64,000 nt of DNA, from contig NZ_CP038639.1 in assembly GCF_004768545.1 (NCBI RefSeq), positions 310,001 to 374,000 of the forward strand, given 5' to 3'. The notes under the pieces are model-generated. The model did not search any database and was not told where the DNA came from. It was given only the letters and a program-made list of their open reading frames with translations. The position numbers and the translations under genes are program-made. Below are positions 1 to 64,000 of this stretch, one piece after another (position 1 is the first letter of the stretch; every line of letters starts with the position of its first letter). This stretch comes from Cupriavidus oxalaticus (GTDB lineage Bacteria > Pseudomonadota > Gammaproteobacteria > Burkholderiales > Burkholderiaceae).

Positions 1-200
1 TCACCGCGCAGCACCTCTGAACGTAGGCGCTGACCGACCCGCCAATACAGCGTGGATAGCGCCGCATTGACAGTGACGGCAAGCCCTGCGCGGGCTTCAC
101 TGATGAGGCGTCGGATGTCGTCGATAATTTCGTCTGTTTCCGAGCCAGCGGCTAGAGTCGCCACGGAGGGTCGCCGCTTTGGTGAACGGTCACGAGTCAT
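1..200 (-). CDS. DUF1016 (YhcG-type) protein, N-terminal part, runs off window
   Basis: The reverse strand is open from an ATG at 200 to the left edge (66 codons). It reads a basic start (TRDRSPKRRPS), then LISEARAGLAVTVNAALSTL and YWRVGQRL. This pattern is characteristic of the DUF1016 N-terminal domain of YhcG-like proteins, which pair it with a C-terminal PD-(D/E)XK nuclease domain. A GAAGGA ribosome site lies just upstream (about 207-213). The nuclease half is outside the window, so function cannot be confirmed here. Confidence 0.75.
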   Translation of the reverse strand, partial: MTRDRSPKRRPSVATLAAGSETDEIIDDIRRLISEARAGLAVTVNAALSTLYWRVGQRLRSEVLRG

Positions 201-730
201 TGAAAAAATCCTTCACCAACGTACGGCTGACCGTAACCGAAGGTGGTCATAGAGCGTCTTGTACCGGCGATACAGGGTCCGACGTCCGGCCCCCTGTCCC
301 TGCCATTTCCGACTCCAGAAACGAAAAAACCGGCTTTCGCCGGCTTTTTCCCCCGCGCACCAGGTGGTCAAGCCACACCGACATCACGGATTAGTTGTTA
401 AGCAAATGCTAACCCGCTGCTGCGTTTTTTGCAATGGCTTGCTCGCCGAGTTCTGTTGTCGACAGGTCTCCAGGGCCGCTGAACGTTTGACCCGTTACAC
501 CCGCGCTGGCCAAGTGCGGCTCTGCCGCTGTCGCGACCGAAAAACGGTTGCAGGCCCCGGATTGGAGGATCCCATCCGCAACGGGCTGCCGCCTTTCGAC
601 GACCTCTACAGTTCCGCGCTTGCCTGCAACGCTCGGATAATAAAGGTGATGCAGGTGGTGCGGTTCTCCCGACAGTGCTGTAATGGGCTCCCGCAGGAGA
701 GTCAATCATGGAATAGATGGTGCAGGCGCA
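201..730. other. Intergenic region between DUF1016 gene and SOS box
   Basis: No convincing gene. It holds one strong hairpin terminator (324-350). A 98-codon minus-strand open frame (409-705) has no recognisable motif and no good ribosome site, and I do not call it. Confidence 0.5.
324..350. terminator. Bidirectional Rho-independent terminator
   Basis: A GCCGG/CCGGC stem with a TTTC loop is flanked by an A-run on the left and a T-run on the right, so it could stop transcription in either direction. It lies upstream of the DUF1016 gene and far upstream of imuA, insulating the two. Confidence 0.7.
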
Positions 731-750
731 TACTGTATAAATATACAGTA
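731..750. promoter_or_regulatory. LexA (SOS) box upstream of imuA
   Basis: TACTGTATAAATATACAGTA is a near-perfect match to the proteobacterial LexA consensus (CTGT-N8-ACAG) and is almost fully palindromic. It ends 21 bp before the imuA start, the usual place for repression of the imuA-imuB-dnaE2 cassette. The damage-inducible promoter must overlap it. Confidence 0.93.
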
Positions 751-771
751 CACTGTTAGCAGGAGTTCGCC

Positions 772-1476
772 ATGCTATCCGTCGCCCCAGAAACCATTCA
801 TCCGTCACTTTGGCTTGCCTCCCAGCTTGCTCGAGGAAGCGCACGCACCGTTCCGACTGGATATCAGTTGCTCGACAAGGAGCTTCCCGGTGGCGGCTGG
901 CCTATTGGTTGCCTGACGGAATTATTGGAGCGCCAACCCGGCATCGGCGAGTTGCGCTTGCTACGTCCTGCGCTCGTTGCGCGCTCGAACCGCCCGGTCG
1001 CGCTTCTGGCACCGCCGCACGCGCCTCAAGCGTTGGCGCTCGCCAACTGGGGCGTCCCGTCCGCGCAGATTCTCTGGGTCGAAACCCGGCACACCGCTGA
1101 CGCGCTGTGGGCTGCGGGGCAGATCTTGCGCGCCGGAACCTGCGGGGCGCTCGTCTTTTGGCAGTCGCATCTGCGTAACGATGCGCTTCGGCGTCTGCAT
1201 CTTGCCGCCCAAGCCTCGGATGTCCTTTTCTTCGTTGTTCGTCCGACGGCCTGTGTACGCGATGCCTCGCCGGCGCCGCTGCGCCTGACATTGGAGCCTG
1301 CATCGGACGGCATTCGTGTGCAGTTCGTTAAGCGTCGAGGCCCGCAGCAGGAATCGCCGCTACACGTAGCCCTGCATCCCTCCCCCATTCTGTTGTATCG
1401 CCATGCTGCGCCTGTGGATCTGCCTGCGCCTGTCGTCCCTGCCCCTCGAAGTATTCCGGCCGAACTGGTCCACTGA
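772..1476 (+). CDS. imuA: ImuA, RecA-like accessory factor of the SOS mutasome
   Basis: 234 aa. The order imuA-imuB-dnaE2 behind a LexA box identifies it. The protein has the ImuA/SulA-like RecA-fold pattern: VPTGYQLLDKELPGGGWP near residues 27-44, then LLRPALVARS and a hydrophobic VLFFVV strand. ImuA is a damage-inducible partner of ImuB and DnaE2 in mutagenic translesion synthesis in the cytoplasm. AGGAG lies about 8 bp before the ATG. The 3' end overlaps imuB by 74 bp, so the two genes are translationally coupled. Confidence 0.9.
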   Translation: MLSVAPETIHPSLWLASQLARGSARTVPTGYQLLDKELPGGGWPIGCLTELLERQPGIGELRLLRPALVARSNRPVALLAPPHAPQALALANWGVPSAQILWVETRHTADALWAAGQILRAGTCGALVFWQSHLRNDALRRLHLAAQASDVLFFVVRPTACVRDASPAPLRLTLEPASDGIRVQFVKRRGPQQESPLHVALHPSPILLYRHAAPVDLPAPVVPAPRSIPAELVH

Positions 1477-2866
1477 GTTGGCGGTTGCTGTCCTGGACAA
1501 GGAGCGCGTGCATATGGCGTCGCCGCTGGCCATGGCGGCCGGCGTGAAGCCGGCAATGCGCCGCGGAGGCGTGCAGACGATCGCACCGCAGACCATTCTC
1601 TTTGACCGCGATGGTTGCGCCGAACAGGCGGCGCTCGAGCGAGTCACGATGGCGATGCTGCAGTTCTCGCCCAATGTCGCTACGTCCGAGGAGGCGGCGG
1701 TGCTTATCGACATCAGCACCACGCTGCGACTATTCGGCGGCGTCCGCAAGCTGCGGCAACAGATGCTGGCGGCCGTCAGGGCAATGGGGTTTAGTCCTGT
1801 CGCGGGATGCGCACCAACCGCAGAAGGCGCTTGGCTGCTTGCGCGTTCTGGCGGCGGAACGGCACTAAGTATGCCCACCTTGGTGCGAACGCTGGTCGGC
1901 ATGCCCGTTGCGATCCTGCCGGCGGCGCGGCCGTTTGATGAGTGGCTGGACGGACTTGGCTGCCGCACGCTGGGCGACCTGCGCCGGCTGCCGCGCGCAG
2001 GCTTGCAGCGCCGATGCGGCGCCGCCATCCTTGAGGCGTTGGATCGCGCTCATGGGGAAGCACCGGAAGTCTTCGAATGGGTCGAAGCTCCACCATCGTT
2101 TGACGCCGCGGTGGATCTTCCGGATAGGATCGAGAACGCTGAGTCCGCCCTTGCCTACCTTCGCGGCTTGCTGGTACAGATGGTCGGCTGGCTAACCGCC
2201 CGACACCTGGCCATCAAGCGGTTTGGGGTCGAACTTCGCCACGAGCGCGGCCGCGCTGCCATCGCACCAACGACGATTGAGATTGCGCTGGCCGAGCCCA
2301 ACTGGCATGAAGAGCATTTGGTTCGCCTGCTCAAGGAGCGTCTGACGCGGCTCACTGTCGAGGCGCCGATGATCGCCGTCGCGGTGTCTGCCATCGAGAC
2401 TGAGCCGGTGGCACCACCCAGCGATTCGTTGTTTCCCGAACCGGGCGGCACACCGGCGGACCATGCACGCCTGCTGGAGTTGCTGGTGGCACGCCTTGGC
2501 GCTGACAATGTCCGCCAACCGTGCTTGCGTGCCGACTACCGCCCAGAAGTCGCCAACGGCTGGCAGCCGGCCACTGACAAGCCGGCCAGCGCAACGTTGC
2601 CCGCTGGCCTGCCACGTCCCGTTTGGCTGCTCGGTAAGCCGGTGCCGCTGATTGAACGCGACCACCGCCCCTTCTATGGCTCGCCACTGCGTATCGTCTC
2701 GCCGCCCGAGCGCATCGAGTCGGGCTGGTGGGGAGGCCAGCTGGTGACACGCGACTATTTCGTTGCGGAGGCGAAGGACCACACCTGCTACTGGATCTTT
2801 CAGGAACGGATGGGCAGCCGCGAAGGCGACGAAGCTCGGTGGTATCTGCATGGCCTCTTCGGCTGA
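1403..2866 (+). CDS. imuB: ImuB, inactive Y-family polymerase-like mutasome hub
   Basis: 487 aa. It starts MLRLWICLRLSSLPLEVF, the usual ImuB opening, and has a Y-family fold: palm segment LIDISTTLRLFGG near residue 100, a helix-hairpin-helix region (LGCRTLGDLRRLPRAGL, about 185-202) and a little-finger region. The acidic catalytic residues of DinB-type polymerases are not apparent, as expected for ImuB, which bridges DnaE2 and the beta clamp. The C-terminus keeps the conserved region ending YWIFQER...WYLHGLFG. It sits within the SOS operon, overlapping imuA and ending 5 bp before dnaE2. Confidence 0.92.
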   Translation: MLRLWICLRLSSLPLEVFRPNWSTELAVAVLDKERVHMASPLAMAAGVKPAMRRGGVQTIAPQTILFDRDGCAEQAALERVTMAMLQFSPNVATSEEAAVLIDISTTLRLFGGVRKLRQQMLAAVRAMGFSPVAGCAPTAEGAWLLARSGGGTALSMPTLVRTLVGMPVAILPAARPFDEWLDGLGCRTLGDLRRLPRAGLQRRCGAAILEALDRAHGEAPEVFEWVEAPPSFDAAVDLPDRIENAESALAYLRGLLVQMVGWLTARHLAIKRFGVELRHERGRAAIAPTTIEIALAEPNWHEEHLVRLLKERLTRLTVEAPMIAVAVSAIETEPVAPPSDSLFPEPGGTPADHARLLELLVARLGADNVRQPCLRADYRPEVANGWQPATDKPASATLPAGLPRPVWLLGKPVPLIERDHRPFYGSPLRIVSPPERIESGWWGGQLVTRDYFVAEAKDHTCYWIFQERMGSREGDEARWYLHGLFG

Positions 2867-2871
2867 TAGCC

Positions 2872-5800
2872 ATGGACATCAACGCCACGGCAGGTCTGCC
2901 CGACTACGCGGAACTGCACTGCCGCTCCAACTTCTCCTTTCTCGCCGGCGCCTCACGACCGGAGGAACTCGCTGAGCGCGCCGCCCAGTTGGGCTACCAC
3001 GCACTAGCCATCACCGACGAGTGCTCGCTGGCGGGCATTGTTCGCGCCCACACTGAGGCCAAGAACGCCGGCCTTCGCCTTGTCGTCGGCGCATGGTTCC
3101 GTCTGCAGAACGCCGATGGCTCTTCCGCGCTCTCATTCCTTGCGCTCGCCCGGAACCGTGAAGGCTATGGAAATCTGTGCGAACTGATCACGCTCGCGCG
3201 CATGCGCGCCGCCAAGGGTTCCTATGTGCTGACACCACGCGACTTGGCCGCGCCCGAAGCGCCGTCCGAGCATCTGAAGGGGCTGCCGGATTGCTTGATC
3301 GTGTTCACGCCGGACTATGGCGTGGCGGCCGAGAAGCTGGAGGCGCAATCGGCATGGGTGAGCGCGACCTTTGCCGGCAGGGCATGGATGGGATTGAGTC
3401 TGCTCTACAAGCCGATGGACGATATTCACCGCGGCACGGTCGAGGCTGCCGCGGCGCGCCATCACCTGCGCATCGTCGCCACCGGTAACGTCACCATGCA
3501 CGTCCGCTCGCGCAAGCCGCTGCATGACGTGCTGACCGCCATCCGTGTGCATCGCCCCGTTCCCGAGTGTGGGTATGACCTGCTGCCTAACGCCGAGCAG
3601 CACCTGCGCTCCCGCTTGCGGCTCGCAAACCTTTACCCGCACCGCTACCTGACGGAGTCGGTCCACATCGCAAACCTGTGCCAGTTCACGCTGGACGAGC
3701 TCCGTTATGAGTATCCCGAGGAAGTGATCCCGGATGGCGTCACGCCGTCTGACTATCTGCGGGAAGAAGCCTATGTCGGCGCGCACCGTCGCTATCCGGC
3801 AGGCATCCCCCTTGCCGTCCAGCAGCAGCTCGAGCATGAACTCGCACTGATCCGCGACATGTCGTACGAACCCTATTTCCTGACGGTCTACGACATCGTT
3901 CGGTTTGCCCGCTCCCACGGCATCCTATGCCAGGGGCGTGGTTCCGCAGCCAATTCGGCCGTCTGCTACTGTCTCGGCATCACCGAAGTTGACCCAGCGC
4001 GCGGCAACCTGCTGTTCGAGCGGTTCATCTCAAAGGAGCGTGCCGAGCCGCCCGATATCGACGTCGACTTCGAGCACCAGCGCCGCGAGGAAGTTATCCA
4101 GTACCTGTATCGCAAGTACGGGCGCGATCGTGCCGCACTGGCCGCTGCGGTGACGACCTACCGGCCTCGCAGCGCACTGCGCGACACCGGCAAGGCGCTT
4201 GGCGTGGACCCTGCCATCGTCGACCTGGTAGCGAAGTCCCACCATTGGTTCGACAGCAAAGCGGACCTGCTCAGGCGTTTTGGCGAAAGCGGCGTGGATC
4301 CGGAAGCGGAACTGTCCCAACGCTGGGCACACATGGCCGTGTCGCTGCTTGGCTTCCCGCGCCACCTTTCCCAGCACACAGGCGGATTTGTGCTCGCGCG
4401 GGGCAAGCTTTCCAGGCTGGTGCCAATCGAGAACGCAGCGATGGCCGATCGCAGCGTGATTCAGTGGGACAAGGACGACCTGGACGCCTTGGGGCTGCTA
4501 AAGGTTGACGTCCTCGCGCTTGGCATGCTGTCTGCGATCCGGCGTGCCCTGGACTTGGTGACCCAACAACGCGGTGAAGCCTTTGAGCTCCAGGACATCC
4601 CGGCGGAAGATCCGAAGACCTATGAGATGATCTCGCGAGCCGATACGGTCGGCGTCTTCCAGATCGAATCCCGCGCCCAGATGTCGATGCTGCCCCGCTT
4701 GAAGCCGCGCACCTTCTATGACCTCGTCATCGAAGTGGCGATCGTTAGGCCCGGGCCGGTTCAGGGTGGCATGGTGCATCCCTACTTGCGCCGCCGGCAG
4801 GGCCTGGAGCCGGTCAGCTATCCGAGCCCGGAGATGGAGCAAGCCCTGTCCCGGACACTTGGTGTGCCGATCTTTCAGGAACAGGTGATGCAGGTAGCCA
4901 TGCTGGCAGCTGGCTTCTCAGCTGGGGAAGCGGATCAACTGCGTCGCGCCATGGCGGCCTGGAAGCGAAAAGGTGGGTTGGAGCGATACCACGAACGCAT
5001 TGTGACGGGCATGCTCGAGCGCGGCTACGATCTGGAGTTCGCGGAGAGCATCTTCTGGCAGATCCAGGGCTTTGGCGAGTACGGCTTTCCGGAAAGCCAT
5101 GCCGCAAGTTTTGCCCTTCTCGTCTACGCGAGTGCCTGGCTCAAGTGCCACGAGCCTGCCGCCTTCCTCTGCGCCATGCTCAATAGCCAGCCGATGGGCT
5201 TCTACACGCCATCTCAGCTGGTACAGGACGCAAAGCGCCATGGCGTCACGGTTCTTCCAGTTGATGTGACAGTGAGTGGCTGGGACGCCAGCCTGGAGCG
5301 TCACGATGGCTCCGTGCCGGCCGTACGCCTGGGCCTTTCACAGCTGAGGAGCATGCGCCGCGACGCGGCTGAACGCATCGAAACGGCACGCGCCATCCGG
5401 CCCTTTGCCTCCGTCAAGGATCTCACCCGCAGAGCTTCGCTAGACCGGCACGATGTCAATGTACTGGCCGCAGGGAATGCGTTGATTGGCCTGACCGGTA
5501 GTCGACGCCAGGCAATGTGGCAGGCGGCAGCAGCAGTCCCTGACAAGGACCTGCTGCGGCCCGCGGATCTGGACGAGCCAATGCCCGAACTCTCACAGCC
5601 GACGGAAGGCGAGGAGATCGTCAGCGACTATCGCTCACTTGGCCTTACGCTGAACCGCCACCCGCTTGCCTTGCTCCGCCACAAGCTTGCCACGTTGCGC
5701 TTTGTGCCCGCCGAGGTGCTTGCCACCTATGCCACGCGACAGATTGCCCGTGGCTGCGGAATCGTGACCGTACGGCAGCGGCCGAGCACGGCGAACGGTG

Positions 5801-6021
5801 TGGTGTTCTTGTCATTGGAGGACGAAACTGGCACCGTCAGCGTCATCGTCTGGCCGTCCATCCTGGAGAGGCACCGACGCGAGGTATTGACGGCCTCGCT
5901 GCTCGGTGTCTATGGTCAGTGGCAATGCGAAGGCGAGGTGCGACACCTGATCGCACAACGCTTTGTCGACTTGTCGCCCATGCTTGGATCCCTGGACACC
6001 GCGAGCAGGAATTTCTGTTAG
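2872..6021 (+). CDS. dnaE2: DnaE2, error-prone DNA polymerase III alpha subunit
   Basis: 1049 aa from the ATG at 2872, 5 bp after the imuB stop; an upstream in-frame extension would run into imuB. Order: an N-terminal PHP domain (YAELHCRSNFSFLAGAS, then ALAITDECSLAG), the PolIII-alpha palm with PDIDVDF acidic residues near 394-400, fingers (RPGPVQGGMVHPYLRRRQG; GFGEYGFPESHAASFA), helix-hairpin-helix and a C-terminal OB fold (about 955-1000, EDETGTVSVIVWP). It performs translesion synthesis with ImuA and ImuB. It is regulated by the LexA box at 731-750 as the last gene of the cassette. Confidence 0.95.
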   Translation: MDINATAGLPDYAELHCRSNFSFLAGASRPEELAERAAQLGYHALAITDECSLAGIVRAHTEAKNAGLRLVVGAWFRLQNADGSSALSFLALARNREGYGNLCELITLARMRAAKGSYVLTPRDLAAPEAPSEHLKGLPDCLIVFTPDYGVAAEKLEAQSAWVSATFAGRAWMGLSLLYKPMDDIHRGTVEAAAARHHLRIVATGNVTMHVRSRKPLHDVLTAIRVHRPVPECGYDLLPNAEQHLRSRLRLANLYPHRYLTESVHIANLCQFTLDELRYEYPEEVIPDGVTPSDYLREEAYVGAHRRYPAGIPLAVQQQLEHELALIRDMSYEPYFLTVYDIVRFARSHGILCQGRGSAANSAVCYCLGITEVDPARGNLLFERFISKERAEPPDIDVDFEHQRREEVIQYLYRKYGRDRAALAAAVTTYRPRSALRDTGKALGVDPAIVDLVAKSHHWFDSKADLLRRFGESGVDPEAELSQRWAHMAVSLLGFPRHLSQHTGGFVLARGKLSRLVPIENAAMADRSVIQWDKDDLDALGLLKVDVLALGMLSAIRRALDLVTQQRGEAFELQDIPAEDPKTYEMISRADTVGVFQIESRAQMSMLPRLKPRTFYDLVIEVAIVRPGPVQGGMVHPYLRRRQGLEPVSYPSPEMEQALSRTLGVPIFQEQVMQVAMLAAGFSAGEADQLRRAMAAWKRKGGLERYHERIVTGMLERGYDLEFAESIFWQIQGFGEYGFPESHAASFALLVYASAWLKCHEPAAFLCAMLNSQPMGFYTPSQLVQDAKRHGVTVLPVDVTVSGWDASLERHDGSVPAVRLGLSQLRSMRRDAAERIETARAIRPFASVKDLTRRASLDRHDVNVLAAGNALIGLTGSRRQAMWQAAAAVPDKDLLRPADLDEPMPELSQPTEGEEIVSDYRSLGLTLNRHPLALLRHKLATLRFVPAEVLATYATRQIARGCGIVTVRQRPSTANGVVFLSLEDETGTVSVIVWPSILERHRREVLTASLLGVYGQWQCEGEVRHLIAQRFVDLSPMLGSLDTASRNFC

Positions 6022-6041
6022 CGGTTTCCTCGTTGCCCTCA

Positions 6042-6494
6042 TCAGGAACCCGAAGACTGTCGCCCACGTGAGGCCTGAAATTCGGCAATGAATTGGATTG
6101 CCTGTTCGCACTGATCAAGCGAAAGGGCATGGATGCTGGGGCTGTCGACTGGAATGTGGAGCGATGCAATCAGCCACTTCATTGCCTTGCCCCGAGCCTC
6201 AAAGGCATTGACACCGTCTCGCCGCATCTTCGCTGCGACCAGCGGCTCGAGAGCATCGTGCAGTTGGCTCTTCTTTTCACGCAATGCGGCGTCGGCCAAC
6301 CGTCCAAGCGGCGTATGGTGCTTGCTTCGCGCACGCACGCCGATCCAGGCATGGCACGGAGAACAGATCCACACCGGCCCGTGGTCTTCCTGATAGGGAT
6401 AGGTCTCTTCTCCCATGCGGGCAAGAACCGCCTTCCCGCCGCAGTAATCACAGAGGGGCTGAGGAGGCGCAGGGATGGGTCGGCCAACACGCAT
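6042..6494 (-). CDS. DUF3268-like zinc-finger protein
   Basis: 150 aa. A CxxC (CDYCGGKAVL, residues 15-24) and a second CxxC (CSPCHAWIG) surround the segment GPVWIC. After these comes HTPLGRLADAALREKK, the signature of the zinc-finger-containing DUF3268 family found in phages and bacterial accessory DNA. The start at 6494 was chosen because the finger begins a few residues later; upstream codons look like a random frame. It is convergent with dnaE2 and downstream of the SRAP gene on the same strand. Function is unknown; nucleic-acid binding is inferred. Confidence 0.7.
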   Translation of the reverse strand: MRVGRPIPAPPQPLCDYCGGKAVLARMGEETYPYQEDHGPVWICSPCHAWIGVRARSKHHTPLGRLADAALREKKSQLHDALEPLVAAKMRRDGVNAFEARGKAMKWLIASLHIPVDSPSIHALSLDQCEQAIQFIAEFQASRGRQSSGS

Positions 6495-6562
6495 GAATAC
6501 ACCGAGTCGCGCAATGCAGGAAGTGAGCGATTCTATGGCAGGGGGTCGGGATCCCTGGTTCC

Positions 6563-7528
6563 CTATGCCGCCAAGCGGTGCTCGTAGTATGGCTGGTCCC
6601 GGTCGTCCAGGATGGCATCGAGCGCGGCCAGGTCTTCCGGGTCGGGATTCAACCAGGCGTCCACATGCTCCGGTTTGACCGGTACGATACAACGATCATG
6701 CCCTGCAGCCGATACCTCAGCGGGCGGCTCGTCCGTGATGGCAGCGAAGGAATAGAGATCCGCCTCGCCCTCTTCTCCTTTGCTGAACGACCAGAGACAC
6801 GCCACCAACATGTGCTGCTGCGGCTTGGGCCTGAATTCCAGCACCACGTTCTCTTCCTGTTCGCCAGGCGCCAGCTCTCGCTGTTCCAAGCGATGGCGTG
6901 CGACATTCTCGTAGAACGCATTGACGATCATGATGCCGTGGCGATAGCCATATAGCTGGCGCCAAGCCTTCTTGAGGTTGTCCCTGCGCGCATTGTACGA
7001 TCCGTTTTTTTGTCGCTCGATCGCCGGCGTCCACCCCGGCAGCCTGCATTGGTAGCGCATCGGGATTACGACACGCTGGCCATCCTGCATCACCATGACC
7101 GGGGCGTAGTGACCAGGGAAGATACGGGAATCACGATCCAGCAGATCCGTGCGCTGCAGGTCGGCAAGACTGCGTTGCGCCCGCGCGATCTTGTCCGTCG
7201 CGATGCGTTGATCGTTCTCCGCCTTCTTGGTCGGCTTGGCTACCAAGGCTCGCTCCGCCGTCGTCAGCCGCGTCTTCTGCTGGAACAGTTCGGTCTCCAA
7301 CGCGGTCGCCTGCTCCTTATCACCCGCCGCAACCAGGTCGGCAACAGCGCGCTCCTTTTCGTCAATCGGAGCCAGGAACGCGGCACGCATGGCTTTCGGA
7401 AGCTTGGACCAGCCCCCGTCCCGGCGCGTCTGCCAGAACAGTTCGACAAAATGCTCAAAGCTGACACCGGCACCGAACTCCCGAACGAACTTCCTGTAGT
7501 CGGCCTGAATTTGCGCGGAATAGCACAT
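6563..7528 (-). CDS. SRAP/HMCES-family abasic-site DNA-protein crosslinking protein, long form
   Basis: 321 aa from the ATG that places the catalytic cysteine at position 2 (MCYSAQ). SRAP proteins need Cys2 exposed after Met removal to crosslink abasic sites in single-stranded DNA, so earlier in-frame starts were rejected. Further SRAP signatures are NARRDNL (binding Asn), VNAFYENV (Glu) and HDRCIVPVKPEHVDAWLNP. A lysine/glutamate-rich helical stretch of about 80 residues (roughly 85-160) is inserted after the first block and looks coiled-coil. It makes this protein about 100 aa longer than E. coli YedK. It lies between the mutasome and LigD, consistent with repair. Confidence 0.88.
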   Translation of the reverse strand: MCYSAQIQADYRKFVREFGAGVSFEHFVELFWQTRRDGGWSKLPKAMRAAFLAPIDEKERAVADLVAAGDKEQATALETELFQQKTRLTTAERALVAKPTKKAENDQRIATDKIARAQRSLADLQRTDLLDRDSRIFPGHYAPVMVMQDGQRVVIPMRYQCRLPGWTPAIERQKNGSYNARRDNLKKAWRQLYGYRHGIMIVNAFYENVARHRLEQRELAPGEQEENVVLEFRPKPQQHMLVACLWSFSKGEEGEADLYSFAAITDEPPAEVSAAGHDRCIVPVKPEHVDAWLNPDPEDLAALDAILDDRDQPYYEHRLAA

Positions 7529-7704
7529 CGCAGTCACCGTGGCGTTGTCGTCTGAAGACCCCATTTTAGTGGTGGCTGCCCCACCCCGCGCAAATAGCGC
7601 TTCCTCTTCGCTCAGCGGGTTGGTCAAGCTTGTCAGACACCGCCTTATACAGCGCTTCCAGACCGCGGCCTAGACTTCAAGCATATGGCAACCAAGGAGT
7701 CAAC

Positions 7705-7923
7705 ATGCCCAATGTTCATGTGGTGCCAAGTGGCGATCAGTGGAAAGTGGAAGTCGAGGGTGGCGCACAGGCCCCTTCTACGTTTGACAACCAAGACGCC
7801 GCGATTACGTCGGGGACGACGTTGGCCAAACGTCTGCAGGTAGAGCTAATCGTCCATGGGAAGGATGGAGCGATCCGCATGCGAAACTCCTATGGCAACG
7901 ACCCGCGGGACGTCAAAGGCTAA
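7705..7923 (+). CDS. DUF2188 small protein
   Basis: 72 aa, from the ATG preceded by AAGGAG. The sequence (VHVVPSGDQWKVEVEGG, later VHGKDGAIRMRNSYGNDPR) matches the DUF2188 pattern of a short beta-rich domain ending in a DG...I..RNSYG motif. Its 3' end overlaps the ligD start by 32 bp, so it is probably co-expressed with the ligase. The family has no firm function. Confidence 0.8.
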   Translation: MPNVHVVPSGDQWKVEVEGGAQAPSTFDNQDAAITSGTTLAKRLQVELIVHGKDGAIRMRNSYGNDPRDVKG

Positions 7924-10417
7924 GCGCCGTACGGAGAAGCCGCCATCTGCGAAACTGGAGCGGTATCAAAAGAAGCGCAACTTCAGCATCACGCCCGAGC
8001 CGGCGGGAGCGCCTCGACGTCGCAAGAAAGCCGAGTCGTTACGCTTCGTGATCCAGAAGCATTGGGCCCGTCGACTCCACTATGATTTCCGGCTGGAACT
8101 CGATGGCGTGCTGCTCAGCTGGGCCGTGCCCAAGGGCCCCTGCTACGATCCCAGCGAAAAGCGTATGGCGGTCCATACCGAGGACCATCCGCTTGACTAT
8201 GCCAGCTTTGAGGGTGAGATTCCGGCCAAACAGTATGGCGCCGGCTCGGTCATCGTCTGGGATCGTGGCACATGGGAGCCGGTCGGTGACCCGCGCGAGG
8301 GGATGGCGGCGGGCAAGCTGCTGTTCGACCTGTACGGCGAGAAGCTGGCGGGCCGTTGGGAACTGGTCCGCATCGCCAAGCCTGGCGACAAGTCCGAGCA
8401 GTGGATTCTCTTCAAGAAGCGAGACGCCTGGGCACGAACCTTGGCGGAGTTCGACGTGTTGGCCGCATTCCCGGACAGCGTCATCGCCAAGCCGCTCGGG
8501 CCGCTGACCCAGGCGTCGCTGAGCCCGACCAAAATCGATTCCAACGTGACGATGCACGACGCGCCGCTCGCGCCCTTGCCGGCGAAGCTGGCCCCCCAGC
8601 TTGCCACTTTGTCGCCCACACTGCCTGCCGATACCGGCTGGATCATCGAAACGAAGTTCGATGGATATCGGATGCTAGCCAGGATCGAAGACGCCCACGT
8701 GACTCTCTTCACGCGCAATGGTCATGACTGGACGCTCAAGCTGAAATCCCTCGCGGCCGAGATCGAAAAGCTCGACATCTCGGAAGGATGGCTCGATGGC
8801 GAGATCGTGGTGCTTCGCGATGGCGTGCCCGATTTCAATGCGCTGCAGAATGCCATCGACTGTCATCGCAACGACGCGATTGTCTTCTTCGCCTTCGATC
8901 TCCCCTTCTGGGAAGGTCGCGATTTACGCAATTTGCCGTTGGTGCAGCGGCGGGCGAAGCTCTCGGAGCTGGTCAGTGATCAGTCGGAGCGCGTGCGCTT
9001 CAGCGAGGCCTTCGATGCGCCACCGGCACAGATCTTCCAGGCGGCGTGCAAGCTCGGCCTCGAGGGCTTGATGTTCAAGCGTGCGGACGCCACCTATGTT
9101 TCCGCGCGGTCCCAGACCTGGCTCAAGGCCAAATGCAAGCTGCGTCAGGAGTTCGTGATCGGCGGGTTCTCCGACCGCAGCGGGGCGGCCAAAGAAGTTG
9201 GCAAGCTCTATCTTGGCGTGTACGCGGAGGGAGAGCTCCGGTACGCCGGCGGGGTTGGCACCGGCTGGGACAGTGGGACGGCCGTGGACCTGAAGAAGCG
9301 CTTGACGGCGATTGAAATCGAGCAAAGCCCGTTTTCCACGGAGGCGCGCTCCAGCCGCCGCTGGGGCGGCGGCCGTGCGGCCGCGATGCGCTGGGTGAAG
9401 CCAACGCTCGTTGCTGAGGTGGAGTTCTCCGAGTGGACCCCCGAGGGGCATGTCCGCCATGCGTCGTTCAAAGGTCTGCGCGCCGATCATCCCGCCAATT
9501 CGATCCGTCAAGAGGCTGTCCAGACCGTTGTGACGCCCCACGGCACCAGCGCCATCAAGGTTAGCAACCCTGACCGTGTCATCGACAAGTCCAAAGGCAT
9601 CACGAAGGTCGAGCTGGTTCGCTACTACGAAAGCGTGGCCGAGTTCATGCTTCCCCACCTCCTGGATCGGCCGTTGTCGCTGGTGCGCGCGCCCGAAGGG
9701 ATAGATGCCCAGACCTTCTTTCAGAAGCATGCGGAAACGGCAATGCCTGGCCTGACCGAACACCCCTCCTCCCTCTGGCCTGGCCATGCGGCGCTGCTCA
9801 CGGCGGATTCACCCGCGGCGATTGTCGCGGCTGCGCAAATGAATGTGGTCGAGTTCCACACCTGGAATTCCACTGCCGGCAAGATAGACCGTCCAGACCG
9901 GGTCATCTTTGACCTGGACCCCGGCGAAGGCGTACCTTGGGACACCATGCGCGAAGCAGCCGTCCTGGTGCGCACGCTGCTGGATGAGCTGGGCCTGCAG
10001 TCCTGGTTGAAGACCAGTGGCGGCAAAGGCCTGCACGTCGTGGTGCCATTAGCACCGAGGCGGTCTTACGATGAAGTAAAGGCGTTTTCTCGCGCAGCGG
10101 TCCAACATCTCGCTGCCACGCTGCCGCAACGCTTTACTGCCCGATCGGGAGCGGCCAATCGCAAAGGGCGGATCTTCGTCGACTACTTGCGTAATGGCTT
10201 CTCGCAAACGACTGCGGCTGCTTTCTCGGCGCGCGCAAGGCCCGGACTCGGCGTCTCCATGCCTGTTTCCTGGGACCAGCTTGCAAAATTGAAAAGCGGC
10301 GATCAGTGGACGATTCGCGATGCCCGCGAGTACCTGAGTTTCCAGGTGGTCGATCCTTGGGCGTCGTACTGGGAGACGAGGCAGGTGTTGACCGCCGCAA
10401 TCAAGCGGTTAGGCTAG
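7892..10417 (+). CDS. ligD: LigD, multifunctional ATP-dependent DNA ligase of NHEJ
   Basis: 841 aa from the ATG at 7892 (MATTRGTSKAKRR). Three domains in order. A 3'-phosphoesterase (about 50-190) has HWARRLHYDFRLELDG and HTEDHPLDY. The ligase (about 225-530) has its adenylated lysine at K255 in ETKFDGYRM. A primase-like polymerase (about 560-841) has the metal-binding pair D674/D676 in FDLDPGEG and the TSGGKGLHVVVP motif. LigD processes and seals double-strand breaks together with Ku. No ku gene is visible in this window. It overlaps the DUF2188 gene upstream. Confidence 0.95.
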   Translation: MATTRGTSKAKRRTEKPPSAKLERYQKKRNFSITPEPAGAPRRRKKAESLRFVIQKHWARRLHYDFRLELDGVLLSWAVPKGPCYDPSEKRMAVHTEDHPLDYASFEGEIPAKQYGAGSVIVWDRGTWEPVGDPREGMAAGKLLFDLYGEKLAGRWELVRIAKPGDKSEQWILFKKRDAWARTLAEFDVLAAFPDSVIAKPLGPLTQASLSPTKIDSNVTMHDAPLAPLPAKLAPQLATLSPTLPADTGWIIETKFDGYRMLARIEDAHVTLFTRNGHDWTLKLKSLAAEIEKLDISEGWLDGEIVVLRDGVPDFNALQNAIDCHRNDAIVFFAFDLPFWEGRDLRNLPLVQRRAKLSELVSDQSERVRFSEAFDAPPAQIFQAACKLGLEGLMFKRADATYVSARSQTWLKAKCKLRQEFVIGGFSDRSGAAKEVGKLYLGVYAEGELRYAGGVGTGWDSGTAVDLKKRLTAIEIEQSPFSTEARSSRRWGGGRAAAMRWVKPTLVAEVEFSEWTPEGHVRHASFKGLRADHPANSIRQEAVQTVVTPHGTSAIKVSNPDRVIDKSKGITKVELVRYYESVAEFMLPHLLDRPLSLVRAPEGIDAQTFFQKHAETAMPGLTEHPSSLWPGHAALLTADSPAAIVAAAQMNVVEFHTWNSTAGKIDRPDRVIFDLDPGEGVPWDTMREAAVLVRTLLDELGLQSWLKTSGGKGLHVVVPLAPRRSYDEVKAFSRAAVQHLAATLPQRFTARSGAANRKGRIFVDYLRNGFSQTTAAAFSARARPGLGVSMPVSWDQLAKLKSGDQWTIRDAREYLSFQVVDPWASYWETRQVLTAAIKRLG

Positions 10418-10483
10418 CCCGTCCTTTGTGACTCAATCGACGCTTAAGAGTTCGTGCTTCGTGACCAGCAAAACGACCTGGTG

Positions 10484-10501
10484 ACTTTCAAGCTTGAAAG
10501 T
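10484..10501. repeat. 18-bp perfect palindrome
   Basis: ACTTTCAAGCTTGAAAGT is perfectly self-complementary, in an AT-richer gap 67 bp after ligD. It could be an operator for a dimeric regulator. No loop or T-run makes a terminator unlikely. Confidence 0.5.
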
Positions 10502-10579
10502 GATCAATTCGTTGTGTCGATGTGGATTGGGGATGTAAATCAGGGGCAAAAATGGCGTTTAATTCAGATTTAGAACTTT

Positions 10580-10806
10580 CTTATCGGACCCTATGATGTC
10601 TCGGCAGTCCTGCTACCGCCCGCATTGACCGTCCCTCGGCCTGCGGGCTCTTTTTTCGGCAGAACGGAGGCAAGTTGTTGGGCAGGTCAATTTGCCTAGC
10701 ACGGCGCGACGGGGCCATACTGAGAGCGGGTAATGCAATCTTTACCCGATTTCTTCATGGACGTTCCGCGGCTCTCTGCTACTGGCTCGAGAGCCGCCTT
10801 TTTATC
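10580..10806 (+). ncRNA. Repeated two-hairpin non-coding element, copy A
   Basis: A conserved arrangement shared with 27880-28114. First comes a -10-like TATGAT (10592-10597), then GTCCTGCTACC and a hairpin CCCGC...GCGGG with a T6 run (about 10616-10637). After roughly 100 bp comes TTACCCGATTTCTTC.TGGACGTTC and a second hairpin, GCGGCTCTC...GAGAGCCGC with T5 (about 10769-10803). Two intrinsic terminators around a conserved stretch suggest one or two small RNAs or an attenuated leader. No open frame is conserved between copies. The RNA function is inference. Confidence 0.5.
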
Positions 10807-10886
10807 CGCGCCGATCGCTGGACAGGAGACGTGGGCACACCCACGGACCCGCCGTAGTCGTCAACGGCTCGGACACGTGTCCTCGC

Positions 10887-11201
10887 TCAAGCCTGCTGGA
10901 TAAGAAAACGCTCGGGCCGCTTGCCCAGCCACGCCGGCGTCCGGCCTCGACCCGACCAGGTTTTTCCGGTCTTGGGATCCATGTACTTCGGCGGAAGCGG
11001 GGTTTTCGCCGCGCCAACGGATGCTGCACTGGCAGGCCGGCCACGACGACGCCGAGGCGCCACATCTTCGGGCGAGAGGTTATATCGAATCATCAATTCG
11101 CGAATCTGTTCGATAACGCCCGTGACCTCAGTCGAACGCGCCTCCGCGATCTGCGCTTCCAAGGCTTCCTTTTGCTGCAGCAGTTGCTGATACGTTGCCA
11201 T
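10887..11201 (-). CDS. H-NS-like nucleoid protein
   Basis: 104 aa. The N-terminal half (MATYQQLLQQKEALEAQIAE) is a predicted coiled-coil dimerisation helix. A basic linker RRRRGRP follows near 58, and the C-terminal DNA-binding motif DPKTGKTWSGRGRTPAWL lies at about 81-98. The start at 11201 has GGAGG 6 bp upstream. H-NS proteins bind AT-rich DNA and silence foreign genes. It is more divergent than the two closely related copies at 14173-14484 and 34818-35129. Confidence 0.9.
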   Translation of the reverse strand: MATYQQLLQQKEALEAQIAEARSTEVTGVIEQIRELMIRYNLSPEDVAPRRRRGRPASAASVGAAKTPLPPKYMDPKTGKTWSGRGRTPAWLGKRPERFLIQQA

Positions 11202-11821
11202 TTTCGCCTCCAATTTATCGATCACTATTAACTTATACGCATTTCAAAGAAGACCTGCAAGGATTCGCTTTCTAAGTCGGCCCCCAATGCAATTGGCAAG
11301 CTGTACTCGAACGTGAGTTTCTTTGCGTGCGTCAAGGCAAAGAAAGGGGCTGCGAGAAGTAAAGTCGGTCGCGACTGGTACCGATTTGCTTTGTGCTCAG
11401 ACTCGCAGAAACGGGTACGCTCGGTACCAGACGTCGGTCGCTGCGATGCAGGATTCGCGCTAAGCCGATGGGCATCAAGCGCAGAACCATGAAGAGCTAA
11501 AGGCTTTTTTGTCTCAGGCTTCACCTCCCTTGTTTAACACATGGCGATTTGATGGCTGGAACGCACAACGGTCTTGCTCCGGACCCGATTTTATGAGTGT
11601 CCTACCTTTGCGGCTGGACCGACTGTTTGAACTTGCGGTGGATCAAGTCACAGACGCACTTTCTGTGTCAAATTCATGGCACGACAGTCGCTAGGGCGCC
11701 TGGGATCCTCGGTATTTCCCCGAAGTTGTTTTCACATTGCCTTCCCTGAATAATCGCGCCCTCAGCCAACATCACGCCGGTGCAGGGAGACGTTGCCGTC
11801 CACGAACAGAGGAGTGTCCAC
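11202..11821. other. Intergenic region between H-NS-like gene and HTH gene
   Basis: 620 bp of AT-richer DNA. A GTG-initiated minus-strand frame (11228-11524, 98 codons) has no recognisable motif and probably is the leader of the H-NS-like gene. I see no other feature. Confidence 0.4.
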
Positions 11822-12094
11822 ATGTTTTGCTTCGAGTATGGAACAAGCAATGTTTACGCAAAGCTTGGCTTCGCGGACGCCGATGAAATCCCGCTTAAGG
11901 CGGGCATTGTGAAAGACATCACTGACCGGATCCGAGGTGCCGGGCTGACTGTCTCGCAGGCTGCTTCCCTTCTTGGTACATCCCAGACGGACCTTCTGCT
12001 AGCGGTCTCCGGGAAATTCCAATCCTTTCATGCAGCCGAGCTTCGAGGCTGGCTCAAGCAGTTAAGCTCGCCGTTGCAGGGTTCTTCTCAGTAA
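11822..12094 (+). CDS. XRE-like helix-turn-helix protein (HigA/HTH_37 type)
   Basis: 90 aa. The opening SNVYAKLGFADADEIPLKA followed by the helix-turn-helix LTVSQAASLLGTSQTDLLLAVSG (about 45-68) is the layout of small XRE antitoxins, in which a short N-terminal arm precedes the HTH. GAGGAG lies 8 bp before the ATG. No toxin gene is adjacent (antitoxins of this type usually follow a RelE-like toxin), so it is an orphan regulator or a solitary antitoxin. Confidence 0.75.
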   Translation: MFCFEYGTSNVYAKLGFADADEIPLKAGIVKDITDRIRGAGLTVSQAASLLGTSQTDLLLAVSGKFQSFHAAELRGWLKQLSSPLQGSSQ

Positions 12095-12329
12095 GCCGAA
12101 GACCAGCGACTAAGCCTGACAAAGAGCGCTACTCGGCTTTTTCCCTCGGGGAATGCGGTCGCACACGGGTATTGCCTCAGACGCCGCATTAGCAAGTTGG
12201 CAGATACGAGTCGGGCGACTTAGAAGGCCTTCCAATGCTTCGCAGCGCGCGGCCCTTGCCTGACATTGCTGCTGCAAAGCAGCATAGACTTGGCTTGCCC
12301 TCGGTGGCAATGAAGTTTACGGTAACGGA

Positions 12330-12460
12330 TCGGTGTGCGCATCTCCCGCGCGTTCCTCGCACCGAGGCGTTCGTCGCCGTTCTCATCACTCTTCGTGGAA
12401 TTCGATCCACGGACCAGCTGTCGTAGGTTCCATTTTCCGACCCCGGCAAAGGAGGCCACC
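12330..12460 (+). promoter_or_regulatory. Structured 5' leader of the 66-aa gene, copy A
   Basis: Two hairpins are conserved with the leader at 32129-32259. The first is TCGGTG...CACCGA (12330-12366). The second is CGTGGAATTCGATCCACG (12394-12411), with loop changes but an intact stem in the other copy. Then comes ACCAGC.GTCGTA, and the ribosome site AAAGGAGG lies 7 bp before the ATG. The retained stems suggest a regulatory RNA leader. Confidence 0.5.
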
Positions 12461-12661
12461 ATGCTTAGTCCGCACGAAATCGCTGCACTACTTCTACTCG
12501 GCGATGCGCCGGATATCGATGATCTAGAACCTGACCAACTGGACGGCTTGCTGGCTCACAAACTGGTCACGATGGAACACGGGCATGATGGCGACAATGC
12601 TTATCCCCGCCTGACGAGCCAAGGACATTCGATGCTCGAGGCCGTCCGAAGCATTCGGTAA
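12461..12661 (+). CDS. Small winged-helix-like protein of unknown function (66 aa), copy A
   Basis: 66 aa, starting MLSPHEIAALLLLGDAP. The segment DQLDGLLAHKLVTMEHG...YPRLTSQGHSMLEAV resembles the last helix and wing of a winged-helix domain (LLxxKLVT...LTxxG). Similar short proteins are common in Burkholderiales with no proven function. A close paralogue at 32260-34129 is split by an IS. The gene has a strong AAAGGAGG site and a conserved structured leader. Confidence 0.75.
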   Translation: MLSPHEIAALLLLGDAPDIDDLEPDQLDGLLAHKLVTMEHGHDGDNAYPRLTSQGHSMLEAVRSIR

Positions 12662-12871
12662 GTCTTTTCGAGCTTGGTCTATCGCCGCGTTCCAGGCAAC
12701 GCCGTCCCTACGTACGCCCTCGCTTGTATTGGGTCGAAGGATGGCGAAAGCACGACGGCAGTGATTGTCCGGCACTCGTCGTTGGACAGCAACACATCGA
12801 TGGTGGACATTGTCCACTCGGCACCAGCCGAACTGGCCGAGCCGGGGCGAAAGAAGCGAATGATTTCCGCC

Positions 12872-13480
12872 TCACTCGCCCAGCGAACGAAGCAACGTCG
12901 GTACCTTTGCGCGGCTGGTGGCCTGAACACGGGCGATGAGCGCGTAATCGACTTGGCTCACCCCGTACGTCTGAGCGATATCGCGTTGCAATCGATGCCA
13001 AAGATGGCAGGTCATTTCAGCGTCGGCCATCGCTCTGTGCGCACGCCCTGCCTTGGGCAATTGCAGCATTTCGACGAGTGTAGATAACCTGTGATTATTA
13101 GCGTGTGGGTAGATACGTCTGGAAGTGAGCATCGTACACGCGAAGTGCTGATTGGCTGCGATGTCCAGAAGCCCAAGCTCGGCTTGCCAAAACCTACGGT
13201 CAAAACCAGCATTGTGGGCTACCACCGGATGTCTGCCGACAAACCTGGCCGCTTCACGCATGACCTTCGATGCGGCAGGCGCATTTGCGATCATGTCATT
13301 GCTGATTCCGGTCAGGCTCACAACCTGCGAGGGGATACGCCTTCGCGCGTTCATCAAGCTTTGATAACGGTCGACAATCTCGCCGTCGCGCAGCAAGATG
13401 ACAGCAATTTCCGTGGCTCGGTCACCGAAACTTGGCGACAATCCCGTCGTTTCAAAATCCAGAACCGCGACCGTCTGCAT
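12872..13480 (-). CDS. DEDDh 3'-5' exonuclease (DnaQ/PolC-epsilon type)
   Basis: 202 aa. Exo I is LDFETTGL (D8, E10), Exo II is VVAHNAGFDRRFW, and Exo III is HRAMADAEMT with the His and Asp of the DEDDh class. There is a single exonuclease domain with no helicase or GIY-YIG fusion, so it may proofread or trim single-stranded ends. It sits immediately downstream of tRNA-Leu on the same strand, with a 17-bp gap. Confidence 0.88.
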   Translation of the reverse strand: MQTVAVLDFETTGLSPSFGDRATEIAVILLRDGEIVDRYQSLMNARRRIPSQVVSLTGISNDMIANAPAASKVMREAARFVGRHPVVAHNAGFDRRFWQAELGLLDIAANQHFACTMLTSRRIYPHANNHRLSTLVEMLQLPKAGRAHRAMADAEMTCHLWHRLQRDIAQTYGVSQVDYALIARVQATSRAKVPTLLRSLGE

Positions 13481-13497
13481 CCTGCTTCTAAGTTGTT

Positions 13498-13582
13498 TGG
13501 TGCCGACGGCGAGACTCGAACTCGCACAGCTTTCGCCACTACCCCCTCAAGATAGCGTGTCTACCAATTTCACCACGTCGGC
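13498..13582 (-). tRNA. tRNA-Leu(GAG)
   Basis: 85 nt with encoded CCA. The acceptor GCCGACG pairs with CGTCGGC. The anticodon arm is CTATC-TTGAGGG-GGTAG (anticodon GAG). There is a long variable arm (GGCGAAAGC) typical of Leu, and a T arm GCGAG-TTCGAGT-CTCGC. All stems are intact. Confidence 0.95.
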
Positions 13583-13799
13583 TGGGGAGAAACAATACTG
13601 CCTGGCGCCCGGAATTACAGAGGCTTCAACACTCTCGCAGAGACATTGGCCTTCGCTTAGGCCCCATCGCTAGGAAAGCGTTTCAGGCTTTGCATTCTAA
13701 CCTAAAATCCGTGCTCAGGTCCCGCCGCGGACGGGACCGACGATGGCGTGCAAGAGGAATTGCGGGCGTGACGCCCATCCCAAGCACAAATGGAGTCAT

Positions 13800-14093
13800 C
13801 TAACGACCATACTTACGGATGAGCTCTAATTGTTCATCGATGATGGCGAGGAGCTCATTCATTGAGCCAGAGAAGCGCTGTCGTACCTGTTGAAGCGCTT
13901 TTCGCTCGCTGGCCGAACGTACGAGTTCATAGCTGTCGCCGTCTTGCGAAAGTCGGATAACCCGCAACTCCTTGCTTGGCGGAACTTTCAGCCAGTACGA
14001 ATACCCGTTCCTTATCCCGTTGTCCGTGCGCTCGCGGGGAAGCAGATATGGCCGGGCGAGCATTATCTCGGTGTGAATCACATCCAAGGACAT
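13800..14093 (-). CDS. 97-aa partner of H-NS-like gene, copy A (unknown function)
   Basis: 97 aa. The middle reads YSYWLKVPPSKELRVIRLS and is followed by a helical C-terminus (RQRFSGSMNELLAIIDEQLELI). About three quarters identical to the protein at 34445-34738. Both lie exactly 79 bp downstream of a near-identical H-NS-like gene, so they form a duplicated module. No known domain is recognised. Being an H-NS co-factor or antagonist is only an inference from position. Confidence 0.75.
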   Translation of the reverse strand: MSLDVIHTEIMLARPYLLPRERTDNGIRNGYSYWLKVPPSKELRVIRLSQDGDSYELVRSASERKALQQVRQRFSGSMNELLAIIDEQLELIRKYGR

Positions 14094-14172
14094 GACGCTA
14101 TTCTAGAAAAGCGAGACCCATGCAGCTGCCAAGGGTTGAATGCATTCTACCGAGTCGTGCGTCGACCGCACT

Positions 14173-14484
14173 TTAAGCTTCTTCGGCAATCAGAAACCGG
14201 TTCGGGTTCTTACCCAACCAAGCGGGCGCACGGCCCCGACCCGACCAGGTCTTTCCAGTCTTAGGGTCGCGATACTTCGGAGGCAGCTCGGCCTTCGGCT
14301 TGCTTGCGCCGCTGGCCGCCGGGCGTCCGCGCCGGCGCTTGGTAATGTCCTCGACCGTCAGGTCATACTCTGCCATCAGAGCCTGGATCTGCTCGACGAC
14401 ACCTGCTACTTCCTTGGCACGCACTTCTTCCAGGTGGGCTTCGAGCGCCCGCTTCTGGGCCATCAACTCCTTGTATGTAGCCAT
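14173..14484 (-). CDS. H-NS-like nucleoid protein, module copy A
   Basis: 103 aa. It has a coiled-coil N-terminus (MATYKELMAQKRALEAHLEE), the basic linker KRRRGRP, and the C-terminal motif LPPKYRDPKTGKTWSGRGRAPAWLGKNP. An AAGGAAG site precedes the ATG. Very similar to the protein at 34818-35129. It silences AT-rich DNA by family knowledge. The downstream hairpin that terminates copy B is degenerate here. Confidence 0.92.
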   Translation of the reverse strand: MATYKELMAQKRALEAHLEEVRAKEVAGVVEQIQALMAEYDLTVEDITKRRRGRPAASGASKPKAELPPKYRDPKTGKTWSGRGRAPAWLGKNPNRFLIAEEA

Positions 14485-15123
14485 ACGTTCTTCCTTTCTG
14501 ATTGAGGTTTGAGAGACGACAGTGTGAAACCATTAAAACTGGAATCACAACTGCGCTCACCTTATCACAGGATGCGTAGTCCGATCCCAAAGATCGCATG
14601 TATAACATTTTCTCCTGCGTGATTGGGGCTGGGTCAACGCAGGACAAGGATTAGCGATTGGACAGCGAGGGACGAAGGACATCGACTGACCTTAACTCGA
14701 CGCCCCGGCAATGCTATGAGCCCATTCCAGTATCGGCTCGAATCGAGATGGCAGCACTCGCCGGGCCTCAGTAAAGTAACCCAGCGAAGCTCGTGGTGTG
14801 CTGGGCGCCATAGTTCCGCGCTAATTGGACGCCTATCTTGGGTAGTGAGTTAGCAGGAGCAACAGGAATGAAACTGTGCAAGATTTTCGCCGCGCTTTCT
14901 ATCCGTGCGAGCTATATTTCCGTCGCGCATCCACTACCTGGGCGATATCTGCCGTCGCCGTACAGTGGGCCATGTGGCCCGCCCCCGGCGATTAAGGGAA
15001 TCGTGCTTGCTCGAGTGGCTGGCCTTTTTTTTGGTTCATCGCCGATGTGCCGGGCGACTGAGGGGCGCAGAACGACTTCCCGGCCATAGCACGGCTCATC
15101 CGGCGACCGGCGGGTTTCGGGGT
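14485..15123. other. Non-coding or decayed DNA upstream of H-NS-like gene
   Basis: Only short, low-quality frames. The right-hand end (from about 14990) may hold further remains of the decayed gene called at 15124-15555. I see no RNA gene. Confidence 0.35.
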
Positions 15124-15555
15124 CTACCGGTCGTACCCTTCCATCTGCAGTAGCGCCAGGCCTGCACCCAGGCGGCCCGAGAAGGTACTTTTGTAGAAGT
15201 CCTTGAGGCGCCAGTAGGCTGGCCCTAAAGCCCAGCCAATTGCGTGCTGGGGAGGACGCAAACCGTCAACGCCGCTAAGGCGCTCGCATGGGCCGCTGCG
15301 TATTCGGGGCCCTTCTGTGTTGTTGGGCCTAGGTAGCTGGCGCGCGCCATAGCCAAGAGGAGCCTAGCGTCGGTGACACGGACTCCAGCGCCGCTTGGCG
15401 TGACCGGCCGCCAGCCCCACTGCGGCGTGGGTGTATGGAGGCGGAATTCCTTGTGGATCAGTACCGGCGATAGTAGGGCCCAGATGGAAATCGCGACATT
15501 GTCGCTGATCGGCGGAAAGAGGGCGAGCCGAATTGGGCAGCGCGGCGTCGCTCAT
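15124..15555 (-). pseudogene. Frameshifted remnant of an unrecognised protein
   Basis: Two adjacent minus-strand frames read like one protein. From 15555 to 15225: ISIWALLSPVLIHKEFRLH, WGWRPVTPSGAGVRVTDARL, ARASYLGPTTQKGPEYAAA. From 15231 to 15124 in another frame: ALGPAYWRLKDFYKSTFSGR, LGAGLALLQMEGYD. Each is stopped or shifted, and there is no start codon. The amino-acid make-up is clearly protein-like, so this is a decayed gene; I cannot name its family. Confidence 0.5.
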
Positions 15556-16470
15556 CTAGGCGATGCGCTGCCGCATCACGAATGAATCTTGGCGCGTCGC
15601 GAGATTGGTCAAATGTGCCCCGAGATCGGCGATACCGGCAGTGTCCAACGCTTTGGCGACGTGCATGGAGCGCGATTCGTTGCGAGGCAATAGAATCGCT
15701 CGAGCATCAGTGTACGGCCGGGGCATCGAGTGCCATAGCCAAGTGGCGTTGAACGAACGCATCGCTTGCGAAAACGCATTCTGAAATTCAGAGTCATTGC
15801 TGATCACAAACATCCGATAGTCATTACATAAGGATGCAATGGCACGTGGGTCCAGCGAGTAGGTGTAGAGCTTCCCTGACAACGGAACCTGGCATCCTAG
15901 GCGGGCGGCAATGTACTTTGCGGCAGCGGTGTGGTGTGATCCTCCGGAGTTCATCAGCCACAGACGGCCGTCCCAACGGTACCGGGTGAAGTAGTCACTG
16001 CCAGGGGAATGAATAATTCTGATCTCGCGGTGCGCCAAGTTCTCGTCTAGCTTCTTGAGACTGATCTCGCTGATCATTTCGCGCGAGTTTTTCTCGACCA
16101 TCTGGTCTGTAGTTGCGAAATCGCGCAGATCCGATTTTGAGGCGGAGAAGCCGTGTAGCTCACTAATATCACAGGTCCACTGGGTATCCACCTCGCAGCG
16201 CCCAAGCCGGGTGTATTCCGGTCTTACGATACTGAATCCTTCCCAGTAATATCGACCAGCGGTCTTCCAACCTCGTAGGTAGCCGTGCTCATCCCCGGAT
16301 TGCTTTCCAAGCTCATGCCAGTGTGGCACGCTCTGTGCGCAGACGTTCGTTGGCGGAGTATCCAGCTCAACACGAATATGCGGATATGTTTCCAGGACCT
16401 CTAAGAGCTTGACAGGGTAGCCGAAGTCTTCGCGGAGACTGACAATGAGGGATCTAAAAAGAGGGTGCAA
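15556..16470 (-). CDS. Hypothetical protein, 304 aa, GGSHH motif
   Basis: A continuous frame of 304 codons from a TTG at 16470. No ATG or GTG exists between it and the upstream stop, so the N-terminus may be truncated. A recognisable block is RWDGRLWLMNSGGSHHTAAA followed by KYIAARLG near residues 165-195, and the C-terminus is rich in charged residues. I do not recognise a characterised family; similarity to a domain of unknown function is possible. It lies between a decayed gene and an H-NS remnant, in lower-G+C DNA. Confidence 0.55.
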   Translation of the reverse strand: MHPLFRSLIVSLREDFGYPVKLLEVLETYPHIRVELDTPPTNVCAQSVPHWHELGKQSGDEHGYLRGWKTAGRYYWEGFSIVRPEYTRLGRCEVDTQWTCDISELHGFSASKSDLRDFATTDQMVEKNSREMISEISLKKLDENLAHREIRIIHSPGSDYFTRYRWDGRLWLMNSGGSHHTAAAKYIAARLGCQVPLSGKLYTYSLDPRAIASLCNDYRMFVISNDSEFQNAFSQAMRSFNATWLWHSMPRPYTDARAILLPRNESRSMHVAKALDTAGIADLGAHLTNLATRQDSFVMRQRIA

Positions 16471-16544
16471 GATTGTGTGGGATCTGGATGATTTGGGCCT
16501 TACTTTATCTCATCTTTGCGTTGCCGAAATGTTGGGACACAGGC

Positions 16545-16672
16545 CTAGTCAGAGATGCGGAAGCGTTCGCGATTCCTGCCAAACCATGCCCGCGCGCGCC
16601 CGAGACCCGATCTGGTCTTCCCTGAATTCGGATCACGGTAGAGCGGTGGCAATTCCCAAACCAACGTTGCAC
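16545..16672 (-). pseudogene. H-NS-like C-terminal remnant
   Basis: The minus strand encodes WELPPLYRDPNSGKTRSGLG followed by RARAWFGRNRERFRISD and a stop. It aligns with the C-terminal DNA-binding half of the intact H-NS-like proteins in this window (ELPPKYRDPKTGKTWSGRG). The upstream coiled-coil half is missing, and the Trp and Arg of WSGRGR are changed. Confidence 0.7.
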
Positions 16673-16787
16673 TTCGGTTCAAGGAATTCGTGACACTGTC
16701 CGTTATATGTCATCGTCGATGTGACGGAATTGTCAGCCTAGTGAAGATTGATAGCTGGCGTCAAAACCGAGTTGACTCTCTTACCTA

Positions 16788-17522
16788 GTGATCAGCATAC
16801 GGAGTTTTGCAATGGTGATGCATGATGGACAGCAGCCAAGCCTGCACTGGTGGGAAAAGACTGTTGAGTATGCATTCGTGCGGTGGATGCTCCCTTCATC
16901 TTCGTCGGCGATTCCTTTGGCCGGAGAGGTAGAAGCAGCAATCGGTGACCTGCTTCTGAAAGACCCGTTCGCAAGGTTTAGATTGATCGAATTCAAAGCG
17001 CACCAGGATGATATCCAAAGTGAGAAGAGAAAGTTTCCCAAGCTTCGGGGTGCTGCATTTAAGGGACTTCGTTTTCAACGTGCACTTCTAGAAGGCCATG
17101 ATCCACTCGTCGGACACGACGGAGCGGCTGCCCACTGGCTTGTGTTCGGGGCAGAAATTGACAAACAATTTCACTTGAAGGCACAGAGATATTGCGAAGA
17201 GGGCGCGCAGGTTTTACGTCCTGGCAATTTGGTGCTTCACTCCGTCGATCTTGCTGTGATGGTCGACTATCTTGACCAACTCACTGCCGCAAGGAAACGG
17301 GAAGAGGCGGCGGGCGGTAGCGGTAGCTTGGTTTGCTGCGCGGTTGCCGATGGTTCGGTCGTGCCGCTATCAGTGAACGAATTTCTGCAGATTGCTTGTC
17401 CCGACCTATTGCAGGCTGAATCGCCAGACCCAGACCCAGACCCAGACCCAGACCCAGACCCAGACCCAGACGATAACGATGACGATATCTCGCCAAAACC
17501 CGGGCGGCCCTCGCCGCGATGA
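16788..17522 (+). CDS. PD-(D/E)XK-like protein with acidic PD-repeat tail
   Basis: 244 aa (or 236 from the ATG at 16812). Residues 22-70 read WEKTVEYAFVRWML, GEVEAAIGDLLL and RFRLIEFK. The spacing E-helix, D54, then E68-x-K70 at the end of a beta strand fits the PD-(D/E)XK nuclease core. The tail is (PD)8 followed by DNDDDIS, encoded by a hexanucleotide repeat. There are no co-directional neighbours. A nuclease role in defence is inference only, and the fold call rests on motif spacing. Confidence 0.55.
   Translation: MISIRSFAMVMHDGQQPSLHWWEKTVEYAFVRWMLPSSSSAIPLAGEVEAAIGDLLLKDPFARFRLIEFKAHQDDIQSEKRKFPKLRGAAFKGLRFQRALLEGHDPLVGHDGAAAHWLVFGAEIDKQFHLKAQRYCEEGAQVLRPGNLVLHSVDLAVMVDYLDQLTAARKREEAAGGSGSLVCCAVADGSVVPLSVNEFLQIACPDLLQAESPDPDPDPDPDPDPDPDDNDDDISPKPGRPSPR
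17424..17471 (+). repeat. Hexanucleotide tandem repeat (CCAGAC)8
   Basis: Eight exact copies of CCAGAC encode alternating Pro-Asp near the C-terminus of the PD-(D/E)XK-like protein. Unit loss or gain keeps the frame, so the tail length is probably variable between strains. Confidence 0.95.
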
Positions 17523-18171
17523 TGGTTGGACGGAGTCATGTCTTTGCACCATCCGGGGCAACTAGATCGGAACGCCGCCGTAGGTGACGGAGGCCCCGCC
17601 CCAGAACGCCGCCCGCGCAAGACACTAAACTTCGATACGCCGGCTGAACGATTCCATCAAGCTGTTGCGTTGACCGGTTGAAGCTGCAGCCCGATCTCGG
17701 TCGGATGTGCCCTTTCCGGGCGACCGTCCCCGGAATTCGGCGATGAGCCTTTCTTTTGCCCGCTTTTTGGAAGGTCATGACTCTCTACATCGGACTCGTG
17801 GCCGCTCGTCAGCGTCCGCAGACGACCTGCCCCTATTCTGCAACCGTTCGTGCATCGTCTCGCAGCGTATCAACATCATTGTCGCAGGCGCCTCGTCTGT
17901 GCCGGCGACGGCAGTCTCCGCGGCGCTGCGCAGATATACTTGCCGGGAGACGATCGCGACAATCACGATGAAGGCGCCGACGCCGATGGCGCGGGCCGCA
18001 AACGGAAGGTATCGTCCCATCAAAGTCGCACTGGGTAGCAGAAATTTGGTGGCGAAGGCTACACGAAGTTGCCATAAGCCGATGCTACGCTGTTGCAGGG
18101 TTGACACGACCCCATTTTCCCATAAGGAGCCGGAACGCGCGTTGTGTAACATCGCACTGGGCCTGAAGAGC
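17523..18171. other. Largely non-coding gap
   Basis: Apart from the doubtful membrane protein at 17775-18020 I see no gene, RNA or repeat here. Confidence 0.4.
17775..18020 (-). CDS. Possible small single-pass membrane protein
   Basis: 81 aa from an ATG at 18020. It has a hydrophobic stretch AIGVGAFIVIVAIVSRQVYL near residues 11-30 and then a polar tail. No clear ribosome site and no known domain. It is called only because of the convincing transmembrane segment; it could be a chance frame. Confidence 0.3.
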   Translation of the reverse strand: MGRYLPFAARAIGVGAFIVIVAIVSRQVYLRSAAETAVAGTDEAPATMMLIRCETMHERLQNRGRSSADADERPRVRCRES

Positions 18172-18396
18172 ATGCCAAAGACAATCGCTCCTCTACCGCG
18201 CGGCTACTACTGGGCCATCCCGCACGCACTTTTTCCGCTGGACGGTCCGAATGGCCATGATGAGGTCTTTCCTGGAGCCCACTGTGTCAGCGATGGCAAA
18301 TGGGTCACCTTCAATAAGAACGGGCAAGAGGTCTGGGCGTGCAATGCCATCTATGCCGCAGCCCATTTCGACTTTGCTCCCGCTGCGAGCACCTGA
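18172..18396 (+). CDS. Hypothetical protein, 74 aa
   Basis: The frame from the ATG at 18172 reads GYYWAIPHALFPLDGPNGHD, EVFPGAHCVSDGKWVTFNKN, GQEVWACNAIYAAAHFDF. It is aromatic-rich and protein-like, whereas the upstream part of the same open frame is not. No domain is recognised. It is convergent with the operon that follows. Confidence 0.5.
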   Translation: MPKTIAPLPRGYYWAIPHALFPLDGPNGHDEVFPGAHCVSDGKWVTFNKNGQEVWACNAIYAAAHFDFAPAAST

Positions 18397-18593
18397 GCGT
18401 CGAGAGCCGACTGAGGTGCCGGCGCGCCGCCGATACTGCGACGTACTACGCGATAAGCACAACGTTATCGTGCCTTATCGCCGCATCCCAGCAATGCCAG
18501 CGCCTCACGTGCATCCGGCCCGGCGCGCTGCGTCCAATCGTGACCCGCCAGAGATGGCGGAAGCGCAAGGGCGTAGCCGACAAAGTGCGGCCG

Positions 18594-18633
18594 GTCAGCC
18601 TTTAGCAGTCTTGTGACTGCTCTAAAGGCTGAC
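18594..18633. repeat. Strong 40-nt hairpin downstream of the oxygenase operon
   Basis: GTCAGCCTTTAG pairs with CTAAAGGCTGAC (12 bp). A 2-nt bulge, a further CAGTC/GACTG stem and a TTGT loop follow. It lies 86 bp beyond the aldo/keto reductase stop, so it may mark the 3' end of the operon message, but there is no T-run on either strand. Confidence 0.6.
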
Positions 18634-18718
18634 GGTCCTCCAGATTCACTTGCATGGTTGGAATGTTGCGGACATAACTAGCGCAGGTTGGCGGCTGTGC
18701 TGAACTGCGCCAGAGAAG

Positions 18719-19549
18719 TCAGAAGGTGGTCGCCGTGGGATCGGGCCCAATTCGGCCATCTGGGCGGTCCAGGGACGCGATCTGGGCCTGGTCTTCCGGC
18801 GTCAAGCGGAAGTCGAAGACGCCGATGTTCTCGCGGATCCGTTCTGGGTTCGCTGACTTCGGGATGACAATTAGCCCATTGTCCAGATGCCAGCGGATGA
18901 TGACCTGGGCCGGCGTCTTGCCATAACGGGCAGCGATCCTGCTGACGGCGAGGTCGTGCAAGAGCCGGCCCTGACCCAACGGGCTCCACGATTGGGTCCG
19001 CACGCCGAGACGAGCGTTAATGGCACGAAGCGCAAGTTGCTGAAATCGCGGATGCAGCTCGATCTGATTCACCACGGGGATTTCGCCAGTCTCGCGGGTA
19101 ATCCGTGCCAGATGTTCGGGACCGAAGTTCGACACGCCGATTGAGCGCGCACGGCCCTCCTCCTTAAGCCGGATCAGTGCGCGCCAGCTTTCCACATATA
19201 AGCCTCGGGAAGGTGCTGGCCAGTGGATCAGGTAGAGATCGATCGCGGGCAGTCCCAGGCGCCGCAGGCTCTCATCGAAGGCGCGCAGGGTGCGATCATA
19301 GCCTTGGTCCTCATTCCAGAGCTTCGTTGTGACGAAGACCTCTGATTCAGCACCGGCCGCGCGGACCCCCTCGCCTACACCCCGCTCGTTGCCGTAAGCC
19401 GCAGCGGTGTCGAACAGCCGATAGCCGGCCTCGATTGCCCTCCGCACAAGCCCAGTCGCCTCTTCGTCAGGTGTGCGCCAAAGGCCCAGCCCAAGCTGGG
19501 GCAGCAGTGTCCCATCGGCGAGCGGCAGGATCGGCTGTTCGTCCGTCAC
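18719..19549 (-). CDS. Aldo/keto reductase, last gene of the TExSPG operon
   Basis: 276 aa from a GTG at 19549 that overlaps the preceding stop as GTGA. It has AKR signatures: GLGLWRTPDEEATGLVRRAI, YRLFDTAAAYGNERGVGEG (catalytic Asp and Tyr), the Lys in TTKLWNEDQG, LYLIHWP (His), GVSNFG and IPKSANPERIRENIGVFDF (NADPH phosphate binding). It resembles 2,5-diketo-D-gluconate-reductase-type enzymes. NADPH-dependent carbonyl reduction in the cytosol is expected. As the sixth gene of a tightly coupled operon with three 2OG oxygenases, it may reduce a carbonyl made by them. Confidence 0.85.
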   Translation of the reverse strand: MTDEQPILPLADGTLLPQLGLGLWRTPDEEATGLVRRAIEAGYRLFDTAAAYGNERGVGEGVRAAGAESEVFVTTKLWNEDQGYDRTLRAFDESLRRLGLPAIDLYLIHWPAPSRGLYVESWRALIRLKEEGRARSIGVSNFGPEHLARITRETGEIPVVNQIELHPRFQQLALRAINARLGVRTQSWSPLGQGRLLHDLAVSRIAARYGKTPAQVIIRWHLDNGLIVIPKSANPERIRENIGVFDFRLTPEDQAQIASLDRPDGRIGPDPTATTF

Positions 19550-20247
19550 GGCGCGCGTAGGAAGAAGCCAGCAATGCTGGCGCGCACGTGGGCGCCAGCG
19601 TTCTGGTCGACCCTGGCCACGCGGTGCGGGCGGTCCTCGCCCAGCAGCACTAGCCGGTTGGGGCTGGGCGAAATGGCGACCGCGACGTCGGAGATCATGG
19701 CTTCGTCTGGACCGTCGTCCGAAATCCAGGCGTGGTCGCTTCCACGCGCTGGCGAGGATTCCAGCCGCGCAGGATCGGCAGGAGGATAGACGAAGAGCTC
19801 GCCGCCCCAATGCAGCCGCCAGCGTGAATGCACGAAGAACGTAAAAGAGCCGGTGTACTTGGCCGCATCTTGGTGCAGCGATAGTGCGCTTCCGACTGGG
19901 TAGAGCCAGGGGCAGAGGTAGATCCCGGCCCAATCGATGCACTCGGCGCCTGCCACTTCAGGGTGCAGCGCTGAAAGGGTCCTGACCGCGTCGATCAAGT
20001 GGTCGACGGCTGTGCCAGTTGGATAGGTAGCGCCCTTCCAGTCGAAGCGGCCGTCGGGGTCGTAGTATACGGACTCCCCGCGCTGGGGATTGCCGTCCCA
20101 GAGCCGCCACACCCGATCCCACTTTTGCCCGTGCACCCCGCGGTATTGACTCAGGGCGACATGGTCGCGCAGGGCGCCGAAGGCTTTTGGGCCTAGAACG
20201 CCGTCGGAAACTAGCAGTCCATCTTGGTGCAGGGCGATAGAGCTCAT
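19546..20247 (-). CDS. 2-oxoglutarate/Fe(II) oxygenase, 233 aa
   Basis: A double-stranded beta-helix oxygenase. The iron ligands are H125 and D127 in LSLHQDAAKYTG, and the distal H208 in GEDRPHRVARVD. R222 (AHVRASIAGFF) is the likely 2-oxoglutarate ligand. The segment WGGELFVYPP is typical of prolyl-4-hydroxylase-like enzymes. The stop overlaps the reductase start (GTGA) and the start overlaps the preceding stop by 1 bp, so it is translationally coupled. The substrate is unknown; the repeat protein of the same operon is the obvious candidate. Confidence 0.8.
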   Translation of the reverse strand: MSSIALHQDGLLVSDGVLGPKAFGALRDHVALSQYRGVHGQKWDRVWRLWDGNPQRGESVYYDPDGRFDWKGATYPTGTAVDHLIDAVRTLSALHPEVAGAECIDWAGIYLCPWLYPVGSALSLHQDAAKYTGSFTFFVHSRWRLHWGGELFVYPPADPARLESSPARGSDHAWISDDGPDEAMISDVAVAISPSPNRLVLLGEDRPHRVARVDQNAGAHVRASIAGFFLRAP

Positions 20248-20834
20248 CAGACGCGATCCAGTATGCCGGGCATCGGGCTGGGGGAGAGAGATGGCGGGAA
20301 CGCGTTACGGCGCCCGTCGTGGATAAGATTGGCCCGCGCCCCGTCGGCGAAAACGTAGTTCAGGAACAGCTGACCGAAGTCCCCGCCGCGAAACGGCTCG
20401 CGCCAGTGGTCGATGCTGTCGCCGAGATAGATCACCGCATCGCCGGGCCGCTGGGTGATGGCAACGTCGGGCTCGAACCAAATCGGCGGCGTCTGACCAC
20501 CGCTGCAGCCTAGATGAATCGTTGCAGCGACCTGGCAAGAGGCCCTGTCGCGATGACGCGCTAGCTCGTCCCCATGGAAGTAGAGCCGGGCGTAGGCATA
20601 GGTGGGCAGAAGCTGACAGCCACTGGCCTGTTCGATTCCAGGCTTCAAGCCAAGCAGCATGGCATCCAGGGTGGAGTCGCCCCAATGGCTGTCGGCCCCC
20701 GGCGCCTGGCGGTCGCGTTTGGCCTCGCCCCGCCAGTGCCGCAGCAACAAAACATAGTAGAGCGTCCGCGCCATCCGTTCGTCGATGAGTTGCGGAACGA
20801 TGACGAGCCTGCGCTGGGCGAGTTCCGGAACCAT
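20247..20834 (-). CDS. 2-oxoglutarate/Fe(II) oxygenase, 195 aa
   Basis: A short oxygenase with YARLYFHGDELARHRDRASC giving H94-x-D96, then AATIHLG, RPGDAVIYLGDSIDHWREPF (H143) and a final LFLNYVF strand. This is the layout of compact Fe(II)/2OG hydroxylases. It lies 9 bp after the FkbM gene stop and overlaps the next oxygenase by 1 bp. It is probably one of three tailoring hydroxylases acting on the same substrate; the usual C-terminal Arg is not obvious. Confidence 0.72.
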   Translation of the reverse strand: MVPELAQRRLVIVPQLIDERMARTLYYVLLLRHWRGEAKRDRQAPGADSHWGDSTLDAMLLGLKPGIEQASGCQLLPTYAYARLYFHGDELARHRDRASCQVAATIHLGCSGGQTPPIWFEPDVAITQRPGDAVIYLGDSIDHWREPFRGGDFGQLFLNYVFADGARANLIHDGRRNAFPPSLSPSPMPGILDRV

Positions 20835-20843
20835 GCGTCCCTC

Positions 20844-21569
20844 CTAGCGCTTCGGCCCGCTGCGGCCGCGCCAGACCGCGCTGCGCCAGGCCTGGCCCAT
20901 GGATTTCCCCCTCACATCATCCGCGAGGACATAGCCGTCGTCGATGCCCAAGTCCCTCGCCCTCACATAGCCGCGGCTCTCCAGGAATTGGCGGATCTGC
21001 TCGCGGATCGGGCCATTGTTGTGTTCTACGGTCAGCACCCGCAGCCGGTATTTGTCGAATGGGAAGCTCTTTAGAAGGGCAAGCTCAGAGCCTTCCGTGT
21101 CCAAGCTCCAGTAGTCGATAGTCCTAGGCGCGCCCGCGCGTTGCAGCACCGACCAAATTGTGCGGGCCGCCTTGCTTACGGTCGGCGCCAGCGCCCCGGC
21201 TGGCCAACGCTCACCCAGCACCCGCCGCGTGAACGAGAGGTGCCGTGGATCGTACTCTTGAATGATCCCACCGTAGACACCCGCCGCTTCTAGGAAATCG
21301 ACGGACCCGTCCCGGTCGTAGAGGCAGCAGTCCAGACAAATGCAGGCGCGATTTGCTCTCAGCTGCTGGAAGGCCTCCGCGTTGGGCTCCACACAGACAC
21401 CACTCCACCCGTATTCGCTCTCAAGAAGCCAAGTGTTGCTGCCCTTGCGCCCATTGGAAGCACCGGAATCCAGGAAGTAGCCACCAACTTGACCGCCCAA
21501 CGCGTCAACCACGAAGAGGTCCTGGCCTTGATATGAGTAGCTCAGCATCCCATTCCGCACGTCTGTCAT
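20844..21569 (-). CDS. FkbM-family methyltransferase
   Basis: 241 aa from an ATG preceded by GGAGG; an upstream in-frame extension would run into the previous gene. The SAM-binding strand-loop is YFLDSGASNGRKGSNTWLLE followed by YGWSGVCVEPN (acidic ribose ligand). Later motifs are DYWSLDTEGSELALLKSF and RVLTVEHN, typical of the FkbM methyltransferase domain. FkbM enzymes usually O-methylate sugars or small hydroxyls. Here it sits 1 bp after an oxygenase gene, so methylation of a newly made hydroxyl on the repeat protein is a reasonable inference. Confidence 0.85.
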   Translation of the reverse strand: MTDVRNGMLSYSYQGQDLFVVDALGGQVGGYFLDSGASNGRKGSNTWLLESEYGWSGVCVEPNAEAFQQLRANRACICLDCCLYDRDGSVDFLEAAGVYGGIIQEYDPRHLSFTRRVLGERWPAGALAPTVSKAARTIWSVLQRAGAPRTIDYWSLDTEGSELALLKSFPFDKYRLRVLTVEHNNGPIREQIRQFLESRGYVRARDLGIDDGYVLADDVRGKSMGQAWRSAVWRGRSGPKR

Positions 21570-21570
21570 G

Positions 21571-22857
21571 TCAGTGCCTCCTTCGCGCAAGGGCAGCCGA
21601 ACGCCAAGCGGCGCAAACGCTAACTGGTGCTTCCGGCGCAAGCTCCGGCTCGGCGTGATGCTCGTCCAGCCGACGATCGCCATATAGCATCGTCACATTG
21701 ATCCGGTGGCTCAGGTAGTCCGGCCGAAAGCAGACCGCCTCGGTGCCGTGGAAAAGGTCGGAGTTGAAGATGATCGCGCGGTTCTGACGGTACGGGATGC
21801 GGATGGCCCGGGGCTGATGTCGCGTCATCAGTTCACGGATCAGGTCCGGCCGCTCGTTGTACTCGCGGAAGGTCCAGGAGATTGGCGCCTCCAGGTCGTA
21901 CACAACCATGCCCCCCGAATCTGTTTCGAGGTTGGCCTCGTCCGGCGTGATCCAGAAGTTGACGTTGATTGCCGCAAAATCGGCGTGGATCGTGGATCCA
22001 CCTGGCAGGACCTCCGTGTTTTTGAATGCCCAGAGCTGCCGCAAAGGATGGCGCTCGCCGATGATCAACGGGAAGGCGTCGCGAATCTCCTCGGCAATCT
22101 GCAACACCAGGGGCGCATTGAATCCGGTGAAGAAGAGCGTACTCAGCCGGCCGTGGGCATAGCGGTTGCCGGCCCAGATCGTGGAGTCCTGGCAGAAGTG
22201 AAGCAGGCTTTTTAGCGCCTCAGGGGTCAGGAAATCATCGATAACTACCACGCTTGGGCGGCGCTCCAGGTAGTGACGCTGGACCCGCCATCGATCCCAC
22301 GTTGGCGAGAGCGCACGGGGGGTAACGCGCGGCGCTTCGGCGACATGGACTAGCCGTCCGAAAGCCCGCCCTACGCTCTGCTCGTCTTGGTCCGTGAGTG
22401 GAGTCCGCGCGCCCCCCGAACCGGACAGCCTGGCCAGGGCAGCCTTGTATTCCGCGATGATCTCATCCAGTGGCACATCGACGCCGCGGCGGCGCAAATG
22501 CTCGCATTGGTCGAGGTCGTGGCGCAGCTTGCCCACCGACAGGCGAGCGTCAGCGATCGGGCGTGTACGGCCATCTATCCATGCCGGGTGCCACGCGCTA
22601 CCCCGCTCGATACCAGTCAGAATCGCCGCCAAGTCGCCGGCAAAGCCGAGGGCTGCCTGCTCCATGGCCGCAACGACTTCCTCTGCGAGCCACTGTCGGC
22701 CGTCAGGCTCTTCGTTCAGGATTGCCAGACAAAGCGCTGCGGCCTCCCGCGTCCTGTCGCGGCGGACCAACTCCAGCGCCAGGCGCCGCCGCGATTCGCC
22801 GGCAACGACGTCGAGTGCAGCGGCAGGCCCTGCGAGAGCGGCGGCTGCGAAGTTCAT
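21571..22857 (-). CDS. 2-oxoglutarate/Fe(II) oxygenase with helical N-terminal domain, 428 aa
   Basis: Residues 1-145 are alpha-helical and Ala/Leu/Arg-rich, resembling a short TPR-like or substrate-binding domain. Residues 195-395 form the oxygenase core: VVVIDDFLTPEALKSLL, then H291 and D293 in STIHADFAAINVNFWITP, the distal H370 in NSDLFHGTEAV, and an Arg in SHRINVTMLYG (R385). The start overlaps the stop of the repeat-protein gene as ATGA, the tightest coupling in the operon. That points to direct action on that protein. The helical N-terminus could recognise its helical linkers (inference). Confidence 0.78.
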   Translation of the reverse strand: MNFAAAALAGPAAALDVVAGESRRRLALELVRRDRTREAAALCLAILNEEPDGRQWLAEEVVAAMEQAALGFAGDLAAILTGIERGSAWHPAWIDGRTRPIADARLSVGKLRHDLDQCEHLRRRGVDVPLDEIIAEYKAALARLSGSGGARTPLTDQDEQSVGRAFGRLVHVAEAPRVTPRALSPTWDRWRVQRHYLERRPSVVVIDDFLTPEALKSLLHFCQDSTIWAGNRYAHGRLSTLFFTGFNAPLVLQIAEEIRDAFPLIIGERHPLRQLWAFKNTEVLPGGSTIHADFAAINVNFWITPDEANLETDSGGMVVYDLEAPISWTFREYNERPDLIRELMTRHQPRAIRIPYRQNRAIIFNSDLFHGTEAVCFRPDYLSHRINVTMLYGDRRLDEHHAEPELAPEAPVSVCAAWRSAALARRRH

Positions 22858-23561
22858 TCGGCCTCTAGACCGCTGGCAGCCAGGGCTCCCTGTCGCCTCA
22901 CGGCGACGGCGTACTGGACCAGCGCGCCAAGGGAGGTCATCACGAAGGGGGCCAGTTGCACCCCCCAGGTGCCGCCGAAGCTTGTACCCGGACTGACCTC
23001 AGTCCCGCCCCCGGGGCTTACTTCCGTGCCGCCGCCCGGGCTCATTTCCGTTCCCTCAGCGACCCGGAAGTCGCCCAGGAAAAGCTGGGCACGGCGCAAC
23101 GAGGCGGCGAGCGACTCAGCCCAGTTCAGGGCGCCTGGGCTCATCTCAGTGCCGCCGCCCGGGCTCTGTTCAGTCCCGCCGGGACTCATCTCCGTACCCT
23201 CTGACGCTACCTTCAGAACGGCATTGGAGAAGCGCGCCGCGACATTGATCTCCGCAGCCAGCTGCTCGGACAGCCGAGCGCCGGGGCTCATTTCCGTCGC
23301 CGTGGCGCCAGGGCTCATCTCCGTGGCGGTGACGCCCGGGCTCATCTCGGTCCCGTCCTCGGCGCGCGCCAGGAGCTGACTCAGACGCTGGGCATTGCGT
23401 ATTGAGCGGGCGAGTCCTTCGGCGAGCCGCAGCGCACCGGGACTCATCTCGGTGCCGCCTGGGCTTTGCTCAGTACCGCCTCCAGGACTCATCTCCGTAC
23501 CTGACGCCACTCGGAGGATCTCTGCGTCGAAGCGGGCCGCACTGGTCAGTTCGGCCGCCAA
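22854..23561 (-). CDS. TE[M/Q/V]SPG repeat protein, candidate multi-core precursor peptide
   Basis: 235 aa. Twelve TExSPG motifs form four triplets, at residues 22-42, 71-94, 123-143 and 171-192. Eight have Met, two Gln and two Val at the third position, with Gly, GG or ATA/VTA spacers. Amphipathic helical linkers of about 26-28 residues separate the triplets and are similar to one another (for example LAAEINVAARFSNAVLKVAS). The C-terminal 43 residues are hydrophobic and lack motifs. The only in-frame start is a TTG at 23561 with no ribosome site, and the first linker begins mid-unit next to IS21-type repeats, so the N-terminus is probably lost. It is coupled (ATGA) to the first oxygenase. 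A RiPP-like precursor or modified repeat protein is inferred. Confidence 0.7.
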   Translation of the reverse strand: MAAELTSAARFDAEILRVASGTEMSPGGGTEQSPGGTEMSPGALRLAEGLARSIRNAQRLSQLLARAEDGTEMSPGVTATEMSPGATATEMSPGARLSEQLAAEINVAARFSNAVLKVASEGTEMSPGGTEQSPGGGTEMSPGALNWAESLAASLRRAQLFLGDFRVAEGTEMSPGGGTEVSPGGGTEVSPGTSFGGTWGVQLAPFVMTSLGALVQYAVAVRRQGALAASGLEAE

Positions 23562-23570
23562 GCGTGCGTA

Positions 23571-23765
23571 TTTCGGGGCGCGTGATCAGCGATTTCGGGG
23601 GAACGTGATCACCTGTTTCGGGCGGAAGCTGATCGCTGGTTTCGGCGGAACGTGATCACTTCGGCGACGCCGCCGAAATCGGTGATCACGTTCTCGAAAC
23701 GAGTGATCACGTTGCCGAAATGGGTGATCAAGCAGCCGAAATGGGTGATCACGCACCGTAATGGG
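23571..23765. repeat. Head-to-head IS21-type terminal repeats
   Basis: Four units of the form TTTCGG..GAACGTGATCA (starting 23571, 23593, 23616, 23640) face four inverted units CGAAATGGGTGATCACG (from about 23673). The centre is near 23667. Multiple short repeats at each end are typical of IS21-family elements. The right-hand set lies directly upstream of an istA fragment. The left-hand set abuts the repeat-protein gene. Confidence 0.65.
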
Positions 23766-23848
23766 GCCGAGCAAGGGTTAGGGGTGGAACTGCGCATGGA
23801 CTAGAACGCCGGCGATACGCTGCTTCCTTTTTTCAAGGAAGCAAGCTG

Positions 23849-24124
23849 ATGCCGGCCAACCGGATGACCATGCGCAAAATCAAGGAAGTGCTTCGCCTGA
23901 AGTGGGCGTGTGGCCTTTCGCACCGGCAGATCGCTAGGGCGACTGGTGTGAGTGTTGGCGCCGTTTCGCAGTACGCGGCAATGGCGAAGGCAGCGGGGCT
24001 GGATTGGCCGCAGGCGGACAGCCTGAACGAAGATACGCTGGAGCAGCGGCTGTTCGGCGCGCAGAAGCCGGCCAACAGCCCGGGCGGGCGGGTGACGCCG
24101 GACTTCCCCTATCTGCATCCGTCG
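23849..24124 (+). pseudogene. IS21-family transposase IstA, N-terminal fragment
   Basis: About 92 codons: MPANRMTMRKIKEVLRLKWA, GLSHRQIARATGVSVGAVSQ (helix-turn-helix), GLDWPQADSLNEDTLEQRLF, PDFPYLHPS. This is the conserved IstA N-terminus. It stops matching at about 24124, where another set of terminal repeats begins, so the catalytic core and istB are missing. Confidence 0.85.
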
Positions 24125-24491
24125 GTTTGCACAAACTTGTTCCCGGTTTTTGCAGAATTTTGTTCCTGGCCCCATGGGCCAGACCAAAGAGCGTCGCGGG
24201 AAGGAGGCCTGACCCGTGACGGCCGCCCTTCCAGCCTCACCGGCGTGCCGCCGGCTTGGCACCGTGAGCGCGCGGGGCACGCACGGGGCCCCTGACGGCG
24301 CGCGTCCGCGGCTTCGCCAGCCGCAGCGGGCCAGGCAGCGACTGACCGATCCGTTGGGAAAAGGAACAAAATTACGCAAAACGTCGCCTGGAGGAACAAT
24401 ATTCTGCAAAGTTTCTTTGCATAAAATTGTTCCCGGTGCCTCGGAAACGGCCAGCTGGCGGGCGACCAGCAGGAACAAAATTGTGCAAACC
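24125..24491. mobile_element. Remnant element with multiple GGAACAAAATTNTGCAAA terminal repeats
   Basis: Six copies of a roughly 20-bp unit occur: two as TTTGCA.AA..TTGTTCC (24129, 24150), two inverted (about 24363, 24394), one direct (24413) and one inverted (24471). They enclose about 190 bp with no gene; a short MGQTKERRGKEA-stop frame could be an istB tail. The repeated termini suggest deletion derivatives of a second IS21-like element, one end in istA and the other in the AlbA_2 gene. Confidence 0.5.
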
Positions 24492-25384
24492 AACGGCACA
24501 TCTTTGCGGATCGCCTTGCCAATGACTTCGTTGGAGGGAAGCAGAGCATTGATGTACCCGATCAACCCCTCGAAACCTGCCGCATAGCCACGTGCTCCAA
24601 CTTGTTCCTTCAACGTGCTGATCCGGTTTCCGCCTTCGTAGGCAATCACACGGACCGCTTTGCGCCGCAGCGGCCCAAAATCGTCGAGCCGTTTCGCGAA
24701 GAGAATCGCGCCCAAGTTGGTGATGTCCCATGCACCACTGCCGTTGCGCCGGATCAAGCTTTCGGCGGCCAGGCGCTCTAGGATCTGAGCCCGATTCTCG
24801 GGTAGCGGAATGCCGGCTAGGTCGAAGTACGCCGGATAGTCGAGAAGCGTTACCACCTCTTCTTCCCGTACATCCTTACGGGCGACCATCGCTTCGAAGG
24901 GCGTCTCATCGAAGATGCGCCAGAGCTCCCGCTCTTTTTCGGGGAACTCTTTGAGCTTCTTCTTCAGAGATCCGATTCTGATGAACTCGTTGTGCATGAA
25001 CTGGACCGGATGCCTATAGGCTCGGCCAACTTCGAGCACAACGACGCGCAGACCATCCAGTTCGACAGTACTGAACGAGAAGTTGATCTTCGGACTGAGC
25101 AGCCGTAGCAGCCAGTTTTCCAGTTCCTCATTGCCAATCTTCGCTGCGGATGGATCGAACGTCGTGCCGACGACCTCATGGGTTGCGTCGTCGATGCCCC
25201 ATACCAGATATCCGTGCGCCCGATCGCAGAGCGCCGCGGAGTTAGACAACGCTGAGATGTACTCGCCGATCTGCTCTTGATCTACGCGGTTGCGTTTGAA
25301 TTCCAACCATTCGGTTTCGGCTGGCAACTTACAGAGTTCGCGAACCAGGCTCGCAAGCGTTTCGAGAGAGGAGGAGGAACTCAT
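24492..25384 (-). pseudogene. AlbA_2 (Schlafen-like) protein, truncated by insertion remnant
   Basis: The first ~297 codons are intact. TEWLEFKRNRVDQEQIGEYI, SALSNSAALCDRAHGYLVWG and IDDATHEVVGT are the classic AlbA_2 / Schlafen-AlbA_2 putative DNA-binding domain (about 22-75). A winged-helix-like region follows (LERLAAESLIRRNGSGAWDITNLGAILFA). After AIRKDVPL the frame runs into the mobile-element remnant, so the C-terminal half is lost. It lies 85 bp downstream of the DnaJ-fusion gene on the same strand. Family members regulate transcription or act in defence modules. Confidence 0.8.
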
Positions 25385-25469
25385 ACCAGGGTAAGTGGGA
25401 ACTTTGGCGTGGGAGTGCCTTATTTTACTTGACGATACTCAAAGGCCGAGCTGCAAACGACTGCCGAAC

Positions 25470-27455
25470 TCAGCGACTAAGCACGAGTCCGTCGCCGAGC
25501 TTGGCCGCCAGAATCATCAAGTTCTGGCAGAACTTCCGCTTTTCCTCTGGCACCCCTGGCTGGTTGGCAATCCAACCCTTGAATGCGTAGAAGGACTCAG
25601 GGGAGATCGCGGTCAGGCGCTCCATGACGCCCGTATTGGTAAAGACGATTGTGCTGACCCGACCGCCACGCAGTAGCTTGGCTATCCCATAGGACATGGC
25701 CGCCCCGCTGTCATCCGCAATCGTGGTCGACAGCGTCGCTTCCGACGTGCTCGCTTTCACTGCGCCGACGATGTCGACCACAAATCCGACTTCGTTTCGC
25801 CCGCGCACGCAGGCACCCATCCTGGGGGCGAGTATGAAGGTCGGATCCACGGCCTGGAGGGCGCGCAGGATGACTGACTCTGCGATGGGCTTCGCCGTGA
25901 CGAACTGCACGCGCTTGTTGTAGAGCCCGAGTCTGACGGCATCCTCGATGCTGCAGCCTGCGGCGGACGCATAGGCAAGGATCGCATAGTTCCCGATGAC
26001 CGAGATCGTCTCCGCGAAGCCCGCGCCGCGAAACGCCTCCAACAACTGAACCAGCATCTGTGGGGCATTCCCCGGCGCGGATACGGAAGCCAACCGCTTG
26101 GCCGCGACGCTGCCTGGGCGGGTTTCCCGCGACGCCGCAGCGCGGCAGGCGGCCTCCCATTCTGCAAAGCGCTGACGTGCCACGCCCTGCTGCTCCAACT
26201 CCAGGCTTTCCAGATGGCGAACTTCGAAGCCGCCGCATTGGAACTTGCTAGGTCCATATGCGGAGGTCGCTGGCTCTGGGGCCTTCTTCGCACGCGCAAA
26301 GTCGTGAGCCGCTTCGCGGGTCCGTTCAGGTGAGCGATCGGGCTCCGCAGGACGCTCTTGTGTTGCCGCCTGCTTTGCAGGCGCGGCCGGCCGCGGCTTG
26401 ATTGCTGGTTCGCGTCCGGCAAACCGGCGTAGGTGGTCGAGTTGCTCTTCCGCGAACGGCCCCTTCGGCAAGGTCAAGAGCACTTTCGCGATGGCGTCTC
26501 CCACCTGGCCAGTCTTGGCGTCACGTAGGCCTTTGCCTGCAAAACGCAAAGACTTGCCGTTGCCCGTATTCGGCGGGACCTCTACCTCGAAGGTTCGCCC
26601 CACGATCTCGATGGTGGTCTTCCCTCCGAGCCACGCCGTGATGCAATCGATCTTGACCTCGCAGTGGACGTCGAGACCCTTCAGGTACGTAGACCCGGAC
26701 TTCGCCACCCGGATTTCGCAGAGTAGGTCCCCGGCCGCGCCACCGAACTCCCCTGGCATGCCGCCACCGACTGCACGAAGCACGCGACCGGCCGGGGTAT
26801 TCGCCGGCACTTGGATATTGAAGCGCTTGGTCTGTTTGAATGCACCCTTCCCTTTGCACGCTCTGCAGCGCCAATCGACCCCCGACCCCTTGCATTTGCT
26901 ACAAGTACGCCGCCGCCAACCATCCGCTGAAGGATGCCACCCGTCGCCGTCGCATTTCTCACACGCTTCGGGAGCGTACGCTTCACCGGAGCCCCGGCAA
27001 GACGGGCACGTGTCTTCAACTTTGACCTCGACAGTTGTCTTGCCACCACGGAGCGCCGTGTCAGCGTCGATTGTCGCCTTGCAGCGGATGTCCTCGCCTC
27101 TTACAGGCGCCGGCTTGGATTGGCGGCGCCGATGGCGGCTCTGGTGAAATTGCTGGCGAAAGAAGTCTTCGAAGTTAGAGTCGTCTTCGTCCGCCCCGGA
27201 CCACCAGGGGTGCCCGCTGCGAGTCGAGCCATTGCTCTGGTTAGGGTCGTACTGCGCGCGCTTCTGGGCGTCGCCAAGGATGCGGTTAGCCTCCTCAATT
27301 TCCTTGAATTTCTCCTCGGCTTGCTTCTTTTCCCGTTCAGACTTGCCATGCTGTCGGTCGGGATGAAATTTCATTGCGAGCCGCCTGTAGGCCACTCGGA
27401 TCTCCGCCTCTGTCGCACCAGGCGAAACGCCGAGAGTGTTGTAATAGTTAATCAT
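25470..27455 (-). CDS. DnaJ chaperone fused to a nucleotidyltransferase-like domain
   Basis: 661 aa. The J domain (1-70) has HPD at 31-33. Four CxxCxGxG-type zinc motifs follow (CPSCRGSG, CEKCDGDG, CSKCKGSG, CRACKGKG, about 149-210), then the DnaJ C-terminal substrate domains to about 355. A proline/alanine linker precedes an unrelated C-terminal domain of about 230 aa. That part (LVQLLEAFRGAGFAETISVI, GNYAILAYASAAGCS, VDPTFILAPRMGACV, EVGFVVDIVGAV, FYAFKGWIANQPG) resembles GSU2403-type nucleotidyltransferase-fold proteins. I am confident in the DnaJ half, less so in the second. It is upstream of the AlbA_2 gene, probably co-transcribed. Confidence 0.8.
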   Translation of the reverse strand: MINYYNTLGVSPGATEAEIRVAYRRLAMKFHPDRQHGKSEREKKQAEEKFKEIEEANRILGDAQKRAQYDPNQSNGSTRSGHPWWSGADEDDSNFEDFFRQQFHQSRHRRRQSKPAPVRGEDIRCKATIDADTALRGGKTTVEVKVEDTCPSCRGSGEAYAPEACEKCDGDGWHPSADGWRRRTCSKCKGSGVDWRCRACKGKGAFKQTKRFNIQVPANTPAGRVLRAVGGGMPGEFGGAAGDLLCEIRVAKSGSTYLKGLDVHCEVKIDCITAWLGGKTTIEIVGRTFEVEVPPNTGNGKSLRFAGKGLRDAKTGQVGDAIAKVLLTLPKGPFAEEQLDHLRRFAGREPAIKPRPAAPAKQAATQERPAEPDRSPERTREAAHDFARAKKAPEPATSAYGPSKFQCGGFEVRHLESLELEQQGVARQRFAEWEAACRAAASRETRPGSVAAKRLASVSAPGNAPQMLVQLLEAFRGAGFAETISVIGNYAILAYASAAGCSIEDAVRLGLYNKRVQFVTAKPIAESVILRALQAVDPTFILAPRMGACVRGRNEVGFVVDIVGAVKASTSEATLSTTIADDSGAAMSYGIAKLLRGGRVSTIVFTNTGVMERLTAISPESFYAFKGWIANQPGVPEEKRKFCQNLMILAAKLGDGLVLSR

Positions 27456-27879
27456 CTCGGCTATTCAGATTCACCTCACCTATGGTCTGAGGCCGGGACT
27501 GCGCATCGGCAATCAGACGGCGGAAATAGCAAAAAGATACTACTACCGATCCATCAGGGCGGACGCACAAGTAATTATGTAGCGATTACGACACATAACG
27601 GTTCGCGGTTCAACTCCGCGGGTGTGCATGAATAGTTCACCTCTTGCGTCCCGCTTTCAACGCCCTACCCTCGCGTTCAACGTCCGCAGCGCTTGCGAAT
27701 TCTCCGGCGAGCCAGTGCATCCGACTCAAGGCGCAGCGCCGATCACTCAAACAGCCTCGAAGCGCGGCGGCCCTGCAAGGTCGAGGCGGCTCCATCCCTC
27801 GTTCAATTGTCTGCTCGCTGCATGACAATTTTTTCGCTGGCAAAAGAACTGCCGGGAAAAATGGCTCCTAATCCTGTGT
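27456..27879. other. Intergenic region upstream of DnaJ fusion gene
   Basis: No gene that I trust. At about 27592-27626 a stretch resembles a tRNA T arm (CGCGGTTCAACTCCGCG), but acceptor, anticodon and CCA are not recognisable. Confidence 0.4.
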
Positions 27880-28114
27880 TGCGCAATGTTTATATCGCCG
27901 TATCCTGCTCCGGTAGGTCCTGCTACCACCCGCGCCCGTCCCCTGATGAGCGCGGGTTCTTTTTTCGAGAACAGCTGGACTGCGCGGCGCAGGCTGGATT
28001 GCCGTCAACGGCAACCTGGCGGATACTGATGTGGGCGGCGCCGCAAGGTGTTACCCGATTTCTTCTTGGACGTTCTGCGGCTCTCCTCCATCGGAGCGAG
28101 GGCTGTTTTTTTTG
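27880..28114 (+). ncRNA. Repeated two-hairpin non-coding element, copy B
   Basis: It matches 10580-10806. There is a -35/-10-like pair (TTGCGC, TATCCT), then GGTCCTGCTACC and a hairpin CCCGCGC...GCGCGGG with T6 (about 27929-27966). After 80 bp comes TTACCCGATTTCTTC.TGGACGTTC and a second hairpin followed by T8 (about 28074-28114). The stems are kept although their sequences differ, which supports RNA function. There is no conserved frame. Confidence 0.5.
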
Positions 28115-28338
28115 GTCGCGCTCACTATTTGGCAAGCGGCGCGTCCAACTTGCCGACGGCAGCCGCCGCGGCGCGGTCGAGCACCGGACCTGGCGGTGTC
28201 ATGTCGACCTGCGGGCGGTCTGACCTGGTTGCACAATCCGAAAGATCGCGAGTCGTTTGCCCTGCCCGCTGGCGCATAATAGAATTGCCAGTGAGTTGCT
28301 ACCCCCGGTCTAGCCTCCTTCGTCTTGATCCGGACAAG

Positions 28339-29019
28339 TCAGGACGCAGGCAAGAACTCTCCCTCGATCGTGGCTACCACGCACGCACCGAGACCGAAGA
28401 TGCGGCACGCTCCTGTGTTCGGATAAGCCGAGGATTCATGGTGATGGCCGTGGAAAGCGCGTTGCACGCCCATCGCTTCGATGAGCGTGTCAATCGCCTC
28501 GAACCCGTGTGGGTGACAAGCCGGGGCCTCGTGGCTGACCAGGACATCCGCATGCTGACTCAGTAGCGCGTTGTAGGTCTGCGGGAAGATCGTGCTGCGA
28601 TGGCGCCGCGGCAGACCACCCCGCCAGTAATTCCCCTTCCCACATTTGGCCAGATAGTCAGTGGCGCTCTCTACGCGCGATGGTTCGGGCGGCATCCAGA
28701 CCTGGCCGCGAAAAATCCCTCCCAACCCGGCAATCCGAAGGCCTGCAATCGTGACCACCCGCCCATCCAGGTTCCGGTCGGCCAGGCCCGAGCCGAACAG
28801 GTTGTCGTAGTCGGCATCGCTGTCGGTGTCGTGATTGCCAGGAATCCACCACACCTTCGTCAGGGGAAGGATGCTGGCGAGTTCTTCATCCAGTGGACGC
28901 CTGGCCTGAATGTCGCCAGCGAGCACCACCGCCTCGGGGCGGTGACGATGGACGCTTTCGATCAGCGGGCCGAACTCGCCATGGGGGTCGCCGCAAATGA
29001 ATACGTGGCCTTCAGACAT
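28339..29019 (-). CDS. Calcineurin-like metallophosphoesterase
   Basis: 226 aa from the ATG at 29019 (MSEGHVFICGDPHGE). The metal-binding motifs appear in order: GDPHGE, LAGDIQ, PGNHDTD, SHEAP and FHGHHHES. It is about the length of small cytoplasmic phosphoesterases that cleave phosphodiesters or phosphoproteins. The substrate cannot be told from sequence. It stands alone, following the two-hairpin element on the opposite strand. Confidence 0.88.
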   Translation of the reverse strand: MSEGHVFICGDPHGEFGPLIESVHRHRPEAVVLAGDIQARRPLDEELASILPLTKVWWIPGNHDTDSDADYDNLFGSGLADRNLDGRVVTIAGLRIAGLGGIFRGQVWMPPEPSRVESATDYLAKCGKGNYWRGGLPRRHRSTIFPQTYNALLSQHADVLVSHEAPACHPHGFEAIDTLIEAMGVQRAFHGHHHESSAYPNTGACRIFGLGACVVATIEGEFLPAS

Positions 29020-29440
29020 CGGTCTCGGATAGGTGACTTGGTTCGATGGCATCGACGGCGGTGAACCTGAACGGCCGGCGGGTGTAGGCGCGCCATGCGT
29101 CTCGGCCACGGTCTTGGTAAACGCGCCCCGTATGATCTCGTGCAACTGTGCATGACCTATCGGGCGCGCTCCGTTTGCAAAGTGGCAGTCCGCTGTCACC
29201 CGATTATCTCTGAATGATCGCCAATCTACCTGATCACCAGTCTGTCGAATGCGTAACCGCGACTGCGCCCGCGCAAGGTTACTTCATCCACCAGTATGGG
29301 TTCTTAAGTCAAAGCGGTACGCGGGACGACAAGACCTAACGAAGTAGACCGTTCCCCGCTTACAATGTTGCTATGCAATATGAATCTGGGCCGTAGAAGC
29401 GCGCGAATCGCCACAGGTCCTACGATCAGGGGAGGCGGCA
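29020..29440. other. Gap between divergent phosphoesterase and 124-aa gene
   Basis: The frame upstream of the phosphoesterase start continues for 60 codons, but its composition looks non-coding. No RNA or repeat is seen. Confidence 0.4.
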
Positions 29441-29815
29441 ATGGCGACAGCTCTGGCTGCGACCAAAGACAAAGCACTAAAGCTCCTAAAAACAGAGGGC
29501 GTCACGGTCGTGGAGTTGGACTATGAATCAGGATGGCAGGATGCGATTGAGCTGGGTAGGCTGGGCGAAAAGCTTGGCATACGTGTCCAGTATCGCGGCC
29601 ATGAGAGTATTGCCGTCAGCTCGCCCGCTGCACTCGTTGCCGGACTGAGTCTCCCAAAGTTGACGTTCCGTCAGCGCAATCTTTACTGCCAATTTGAGCT
29701 CAGCATGCTACCAGCGGCTGACTTGGAGCGTCTGGAGGGAAAAGCGGAGAAGCTCGGCGACTACATCCTCGCTGGACATCTCACGAGGGATGTCGATGCT
29801 GTATGGACGGAGTAA
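29441..29815 (+). CDS. Hypothetical protein, 124 aa
   Basis: An ATG with GGGGAGG 7 bp upstream starts a well-formed alpha/beta protein (ALKLLKTEGVTVVELDYESG, AIELGRLGEKLGIRVQYRGH, ERLEGKAEKLGDYILAGHL). No signal peptide or membrane segment, and no known family recognised. Confidence 0.6.
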   Translation: MATALAATKDKALKLLKTEGVTVVELDYESGWQDAIELGRLGEKLGIRVQYRGHESIAVSSPAALVAGLSLPKLTFRQRNLYCQFELSMLPAADLERLEGKAEKLGDYILAGHLTRDVDAVWTE

Positions 29816-30041
29816 CGTACTGCCATGCAGCCCTCCTGAAGTCCAAAACAGAATCAGCGCCGCGCGTCGCGCCTTGGTTTGCCTGGCCGCGCTCGGGTAG
29901 CGTTTATCTCGCAGAGATCTGGTTGGCCGGTTGCGGATTGCCCGTCGTCGTGGCAGCCGCTACCATCCCTGAAGACTTGTTGTGCCCGGCGATGTCGGGC
30001 CGGTCCTGCAGGGGCGCAATCTGACTACCAACGGGAACGCC

Positions 30042-30920
30042 GTGACGAATCAGCTCGATCTTTTTGAAGATAGCCGCGATGTCATGCTTCGCAACGACGT
30101 GCTCACAGCGCTTGAGCAACGCAATGCCGCCGCCGGGCGTGAAGCACTGCAGCGCCTGGTCGCGGAATATCCAGACGACGCACTGGTGCCGACCTTGGAG
30201 ACACTTGTCTGTGTGCTGGAGGCTCCCGTCCCCGAACACTTCGCGACTCACACGGCGCTGCGCGACACCTGCGAAGCGTGGGGTCTGCCGAGCATGTCGG
30301 CAGCGCGCGGAGCATTCGGCGACGCAGCGGGCATGGCTTGGTGCCTACCGCTGTGGCGTGCCGTTGCCCGGGCCGCCTCTCAATTGCCGTTTCACCGGGA
30401 GATGCCCGAATGGCATTCGGCACCCCTATGGATGCGCGCTGCGGAATGGACTGCGGCGTGCGACAGCATCAAGCGAATTGGGTCATGGCGACGAATTCCA
30501 ACTCCCCTCGCCTGGATGGCCGAGACGGTCTACCGACTCCAGGGGCTTGACCCGGCATGGCCACTCTTGGCCGAGCTTGCCTGGCTATCCCCGAAGAGGC
30601 TCGGCGCGCTCATACAAACGCTCGGGGATTCGTCATTGCTGGCGCTGCGCCGGCGGTTCGATGCGAATTTCGACGGCGAGGGCATCATCGATGATCTTGC
30701 GTGGTTCCCCGCCTGGTCCTTGGCGGAAAAACCCGGACTTGCTGCCCTCTTACGCGCGTCCGAGCCCTCGACGGGCACATTACCCGAACAGGGATTGCGG
30801 ATCATGCTGGATCTGTTGACCCTTGAGCGCCAGGGCCGCCAGCATGATTTGCTGGAACGGCGAAAGGACTTACACGGCCTGCACGCGGGCCTCTTCGAGG
30901 CCTACATCCGTACGCGGTAA
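30042..30920 (+). CDS. Hypothetical protein, 292 aa
   Basis: Start taken as the GTG at 30042 (VTNQLDLFEDSRDVML), with a weak GGGAA upstream; an earlier ATG at 29982 gives a non-conserved-looking extension. The protein is helical throughout (ALEQRNAAAGREALQRLVAE, then SLLALRRRFDANFDGEGIID) and may be a helical-repeat protein. No domain is recognised. It shares direction with the 124-aa gene but lies 226 bp away. Confidence 0.6.
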   Translation: MTNQLDLFEDSRDVMLRNDVLTALEQRNAAAGREALQRLVAEYPDDALVPTLETLVCVLEAPVPEHFATHTALRDTCEAWGLPSMSAARGAFGDAAGMAWCLPLWRAVARAASQLPFHREMPEWHSAPLWMRAAEWTAACDSIKRIGSWRRIPTPLAWMAETVYRLQGLDPAWPLLAELAWLSPKRLGALIQTLGDSSLLALRRRFDANFDGEGIIDDLAWFPAWSLAEKPGLAALLRASEPSTGTLPEQGLRIMLDLLTLERQGRQHDLLERRKDLHGLHAGLFEAYIRTR

Positions 30921-31499
30921 CGTCTCGGGCTTTTCGCGTTTGCACGCACTCGCAGGGCACAAAAAATGCTCTCCACCTCGCGGAAGAGCGCGCGCGCGGC
31001 GTTGACATCCGTGTCCTGGGGGCGGCGGTGATTGGCAATTTCAAGCGCCTGCGCAGCCAACACGTGTTGTCACATGATTACGCTGATGTGGCTCCCGCCA
31101 CCAGTAATCATGTTGGCGCGCCAACCGACCGGTCGGTCATTTTTGCTCAACGAGACAGTGCTTGGGTCGCTTGCCAAACCTCGCAACGCAAAAAGGAATA
31201 GAGAATCTCTGAACTGATGCATGGCCTGCTCCACGCGTCGCGCAGCGGCACGAAGGCCCACATCAGGAGACGCCCCTCTTCACTGTTCGCAGAAATGGGT
31301 ACGCACAGTCGCAGACCGATATCATGGGCATGAGGTCTAGCGCTCGGCATGCGGAGTTGACCTCATGGCGCGGCACGTTGCTGCTTGCCACCGCGCGCTC
31401 TGTGCGGCCTGGCCGGGGCGATCAAAACGGGGCGCCGGTGAGCGCCCATCCTGCCTCAATCGACCGGTTGCCGAAGGCCAACTCAGTTGAGGCGAAAGT
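30921..31499. other. Gap with no supported gene
   Basis: Short open frames exist on both strands (for example 63 codons at 31070-31261, minus), but none has a ribosome site and a recognisable motif together. Confidence 0.35.
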
Positions 31500-32012
31500 T
31501 CACGCCGAAGCTTCGGGTGTCACGACGGTCTGTGCCACCTTTTTCGCCGGGGCTCGCTTCGTCGTTGCGGACTTCACCGCAGCCTTCTTCGACACCACAG
31601 TCGCGGCGGCTTTGCTACCAGCAGCCTTTTTCGAGGCGACCTTCGTGGCGGCAGCTTTGCCGGAAGCCTTCTTGACGCCTACAGCCTTCGCTTTTTTCGC
31701 CGCGAGCTTGTCCTTTGCGGCTTGCTTCTCAAAACGCGCTGCGGACTTTGCGGCTTCAGTTGCTTTCGCGACCTCACGCTTTGCAGCTTCAATGGCCTTC
31801 TTCGTGTCGGCGCGCAGTTTCAGCAAGCGCTTTTTCGCTGCCTGGGCTTCACGTGCAAGCACGCTCGCCTTCTTCGTCGGTGCCGTCAACTTCTTTGCGA
31901 CAGGCTTCCTTTTGGTAACCGCGCTCGTCTGCGGCCATGTTGATTTTTCGTTATTCGTTGGAGCGCGGAGTATAACCTTGTCGCGATCTGCAGTGATCCG
32001 TGGGCTCACCAT
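31500..32012 (-). CDS. Histone H1-like Lys/Ala-rich nucleoid protein
   Basis: About 170 aa from the first ATG at 32012; a TTG at 32039 is possible. From residue 30 on it is a low-complexity string of AAKK, KKAAG, TKRAPAKK and similar units with almost no acidic residues in the C-terminal half, preceded by a Lys/Ala helix. This is the composition of bacterial histone-H1-like and KH-repeat DNA-binding proteins. It probably compacts DNA. It lies among three H-NS-like genes. Confidence 0.7.
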   Translation of the reverse strand: MVSPRITADRDKVILRAPTNNEKSTWPQTSAVTKRKPVAKKLTAPTKKASVLAREAQAAKKRLLKLRADTKKAIEAAKREVAKATEAAKSAARFEKQAAKDKLAAKKAKAVGVKKASGKAAATKVASKKAAGSKAAATVVSKKAAVKSATTKRAPAKKVAQTVVTPEASA

Positions 32013-32128
32013 GGGGTTACCAAAGGGCCGAAATCTCAACCAACGATCCGATGTGTTTCAGCTTCGCTCCGCTGCATTGCAGCACACGTAGCGCTTGATT
32101 CCGGGGACAAGAGCGTTTAGTGTCAATG

Positions 32129-32259
32129 CTCGGTGTGCGCATACTCAGCGCGTCCTCGCACCGAGTTCTCTCTGTGTTGTTCCTGTCATCCTGCGTGGAA
32201 CTCCGTCCACGAACCAGCAGTCGTAGTTCCTTTTCCGTCCCCCCGACAAGGAGCCTGAC
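32129..32259 (+). promoter_or_regulatory. Structured 5' leader of the 66-aa gene, copy B
   Basis: It repeats the two hairpins of 12330-12460: CTCGGTG...CACCGAG (32129-32165) and CGTGGAACTCCGTCCACG (32194-32211). Then come ACCAGCAGTCGTA and an AAGGAG site 8 bp before the ATG. Confidence 0.5.
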
Positions 32260-32409
32260 ATGCTCAGTCCGCATGAAATTGCCGCGCTGCTACTGCTTGG
32301 CGATGCGCAAGACATCGACGATCTCGAACCTGAACAGTTAGACGGCTTGCTGGTCCACAAACTGGTGACGATGGAGCATCGGCGCGCGTCAAGGTAGATG
32401 TCGCCTCAT

Positions 32410-33504
32410 TCATGCAGCCAAACGCTGGTTTTCGGCGCCTGGCTTGATACCGGAGGGCACGGCAATCTCGCGCTCCGGATTGAGCGTGACCGTTTCGATT
32501 GGCGACCAGTCTCGAGTGTTGCATGACCAGCGACGCGGATTGTGCTCACGGGCCTGAACATACAGCGCGTGGCGCGCGGCGAGAATCTTGTCGTCTTGTC
32601 CGGCGTGGCGCTGCGCCGGGCTCACGTAGCGGATGCCGCTGTGCCGGTGCTCATGGTTGTACCAGTGGACGAAGTGCGCCGCCCAGGCGCGCGCCGCGGC
32701 CAGATCGGCAAAGCCCTTGGACGGGAACTCCGGCCGGTACTTGGCCGTGCGGAAGAGGCTTTCAACAAACGCGTTATCGTCGCTCACGCGCGGACGCGAA
32801 TACGAGGGCTTGACGCCCAGCCAGTGCAACATCGCCAGCACCGTGGTGGCCTTGAGCGTGGCACCATTGTCGCCGTGCAGCACCGGCTTGGCCGCCATGG
32901 CGTGAATACCCTCGGCCAGCGCCGTACGCTTGACGAGATGCGCCGCGTGGTCGGCGTCGTCCCGATCATGGACTTCGAAGCCCACGATCTTGCGGCTGTA
33001 CACGTCCAGGATCAGGTACAGATAAAACCAGCGCCCGGCGACCTCAGCCGACAGGTAGGTCATGTCCCAGCACCACAGTTGGCGCGGGCCCGTGGCCACG
33101 TGCGTGGTAGGTGGCCGGCTTTGGCGCGGTGCCTTGGCGCGTCCTCGATGCCGAGTCTGCCCATGGGCGCGCAGCACGCGACCAAAACTCGATTCGCTGG
33201 CCAGGTAGACGCCCTCATCGGCCAGCATGGGCACGATGCGCGCCGGCGGCATGTCGGCGAAGCGCGGCTCGTTGGCAACGGCCAGAATGCGTTCGCGTTC
33301 CTCGATGCTCAGCGCATGCGCGGGCGTGGGCCGCTCGGCCCCGGGGCGGCGGTCGCCGACCACCAGGCCATTGTGGGCCTTCCAGCGTTGCAGCGTGCGC
33401 ACGGTTATGCCAGCTACCTCGCAGGCCAGGCGCAGGCGAGCACCGCCTGCGTGAGCGGTTTCGATATGGCGGACCATCGTGTGGCGATCTTCCAGGCCGA
33501 TCAT
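32410..33504 (-). CDS. IS3-family transposase OrfB (copy 1)
   Basis: 364 aa. An N-terminal helix-turn-helix and HTH_21-like region (VRTLQRWKAHNGLV) precedes the integrase core. The DDE residues lie in WDMTYLS, HGDNGATL and DDNAFVESLFRT, with the IS3-typical spacing to FVHWYNHEHRHSGI. It starts at an ATG overlapping the orfA stop (ATGA) rather than by ribosomal frameshift. Confidence 0.93.
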   Translation of the reverse strand: MIGLEDRHTMVRHIETAHAGGARLRLACEVAGITVRTLQRWKAHNGLVVGDRRPGAERPTPAHALSIEERERILAVANEPRFADMPPARIVPMLADEGVYLASESSFGRVLRAHGQTRHRGRAKAPRQSRPPTTHVATGPRQLWCWDMTYLSAEVAGRWFYLYLILDVYSRKIVGFEVHDRDDADHAAHLVKRTALAEGIHAMAAKPVLHGDNGATLKATTVLAMLHWLGVKPSYSRPRVSDDNAFVESLFRTAKYRPEFPSKGFADLAAARAWAAHFVHWYNHEHRHSGIRYVSPAQRHAGQDDKILAARHALYVQAREHNPRRWSCNTRDWSPIETVTLNPEREIAVPSGIKPGAENQRLAA

Positions 33505-33986
33505 GCGTCCTCGTCCTTGTCCTTCGGGAAGATCCCCTCTAGCTTTTTTGAGAGTATCAACAGGGCGGCGGCTTCGGCCAGGGCTTTCTCCTTGCGGCGC
33601 AGCTCGCGCTCGAGTTCCTGGATGCGGCGCCGATCGGCCTTTGTCTCACGGTGGGTGGCGCGCGCATCCTCGGGTTCAGCCAGCGCCTGCGTGGCGGCAG
33701 TGCGCCACTGCTCCAACTCCTGCGGATACACACCGTTCTCACGGCACCAGGCGTTCTTGCTGGCCTCGTCCATCGCAGCCGTCGCCAGCACCGCCTCGAA
33801 CTTGGCCGCCGCTGTCCATGCCCGCTCGCGAGCGGGCATGGACATAGCGTCCGCACGCCAGCGCTCCAGCGTGGCCACTGCCACACCCAATTCCCTTGAA
33901 ACCACTTCCACCGCCGCACTCTCCGGCGGTAACAACCGTGCTACCGCCCGGTCCTTAAAGTCTTGTCCGTATCGAGCCACTGCCAT
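33501..33986 (-). CDS. IS3-family OrfA, HTH and leucine-zipper protein (copy 1)
   Basis: 161 aa. The helix-turn-helix (KDRAVARLLPPESAAVEVVS, LGVAVATLERW) is followed by a long coiled coil (IQELERELRRKEKALAEAAA), as in IS3 OrfA proteins that bind the terminal repeats. It is translationally coupled to OrfB. Confidence 0.9.
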   Translation of the reverse strand: MAVARYGQDFKDRAVARLLPPESAAVEVVSRELGVAVATLERWRADAMSMPARERAWTAAAKFEAVLATAAMDEASKNAWCRENGVYPQELEQWRTAATQALAEPEDARATHRETKADRRRIQELERELRRKEKALAEAAALLILSKKLEGIFPKDKDEDA

Positions 33987-34129
33987 CCCTTATCGCCCCC
34001 AAGTTCGGATTCTATCGGGGCGACATCTATTCTGCCGCGGGGGGGCATGGCCACGGCAGCCCAAATGCCCACCCTCGCTTGACGAGTCAAGGGTATTCCA
34101 TGCTTGAAGCCGTGCGCCGTATTGCGTAA

Positions 34130-34444
34130 CGCCGCTCGATATTGAGCGCTCTTCACGTTTTGCTCTATTGTCGCGAAGAGTCCTTGGCGACGAATGCCGC
34201 TGATCCGATTGCATCGGACAAAGTCAAAGCCATACCGCTACAGTGACGAGTCGGTGGAAAAGACTGCCTTCTTGGCCATGTCGGTTATCGCCGGCTGCGC
34301 GTTGAGATTGAGCCAAAGACTAACTACCCAGCGCCTCAGTATCCCCGCAGTGCTGGCACGCATGTCCATGGGGTCGACAGCCGGCGGCTCGATGCGAATC
34401 ATTGCATCCAGTCCCTGACCGTTTTGATCAGGCGGGGAAAGTGA
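34130..34444. other. Gap after the split gene
   Basis: About 300 bp with only short chance frames; nothing recognised. Confidence 0.4.
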
Positions 34445-34738
34445 CTAGCATTCGTCTTTCCGGATGATTTCCACTTGCTCGTCAATGATGACCAGGAGGT
34501 CGACTACTGAGCCGGTGAAACGCTGCCGTACCCTCTCTCGTGCCTTGCGCTCGCTGGCCGAACGAACGAGCTCATAGGTGCCACCCTCCTCCGAAAGACG
34601 GATGACTCGCAGTTCCTTGCTGGGCGGAACCTGCAGCCAGTAAGAATACCCATTCCTTATCCCTCTTTCTGTGCGTTCGCGAGGAATCAGGTATGGCCGG
34701 GCAAGCATGATCTCGGCGTGAATCGCTTCAAGGGACAT
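34445..34738 (-). CDS. 97-aa partner of H-NS-like gene, copy B (unknown function)
   Basis: 97 aa, colinear with the protein at 13800-14093 (YSYWLQVPPSKELRVIRLS, RQRFTGSVVDLLVIIDEQVE). The start is set by alignment to copy A. It is separated by 79 bp and a terminator hairpin from the H-NS-like gene, the same spacing as copy A. There is no recognised domain. Confidence 0.75.
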   Translation of the reverse strand: MSLEAIHAEIMLARPYLIPRERTERGIRNGYSYWLQVPPSKELRVIRLSEEGGTYELVRSASERKARERVRQRFTGSVVDLLVIIDEQVEIIRKDEC

Positions 34739-34750
34739 GGTGCTGCTCTC

Positions 34751-34784
34751 AAAAAAACGAAACCCCTGCATTGCGGGCAGGGGC
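34751..34784 (-). terminator. Rho-independent terminator of H-NS-like gene, copy B
   Basis: On the minus strand CCCCTGC...GCAGGGG with a short CCGCAAT-type loop is followed by TTTCGTTTTTTT. It lies between the H-NS-like stop and the 97-aa gene start, so full read-through is unlikely and the 97-aa gene is expressed partly by terminator leakage or from its own promoter. Confidence 0.8.
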
Positions 34785-34817
34785 GAATTTCATTCTGGAG
34801 TGCAGAAGCGGAGGTTT

Positions 34818-35129
34818 TTAGGCTTCTTCTGCAATCAGGAATCTCTTGGGGTTCTTACCGAGCCAAGCCGGTTGGCGACCACGGCCGGACCAAGTGTTCC
34901 CGGTTTTGGGGTCGCGGTACTTAGGGGGCAGTTCCGACTTCGGCTTGCTTGTACGGCTGCCTGCTGGACGGCCGCGACGGCGCTTGGCAATGTCTTCGAC
35001 CGTCAAGCCATACTCTGCCATCAGGGTCTGAATCTTCTCGATGACGCCCGCTACTTCATTGGCGCGTACCTCTTCCAGTTGGGCTTCGAGGGCCTGCTTC
35101 TGGGACATGAGTTCCTTATAGGATGCCAT
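34818..35129 (-). CDS. H-NS-like nucleoid protein, module copy B
   Basis: 103 aa, nearly identical in layout to 14173-14484: coiled coil MASYKELMSQKQALEAQLEE, linker KRRRGRP, C-terminal YRDPKTGNTWSGRGRQPAWL. An AAAGGAAA site precedes the ATG. Family role: binding AT-rich DNA and repressing foreign genes. Confidence 0.92.
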   Translation of the reverse strand: MASYKELMSQKQALEAQLEEVRANEVAGVIEKIQTLMAEYGLTVEDIAKRRRGRPAGSRTSKPKSELPPKYRDPKTGNTWSGRGRQPAWLGKNPKRFLIAEEA

Positions 35130-36086
35130 TCGATTTTCCTTTCCAGTCGAGAGATGAGAGAAGATAGTTTAAGGCTAACCAAGCTTTAGCGCAAAACACT
35201 TTCACTCTGTGATTATGTGTGTGGAAAAACACCGAGGTAATGCCATCTGAATTCATTGAAAATAGGGCCAGGAGTCAATGTGGGACAGCGACCGACAGAA
35301 CATGCTAGGTTACTGCGCCGGCGTGCTCGGGTCATCAAGAGATCCACTATGGCGGAAGCCAAACGCAGCCTTGGCTAGCTCGCTGGTCGGATCAGCTCTC
35401 CACCTGGTGCTCGATACGGACGCTAAGACCGTCGTGCCGCGTCCGCCGACGTCCCCGCATGCCTCTCCCCACGCTCGCCGGACAGGTCCGCAAGCGCAGC
35501 CTCGGGGTCGCCGGCCGGACTTGTTTCGCCATCTCCGCACTTCGGTCAATCTGACACAAGGCGAAGACATGCTCGTCTGAGCCCGGACTCGCTTAGTTCT
35601 CTGGAGGTCACAGAACTGAGCCGGAACCTGGCCACCAGCCAGGCGCTGGAGAGACGATTGGACCTTCCATCGTGCGGCAAGGCAAGCCAGCTTTGTAGGA
35701 ATGACCTGATGGTGTAACAGATTGGGCCGCAAGACGTAATTTTGGCCCCCAAAGACCTTGTGACTTCAGCAGAGGGAGCTTGCAGGCTGGCATCGACGAC
35801 CCATTATCGACGCAAGTCGCCTTTTGCGGCCCAATTCATTGCACCTTAGCGGTCGCCACCGCGGCTCACTATCAACGGCTGCAGTTTTGCTTCTGGCTCC
35901 CCTTCGCTATCGCGCTTTCCGCGCCTTGTCGCTGTGCCGCGGCAACTCTGGCGCTCGCCCGGCCACGCACGCTGCAACTCACCGTCGCCGTCGAATCGTG
36001 GCGGGAGCGCAAGGCAGACACCGGCCAGTCCGGTCACCGGAATGCTTCCCTTTCACCCCGCATTACCGAGGTCGCATGTAGGTACT
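35130..36086. other. 950-bp gap before tRNA-Ile2
   Basis: No gene I can support. Frames of 60-140 codons on both strands have no motif or ribosome site. The first 60 bp are AT-rich and probably hold the H-NS-like promoter. Confidence 0.4.
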
Positions 36087-36163
36087 TGGTGGGCCTGGCA
36101 GGATTTGAACCTGCGACCAAAGAATTATGAGTTCTCTGCTACTGACCCCTGAGCTACAGGCCC
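36087..36163 (-). tRNA. tRNA-Ile2(CAT), with an extra base in the D arm
   Basis: 77 nt with encoded CCA. The acceptor GGGCCTG pairs with CAGGCCC, the anticodon arm is GAGAA-CTCATAA-TTCTT, and the T arm is GCAGG-TTCAAAT-CCTGC. The CAT anticodon with this context (ACTCATAATTCTTTGGTCGC) fits the lysidine-modified Ile2 isoacceptor rather than Met. The D arm reads GCTCAGGGGTCAGTAGC. An extra T splits the usual GAGC, leaving a 3-bp stem. Confidence 0.85.
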
Positions 36164-36504
36164 ACTGTTTCACGACACAGGTACCACAACTGGTCCCGAT
36201 AAGTCTGAAAGGGAAGGAGCTTACGTCTCGATTCCCCGCGACGCGCGAATGATAGCAGGCTTGGGTCATCGGACGACGAACTTAATACTCTGCCTCACGT
36301 AGCTCAGTGGTTACCGCGGAGGATTAGTTTGCCGGCTGACTTCCGATCATGGATCCGGCGCCAGCAGATTCTGGTCTTGGGCGATAGCCGATCCGCCATG
36401 TCAATGTGTCGATGCTGCAGAGGTAGCTATCCATCGACACAGCCCCCCAACTGTGGGGAGTACCCAGCTCGATTCCTCAAGGAAAATTCGCTGGGGAGGA
36501 AACC
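36164..36504. other. Gap with a tRNA-like 5' fragment
   Basis: At 36292-36313 (plus) GCCTCACGTAGCTCAGTGGTTA resembles the acceptor strand and D arm of a tRNA, but the rest is absent. No gene is otherwise seen. Confidence 0.35.
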
Positions 36505-36880
36505 ATGTTGAGAATTCTGCTACTGGGGCTTTTCACAACGAGTGCAGTGGGACAGACCGTATACCAATGTCGCGGGATGGACGGTAGAGTGACGCTCCAG
36601 GATCAGCCGTGTCCCGACGGCACAAAGACGGAATCGTCTCGGAAGACCATCGGTCAACTGAACGCGGAATATCGGGCTCAGCCAATTGTCATTGGAGATC
36701 CAAAGTCGGCCGAGCGACTTTGCTAGTGGGATCGTTTGCCCTTCGTTGCGGCAGCAGTATCACAACAATTTGGCATGGTCGGAACGCGCCATGCTGCGAA
36801 ACGACGTTGCTGAAGTACAGCGAGCATCAGAAGCCGTACGTGCCATCGGCGCCCAGATATCGAAATATCGCTGTGAATAG
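36505..36880 (+). pseudogene. DUF4124 periplasmic protein, apparently frameshifted
   Basis: From an ATG with GGGAGGA upstream, the frame encodes a signal peptide (MLRILLLGLFTTSAVGQ) and the DUF4124 motif VYQCRGMDGRVTLQDQPCPDG. It stops at 36726 after 73 codons. The next frame continues with protein-like sequence (VCPSLRQQYHNNLAWSERAM, EAVRAIGAQISKYRCE) to 36880. A single frameshift near 36710-36725 would join them. It could instead be a genuine short protein followed by chance coding. Confidence 0.5.
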
Positions 36881-37004
36881 CCAGGCCTTCGGGTTGCCAA
36901 TACACGGTAAGTAGCGACGTGTAGATTCGCCACCCCCTTTTCTGGCCGCCGTGGCAACCGATCTCGGTTGCTGATTTGAATACTTACAATCGGGAGAGAA
37001 CAGC

Positions 37005-38564
37005 ATGATTCAATTTACAGCAGTCGGCAGTAGCAAGACCATGGCGCAGCTCGTTGACAAGCGCGTCGTGGTAGTCGGCGACATTGTGACAATGAACAAG
37101 AATCGCGACGTCTTGGTCGGTGGCCGATTGTGTTTGGAGGGCCGTCATATCGTCGAGCTGGTTCGTGCTGACGAGACGTTGCCAACCGCTTTCGCAAATG
37201 CGCCGGTCGTCGAAACAGGTGGCACCATCTATCCAGGGCTGTTCGATCTCCACAATCATCTGCCATACAACATGATTCCTTTGTGGGAGGTCGACCGTAG
37301 GTTTGATAACCGTCGCGAGTGGCAGACCGTCAAAGAGTATTACCCAGCGGTGACGGCGCCGTTCACGTTGCTCAACCAGAACAGAGACAAATCCTACCCT
37401 CGGGCGATAGTCCGACATGCCGAATGTCGAGGGTTGTTTGGAGGTGTAACCACTGGACACGGTATGCCATTGAAGAGTGGTGCCATGTACTCAGGCCTGA
37501 TGCGTAACATCGAACAGCCGCTAGCTCCCGAGCTTCCCACTGTCAAGTCGAATACACCTGACTTCAATCCGGAAAAGCTTGCCGAAATGCTTGAATGGAC
37601 AAAGCAAGGGCAGCCATACATCTACCACCTCAGTGAAGGCGTCGGTGCCTACGGTGAACGTGTATTTCGGGATCTTCAGCAGGTTCCGGGCGGGTTGAAT
37701 CCCCACTTGATCTGCATTCACTGTGTTGGCATCCCAACGGATGGGTGGGAGGCGCTTAGGGTTGTTCCGGGCATCGTGTGGTCGCCGACTAGTAACCTGC
37801 TGCTATATGGGGAGACTTGCAAGATCGAAGAGGCGAAAAGCCGCGGGATCCCTATTGCTATTGGGGCGGACTGGGCCCCAAGCGGTTGCAAGAACTTGCT
37901 TGGTGAACTCAAGGTCGCACGGGAGGTCAGCCGGTACAAGGGCGGCGTCTTAACCGATGCTGAACTGGTGGCTGCGGTGACTATCGTCCCCGCGGCGATG
38001 GTGGGCTGGGACAAGTTCCTCGGCAGTCTTGAACCTGGCAAGTGGGCCGACCTTCTTGTGCTGGCAGGTACTGGAGGCGACCACTACGCGCGATTGGTGG
38101 AGGCCAAGGAGACATCCGTCCGCGCGGTAGTCATCGACGGGCGAGTTCGGCTCGGCGAGGACAACGGTCTCGTGATTGCCGACCCGCTCTCAAGCGAGCC
38201 GGTTTCCATCGGAGGTAAAGCCTATGTGCTGGATCTGGTCGAGGAGGGAGACGATGGGCTCGGCGGCGTGACCCTAGCACAGGCATTGGAAAAGCTTCGA
38301 TATGGCCTTGAGCACCTGCCAGGCTTCGAGGACGGTCAGAAGACTCTTTTGCTAGCAAACGGCGTCACTGATGACAACGAACTAAGCCTGGAAGACGAAA
38401 TGGCCCAGGAGAGCATGTCGTCAATCCTGTTGCGGGGCGATAACCTACCAGCTCAGTCCATGCGGCTTGCTCCGATGGCGGCAGTTGACGATCCAGATTT
38501 CCTGAGCGCAATGCGAGCCAGTGTGAACATGCCTGACTACGCAAAGAAGGCGTTCATGGACTGA
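37005..38564 (+). CDS. Amidohydrolase-superfamily protein
   Basis: 519 aa. An N-terminal beta strand region is followed by the metal-binding HxH in YPGLFDLHNHLPYN (about 77-90). Later His-containing strands are LICIHCVG and YIYHLSEGV, and the catalytic Asp lies in AIGADWAPSGCKN. LEPGKWADLLVLAG with VRAVVIDGRVR closes the composite beta-sandwich, as in cytosine deaminase / TRZ-ATZ-like amidohydrolases. About 90 extra C-terminal residues are acidic and unassigned. The substrate is unknown. GGGAGAG precedes the ATG. Confidence 0.82.
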   Translation: MIQFTAVGSSKTMAQLVDKRVVVVGDIVTMNKNRDVLVGGRLCLEGRHIVELVRADETLPTAFANAPVVETGGTIYPGLFDLHNHLPYNMIPLWEVDRRFDNRREWQTVKEYYPAVTAPFTLLNQNRDKSYPRAIVRHAECRGLFGGVTTGHGMPLKSGAMYSGLMRNIEQPLAPELPTVKSNTPDFNPEKLAEMLEWTKQGQPYIYHLSEGVGAYGERVFRDLQQVPGGLNPHLICIHCVGIPTDGWEALRVVPGIVWSPTSNLLLYGETCKIEEAKSRGIPIAIGADWAPSGCKNLLGELKVAREVSRYKGGVLTDAELVAAVTIVPAAMVGWDKFLGSLEPGKWADLLVLAGTGGDHYARLVEAKETSVRAVVIDGRVRLGEDNGLVIADPLSSEPVSIGGKAYVLDLVEEGDDGLGGVTLAQALEKLRYGLEHLPGFEDGQKTLLLANGVTDDNELSLEDEMAQESMSSILLRGDNLPAQSMRLAPMAAVDDPDFLSAMRASVNMPDYAKKAFMD

Positions 38565-38785
38565 AGCCCCGTTCCACGCTTCCGAGCGCCTACCCTCGAC
38601 GGTGGGCCGAAGCCGGGTTCGGGCGAACGCCGACAGGACTCTGGCCGAGCCTAGAGCCCTGCCCGTTCCGGTTTCGATCGCCTTTGGTAGCAGGCGGCGC
38701 CTTCCGGCCGTGCCGGACGAGCCCGTCGTTACCAATTTGGCCGTCGAATTTTTCCCGGGGAGGGGAAAGCAAGCACTATGAGTTT

Positions 38786-39109
38786 TCACAGCTTACCCGG
38801 CGCCATGAATTCCATGCTGACATCCTTAGTCTCTCCGCTATCAGACTGTCCCGCCAGCTCCTCCCATACACGCCTAGCCTCACCATCGAAGCACGGCGAG
38901 CCCGACAGCAAGTATCGCCGTCCGCTTGAGGTTACGCCGACAGCTGCCTCACTGTCGAAGGATTGGATTGCGCTGCTCACTCGAACCTCATTGTTCTCGA
39001 CGCAGTACCCCACAAAATGTCGTTGACCCGACCTTGTTTCGCGGACCCGCCAGCGCTCAAGTGTAACGAGCGGCTGTACATCGACCGGTGCAACCATGTT
39101 CACAGACAT
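38786..39109 (-). CDS. Hypothetical protein, 107 aa
   Basis: WRVRETRSGQRHFVGYCVEN, NEVRVSSAIQSFDSEAAVGV and TSSGRRYLLSGSP form a regular beta-rich sequence that reads like a genuine single-domain protein. There is no known family. It lies 11 bp beyond the IS630 remnant on the same strand. Confidence 0.55.
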   Translation of the reverse strand: MSVNMVAPVDVQPLVTLERWRVRETRSGQRHFVGYCVENNEVRVSSAIQSFDSEAAVGVTSSGRRYLLSGSPCFDGEARRVWEELAGQSDSGETKDVSMEFMAPGKL

Positions 39110-39120
39110 TACGTGTTCAA

Positions 39121-39876
39121 CTATTGAAACCGCAGACGCCCGGAGCTTATGCCAGCCGGCCCTCTTTTGGCAAAAGGTGCATACGGGCTTTCGAGAGCGG
39201 ACCGCGAACTAATGATCCATTGCCCGGTGTCAACGGACCAAGAGAGGTCAGATGTGTAGGGAATACCCGGCTCGGCCGGAATCGGTTGGCGTACTTCGCC
39301 GATGAGCTGGGTCGGGCTTTCATCGAAGCACACCAACGGGTGGTGCGGATCTGGGGTTTCGGCATACAGGTCGAGCACGTCTTCCATGCGTGCAACGTAT
39401 TCCGCGTCGATCTTGGGAATGCACCACATGTCCTTGCGCCAGGGCTTCAGATCGTTCTCGGCCAGGCGCCGGCGTACCGTCTCGCGCGATAGCTCTTCGT
39501 GCTCGGTTAGTTTGACGAACGTGTCGGCGAGCAATTCCAGCGTCCAGCGTGCACGTCCCGCTGGCGGGTTGGTGCAGGCGGTGGCTATCAACAGGGCCTC
39601 TTCCTTGCCGCTGAGCTTGCGCTGGGCCCCAGGCCGAGCCTGTTCGTTCAGCGCCGCGTCCAGACCCATCTCCACGAAGCGACGCTTGGTGCGGTACACC
39701 GTGGATTCGCCAACCGCCACGGTGGCGGCAATGCTCGCATCATCCTTGCCAGCGTGCGCTGCAAGCAGGATCTGGGCTCGCTTGAGCTTGCGTGCCGCGT
39801 GCTTGCCGCCGCTTAGCATGGCAGCAAGCGCCTCACACTCGGATTGGTCGAGTTCGATTCGATAGCGTAGATTCAT
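39121..39876 (-). pseudogene. IS630-family transposase, C-terminally truncated
   Basis: 252 codons against about 345 usual. The N-terminal HTH ([40 protein letters not shown]) and the first catalytic Asp ([20 protein letters not shown]) are present. After about residue 215 the sequence no longer matches; the second Asp and the Glu of the DDE triad are missing and the tail is fused to unrelated DNA. Confidence 0.85.
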
Positions 39877-40173
39877 CCGGATGGCTTCCTTCGGGGGAGC
39901 CTCCTTCGACTGCCGGGGTTCCGAATGAATCAGAAATCGCTTCCATTGTCTGGCGAGCGCTCAGCCTGCCAGAGCTTCACCGACAAGCAAGGTCAGTATC
40001 TCGCCTTCATCTGGGCCTACAGCTTGATAAACGGCCGCTCTCCGGCCGAGCGCGACATGCAGCGATTTTTCGCCGTCACGGCTCCTTCCGTCCACCAAAT
40101 GGTGTGAGGTAGCCTGATCGAGGCGGACACGCTTGGTCCTTAGATTAAGATCGTGGATCAGGAGTGTGCACAG

Positions 40174-40485
40174 ATGAGCAAGGCAAGACAGACGTACGGG
40201 GAAGAGTTTCAGGCAGAGGCCGTGAGACTGGTGCTGGAACAGGGACTGACGCTGCAGTCGGCCGCGCAGCGTCTGGGGATTCCGAAGGGCACGTTGACGA
40301 ATTGGGTGTCGAAAGCCAAGGCGCCTGGAACAGCAGCGGCACCAGGGGGCGTGACAGTGGCAGAGTTGGCGGCGGAGAATGCGAGGCTGCGCAAGGAGCT
40401 GGCCGAGGCGAGGCTGGAGCGCGATATTGTAAAAAAAGCCGCGGCGTACTTCGCCAGGGAATCACTGCCCGGTACGCGTTCGTGA
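40174..40485 (+). CDS. IS3-family OrfA
   Basis: 103 aa. The helix-turn-helix (YGEEFQAEAVRLVLEQGLTL, QSAAQRLGIPKGTLTNWV) is followed by a coiled coil (AELAAENARLRKELAEARLE). The A-AAA-AAG slippery site at 40431-40437 diverts ribosomes into orfB. Confidence 0.92.
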   Translation: MSKARQTYGEEFQAEAVRLVLEQGLTLQSAAQRLGIPKGTLTNWVSKAKAPGTAAAPGGVTVAELAAENARLRKELAEARLERDIVKKAAAYFARESLPGTRS

Positions 40486-41339
40486 GTCAATGGCGAGAAG
40501 TGTATCCGGTGAAGTTGATGTGCCGGGTATTGGGGGTCTCGCGCAGTGGCTACTACGACTGGACACACAGACCTTACGGGCTCAGTCCGGAACAGGAGCG
40601 GCTGCGTCTGGCGATCCGGGCAGCCCACAAGCGCACGCGTCAGACGTACGGTACGCGGCGCCTGCAGCGCGAGCTGGCTGGCGATGGATTCGTGGTCGGC
40701 CGTGATCGGCTGGCCAGATTGCGCAACGAGATGGGGATTCGGTGTCGGCAAAAGCGTCGATTCGTAGCGACAACTCGCTCGGCTCATAATCTGCCAGTGG
40801 CGCCCAACCTACTGGAGCAGAAATTTGAAGCCGACAGGCCAAATGCCGCGTGGGTGACAGACATCACGTATATCGCGACCGATGAGGGTTGGTTGTACCT
40901 GGCAGGAATCAAGGACCTGTACACGTGCGAGATCGTGGGCTACGCGATGGGGCCCAGAATGACACAGGAATTGGTGGGCGAGGCGCTGTTCCGGGCGGTG
41001 CGCAGCAAGCGGCCACGGCCCGGCCTGATTCATCATTCAGACCGGGGCAGCCAATACTGTGCTCACGGCTATCGCAGGTTGCTAGCGCAGTTCGGCATGC
41101 TGGCTTCGATGTCACGCAAGGGAAACTGCTACGACAATGCGCCCATGGAAAGCTTCTGGGGCAGCCTGAAAGCAGAGTTGGTGTACCACCATCGGTATGC
41201 CACCCGGCTGGAAGCCATGGCCTCTGTCCGTGAGTACATTGAGATTTTTTACAATCGCCAACGGCGCCATTCGAAGTTGGGGTACCGAACGCCAGGCGAA
41301 GTCGCTGCAAGCTACCTCAGTCGACTAGCTGCAGCATGA
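40431..41339 (+). CDS. IS3-family transposase OrfB, made as OrfAB by -1 frameshift
   Basis: The frame is entered at A7. HTH_21 region: LMCRVLGVSRSGYYDW and RTRQTYGTRRLQRELAGDGF. DDE core: WVTDITYIAT (D), LIHHSDRGSQYCA (D), DNAPMESFWGSLKAEL (E), then FYNRQRRHSKLGYRTP. The fusion would be about 388 aa and looks intact. Confidence 0.92.
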   Translation, partial: KKSRGVLRQGITARYAFVSQWREVYPVKLMCRVLGVSRSGYYDWTHRPYGLSPEQERLRLAIRAAHKRTRQTYGTRRLQRELAGDGFVVGRDRLARLRNEMGIRCRQKRRFVATTRSAHNLPVAPNLLEQKFEADRPNAAWVTDITYIATDEGWLYLAGIKDLYTCEIVGYAMGPRMTQELVGEALFRAVRSKRPRPGLIHHSDRGSQYCAHGYRRLLAQFGMLASMSRKGNCYDNAPMESFWGSLKAELVYHHRYATRLEAMASVREYIEIFYNRQRRHSKLGYRTPGEVAASYLSRLAAA

Positions 41340-41506
41340 ACCAGACGTGTCCGCGCTGGACAGAACACCTCAGTGCTCAACCTCGAACGCAATGGATTAA
41401 TCCGCCGGCAAGCAGGCATCGCTCGCAGCATCGAACTGCTCGTTGACCACAACTGCTTGCCTGTCCTACAACCCAGCCAAACTGTCAAAACCTCCGTGCA
41501 GCGGTA

Positions 41507-42901
41507 CTAGTGCAACGGTTCCCACTCGCGGAACCGAAGCTGAACGCCGTGCAGCGCTCCGTTCGAATCGGTAACGAGGTCACACTGAAGAATTTTTGAC
41601 TCACCGACGGGGCGAACGATGCATTTACCGTGCGCGGGCAGAAACTCCATATCCGACGCAGAGGTGTGCCAGACAGAGATGGTATCCACCGCGAACGTAC
41701 TCCCTCCGCCCTCGGTGCGCTCCTCCGGACCTGTGGCAAACGCCAACGGCACCTTATTAGTCGTTGCGACCACGAAACTGCTTCGTCCACTCTGATACTT
41801 CATTCGTAGCACGTTGTTGCTACACAGCTTTGTGGCGTCTGAACCGGCCATAGTCAAGCGCTCGCATACTCCGCTGGCCACTGTCATCTCCGCGGGTGCA
41901 TTTGCCTGTGTGGTTGCCGACGGTTGGGCCACGCTCGGCGTCGTGTTGGCTTCGCGGCGCTCGGCCTTTACATGGTCGCCCAGCAAAGTGAACCAACGCT
42001 TCTGTGTCGGCGTAAACTGGCCCTTCGGTGTCTGGGCCGCGTCCGCCAAGAGTCGCTCGAAATTCCGCGCACGCTGAACGGGGATGCTGTGACGCTCATC
42101 ACGCGATAACTGCAGAGCCGCTGCGCTCAGCGAATCCAGGGAGCGTAGCCATTTGGCCATTGCACGGACCGCCTGCGGCCGTGAGGAAACCATTAGCGAC
42201 CCTGCAAACTCGTCCACTACATCTTCGTTGTCCCACCCTGGCATTCCCCAGAGATTAAGGAGGGTGTGTCCGACTTCATGCATGACCATGACCGGGAGTG
42301 CCTCGCTCGCGTCCTTCTCGAAAAGGTCGGCAATCAATTCTGTGCAAATCGTGATGTCCGGAGCCGAAAACGCATTGACCGTGCCGCATGGCTTCACAAC
42401 GACCTTAAATTTCGGCAAGCTATAGATCTCGTCCAGCACATCCAACGGGATACGCATGAAATCCTCGATAGCTTTGCGCTGCTCCACCGTCCTGGTCCCG
42501 AGACGTGTTACCTCCAGTCTGGCTTTGACTTTCCCGTTCGCGGGAGGACGAACGAAGATAAGTTTCCCGGAGGTTTCCCCTGGAGGGAACTCCACAAAGC
42601 CGCTCCATTTCCCGCGCACCTCTCCAAGGCGAACCACCTTGGAATAGTCATTTCTGTCGAGATCTTGCGTCCGATAGGTCTCTACCGTGACCCCCGGCCC
42701 GTCTGTAGTCACTTTCACGCTGTAGATGTCACGTGTCTTCGTCGGGTAGACCACCTGGCCGAAACCGTTCTTTGTGGGCAGTTCTTCCGTCTGGTTAATA
42801 ACGATCTGGGCGTAGGCGGGCGAAACTTCGACCGGTATTTTCGCGAACGCGGTAGTCGTGCATAGGCACAGTGTGGCGAGACCGAAAAATTTTTGTAGCA
42901 T
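41507..42901 (-). CDS. Secreted DUF4344-type metallopeptidase
   Basis: 464 aa from the ATG that begins a signal peptide (MLQKFFGLATLCLCTTTAFA, cleavage after AFA). The zinc motif HEVGHTLLNLWGMPGW lies near residue 232, with the downstream acidic stretch NEDVVDEFAG as a likely third ligand, as in the putative DUF4344 metallopeptidases. Residues 1-140 and the C-terminal ~120 are unassigned and probably beta-rich. It is periplasmic or exported. Its stop codon overlaps, on the opposite strand, the stop of the split LexA-like gene. Confidence 0.8.
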   Translation of the reverse strand: MLQKFFGLATLCLCTTTAFAKIPVEVSPAYAQIVINQTEELPTKNGFGQVVYPTKTRDIYSVKVTTDGPGVTVETYRTQDLDRNDYSKVVRLGEVRGKWSGFVEFPPGETSGKLIFVRPPANGKVKARLEVTRLGTRTVEQRKAIEDFMRIPLDVLDEIYSLPKFKVVVKPCGTVNAFSAPDITICTELIADLFEKDASEALPVMVMHEVGHTLLNLWGMPGWDNEDVVDEFAGSLMVSSRPQAVRAMAKWLRSLDSLSAAALQLSRDERHSIPVQRARNFERLLADAAQTPKGQFTPTQKRWFTLLGDHVKAERREANTTPSVAQPSATTQANAPAEMTVASGVCERLTMAGSDATKLCSNNVLRMKYQSGRSSFVVATTNKVPLAFATGPEERTEGGGSTFAVDTISVWHTSASDMEFLPAHGKCIVRPVGESKILQCDLVTDSNGALHGVQLRFREWEPLH

Positions 42902-43380
42902 TCTTGTGCTCCGCTGCGGGGCGGTCGTAGGTCGCGCTTCTATGACACTACCGAGCGCGTACATGGCGACGCTGACCGCTGAGGGCGCATTGTCTCCTCA
43001 TGTGTCGAAGCGCACAATCGCGACGCATGTTGGCCTGCGGCTTCGGCGCCTTTTACGACGATCGTTTCGCCATGAAATCAACATGTTAGCCTCTGCTTCC
43101 CTCATCAATGACGGGAGCAAAACCATAAACTCTGTGTTGTTACCGCAACGGCCGCCGACTCCGAGCAAATGACTCCACTCGCCCTCGCCATGCGAGCAAG
43201 AAATTGGTCCAATCGCAGCCGCGGCGAAGCTGTTGCGAAGCAGCGTGCTGGTGCTTTGGAGCACAGGCGACTTCCGCGATATCCGATATCCCCGAGATGC
43301 CTCCGTAGGATGAATGGAAAGTTGTGGTTGCCGCCGACCATATGGCAATCTGTCACGATGGCCGCGGCCGTTAGCGCGAG
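42902..43380. other. Gap upstream of metallopeptidase
   Basis: No recognisable gene. Long overlapping frames on both strands have high-G+C chance composition. Confidence 0.4.
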
Positions 43381-43765
43381 GTGCCGAGTCCCGAGCCCTC
43401 GACTCTCGCGCGTCTGCGCACCCTCGCGGTTCAGCACCAATCCGGTCGTTGCTACTACTGCTGCCTCACTATGTGGCAGCAATCCATGGAAGCATTCGCC
43501 GCGACCTTCCATCTCTCCAGTCGCCAGGCTCGCAACCTGCGATGCACGGACGAACATCTCCAGGCCCGGGTCGACGGTCTCCCAGCAAGCTCGTCAGCAC
43601 GAGCTGCAGCACATCAGGCTCGGGCTTGCCTTTGCGAATCCGCGTGCCAGGCGTCCTGATGCTGACCCGCACTACACAAGCCCTTACCAGCCTGACCCGG
43701 TCCACTCCAGCGCGGACTCACGTCCCTGGCGGGATCGTTACAACGCCCGACTGCGCCCGTTCTAA
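43381..43765 (+). pseudogene. HNH endonuclease-like gene, frameshifted
   Basis: From a GTG at 43381 the frame gives LARLRTLAVQHQSGRCYYCC, then MEAFAATFHLSSRQARNLRC and TDEHLQARVDG. This is the CxxC plus EHL core seen in small HNH proteins. After about 43575 the expected continuation appears in another frame (LQHIRLGLAFANPRARRPDA) with a degraded second Cys motif. It is probably decayed. Confidence 0.5.
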
Positions 43766-44151
43766 GGTGGCCACGCGCCTTGCCGCCACTCGGACCACGG
43801 GACAGCACTCGCCTTGTCACAGCGCGGCGCAGGAATACCGGAATCCGTGCAAGGTGAAGGGATGAACCCCGGACGCGTCTGCGCGTCTCAGCGCCGTGGC
43901 GACGACAGATCTCCTCGAATTTCGTGCGCGGAAGATGGGCGGTCCTAGAAGAGTTCAAAACCATCCCGCGTGAGGTTACGTCGGCTTCCTAGTGGGCGGG
44001 CGCCCGGTGCGCGCCTTCCGCCGCCCAGCAAACTGCCGCAGCCAATACGGTCACACTAGTCATGACACATCATCCGGAGGTGAAGCAACAAGCTTAGTAC
44101 CGGCCCCAGTTTCGGCGCCTCCTCCTTGTTGTAGTCTTGACAATACCGCCC
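43766..44151. other. Gap downstream of the four-gene operon
   Basis: No gene or clear terminator recognised. Confidence 0.4.
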
Positions 44152-46386
44152 TCAAAAGTCGTCGGGAAGGATCTCGCTTGCTGGCATCGCGTCGAATTCG
44201 AACAGAATACGAAGGAGGCGAAGCTTGTGCGAGGTGCCGTCCAGTTTTGGCTTGACACGAAGCTTCAACTCCTCAAGGTGTTGCTGCTGGAGGCGGAGTT
44301 TGCGTGTGTACAGTGCAAACGCAAACTCGCATGCGGCCTCACCTTGCCGGCGATTGTGCTGATCGAAAACGTTCGCGAGAAAATCCAGCATGAACTGGCT
44401 GGCATTCGACTCTCGGGAGTAGTCCAGCTCGCTGGGTCGCGCACACCGCAAGAGCGCGGCCTGGATTACCCCATCGTTGTATCGCGTGAAGTTTTCTGGA
44501 TTGAGGATGACCTGCTGGAACGCGTCAGTGGCAAGCCGGTCGATCTCACTCGCAAATTTCGCTTCCCGGGCATGCTGCAACAGCGCGCCAGCCGTCACCA
44601 GCACGGCTGCATTGGTCTCATCGGACTCGCAATAAAATGGGTCCCAATACGCGAAATCGGGACGGAGCCGCATCGATTCAGCAAGCCCGTCGTCTCGCGG
44701 CATGAAGACCGTGTTGCCCAATCCGTTCGGGGAGCCGTCGAGACCATTGAGGCGTGTAGCGTAAGCATCCCCAAACTGCCTTTGACTGTTCCGAAGCAGT
44801 TGAAACTCTTCCTGAAACGAGTCGGCGATCCCCTGCCCAACCGCCACCCCCCTGAAACGCTCGATCCTGATTTCCGCGCCCGACGCCGAGTGCTTCAGAT
44901 TCGGACGGAGCGCGGCGAGCTGAGATGCGGTCTCCGCGATCTGTGCCCCAATGAGGTAGGTGCGCGCACCCGCGTGGATGTCGCGTAGGTCACGGCTGAT
45001 GGATAACAGTCGCGTTCCACGTCCAACCACTGCGGCGACCACGAGGATGCCGGCGTCTCGGTCAAGCTCGGCGTCGCCAGTTTCAATTTCGTGATCACTG
45101 ATGAGCGCGAGCGGCGACGCTCGTTGCATGACCTTCTGCAGACTGGCAGCGCAGTACTTCGCAATCTCATGGGACGCTTCATCGTTCTGATAGATGACGG
45201 AGCTCACCGAGGCGGCGGTCTGCTGACTCGTCAACTTGTCAGCAAACGCTCTGAAGGCGGCGTCTTCCAGCAACTTCCGGCCGTCGAAATAAATCGGGCG
45301 GATCTTGGATGCTGGAATCGGGCCGCGTGCTTGGACAGCAAGCGCGCCGTTCCGACCGAACGCCTGACAGAAATCAGAGACGTGTTGCAATCGGTGCTCC
45401 GCCTTCCGGAGTAGGACCGATTTGGGCAGCAATTCCTCCGGTGCGAAGCGCTCGCCAACGATTGGCAAGTCCTTCAGATGATTATGGCGCCGCCTGTCAT
45501 CGAGGCCTTCCGGTACAGGGAGTGCACAGAGGGCATCCTCGGCGTCCTTGGCGTCGACCAGCGTCAGCAGCGTGACGACTTCCGTCGCGTCGCATTTGAC
45601 CTTCTGCTTCCAGTCACGCTCCAGGTTCATCGAGGACGACGCCGAAATAAGCGTGAACGAAGTGCCATGGAGTGGCGCGTCGATTTTGTCGATCCCTTCG
45701 TGCGAATGAAACGTGACCACACGGGGCTTGGGAACTCCGTAGAGCGCACAGTACATCTCTCGTAGCGCATAGGCTACGGCGGCAATGCCCATCGTGTCGA
45801 CGAAAATCACTTCAAGCTGCGTGCCCACTTTCAGCGAACGACTGCGGAGCTTCTCGAGCAGGGCAAAGGCGAGGAACTGGACGCCTTCGACTTCGGTAAG
45901 CGCCTCTTCGGCACGCAAGAAGTGCGTCGAGCGCTTCTGAGACGGCTTGACGAACGTGAAGCCCGGCGGCGCCACAACGGAAACGTGCTTAGCCGAGAAT
46001 AATCGTTTCAGCCCTGCGTTACGAATGGCCGGCGTCCGGCCGCGGAGCAACTGGCCAAGCCCGGGAACCGGGTTGGTCACCGCCTCTACCAGAGTTACGG
46101 ATCCGCCGTGGTTGAACGAACAGATACACAGACAAACTTTGCTCGACGTACGGCTAGCGGCCTGCGCGAGCAACGGCTGTCCGAACGCCTGCGTGACCGA
46201 ATCGGCTTCCGCTTGCTCGCAGATAATTGCAACGACGTCAGGCGGGTTGATGCCCTGCAACCCGGCTTCAATGGCATCCGCCAGGTTCGCCGCATTCAAG
46301 GCGCCCGGTGGCTTGAATAGGAAATGGAAATTCTGAACCGGCGAACCACTATCGAGTGCCCAATCAAACGCAAAAAACCCATTCAT
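44152..46386 (-). CDS. 744-aa protein with PRTase-like segment, partner of GHKL ATPase
   Basis: Residues about 165-275 (THFLRAEEALTEVEGVQFLA, LEVIFVDTMGIAAVAYALRE, PRVVTFHSHEGIDKI, TSFTLISASSS) resemble a phosphoribosyltransferase-type Rossmann core. The match is weak and the canonical PRPP loop is not evident. A second alpha/beta region (about 430-560) includes ISDHEIETGDAELDRDAGIL. The remainder is helical. The ATG overlaps the GHKL ATPase stop (ATGA), so the two are made together. I do not recognise a named family. Last gene of the operon. Confidence 0.6.
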   Translation of the reverse strand: MNGFFAFDWALDSGSPVQNFHFLFKPPGALNAANLADAIEAGLQGINPPDVVAIICEQAEADSVTQAFGQPLLAQAASRTSSKVCLCICSFNHGGSVTLVEAVTNPVPGLGQLLRGRTPAIRNAGLKRLFSAKHVSVVAPPGFTFVKPSQKRSTHFLRAEEALTEVEGVQFLAFALLEKLRSRSLKVGTQLEVIFVDTMGIAAVAYALREMYCALYGVPKPRVVTFHSHEGIDKIDAPLHGTSFTLISASSSMNLERDWKQKVKCDATEVVTLLTLVDAKDAEDALCALPVPEGLDDRRRHNHLKDLPIVGERFAPEELLPKSVLLRKAEHRLQHVSDFCQAFGRNGALAVQARGPIPASKIRPIYFDGRKLLEDAAFRAFADKLTSQQTAASVSSVIYQNDEASHEIAKYCAASLQKVMQRASPLALISDHEIETGDAELDRDAGILVVAAVVGRGTRLLSISRDLRDIHAGARTYLIGAQIAETASQLAALRPNLKHSASGAEIRIERFRGVAVGQGIADSFQEEFQLLRNSQRQFGDAYATRLNGLDGSPNGLGNTVFMPRDDGLAESMRLRPDFAYWDPFYCESDETNAAVLVTAGALLQHAREAKFASEIDRLATDAFQQVILNPENFTRYNDGVIQAALLRCARPSELDYSRESNASQFMLDFLANVFDQHNRRQGEAACEFAFALYTRKLRLQQQHLEELKLRVKPKLDGTSHKLRLLRILFEFDAMPASEILPDDF

Positions 46387-47558
46387 CGCTGCACCGCCGC
46401 CAATGGAATCACGATGGAGTAGGAAGCGCCCGCGGTATGACTCAGTTCTTTCTGGTTTTCAAGCCAATGCCTTGGCTCAAAAGAGCCAGCCGGTGTATTC
46501 GAGAAATCCTGAACAAGGCATATCCTTCCGGTACGGAGCCTAAGATATGCATTCAGTTCGCTCAATGTCTTCAGCACGTAGGTAAGCCCGCCCCCACTCG
46601 CATTCGTGTCTTTAGTTGTTGCGTGCAAAGCAAAGCAATTTTTAACGATATCAACCTCGTCGTCGATGGAGAGTGTTCCAGCCGGTGGCGTACCATATCG
46701 TGACATCCATCGCCGTACCAGGCCCGGCCCGGTGTCAAGCACTGTCAACTCTAAAAACGACGTCCGCTGCAGCGGAGAATCCCCACCAGGCGTCGCCGCA
46801 GCATGGGCTGCAGCGTTCTCCGCAAGGTATCCGCTGAATACCGGATCATCGGAGACCACCTGCTCGTGATGGGCGTCCCGATCATAGGCAATAAACTTCG
46901 CCATGACCGCCCGGACGTTTCTGGCATACGGCCTCCCTTCCTCGTCAACAGTCGCGTGCTCATCGGTGTTCCTGAAAAGCTCGTAAATCAAGGTCCCGAT
47001 CGCGGTGTTGTCTTGCTCCGACACTCGCCATTCCGCCGAAGGCGCACATGCGCCGATGATCTTGGAGGTGAGCCAGACGAAGTCCCCTCGCGACCGTAGC
47101 CCGCTCGGATGTGCGCGACTATAAAACGGAAGAAGATACTCGTTCTTCGCCCTCGCAAAGCAACAGAGGAACACCCCCCGGCCGCGCATGGTGTCCCGGA
47201 ACTGACTCTCCTGCATGGCCTGGATTCGCCCGACACCGAAGGACAGGGCTTCCCGCGTCGACAATGGCGTGTCACGCCCTGGTACTTCGACCGAACCGGC
47301 AAAATAGGTCGACACGAGTCCGTGGGGCTCCTGTGCCAAGGATTCCATCGGGTTGCTGTCGACGTTTCCATACAGTCGGAGTGCGGGATGCGTCTGTTGA
47401 CGAGACCAAGTCGCGACGTATTGCACGAGCGCCGACGGCACGCCTACTGCTCCGCCATATCGGAGGGCAAGAGGAATCCGCAAGATCGCGTCGTTGCCAG
47501 CCTCCGCGTAAGCGGCTTCAATCTCGCGGAGGCTGACGGCCTGCTGAAAGGAAATCAT
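46383..47558 (-). CDS. GHKL-type ATPase protein
   Basis: 391 aa from the ATG at 47558 (a TTG 21 bp earlier is possible). The C-terminal half has the Bergerat ATP-binding fold: N box IGTLIYELFRNTDEHAT, G1 box LELTVLDTGPGLVRRW, and G2 box HATTKDTNASGGGLTYVL. The N-terminal half lacks sensor, HAMP or HisKA motifs, so it is not an ordinary histidine kinase. It is more like the stand-alone GHKL ATPases of MORC/Hsp90-like or defence systems. It is coupled to the 744-aa protein and 65 bp from the PIN gene. Confidence 0.8.
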   Translation of the reverse strand: MISFQQAVSLREIEAAYAEAGNDAILRIPLALRYGGAVGVPSALVQYVATWSRQQTHPALRLYGNVDSNPMESLAQEPHGLVSTYFAGSVEVPGRDTPLSTREALSFGVGRIQAMQESQFRDTMRGRGVFLCCFARAKNEYLLPFYSRAHPSGLRSRGDFVWLTSKIIGACAPSAEWRVSEQDNTAIGTLIYELFRNTDEHATVDEEGRPYARNVRAVMAKFIAYDRDAHHEQVVSDDPVFSGYLAENAAAHAAATPGGDSPLQRTSFLELTVLDTGPGLVRRWMSRYGTPPAGTLSIDDEVDIVKNCFALHATTKDTNASGGGLTYVLKTLSELNAYLRLRTGRICLVQDFSNTPAGSFEPRHWLENQKELSHTAGASYSIVIPLAAVQR

Positions 47559-47623
47559 AGAGAAATGTACAGCGCTCAAGACTCAGGGCGCCGGCAGTGG
47601 TTTGCTTCTTTCGAATCTTTGGT

Positions 47624-48166
47624 CTAGCCGCTATGTTGCGCGTCGGCCTCGTAGTCAAGCTGAAGCTGAGGTGGAGTCGCCGGCAGGGGGACCTCCCAAG
47701 TCAGGACCACGTTGATTCCGTTCTCGGTTGCGTGTTTCCCAAGGGTCGTATCACCGGTGTACAGTGTTTGCACCTGGTTGGCCTTGGCAATGGCGATGAC
47801 TTGGCGATCAAACTTTACCTTTGCTTTCGTTTCTCCTGGCGTTAGCTTCCTTTTTCTCTTCGAGTCGCCGTCTTCAATCATTGCGCACTCAATCGCTGCG
47901 CGCTGATCAAAGGCTGCAATGGAGAACACTCGAGAGCCTGCGAAGATCTTGAGGCGCTTGTCCTTATCTTGCCCGCCTTCCACGAGATACTCTGCAAGCA
48001 CCGGCGTCGGTACAAGAATACGGCGCTTCGCTATACTCAGGGTAAGAATCAAGTGGTTAATGCGCTCTGCGCATCGGGTCAACGGTTCACCGGTTGACGG
48101 ATCGATCGGCGTGCCGTATTCGCCGTCGAAAGCGAGTGCGAGAAAAGAAGTATCAAAGACTACCAT
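47624..48166 (-). CDS. PIN-domain ribonuclease-like protein
   Basis: 180 aa. It opens MVVFDTSFLALAFDG (first Asp), with PTPVLAEYLVEGG (Glu), KVKFDRQVIAIAKANQ (Asp) and TLYTGDTTL (final Asp): the four acidic positions of PIN nucleases. The start overlaps the preceding stop by 1 bp. There is no VapB-like antitoxin beside it, so it may act within the four-gene module rather than as a simple toxin-antitoxin pair. Confidence 0.82.
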   Translation of the reverse strand: MVVFDTSFLALAFDGEYGTPIDPSTGEPLTRCAERINHLILTLSIAKRRILVPTPVLAEYLVEGGQDKDKRLKIFAGSRVFSIAAFDQRAAIECAMIEDGDSKRKRKLTPGETKAKVKFDRQVIAIAKANQVQTLYTGDTTLGKHATENGINVVLTWEVPLPATPPQLQLDYEADAQHSG

Positions 48167-48933
48167 CAGTGCAGCCCGTCGCTTTCGCCTCTCAGGGCGG
48201 TAATGTAGCCGTCAATGTCGCCGTGCTTGCTCCAACTGGAGCTTTCCAGCTTGCGCAGACGATCTGTCACCTCGATAAGGGTTTCGTCGTCAAGGACGGT
48301 GAATTCGTTGATTTTTAGCGAGACAAGATGCCATGAGCCGTCTTCGCGCCGTTCCCAACGCGCATCACCGTTCAGTCGGAGAACCGGCCCTTTGTAGAGA
48401 TAAGGCGCAAGGTCTTGTGCAAGCTGGCGGCTGATCTCGCCGTGCCAAGAGCGACCTTCGGGGTCGACAATTGTGGCGTGCGCACTCTTATCTCGACCAC
48501 CGACTCTCACCAACTCGCCATCGAAGGTCGCGGACTCCGTGAAGGGACCGAACGTTAGCGGCCGTGGAAGGTCTCGACCCGGAAATCTCAGGACAAGGGC
48601 GCTGACATGCGCACCCCGCTGCCGTTGACGCAATTCTCCGGTCGCATTGTCGTCGCGCAGAAGTGTGTTCAGTTCGTCGTAGCCGGCGACAGCATCATTG
48701 GCGGCTTCACCTCGGCTCAGGCCAACGATTCGGGCCGAGACCCGCGACACGGCTTCAACATCAACCTTTAGCACGGGAATGGTACTGCCTTCCTCGATAT
48801 GATCGAGGTGAACGCTGGCATCGTTTCCGAAGAGCTTGGCAAGCGAAGCGATGTACTTCGCTAAACGCTCCATTGGAATGGTAGCGGGCGTGTAGGCGCC
48901 TATTCGAAACAGATATTCGTCTCGGTCATCCAT
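48166..48933 (-). CDS. Unknown 255-aa protein, first gene of the GHKL/PIN operon
   Basis: Charged N-terminus (MDDRDEYLFRIGAYTPATIP), a helix MERLAKYIASLAKLFGN, and a beta-rich middle (TFGPFTESATFDGELVRVGG, SWHLVSLKINEFTVLDDE). No family is recognised. It is translationally coupled to the PIN gene, so it may be its regulator or partner. Confidence 0.7.
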   Translation of the reverse strand: MDDRDEYLFRIGAYTPATIPMERLAKYIASLAKLFGNDASVHLDHIEEGSTIPVLKVDVEAVSRVSARIVGLSRGEAANDAVAGYDELNTLLRDDNATGELRQRQRGAHVSALVLRFPGRDLPRPLTFGPFTESATFDGELVRVGGRDKSAHATIVDPEGRSWHGEISRQLAQDLAPYLYKGPVLRLNGDARWERREDGSWHLVSLKINEFTVLDDETLIEVTDRLRKLESSSWSKHGDIDGYITALRGESDGLH

Positions 48934-49178
48934 GTCTGTCAGCCTTCACCTCGTCGAGCTTTGCCCCGTTTGCAAGCAATCAGCGCTGGGTGCCACGCAA
49001 GGATACCAAAGGTGGCGGTACGGCTGTCGGCGTCTCGCAACTCTTGCGACTTCAGAACAATAGTGGAGCCGAGGTGCGAGCGACGCCGCAGTCAGCAAGT
49101 CGAGGCCTGCGGCGCGCGCGCCGGCGAGAGTGTATAAAAACATGGACCCAACCCGAATCTACTTAGGGCGTGTTCACA

Positions 49179-49612
49179 CTATCTGAGCCCGTCGACGATG
49201 AGCGCAAAATTGATGAAGGCGATGAACATCACGTCCAGCTTGTCGAATCGGGAAAAGATGCGACGAAAGCCTTTGAGGCGGCGGAACAGGCGCTCCACTT
49301 CGTTTCTGCGCTTGTACATCTCGCGATCATATTCCCATGGTTCAAGGCGGTTGCTTTTGGGCGGAACGACGGGAATGAAACCCAGGTCGAGTGCGAGTTG
49401 TCGCGTCTCATCGCCCTCATATGCCTTGTCCATTAGCAGGTGCAGTGGCCGATCGGGTGGCCCAAGGCTTTGTAGCAGGGCACGCCCCTGCGGTGCATCA
49501 CCGGCCTGGCCGGGTGACAGCGCGAACGTTATGGCCGTTCGAGCATCCGCGGCAACCATATGAATCTTTGTGGTCCATCCTCCTCGGGATTTTCCAATGG
49601 CTTGGGGTCCGT
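49179..49612 (-). CDS. IS5/IS427-type transposase, OrfB part
   Basis: It continues after the A8 run with GPQAIGKSRGGWTTKIHMVA, DARTAITFALSPGQAGDAPQ, LLMDKAYEGDETRQLA (second Asp) and RRNEVERLFRRLKGFRRI (Glu). It is made as a fusion with the first part. Confidence 0.9.
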
Positions 49613-49951
49613 TTTTTTTAATGCACCAGTACCGTCAGGATGAACTTTTACCGCCGTGCTATCCAGCGAGACCGCCTCGATCCTGATGCGAACGATCTGC
49701 GCACGCTGCAATTCCGTGAACACCCGATCCAGTACGCCGCTCTTGGACCATCGGTTCATCCGCGTGTAGACCGTGTGCCAACGGCCGAAGCGTTTTGGCA
49801 AGCCGCGCCACTTGCAACCGTGCTCAGCAACATAAAGAATCGCATTCAAAATTTGCAGGTTCGACATGCTTACGTTGCCACGCTGACGCGGCAAGCAGTG
49901 TTCAATCTGTCGATATTGGGCTTCGGTGATCTCCATCACCGAAGGATACAA
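49529..49951 (-). CDS. IS5/IS427-type transposase, OrfA part
   Basis: 140 aa: ITEAQYRQIEHCLPRQRGNV, ILYVAEHGCKWRGLPKRFG, WHTVYTRMNRWSKSGVLDRV, VSLDSTAVKVHPDGTGALKK (first catalytic Asp). The minus-strand A8 run (49612-49619) allows -1 frameshifting into the second part. Confidence 0.9.
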   Translation of the reverse strand: MYPSVMEITEAQYRQIEHCLPRQRGNVSMSNLQILNAILYVAEHGCKWRGLPKRFGRWHTVYTRMNRWSKSGVLDRVFTELQRAQIVRIRIEAVSLDSTAVKVHPDGTGALKKTDPKPLENPEEDGPQRFIWLPRMLERP

Positions 49952-49978
49952 CTAAATCCAGTTAGTGTGAACACGCCC

Positions 49979-51596
49979 TAGACAAAGGGCCGCCCTGCTC
50001 TGCTCAGGCCGGTAGCCACTCGCCCTCGTCGGGGCGTCTTGCGCAACTGTAGCAGTTTGGCTGTGGCAGATCATCCCCCGCTTGGGGTGATCCATGTATG
50101 CAACACTGAAATTGATGTACTGCCATTTTCCCGGCTCTCAACAACCCCTCAATCTCCGGCGTGAGTCCGTAACTCTCACAACCGGTTGCACGGCGTCGGC
50201 CACCCATACCCAGGGCAATGCCAATTTCCCGCCGCGTAGTTAGTCTTGCGCGATTGTCTCAGATGGGTCGGCAACCGTCGATGACCGCCGTCGGCCCTCT
50301 CGGCGGAGTTCGGCCAGGAGTGGAATCTCATACTTGCCGCAGCCATGGGAACGGCAGGTTAACCGCCACGACCTGGTGGTCAGCGCACTGGCGAGCACCG
50401 CTGACGGACACGCCGAGCGCGAGGCTGCCAAGGTCATTCCAGGTGGACTGACGCGAGTTGACAAGATGTTTGTCCTGAGCATGCCCAACAGCCAAAGATC
50501 TCGATTCAGGGGCGCGCAGCTTCCGGATTGTGAAACTAGACAGTGTTCACCCGCACCGGCGGAAAGCATTCCGATTGTGCGGGCGTACTTCAGCAGCCTG
50601 CTTCTATGATGAGTCGGAAGGCAAGAATTTTTACGCAAATTGATTCCTTTCTTGCTCGCGCTTACCGCAGACGTCTGTCTGCTGTTGTTCACCAGTTTCA
50701 AAGTTCTCGGTCATCTTTTCGTGAGACTTCGATGTCCCACCAACTTCTATCCGCTGGTATTTGCCCAGCCCCAATCCTGCATGCGCGTTGCGCTAAGGTG
50801 ACCTTGATGCGAGAAGCCCCATCTAGTAGTGTCGGTTGCGTTTGCAACCTCCCCATCCGGGATCGGTGGACTTGTTCGGTAAGGCGCTCTGCGAGGTTGC
50901 GCGGAACCCGCTCGAACTGACCAGAATAGGCAGTCGATGCCGGAACGCCAAGCCTGCGGCGCTGCCTGGCCATCACGTTGGGTTCGAGTCAGGGAACCGG
51001 CCGGCGCGCCGATTCGATTCGAAGCCGCACAGTCAGGTAGTGGCGGTCGCTCTTCGTCTGTGGGAAACAGCAGGTGATGCCATCTCTGAGCGCGATGGCG
51101 AAACGCTCCGCGCGCGCCGTCTGGCTGGTCGCATCGAGCCAGTACACGACCTGATCCCAATGGACGAGTCGCAGTGGTTTTGACGCCGCTTTCTCTGGAC
51201 CCGATGCCGCGGAACACGTTGCGCACGAGCAGCGCCTTGGTCGGGCGGGGAAGCTCTGGTCGCGATGCCATTGCTCCATGGCTGAAAGCCGCCGTGGCCG
51301 GTGTGTTACCCGACAGCCTCTCGGCAGGGGTCCGCAAGCTGCTACACGACGCTGTCGGCCGGCAGAAAACCGGTCCAGCCGACGTCTCTATGTCAGGCTA
51401 AAGGCATAAAGGCCAGGTTCTTTATTACTTCTTGGCATATGTGTCATTTCCGGCTTTATCCCGGCACGCCCCCTTGTAGCTTCGTCTCCGAAGCTGGGGG
51501 CGCGAGGCTCGCCAACCGCTGGCCCGTGCCCGGGAGAATTGGGTACGCGCCGCGGCGAGCAAGCGGTAGTGCGCTCCTTGCCTGCGAGCCCGCAGC
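49979..51596. other. 1.6-kb stretch of decayed or non-coding DNA between two IS elements
   Basis: No intact gene recognised. A 67-codon minus frame (50004-50207) has an NCYSCARRPDEGEW end but no family. A minus-strand stretch at 50989-51279 (LRLVHWDQVVYWLDATSQTA, RAERFAIALRDGITCCF) looks like a protein fragment with shifts on both sides. Old, degraded genes are likely. Confidence 0.4.
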
Positions 51597-51658
51597 CTCT
51601 CCCCCCGCGGCAGAATAGATGTCGCCCCGATAGAATCCGAACTTGGGGGCGATAAGGG

Positions 51659-52144
51659 ATGGCAGTGGCTCGATACGGACAAGACTTTAAGGACCGGGCG
51701 GTAGCACGGTTGTTACCGCCGGAGAGTGCGGCGGTGGAAGTGGTTTCAAGGGAATTGGGTGTGGCAGTGGCCACGCTGGAGCGCTGGCGTGCGGACGCTA
51801 TGTCCATGCCCGCTCGCGAGCGGGCATGGACAGCGGCGGCCAAGTTCGAGGCGGTGCTGGCGACGGCTGCGATGGACGAGGCCAGCAAGAACGCCTGGTG
51901 CCGTGAGAACGGTGTGTATCCGCAGGAGTTGGAGCAGTGGCGCACTGCCGCCACGCAGGCGCTGGCTGAACCCGAGGATGCGCGCGCCACCCACCGTGAG
52001 ACAAAGGCCGATCGGCGCCGCATCAAGGAACTCGAGCGCGAGCTGCGCCGCAAGGAGAAAGCCCTGGCCGAAGCCGCCGCCCTGTTGATACTCTCAAAAA
52101 AGCTAGAGGGGATCTTCCCGAAGGACAAGGACGAGGACGCATGA
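51659..52144 (+). CDS. IS3-family OrfA (copy 2)
   Basis: 161 aa. Identical to copy 1 except for a Lys in place of Gln in RRRIKELEREL (a C-to-A change). HTH plus coiled coil; the stop overlaps the orfB start as ATGA. Confidence 0.92.
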   Translation: MAVARYGQDFKDRAVARLLPPESAAVEVVSRELGVAVATLERWRADAMSMPARERAWTAAAKFEAVLATAAMDEASKNAWCRENGVYPQELEQWRTAATQALAEPEDARATHRETKADRRRIKELERELRRKEKALAEAAALLILSKKLEGIFPKDKDEDA

Positions 52145-53235
52145 TCGGCCTGGAAGATCGCCACACGATGGTCCGCCATATCGAAACCGCTCACGCAGGC
52201 GGTGCTCGCCTGCGCCTGGCCTGCGAGGTAGCTGGCATAACCGTGCGCACGCTGCAACGCTGGAAGGCCCACAATGGCCTGGTGGTCGGCGACCGCCGCC
52301 CCGGGGCCGAGCGGCCCACGCCCGCGCATGCGCTGAGCATCGAGGAACGCGAACGCATTCTGGCCGTTGCCAACGAGCCGCGCTTCGCCGACATGCCGCC
52401 GGCGCGCATCGTGCCCATGCTGGCCGATGAGGGCGTCTACCTGGCCAGCGAATCGAGTTTTGGTCGCGTGCTGCGCGCCCATGGGCAGACTCGGCATCGA
52501 GGACGCGCCAAGGCACCGCGCCAAAGCCGGCCACCTACCACGCACGTGGCCACGGGCCCGCGCCAACTGTGGTGCTGGGACATGACCTACCTGTCGGCTG
52601 AGGTCGCCGGGCGCTGGTTTTATCTGTACCTGATCCTGGACGTGTACAGCCGCAAGATCGTGGGCTTCGAAGTCCATGATCGGGACGACGCCGACCACGC
52701 GGCGCATCTCGTCAAGCGTACGGCGCTGGCCGAGGGTATTCACGCCATGGCGGCCAAGCCGGTGCTGCACGGCGACAATGGTGCCACGCTCAAGGCCACC
52801 ACGGTGCTGGCGATGTTGCACTGGCTGGGCGTCAAGCCCTCGTATTCGCGTCCGCGCGTGAGCGACGATAACGCGTTTGTTGAAAGCCTCTTCCGCACGG
52901 CCAAGTACCGGCCGGAGTTCCCGTCCAAGGGCTTTGCCGATCTGGCCGCGGCGCGCGCCTGGGCGGCGCACTTCGTCCACTGGTACAACCATGAGCACCG
53001 GCACAGCGGCATCCGCTACGTGAGCCCGGCGCAGCGCCACGCCGGACAAGACGACAAGATTCTCGCCGCGCGCCACGCGCTGTATGTTCAGGCCCGTGAG
53101 CACAATCCGCGTCGCTGGTCATGCAACACTCGAGACTGGTCGCCAATCGAAACGGTCACGCTCAATCCGGAGCGCGAGATTGCCGTGCCCTCCGGTATCA
53201 AGCCAGGCGCCGAAAACCAGCGTTTGGCTGCATGA
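52141..53235 (+). CDS. IS3-family transposase OrfB (copy 2)
   Basis: 364 aa, the same protein as copy 1 with a complete DDE triad (WDMTYLS, HGDNGATL, DDNAFVESLFRT). It probably provides active transposase for both copies. Confidence 0.93.
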   Translation: MIGLEDRHTMVRHIETAHAGGARLRLACEVAGITVRTLQRWKAHNGLVVGDRRPGAERPTPAHALSIEERERILAVANEPRFADMPPARIVPMLADEGVYLASESSFGRVLRAHGQTRHRGRAKAPRQSRPPTTHVATGPRQLWCWDMTYLSAEVAGRWFYLYLILDVYSRKIVGFEVHDRDDADHAAHLVKRTALAEGIHAMAAKPVLHGDNGATLKATTVLAMLHWLGVKPSYSRPRVSDDNAFVESLFRTAKYRPEFPSKGFADLAAARAWAAHFVHWYNHEHRHSGIRYVSPAQRHAGQDDKILAARHALYVQAREHNPRRWSCNTRDWSPIETVTLNPEREIAVPSGIKPGAENQRLAA

Positions 53236-53269
53236 ATGAGGCGACATCTACCTTGACGCGCGCCGCTCT

Positions 53270-53673
53270 CTACCGGGGGCCGGCACAGCTGTCTTCACCC
53301 AATCGACTTGTCCGCTGTCCCAGCACGAATACCTGCGGCGATAAAAAGTCACCAGAAATCGTGACTTGCGCCGTATGCAGCAATAGGACAATCACCCCTC
53401 GATTGTCGGAATTCGATGTCGAATACAAGACCTGATTTTCGTGCCGGCGGCCCGCCAAGGCACGCCGCGATTTTGCTAAGGACAGGGTGCGCGGATCTCA
53501 TCGAGGCTGCGGACATGCTTCGGCAAAGGCCCACCAGGCAAGCCGGATACATGCATGCAGACCGTTTCGACATCACGAACAAGAAGCTTGCAAAAGGCGT
53601 CGGGTCCATACATGCACAAAAAGGACGACTACCCCAAATACCGCCATGCCCCACTACAACTTCTCCCAGCGGC
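53270..53673. other. Gap between IS copy 2 and lipoprotein gene
   Basis: A plus frame (53416-53820) and an opposing minus frame both look random. Nothing else recognised. Confidence 0.35.
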
Positions 53674-54063
53674 TCAGTTTGGCCTGAGATGCACCCCATC
53701 TTTGGATCCGCTCGGACGCTTGAGCACGATAGTCAGAGTACTTCCCCTGGAGGCAGTGGCTGCTGTAGTCATTCCTACGTCCTTCCCAAAGGCAAAGACA
53801 TGCGACAGATCTACCCCTAGTTCGTCGGTACCGGAAGCTGTGTTCGTCAACACAAACTCCAGCTTTACCTCATCCACTTGGACGCCGAGTTCTTGTTTGT
53901 TGGCGTCCAACTCTTTCTTCATGGCGCGCAGTCCGGTCGCCACCGAAACCAGCGCTTTATCGACGGTTATCGATGACGGTGAAGCAACCGGCTCGACTCG
54001 CTGCAAAGCGCAACCGCTCAGCAACCCCAACCCGACAAGGGCCTCCACCAGAATCATCCTCAT
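53674..54063 (-). CDS. Lipoprotein with Trypco2-like domain
   Basis: 129 aa from an ATG with GGAGAGGGG upstream. The signal sequence ends in the lipobox GLGLLSGC (Cys17 or so). The mature part has a helix (DKALVSVATGLRAMKKELDA) followed by VDEVKLEFVLTNTASGTDEL, GVDLSHVFAFGKDVG and STLTIVLKRP. This matches the pattern of the trypsin-co-occurring domain 2: one helix and beta strands with a central glycine-rich loop. It is anchored to a membrane. Downstream of the two giant genes, on the same strand, separated by an IS remnant. Confidence 0.65.
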   Translation of the reverse strand: MRMILVEALVGLGLLSGCALQRVEPVASPSSITVDKALVSVATGLRAMKKELDANKQELGVQVDEVKLEFVLTNTASGTDELGVDLSHVFAFGKDVGMTTAATASRGSTLTIVLKRPSGSKDGVHLRPN

Positions 54064-54164
54064 ATCCCCTCTCCTTTTGCGGATTTTGTCTGAGTTCTTT
54101 ATAGACAGCCGAGCGCGCAAGGGAATAACCCATTGGGGGGTGATAGCAAACAAGAAGCCCGTTC

Positions 54165-54565
54165 GAGGCGTTTGCACGAATAGAAGATGGGGTCCCTTGT
54201 GGGTTTTACCATAACGAAACTTCCCCAATTCAGTTTCAGCGTCCAGATCCCCGCCAGGGCTTTCCAATCGGCGCAACGCCGGATAGGGGCAGCCGTGCCA
54301 CAGGTGCCACTTGGCGCTATGCAGTGCCTTGCTCAATGCCGCGTTGCTGGGGCCGTCGCAGCGTGCCGGCCGGACCTTGATCATCTGTTCGAGGTTCTGT
54401 ATCCGCATTGGCGATGTGGAACCACTCAAGGACGTACTCACCGCGGTCACCAAAGCCGATCTGCGCATATCGTACGGTATCCCCTCCGTCCGAAAAGGCA
54501 ATCTGTGCCGCAACCATCTTGCGCTGCAGCCTGCTCAGCAGCGCTTTCACTTCCGCCAGATGCAA
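54165..54565 (-). pseudogene. ISKra4-like transposase remnant
   Basis: Two frames joined by a shift: RYAQIGFGDRGEYVLEWFHI, then MRIQNLEQMIK and ALSKALHSAKWHLWHGCPYP, ALRRLE. WFHI..R and SAKWHLWHG...AL are typical of the C-terminal half of ISKra4-type transposases. Both ends are missing. Confidence 0.5.
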
Positions 54566-54643
54566 CCCCAGTGATCCGGTATCAAAGGCTGTTCGCTCGA
54601 ACTGCGGTCTCCTCGCTGCGCGAGCCAGCGCGGACAGGCTGTT

Positions 54644-57600
54644 TCACGATACCTCCTTCTCGGCGGACTCCGGGATGTGCGTGGATTCCGACGGGAGGTG
54701 AGTCTTCATGATTCCGAACTCGAGCGTCGACAAGGAAGACTCAGTGCTTTCCCAACGGAAGTGGGCCCGGCGAACAAGCTTCGCTTCGCCTTCGTCGTCC
54801 CGCTGGTAGGACGAGAGCGTGTCTGCGGCCGGGTTCGGTGAATGCAGGGCGCACCATGCGTATTGTTCTTTTGGATCCCTGTTCTTCTCGAAAGCGAGCA
54901 GCGAGTACATCGCCTCAGGCGCCGGCAGCGCCGAGCGCGACTTGACGCCGATGAAGAGGTTCGCCGGCTCGGAGTCGTCCGGACTCGCTTTGGCCCGAAG
55001 CATCAGAAGATCGCCCGGACACAGTGCGCCGGCGCCGTTAGCGAGCATCGACAACGGAAGCGAGACCAGTCGGCCGGGCTCCAGAGACACGGCTTCGGAT
55101 GCAATCATCTCCGTAAGCTTGAACTGCAGGACTTCGAAGTTGGCCGAGTCGCGGCGTTTCACCGCGGCAGTCAATGAGACAGGCAGCCCGCCCGCTCGCA
55201 AAGCCATCGTTTCCCCCGGTGTCACGAAGCCTCTGTCGACCCAAATCTGGTAGCGCTTTTGAGCCGATACGGGTCCAGTGAGACCGTTTGCACTCGCCGG
55301 CTCCACCTTTGAAAGCGCAAGGTCATATTCGGGATCGTCGAAGAAGACCGTCCGCCCCGTCAGTGGCAGCGCGAAGGTCCCTGCGCGAGGCACGAAGACC
55401 TTGATGCCGATCGAGTGGAAGCTCACGGGCGCGAGCTGTCCGTTGGCGCCGAGAGGTTCCTTGGCAGTGAACTCCAGTCTTTCCACTTCGGGGTTCACGG
55501 CTTCAGGAAAATTGTGCGCGACATCGAGCGCAAGTTCGAAGACGCAGTCGCCTTCCCCTCTGATTAGCGGGCTGTCCTCCGCGGGATGGAACACGAGGTA
55601 CTTGTCACCCGCGTCGGTTCGCTCCAGAGTGACGCGCTCGAAAGGTGCCCATCCCGACTCGTGGCGCAATCCGGCTCGCACCGATTCCTTTTGCGCATCC
55701 AGCAGGGCCATGAGGCGTGCCGCTGCGTTCGAGGTGGTGCTACCGAGGGCCAGGCAGCGAATCCTGACGGTCCCTCGCCACAAGAGGTCTTGGCCGCTAG
55801 ACGCGGCCGTCTGCGGTTCCGGCTGTCCGATGAGGAGGCCCCAAGCCGGCACGCCACTCTTCTTGTCCGGCACTCCGAAGAACGCGTTCCATCGGCCACG
55901 CAACACGAGGCAGGAAGCCTCGGGCTGCCCGTACCATCCGACAGGCCGGCGCCATGTGCCGCTCAAGCCATCGTTGACGGGCAACGCCTGCGGCCGGGGC
56001 AAACGGGCCCAGCGCGCTGCCGTAGGTCCGGCAAACGCTCGGGCGGAGCTGCCGAGATTTGCACCCGCAGGAGCCCAAAGCACTCGCGCGCGCGACAGTG
56101 AAAAGGCGCCTGCCCGGTCCGACTGATCGAAGTCGTACAGAACCGGCGGCAAGTAGGTTTGTAGCGACACCGCTGCGTCAGCGAGCGTCGAGTCGGCGCG
56201 AACGAGCGCTTCAGCCAGCGACCTGGTCGAAGGCACCACGGCTCGCACCATGCGCGTGCCAGCGGTTGCAACGGGCGCGGCGTCCTGCACGTCGAGATCC
56301 AGACTTGCCAGCGCCAAGTCTTCGTTGCGCTGCAGCCAGACCGTGGCCGCTTTTGGGGTCGCAACGGCACTGAAAGCATCGCCCGCCAGGCGTGCCGGCG
56401 CCACCATCCCGTGCAGCGAGGTCGACACCATTCCCGCCGACCGCCTGTGCGAACGCGCATCGAGCACAACATCCATCTGCGATTTCAGCGGGTTACCTGT
56501 GCGTTCCGGCCAAGTACGCCGGTTGTCCGTGTGAAGGAACGTGGAGCGTAGCCGCAGCGGGAAGCGAACGGATGCCAGCGCCGCGCCCTTCGCCAGCGGC
56601 AAACGAAGCGCGACGTGCAAGGGGCCCTGATCGACCGTACGCAGCACGACAAAGGCTGGTGCCGAAACCGTCCCAAGCACGGCTTGCAGCAACTGCGACG
56701 GTCCCTCTTCCGCTAGCGCCTTGCCGGACTTGACTGGAATCAGTTTGATACCATTAGTGGTCCCTACGACGAGGTCGGCCTGCAGGTGCCGGTCGCGTAA
56801 CGTTGACTCTGGCGCAATTGGCTCGACCGAGACGGTGCGCACGTGGCTGTGGCGGTCGCCAGAGCTATCGTCAAATGCAACGAGAATGCTCAGCACCCGC
56901 GATGGCACGATCATCGGCCAGTCCCGCAAGGCGCACAGCATCACCGCGGCGCGCGGAAACACAAAGGGCAATCCTAGGGATGCGTTGCTCTTGCCCGCCC
57001 GCTGGAACTGCTCGACGTGCCAGCACACCTCCATGAACTCGTTGCCCTCGTGCAGAAAGCCGCGCCCGAGCTGCGCGCCCGAGGTACCCTGCGCACCGAT
57101 GAAGGCCATCGCGAAGGGCACTGGTTCTTCTGCAGGACGGGAAAGTTTTCCAAGACCTTCTGCGGTGTCTGGCGGCAGCACCACAGGCAGGTTCAGTAGG
57201 TCATGACGCGACATACGCAGCGGTTTCACCCGCGCGTCCACACTGAGCGCATCGCGCAACGCCTGGCGAAGCGGCTCGCGCGGCAGATATTCCTCGTCGT
57301 CACCTGGGGCATCCAGTATCGCGACCATCGGCAGGTGCAGGTGCAGGTGCGCCGTCGGCGTTGTATTCGCCGGGACCAGGAAACTGCCGCTGCCCACGAC
57401 GATCCACGTATCCTCGAGATTCTTGAGTGCTTTGACCACCGCCGGTCCGAATAGCCCGGCCATGCCGATGCGCACGCGGCGCACGCCGGGGTCCGGGAAG
57501 TCGGGTACGCTGACGCCATCACCGCGGTACGACGGCGTGAAGGCAAAATTGTCCCCGAGGTCCTTGATCGCCTCAGCCAGCTCGGTAGCACTCCACAGCT

Positions 57601-60600
57601 GCATCGCGACGGCCGCTTCAAAGCGCGTTGCAGGATAGCCCGTCCAGCGGAATTCTTGGTGCGCCTCAACGAGCCACGTCGCGGCCGGCTGGCGTCGCTG
57701 ACTGCCGCGCAGCCGGATGCCAGCTACCCCTGCAGCCTTGCGAGGTTCGATCTGGCTGCCATCGATACGGTGGTCCGCAAGTCGGATGGCAACTAAGTGG
57801 CCCACTGGCGGGCGGCCGGCAAACGCCATTTCGACGCTGTCGGCGGTTCCGAGCGCGGGCGGTTCCAGCTCCGGCCACCCTATGGCGGACTCGCGGTTGA
57901 GACCGCCATCGAAGCGGAACGCGTCGCGCGGTGCGCCGTCGCCTGACTGGTGCATCAGGTGTGAAATCGTCAACGTACCATCTATAGACTTGGCGACGAT
58001 CTCGAAGAAGACGGACCGCAGTTTGAAACTGCCCCCTTGCTCCTCAGCCGTGGTGAACGCGAGGCTCGCGGTTACCAGGTCGGCCAGCGGACAGCCGGGG
58101 ATGACGCGCACCTTCTGTGGGTCCAGACTGCCAAGCGTGAACGATCGAGAAATCGGGTCGACGTGTACTTCCTTGAAAGAGACCACGTTGCCGAACCATT
58201 GCACCGATAATACATTCGCAGGCGTCATGCCGGGCGCTTCGACCAGGCAGACAGTCACCCCGGTTCTCAGCTGGGCATCGACCTCCAGCCTCGAGAGGGT
58301 CGCGGTCGCAAGGTCGACACGTACGTCCGCGATCGAAAGGGCTCCAGCAAGCGGTGTGTGGCCAGGCCGGCCTGTCGCCAACTTCAACTGTCGGTCCGAC
58401 CCGGGCACATAGACGAGCTTCACTGTCACAAGACTACCGAGCACCTGCATCGTCATTGACGGAGAGACCAGTTTCAATCCGTTCAAGCCGATCTGTGGAA
58501 CCCCGCTCAAGCGGGCCGAATCGGTGCCAAATATTTCCAGCGCATCATCGAGTTCCCATTCGACCGTGTTTCCAGGCCAAGGCGTCGAGATGCCGCTCAG
58601 GTTCAATCCGCTGTGAGCGCTCGCAACGAAAGTAAGTCGCACCCTACAGCGAGGGTCATTAGGTCGGGGCCGCGAGGCCGCACCGAGACCCAGTGCCCCA
58701 TCGATCACACAACCGGTCACCTCCTTTCCCTGGGCATCGAAGCTCACCTGCACCAGCGCCGCGGGCGCAAACCGGAACACACCGCCCAGAGAAAGGGACG
58801 TTATGCTTTTTTTCATGCCGAACGGCACGCCCCCGTCATCAACGAACAGGCTCCACGTCCAGCACACATCCAGTGCAGACGCCGCACCAGTGCCTGCTGG
58901 CGGCTTCCAATCGGCGGCCCCTTCCTCAACATACAGGTCGGTAAACGCTAGGCACCAATTCGCAATTCCCGGCCCTGCCATGGGCAGAACCTGAAGGCTC
59001 GAGCGGAGCTCTCCCGTGCGGTTGCCAAGGGAAACGCTGCGCCGCACGAACGTGTCGGAGCGCAACGCCTTCTCCGACGACATGCCGCGCCCGTCGCGCA
59101 CCGTCGCTGCGCCATCGCGGTCGGCGAGCGACCAACCCACCACCGCCACCTGGCCGTTGCCGCCCAAGCTCACGCTGCCAGGTCTGGACAAGTCGGCCTT
59201 CCCGTTCGGGCCGATCAGCAGCATGTCGCCGCTTGCCCTCCACGTCCAGGCGTTAACTTCCTTGAACGTCACGCTGCCAAGCGTCCAGTTCGCGAAGTCC
59301 ACCGCGTCGCTGACTTGAGCCGTGGCCGACCAAGTTAGCGGAGGTGCGAGCCCGTCAGGCACAACGGCGACGACACTGCCCGCTGGCGTGGCGGGGAACA
59401 TCCGTGCATCCTGCGCTTCGGCGAGCTTGCCCATCCGGGCCCGCTCCTGCGCGAGTTGCACGAGTTGGGCAGGATCGCGCGCGGTAATCACCGGCTCGCG
59501 CGGGGTCGGGTTCTGCTCCTCGTCCACAGGCACACCCGTGCGCGCCTGCGGTTCGGTGCACACGACCAGCGAATACGAGCCTTCGAAATAATACGTCGCG
59601 GCATTCTGCGCCCGCGTCGCGACGCCCGGCATCGTGAGCGCCGCGGCCGGCATATCAACATTGGGCAGCGGTTCGAATGTAGCCCGCTGTTTGTCGCCGA
59701 TGCGCGGCGACAGGGTCTGCAAGCCAGTCAGCACGAACTCGGTTTCCGCTGAAGTGTAGGGTTCAAGCGCACGGCTGGCATGGGGTACTACCGAGGTAAG
59801 ATTGTAACGCGTGAGGGGCATCGCCTGGATGGTCGGCAGCTTTGGATGCCTGAACCAGCCCCGCAGCGGACTGGCCCCAGGGTCCAGCATTTTTGGCCGG
59901 ATACGCAGTGCGGCGCCGGCCCCGAGCGAAGGCGATCGCTTCCAGCGCAACGCCGCGGCATCCCAGTCAACGCCGCTCGCCCGCGACGGTGCAAGCACCG
60001 AGCAGCCTTCCAGGACGAACGGAGCCCTCCCGGTGTCGTAGCAGTTCGCAAGTTCGACAGGAACGAACGCATCCGCGTCGGCATCCACGCGCGGCAGAGC
60101 ATCGTCGCCGTCTGGCTTGCGTGCCGCGAGCCAGAGCGCACCGACGATCCGCAATGCGCATCCGGCGAGCGTCACGTTTGCCTCTGAGAGCTCGGGCTTG
60201 GCGGGATCGGTGAGGTCGAACTGCAACGCAAAGCTGAAGTCCTCCGGTGCGTCGAGTTGCACGCTCCAGGGCACTTCGCTGGCGGGCACGCCCGGCTGGC
60301 GCAGGTCATGTCTGCGCAACCCAAGACACAGGCCACCACTCGCTTCTTTGCTGTCGGCTGGCGCAACGCGCTTCGGAAGCTTGAACGCATCGGACTCCGG
60401 CGCAAAGGGAAGGGCCACCCATCCGCGGCTCTCGGCGACAAAGCCGATTTCAGGCTTGTCCCTGGTCTCGGCCACTTCGCCATATGCGCCTCTTAGTTGC
60501 TGCAGCACCTTGCGCGCGGCATGCACGAGCGGAACCTTCCCGCCGAGGTCCATGTGCTCGGTGCCAGTGCGCCATACATAGCTGATATTCGCCGATGTGG

Positions 60601-61558
60601 CCCCCGAAACAGCGCGAGAAAGCCGTATGAAATTGGACCCGATGCTCAGCTCCGTCTTCCGCGGAGCCAACTCGAGCACACGTTCCGGTGGCAGCAACTG
60701 GCTCTCCATTGGCTGGTCGGCGAGCCAGATCCGCGTGATATCCTGCGGCAGGCTGGGCTTCGACCAGTCGACCTGCAGGCGCCCGTTGCTAACCGTGACC
60801 GGCCATGTCAGGGAAGGCAGGTCCTCTCCGACGAAAAAATCCGCCCGCAACCATGCCGTCTGCTGCGACGTGGCGAGCACCGTGCGCAGCGCTGACCAGA
60901 CGGCACGCCACTGAAATGCGGCGTGTGATGACTGGCGGGCAGGGAGCAGTTCGATGAAGTGATTGCCGTCGGACATCGAAAGGCGCACGCAGGTCTGAAT
61001 TCTGTCAGCCGGCTTGTCGAGCCGCGGCACGTGGGCGGTGAAAACCACACACTCGCGTTCGAGCAGCACGGGGCCTACGATGTCCACGTTTTTGGCGACA
61101 AAGACATCGGACAGCGCACCCGCTGCAAGTTCGAGCGAGCCTTCGTGCAGCACATATGGTGGGACGTCGATGCCCCCTGCGCCGCCGAACGGATGTGGCC
61201 CTACCCCGCTGGCCTCCACTCGCTGCTCGCCTGACAGCTGCACGCTTTGCCAAGTACCAGCAATCAGCAGGCTGACCTGGCCCGCAGTGCCGGTCGCCGA
61301 CACGAAGATCTCCTCGAGGACGGGGTCGACGTAGCGCAGGCTCGCGCCCGTCGAGGTTTGCATCGTGCGATCGACGACCCGCAGCCAGGTAGTGCGAATT
61401 GCGTGCACGCCGGGCGTGCCACCTGTGTCCTTGTTGCCTTTGCCGCGGGGCACGCGTTGCGCGCGGGCCTGGAGTTCCCAGGCACGTGCGCCGACGTCCC
61501 GGCAGCTCAGGAGGCTGATGGTACCCAGCGAAGTCTTCTTGGGGCTTTCGGTTGCCAT
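54644..61558 (-). CDS. Giant protein of unknown function, 2304 aa
   Basis: A single frame from the ATG at 61558, preceded by AGGAGG. There is no signal peptide at the start (MATESPKKTSLGTISLLSCR) and no clear membrane segment. The whole length is beta-rich with repeated phrases of the form LxFxxVxVxxxGxxW (for example TLGSVTFKEVNAWTWRASGD). It ends LSTLEFGIMKTHLPSESTH. Composition is even and codon use matches neighbours, so the frame is real despite its length. I recognise no family. It starts 13 bp after the 808-aa gene and is presumably co-transcribed. A structural or surface role is a guess. Confidence 0.75.
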   Translation of the reverse strand: MATESPKKTSLGTISLLSCRDVGARAWELQARAQRVPRGKGNKDTGGTPGVHAIRTTWLRVVDRTMQTSTGASLRYVDPVLEEIFVSATGTAGQVSLLIAGTWQSVQLSGEQRVEASGVGPHPFGGAGGIDVPPYVLHEGSLELAAGALSDVFVAKNVDIVGPVLLERECVVFTAHVPRLDKPADRIQTCVRLSMSDGNHFIELLPARQSSHAAFQWRAVWSALRTVLATSQQTAWLRADFFVGEDLPSLTWPVTVSNGRLQVDWSKPSLPQDITRIWLADQPMESQLLPPERVLELAPRKTELSIGSNFIRLSRAVSGATSANISYVWRTGTEHMDLGGKVPLVHAARKVLQQLRGAYGEVAETRDKPEIGFVAESRGWVALPFAPESDAFKLPKRVAPADSKEASGGLCLGLRRHDLRQPGVPASEVPWSVQLDAPEDFSFALQFDLTDPAKPELSEANVTLAGCALRIVGALWLAARKPDGDDALPRVDADADAFVPVELANCYDTGRAPFVLEGCSVLAPSRASGVDWDAAALRWKRSPSLGAGAALRIRPKMLDPGASPLRGWFRHPKLPTIQAMPLTRYNLTSVVPHASRALEPYTSAETEFVLTGLQTLSPRIGDKQRATFEPLPNVDMPAAALTMPGVATRAQNAATYYFEGSYSLVVCTEPQARTGVPVDEEQNPTPREPVITARDPAQLVQLAQERARMGKLAEAQDARMFPATPAGSVVAVVPDGLAPPLTWSATAQVSDAVDFANWTLGSVTFKEVNAWTWRASGDMLLIGPNGKADLSRPGSVSLGGNGQVAVVGWSLADRDGAATVRDGRGMSSEKALRSDTFVRRSVSLGNRTGELRSSLQVLPMAGPGIANWCLAFTDLYVEEGAADWKPPAGTGAASALDVCWTWSLFVDDGGVPFGMKKSITSLSLGGVFRFAPAALVQVSFDAQGKEVTGCVIDGALGLGAASRPRPNDPRCRVRLTFVASAHSGLNLSGISTPWPGNTVEWELDDALEIFGTDSARLSGVPQIGLNGLKLVSPSMTMQVLGSLVTVKLVYVPGSDRQLKLATGRPGHTPLAGALSIADVRVDLATATLSRLEVDAQLRTGVTVCLVEAPGMTPANVLSVQWFGNVVSFKEVHVDPISRSFTLGSLDPQKVRVIPGCPLADLVTASLAFTTAEEQGGSFKLRSVFFEIVAKSIDGTLTISHLMHQSGDGAPRDAFRFDGGLNRESAIGWPELEPPALGTADSVEMAFAGRPPVGHLVAIRLADHRIDGSQIEPRKAAGVAGIRLRGSQRRQPAATWLVEAHQEFRWTGYPATRFEAAVAMQLWSATELAEAIKDLGDNFAFTPSYRGDGVSVPDFPDPGVRRVRIGMAGLFGPAVVKALKNLEDTWIVVGSGSFLVPANTTPTAHLHLHLPMVAILDAPGDDEEYLPREPLRQALRDALSVDARVKPLRMSRHDLLNLPVVLPPDTAEGLGKLSRPAEEPVPFAMAFIGAQGTSGAQLGRGFLHEGNEFMEVCWHVEQFQRAGKSNASLGLPFVFPRAAVMLCALRDWPMIVPSRVLSILVAFDDSSGDRHSHVRTVSVEPIAPESTLRDRHLQADLVVGTTNGIKLIPVKSGKALAEEGPSQLLQAVLGTVSAPAFVVLRTVDQGPLHVALRLPLAKGAALASVRFPLRLRSTFLHTDNRRTWPERTGNPLKSQMDVVLDARSHRRSAGMVSTSLHGMVAPARLAGDAFSAVATPKAATVWLQRNEDLALASLDLDVQDAAPVATAGTRMVRAVVPSTRSLAEALVRADSTLADAAVSLQTYLPPVLYDFDQSDRAGAFSLSRARVLWAPAGANLGSSARAFAGPTAARWARLPRPQALPVNDGLSGTWRRPVGWYGQPEASCLVLRGRWNAFFGVPDKKSGVPAWGLLIGQPEPQTAASSGQDLLWRGTVRIRCLALGSTTSNAAARLMALLDAQKESVRAGLRHESGWAPFERVTLERTDAGDKYLVFHPAEDSPLIRGEGDCVFELALDVAHNFPEAVNPEVERLEFTAKEPLGANGQLAPVSFHSIGIKVFVPRAGTFALPLTGRTVFFDDPEYDLALSKVEPASANGLTGPVSAQKRYQIWVDRGFVTPGETMALRAGGLPVSLTAAVKRRDSANFEVLQFKLTEMIASEAVSLEPGRLVSLPLSMLANGAGALCPGDLLMLRAKASPDDSEPANLFIGVKSRSALPAPEAMYSLLAFEKNRDPKEQYAWCALHSPNPAADTLSSYQRDDEGEAKLVRRAHFRWESTESSLSTLEFGIMKTHLPSESTHIPESAEKEVS

Positions 61559-61571
61559 GGCACCTCCTGGC

Positions 61572-63998
61572 CTACACGAGTTTGAGGGGCAGCAGTTGCA
61601 GCGGCACAGCATCGCCGCGTTGCGCGGTGATGTGCAGGCGCAGCCCGGACCCCATCGCGAGCTCCTTCTGCGCCGACCATAGGGCCGTGGCGCGCTGCTT
61701 CGCCTGCGCATTCACGGCGAGCAAATGGAATTCCTTCGGGCTCATGAGGTCCGGTAGGAGATACCTTGGCTGGCTGAGTTGCTCCATTGCGATGAGCGGC
61801 GTGATCGGCTTGTCTATCAAACCGGGCAGCCATGGAACGTCGAAATCCAGTGCCCCTCCCGGGTATGGCCACCGCTTGTGCAGCAAGGGCTCCAGCCGGT
61901 CGCAGACGAGTGTGGCAATCAGCCGTGGGGCAGGATCGTTGCCGTGGTGCTTGGCCCACGCGTCGAACGCGTTGATGAGCTGGGTCCACTCCGCGTCATC
62001 CCTCGGTTTGACGACCTCCATCCGGTAGAGCTGTGCAGCGGGTAGCGGTTCGAAAAATTTCGTCTTGTCGTGCGCAACGCCGATGCCATCGGACACCAGG
62101 CGCTCCCAGAGTTGCGCTGCCCATGCGAGCCGCTGTTCACCGCTTGCCTGCGGCAAGCGATCGAGCAGCACCGTCAGCCACGCCAGCGACCAGCCGCCAG
62201 GCACGCGCAAGGCGCCATCTGCGCCCCGGGCGATTTCGGGGAATGCGTCCGCCGGCATGCCTGGCAAAGTGAGCCCTTTTCCAAGTGGTGAGAGCATAAC
62301 GCGCAGCGCGCGACCGCTTTTTTCCGGAGTGGCCGTGACTTGCCAGTCGCGCGAGATCGGCATCACTTTGTACGGCTGCTGTGCGTCGGGCGCTGCCCTG
62401 ACCACGCGCGCGAGCGGGTCCACCGCGGCGCGCGGTTCTCCTTGCGCCGGCCGGGGCGGAGCAACCAGGTCTAATTGGTAGATCACCCCAGGGTCAGGCA
62501 CGCGTGCAACATCGTCGCGCCAGAGGCTCTCCGTCACGGGATCAGTGGTGTCGCGGTATTGCAGCAAGTCGATCCGCCGGCCGAACACGGCGTGGGCGGT
62601 AGCTCCGTCGGCGACTTCCACGTCCATCGCGCGAACGCCTGTTCCATCGACCTCAGTCTCTCCAGTCCAGGAGTGGCCGCCGATCAGCGATCGAGTGCCC
62701 GTGGCCCTGTCGATGAGGACCAGCCGCGCGGCTGGATTCGGCAGGGCGGCCACGGCGGGCACCGACACCTCCGTTCCCGCGCCGGCGGCCACGGCGGCGA
62801 ATGTCCGATACCAGTGCGGCAGGTAGCTGACGAGCCGCACGCGCGCACGCTCGAACGCCAGTAGCGGGCTGGCAAGGGAGTCGATGGCGGCTATCGCGGC
62901 GACATCCGGTGGGACACGCGCGACATCATCAAACGTCGGAACGCGCGGCAGCGCACGAAGGAATGCCTGGCACCACGCCGGGTCTGCGGGCGTTCCAAGC
63001 TGCGTGAAGAGCTCGCCAGCGTGCGCGAGGTTGCGCTGGGCAGGTGCATTGGCGCGCGCGATCCTGCGCTCCGGATGATGGGGGAGCAATAGCACACTAC
63101 TAAGACCTGGGTCGATGCCGAGCCGGGTCGCGCCAGGCCCGGGCGACTCGTGGGGCTGGGTCGCGACGAGCCCGTTCGGCGTGCGCCACCACACGACGTC
63201 CTGGAGGCGGCCAAGCGCGATGAGCGCCGGCGGCAGCACCGGCGCAGTTCGCTCCACGCTGGCGACGACGAAAGGAAGGACGTCGTTCGCAGTGTCCGCA
63301 CCACGCTGCGCCACGACACAATGGCCGGCGGCCTCGAGCACGGACGCATAACGCCACTGCGGCGTGACCGCATAGGCAAACTGGTGCGCGTAGCCGTCCG
63401 CCTCCGGAATCACGATGCGCGCGCGGCCATAGCGGTCCTGGGCCACCATTACTGGCTCGTTCGCCTCCGTCGCCGCGTAGGCGCACGTCACGGTGCCGTC
63501 GAGGGGTGCACCCGACGCGTGCTCGAAGAAACGCTGGTTGTACTTCAGCCAGTAAGTGCCAAGCGTCTTTTTTTCCGAGTCCTCATTGTCCGGGTCAAGC
63601 CCGAGGACGTTGTTGAGGAGCCTGCAGAAGCGGCTTATCTGTAGTTGAGTCAACTCTGCTTCGTCCACCGCCCATTTGACAGGTGGGAATCGCCCATAGG
63701 CATCGGGAAGATCACCGCCAAGTCCCGGCAGCAGGTCTTGATCACCGAGTGTCCCAATGGGATTCCGGTAGCGAATGAACACCACGTGCCCACAGGCGCT
63801 ACCACCGGCATCCGCCGCCGCGAGCATCGCCATGAGGTCGGCCGGTTTGGCAATTGAGCTGACGTTTGTGTCGCCAGCTAGCATCGCGTCGAAGCCGCCG
63901 CCGCCCTTTAGTGCGTCCTCCGTTGCCGATGCCGGCAATCGCTCTACGCGGTACGAGTAGTACTTCACGATCCGGGGCCGAACGCTGATTCGAATCAT
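61572..63998 (-). CDS. Large unrecognised protein, at least 808 aa, possibly incomplete at window edge
   Basis: Open from an ATG 2 bp inside the window edge, so the true start may lie outside. Sequence landmarks are RIVKYYSYRVERLPA, ACGHVVFIRYRNPIG, YWLKYNQRFFEHASG, VLLPHHPERRIARA and WPYPGGALDFDVPW. It has no signal peptide within view, membrane helices or known catalytic motif that I recognise. It is immediately upstream of the 2304-aa gene on the same strand, forming a two-gene unit of more than 3100 codons. Confidence 0.72.
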   Translation of the reverse strand: MIRISVRPRIVKYYSYRVERLPASATEDALKGGGGFDAMLAGDTNVSSIAKPADLMAMLAAADAGGSACGHVVFIRYRNPIGTLGDQDLLPGLGGDLPDAYGRFPPVKWAVDEAELTQLQISRFCRLLNNVLGLDPDNEDSEKKTLGTYWLKYNQRFFEHASGAPLDGTVTCAYAATEANEPVMVAQDRYGRARIVIPEADGYAHQFAYAVTPQWRYASVLEAAGHCVVAQRGADTANDVLPFVVASVERTAPVLPPALIALGRLQDVVWWRTPNGLVATQPHESPGPGATRLGIDPGLSSVLLLPHHPERRIARANAPAQRNLAHAGELFTQLGTPADPAWCQAFLRALPRVPTFDDVARVPPDVAAIAAIDSLASPLLAFERARVRLVSYLPHWYRTFAAVAAGAGTEVSVPAVAALPNPAARLVLIDRATGTRSLIGGHSWTGETEVDGTGVRAMDVEVADGATAHAVFGRRIDLLQYRDTTDPVTESLWRDDVARVPDPGVIYQLDLVAPPRPAQGEPRAAVDPLARVVRAAPDAQQPYKVMPISRDWQVTATPEKSGRALRVMLSPLGKGLTLPGMPADAFPEIARGADGALRVPGGWSLAWLTVLLDRLPQASGEQRLAWAAQLWERLVSDGIGVAHDKTKFFEPLPAAQLYRMEVVKPRDDAEWTQLINAFDAWAKHHGNDPAPRLIATLVCDRLEPLLHKRWPYPGGALDFDVPWLPGLIDKPITPLIAMEQLSQPRYLLPDLMSPKEFHLLAVNAQAKQRATALWSAQKELAMGSGLRLHITAQRGDAVPLQLLPLKLV

Positions 63999-64000
63999 TG

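What the first reader, a model, noticed from the sequence alone, without database searches (positions are those of the whole stretch)
18719..23561. Candidate undescribed modified-peptide operon: TE[M/Q/V]SPG repeat protein plus three 2OG oxygenases, FkbM methyltransferase and aldo/keto reductase
Six minus-strand genes overlap or lie within 9 bp of each other. The first encodes a protein with twelve TExSPG motifs in four triplets separated by similar helical linkers; it overlaps the first oxygenase by ATGA. Three Fe(II)/2OG oxygenases, a methyltransferase and a reductase serving one 235-aa repeat protein suggest post-translational hydroxylation/methylation of the repeats. The X-Pro-Gly in each motif resembles prolyl-hydroxylase substrates; Met, Thr, Glu or Ser are other possible targets. 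I know of no named RiPP or repeat-protein family with this core. No protease or exporter is present, so the product may stay cellular or use functions elsewhere.
Basis: partly seen in the sequence, partly recalled or inferred. Interest (0 to 1): 0.95.

Follow-up and report, generated by a model that had tools for sequence, protein, structure and literature searches.

The report
Leader-guided repeat-protein modification operon, beheaded copy
Six adjacent bacterial genes encode a repetitive protein, cut short at its front where a mobile DNA element begins, and five enzymes that likely decorate such repeats with oxygen and methyl groups; intact relatives in other bacteria keep a predicted folded front domain that would guide those enzymes.

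Summary
The six-gene operon and its twelve TExSPG motifs are real. The repeat protein belongs to a family in Pseudomonadota and Actinomycetota for which my string searches found no paper. Intact members have a domain of about 137 residues (AlphaFold: eight helices), a low-confidence, probably disordered Gly/Thr-rich repeat core and a conserved C-terminal helix. All 10 leader-A loci examined encode the 2OG oxygenase OXY1 in the same cluster, 6 with FkbM. OXY2 and OXY3 occur only where the core carries SPG (4 of 4 loci, window included, against 0 of 7). A diverged leader branch pairs with a radical SAM enzyme (6 of 6). The window copy has lost its leader: an IS21-type element ends within 3 bp of the first possible start codon, and no leader was found elsewhere in the genome. 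Best reading: a RiPP-like system in which a folded domain presents tandem repeats for hydroxylation and methylation; here the substrate gene is beheaded. All six genes show purifying selection against the Rhizobacter relative. No modification is shown; sites are inferred. Nearest characterised analogue: pythonamide (FkbM and 2OG enzymes on a proteusin).

The parts
22854..23561 (-). REP: 5'-truncated tandem-repeat precursor-like protein, 235 aa, 12 TExSPG motifs; leader domain missing
   Evidence: relatives P0002-P0063
23436..23498 (-). repeat triplet 1 (TEMSPG, TEQSPG, TEMSPG)
   Evidence: coordinates from residue positions
23280..23351 (-). repeat triplet 2 (3 x TEMSPG)
23133..23195 (-). repeat triplet 3 (TEMSPG, TEQSPG, TEMSPG)
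22986..23051 (-). repeat triplet 4 (TEMSPG, TEVSPG, TEVSPG)
22857..22979 (-). conserved C-terminal 'follower' segment (ALVQYA...RRQGAL..SGLE)
   Evidence: alignment; helix in the model of a relative
21571..22857 (-). OXY1: N-terminal helical (TPR-like) domain + Fe(II)/2OG oxygenase domain (H291, D293, H370 invariant in 43 of 43); C-terminal WRS tail
   Evidence: the window's own copy has no TPR Pfam match, 20 of 43 rows match TPR_11
20844..21569 (-). FkbM-family methyltransferase (PF05050), C-terminal WRS tail
20247..20834 (-). OXY2: oxygenase-like, H94-x-D96...H143 invariant in 4 of 4
19546..20247 (-). OXY3: 2OG oxygenase (PF13640/PF13661), H125-x-D127...H208 invariant in 4 of 4
18719..19549 (-). 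AKR: DkgA-like aldo/keto reductase, accessory
23564..24119 (+). left part of an IS21-type element (96% to a longer copy on C4 with istA/istB-like ORFs); its end lies within 3 bp of the first possible start codon of REP

Best explanation
The window holds a five-enzyme operon behind the 5'-truncated remnant of a tandem-repeat protein, and these enzymes likely act as a leader-guided modification system that hydroxylates and methylates the repeats. Intact relatives have a domain of about 137 residues (predicted eight-helix bundle), a Gly/Thr-rich repeat core that AlphaFold leaves at low confidence, and a conserved C-terminal helix. Inferred mechanism: the helical domain works as a RiPP leader or docking domain that holds the enzymes and presents the core. 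OXY1, the one enzyme found with every leader of this branch, likely hydroxylates the common Thr-containing unit (GT[E/D/H/Q] in most cores). FkbM would methylate the same unit, before or after OXY1 (O-methylation favoured; backbone N-methylation has a RiPP precedent). OXY2 and OXY3, found only with SPG cores, would oxidise the Ser-Pro-Gly part, most simply by prolyl hydroxylation. The reductase would adjust an oxidation state in some lineages. In this strain an IS21-type element has replaced the leader end, so the local substrate is probably modified poorly or not at all.
Confidence: 0.66

Rival explanations
1. The repeat protein is an ordinary structural or binding repeat protein, and the enzymes make or modify a separate small molecule that it scaffolds or binds.
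For: No recurrent peptidase or exporter was seen among the flank ORFs checked; AKR and FkbM families act widely on small molecules (recalled); OXY1's structural matches include small-molecule and free-amino-acid enzymes (KanJ, HalB); two relatives carry a precomputed pentapeptide-repeat domain (P0114, P0122).
Against: The enzyme set tracks core sequence: OXY2/OXY3 only with SPG, FkbM only with GT[E/D/H] cores. The same leader pairs with a quite different enzyme (radical SAM) and different cores. The core is predicted at low confidence and not as a fold.
Confidence: 0.17
2. The window locus is a dying fragment with no present function; its enzymes persist only because the IS insertion is recent. 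This is compatible with the best explanation for the family as a whole.
For: IS21-type end at the truncated ORF and no leader found in the whole genome; no second copy in the genome.
Against: All five enzyme ORFs are intact and all six genes give dN/dS 0.07-0.18 against L003, though that measures history before as well as after the insertion.
Confidence: 0.5
3. All three oxygenases serve one residue, proline of X-Pro-Gly, as in collagen hydroxylation.
Against: OXY1 occurs with cores that lack [S/T]PG: L005, L006, L007, L023, L024, L040, L041. Ser/Thr-Pro-Gly thus cannot be OXY1's general target.
Confidence: 0.12
4. Methionine oxidation or methylation is the point of the motif.
For: Met is the commonest residue at the x position (488 of 808).
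Against: V, I, S and Q replace it, within the window protein too (V and Q).
Confidence: 0.03

Closest known systems
Pythonamide (ere) proteusin pathway, PMC9259500
   Same: A FkbM-family methyltransferase, an iron/2OG hydroxylase (EreI) and further maturases act on a ribosomal precursor; passages read report FkbM backbone N-methylation and +15.99 Da with EreI, seen on methylated cores only.
   Different: There the precursor is called a proteusin, the core is 46 residues and EreI is of the Asp/Asn beta-hydroxylase family. Here the leader is unmatched, most cores are tandem repeats, and OXY1 is a 2OG enzyme with a TPR-like domain.
Proteusins / nitrile hydratase-like leader peptides (NHLP), PMC12455567
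   Same: Long, folded, helical leaders that guide enzymes (passages read).
   Different: MprE leaders are 81 residues with a three-helix bundle; here about 137 residues with eight predicted helices; TIGR04509 stays far below its cut-off.
Prolyl hydroxylases of the PHD2 / bacterial P4H type
   Different: OXY1 has an N-terminal helical domain and occurs with cores lacking [S/T]PG; identity is 11-14% in those two rows, and non-prolyl enzymes score as high.
Collagen and collagen prolyl 4-hydroxylase (recalled; no call)
   Same: Pro-Gly repeats; a TPR-type peptide-binding domain on the hydroxylase.
   Different: No Gly-X-Y triplet periodicity; leader domain, FkbM and extra oxygenases.

Membership tests
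RiPP (general) | gene-encoded precursor with conserved leader and variable core | tested here: met
   Relatives: conserved leader and C-terminus around highly varied cores; but 7 of 117 have repeats on both sides of the domain, and the window copy itself lacks it.
RiPP (general) | modifying enzymes encoded beside the precursor | tested here: met
   OXY1 in 10 of 10 leader-A loci, radical SAM in 6 of 6 leader-B loci. That they modify the precursor is inferred.
RiPP (general) | post-translational modification of the core | not testable with these tools
   needs mass spectrometry
RiPP (general) | proteolytic release and usually export | tested here: inconclusive
   None recurrent; Pfam was run on only 10 chosen flank ORFs, which include one S49 peptidase (L003) and one MFS protein (L002).
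Proteusin / NHLP-related (TIGR04509) | leader matches the family model | tested here: not met
   None of 10 and none of 13 reaches the 34-bit cut-off; best 14.3 bits, E 0.032.
Fe(II)/2OG oxygenase (OXY1) | double-stranded beta-helix with HxD...H | tested here: met
   model pLDDT 86.3, Foldseek and VIA matches, invariant H291, D293, H370.
Fe(II)/2OG oxygenase (OXY2) | family model or fold match plus HxD...H | tested here: inconclusive
   Motif invariant in 4 of 4; Pfam only E 0.21 in 1 of 4; no PDB sequence match of that kind; no model made.
Fe(II)/2OG oxygenase (OXY3) | family model plus HxD...H | tested here: met
   PF13640 E 1.2e-6, 29.8 bits against 27; motif invariant in 4 of 4.
FkbM methyltransferase | PF05050 above cut-off | tested here: met
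   E 2.8e-12, 47.6 bits against 22.7; the NCBIfam model TIGR01444 stays below its cut-off (26.8 against 37.7).
Collagen-like protein | Gly at every third residue | tested here: not met
   REP sequence and motif positions.

The most novel reading that the evidence does not exclude
A cross-phylum class of ribosomal products in which an eight-helix leader and a C-terminal clamp helix hold long tandem-repeat cores for iterative modification, with a modular enzyme code: OXY1 for the shared Thr unit, FkbM where GT[E/D/H] repeats occur, two further oxygenases wherever the unit ends in Ser-Pro-Gly, and a radical SAM enzyme in a sister branch. OXY1 and FkbM share a C-terminal WRS docking tail. The product would be a heavily hydroxylated and methylated repeat polymer rather than a small peptide.
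Probability: 0.45. Interest if true: 0.88.

Novelty: new variant of a known kind. Interest (0 to 1): 0.78.

Why it matters
If right, it adds a large modified-protein family, present in Pseudomonadota and Actinomycetota, whose named members are mostly called hypothetical. It offers a natural test of how one docking domain lets several oxygenases act on many near-identical units. The core-to-enzyme correlation (SPG with OXY2/OXY3) predicts which enzyme makes which mark, and this can be tested in E. coli with a handful of genes.

Tried and rejected

Limits: in the large genome samples at most 10-37 candidates per genome were scored, so those rates are lower bounds; one search indeed missed the weak G123 hit. 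One search's print was cut; of P0097-P0105 I later saw five by eye, and those that meet its filters are in the counts. The weak hit G128/L044 was not examined. One search listed 120 of 2255 OXY1 relatives. Of the 63 proteins, 53 show the leader motif; of the 10 without it one is the window's, and the rest look like fragments or late starts, which I did not verify.
Full report
Observation. The six minus-strand genes and their overlaps are as described. REP has twelve TE[M/Q/V]SPG motifs in four triplets; residue shuffles gave at most one. The motifs are written in different synonymous codons, so the amino-acid motif is what is kept. Pfam: FkbM PF05050 (E 2.8e-12), OXY3 PF13640 (E 1.2e-6), AKR PF00248 (E 3.8e-51), OXY1 only a weak DUF6445 match, OXY2 and REP none. 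NCBIfam places the AKR nearest DkgA, below its cut-off.

The repeat protein is a beheaded member of a family. A search of 5.8 billion proteins gave 63 relatives, the window's own included; 53 of them show a leader motif that the window protein lacks. That domain is about 135 residues with a nearly fixed LLREQFVTDP stretch; (G)TExSPG repeats and a conserved C-terminal segment follow. In 7 members (P0011-P0016, P0019) repeats also precede the domain. A second search with a broader alignment gave 102 proteins, 82 of them new. No Pfam or NCBIfam model passed its cut-off in the window protein or the 10 relatives scanned with both, nor NCBIfam in 13; the precomputed column shows PF00805 (pentapeptide repeats) on two and PF05690 on one of the 145 proteins. 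Of the 105 cores measured, all contain Thr, 99 have at least three GT dipeptides and 70 have at least two [S/T]PG. Gly and Thr are 3.6- and 3.8-fold enriched in cores over leaders. Core units differ strongly between members, for example GTEMSPG, GTQVSPG, SGTETSTGTAFGTEQSGTHIST, GTDITG, TTGEP.

How the window copy lost its leader. DNA 23564-24119 is 96% identical to part of a longer copy on contig C4 of the same genome, whose ORFs look like IS21 istA and istB (my reading of the translations; no family model was run on them), and a third partial copy shares the same end. The end lies within 3 bp of the first possible start codon of REP. The leader profile finds nothing in the genome (102 of 102 candidates scored) but found 6 of 6 known genomes. 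The 148-aa ORF at 23849 matches only sigma-region-4 (HTH) models in Pfam. All six genes show dN/dS 0.07-0.18 against the Rhizobacter operon, which may mostly reflect the time before the insertion.

Context in other bacteria. One scan of 84,980 species genomes gave six loci; genome samples added more. I examined 17 loci besides the window. All 10 encode OXY1 in the same cluster; six (L002-L007) also FkbM. OXY2 and OXY3 are in L002, L003 and L004 only, exactly those with SPG cores. L005 has a radical SAM gene between leader protein and OXY1. Leader branch B (L025-L028, L042, L043): a radical SAM relative of that gene in 6 of 6, no OXY1, other cores. The branch-A and branch-B leaders are homologous by profile (probability 99.4, E 5e-22). 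L029, from the window's genus, has a short leader-like ORF near a lantibiotic dehydratase and a Cupin_8 protein, without OXY1. Prevalence in samples, all lower bounds and including the genomes already known: 5 of 345 and 7 of 392 (family and genus of the L006 Streptomyces; overlapping), 2 of 17 (genus of L002), 3 of 199 (family of L005), 1 of 112 (family of L004), 0 of 369 (the window's class), 1 of 393 (the window's family, leader model) and 2 of 150 (the same family, precursor model). As further support, 16 of 139 repeat-protein clusters share an exact contig length with one of 120 listed OXY1 clusters; 120 shifted controls averaged 0.98 and never passed 4. One of the 16 is the window and one the L002 species, so 14 are new.

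Mechanism, with status. Shown by sequence: leader, core and C-terminal architecture in relatives; linkage of enzymes; absence of the leader here. Inferred: leader-guided modification; OXY1 on the shared Thr unit; FkbM on the same unit; OXY2 and OXY3 on Ser-Pro-Gly. The inference rests on correlation in few loci (SPG against OXY2/OXY3: 4 of 4 against 0 of 7, p 0.003; 3 of 3 against 0 of 7, p 0.008) and takes no account of kinship. L023, L024 and L041 cut against a simple Thr-repeat rule, since they keep OXY1 but have a short non-repetitive core with an ITWxT[Y/W] motif. A further clue: OXY1 and FkbM, unrelated folds, both end in WRSxxx. WRS lies in the last 45 residues of 114 of the 120 listed OXY1 relatives and appears only twice elsewhere in them; 6 of 7 FkbM proteins have WRS, the seventh SRS. 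That looks like a shared docking tail, untested.

Comparison. The pythonamide pathway (PMC9259500, passages read) is the nearest characterised case I found: a FkbM enzyme, there with backbone N-methylation, and a 2OG hydroxylase that acted on methylated cores only. NHLP leaders are the precedent for folded leaders (PMC12455567, passages read). Neither is a family match by the tests run (NHLP-related model below cut-off; pythonamide enzymes were not compared by sequence). Searches for repeat and leader strings in 5.39 million open papers gave none; most subscription papers and the bioRxiv library are not covered.

Verdict. A real, conserved, apparently undescribed RiPP-like family; the window shows a damaged member.

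Noticed in passing
C-termini of window OXY1 (near 21571-21620) and FkbM (near 20844-20900); L002-L007; P0146-P0265: OXY1 and FkbM, unrelated folds, share a C-terminal WRSxxx tail (114 of 120 listed OXY1 relatives; 6 of 7 FkbM), low-confidence in the OXY1 model.
   Followed up: partly
P0011-P0016, P0019: Seven relatives carry TExSPG repeats on both sides of the leader-like domain.
   Followed up: partly
P0148: An 84% identical OXY1 occurs in Ralstonia pseudosolanacearum (cluster of 81 member sequences); its neighbourhood was not read.
   Followed up: no
L023, L024, L040, L041; P0122, P0127, P0131: Cores share an ITWxT[Y/F/W] motif, with or without GT repeats; no FkbM was found in the four loci.
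   Followed up: partly
L028 7131-8216: In the radical SAM branch one precursor-like protein has a long Cys-Pro-rich repeat core.
   Followed up: no
P0092, P0121, P0123, P0126, P0132-P0136, P0138-P0142, P0144, P0145: A conserved core (GPEKS..TSPATPSTSDKSANSSQNFNN-like) recurs in the radical SAM-branch relatives, named sources including Chromobacterium, Massilia and Gemmatimonadaceae.
   Followed up: partly
L029 5238-5489 and 7321-10488: In the window's own genus a short leader-like ORF lies near lantibiotic dehydratase, Cupin_8, DUF2252 and DUF6895 genes.
   Followed up: partly
L003 17648-20542: TraG_N gene about 1.7 kb beyond the Rhizobacter operon, hinting at a conjugative element.
   Followed up: no
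window 25470-27455: Single ORF with DnaJ, DnaJ_C and a C-terminal nucleotidyltransferase (NTP_transf_8) domain.
   Followed up: no
window 772-6021: An ORF without a Pfam match, an IMS (ImuB-like) ORF and a polymerase III alpha-type ORF, resembling an imuABC mutagenesis cassette (name recalled); a LigD-type ligase follows at 7856-10417.
   Followed up: no
window 32542-34107 (+) and 51388-53103 (-): Two ORFs in opposite orientation begin with the same 50 residues, probably two copies of one repeated element.
   Followed up: no
window 23801-25384: AlbA_2 (Schlafen-like) ORF on the minus strand runs into the IS21-type remnant at its 3' end.
   Followed up: partly
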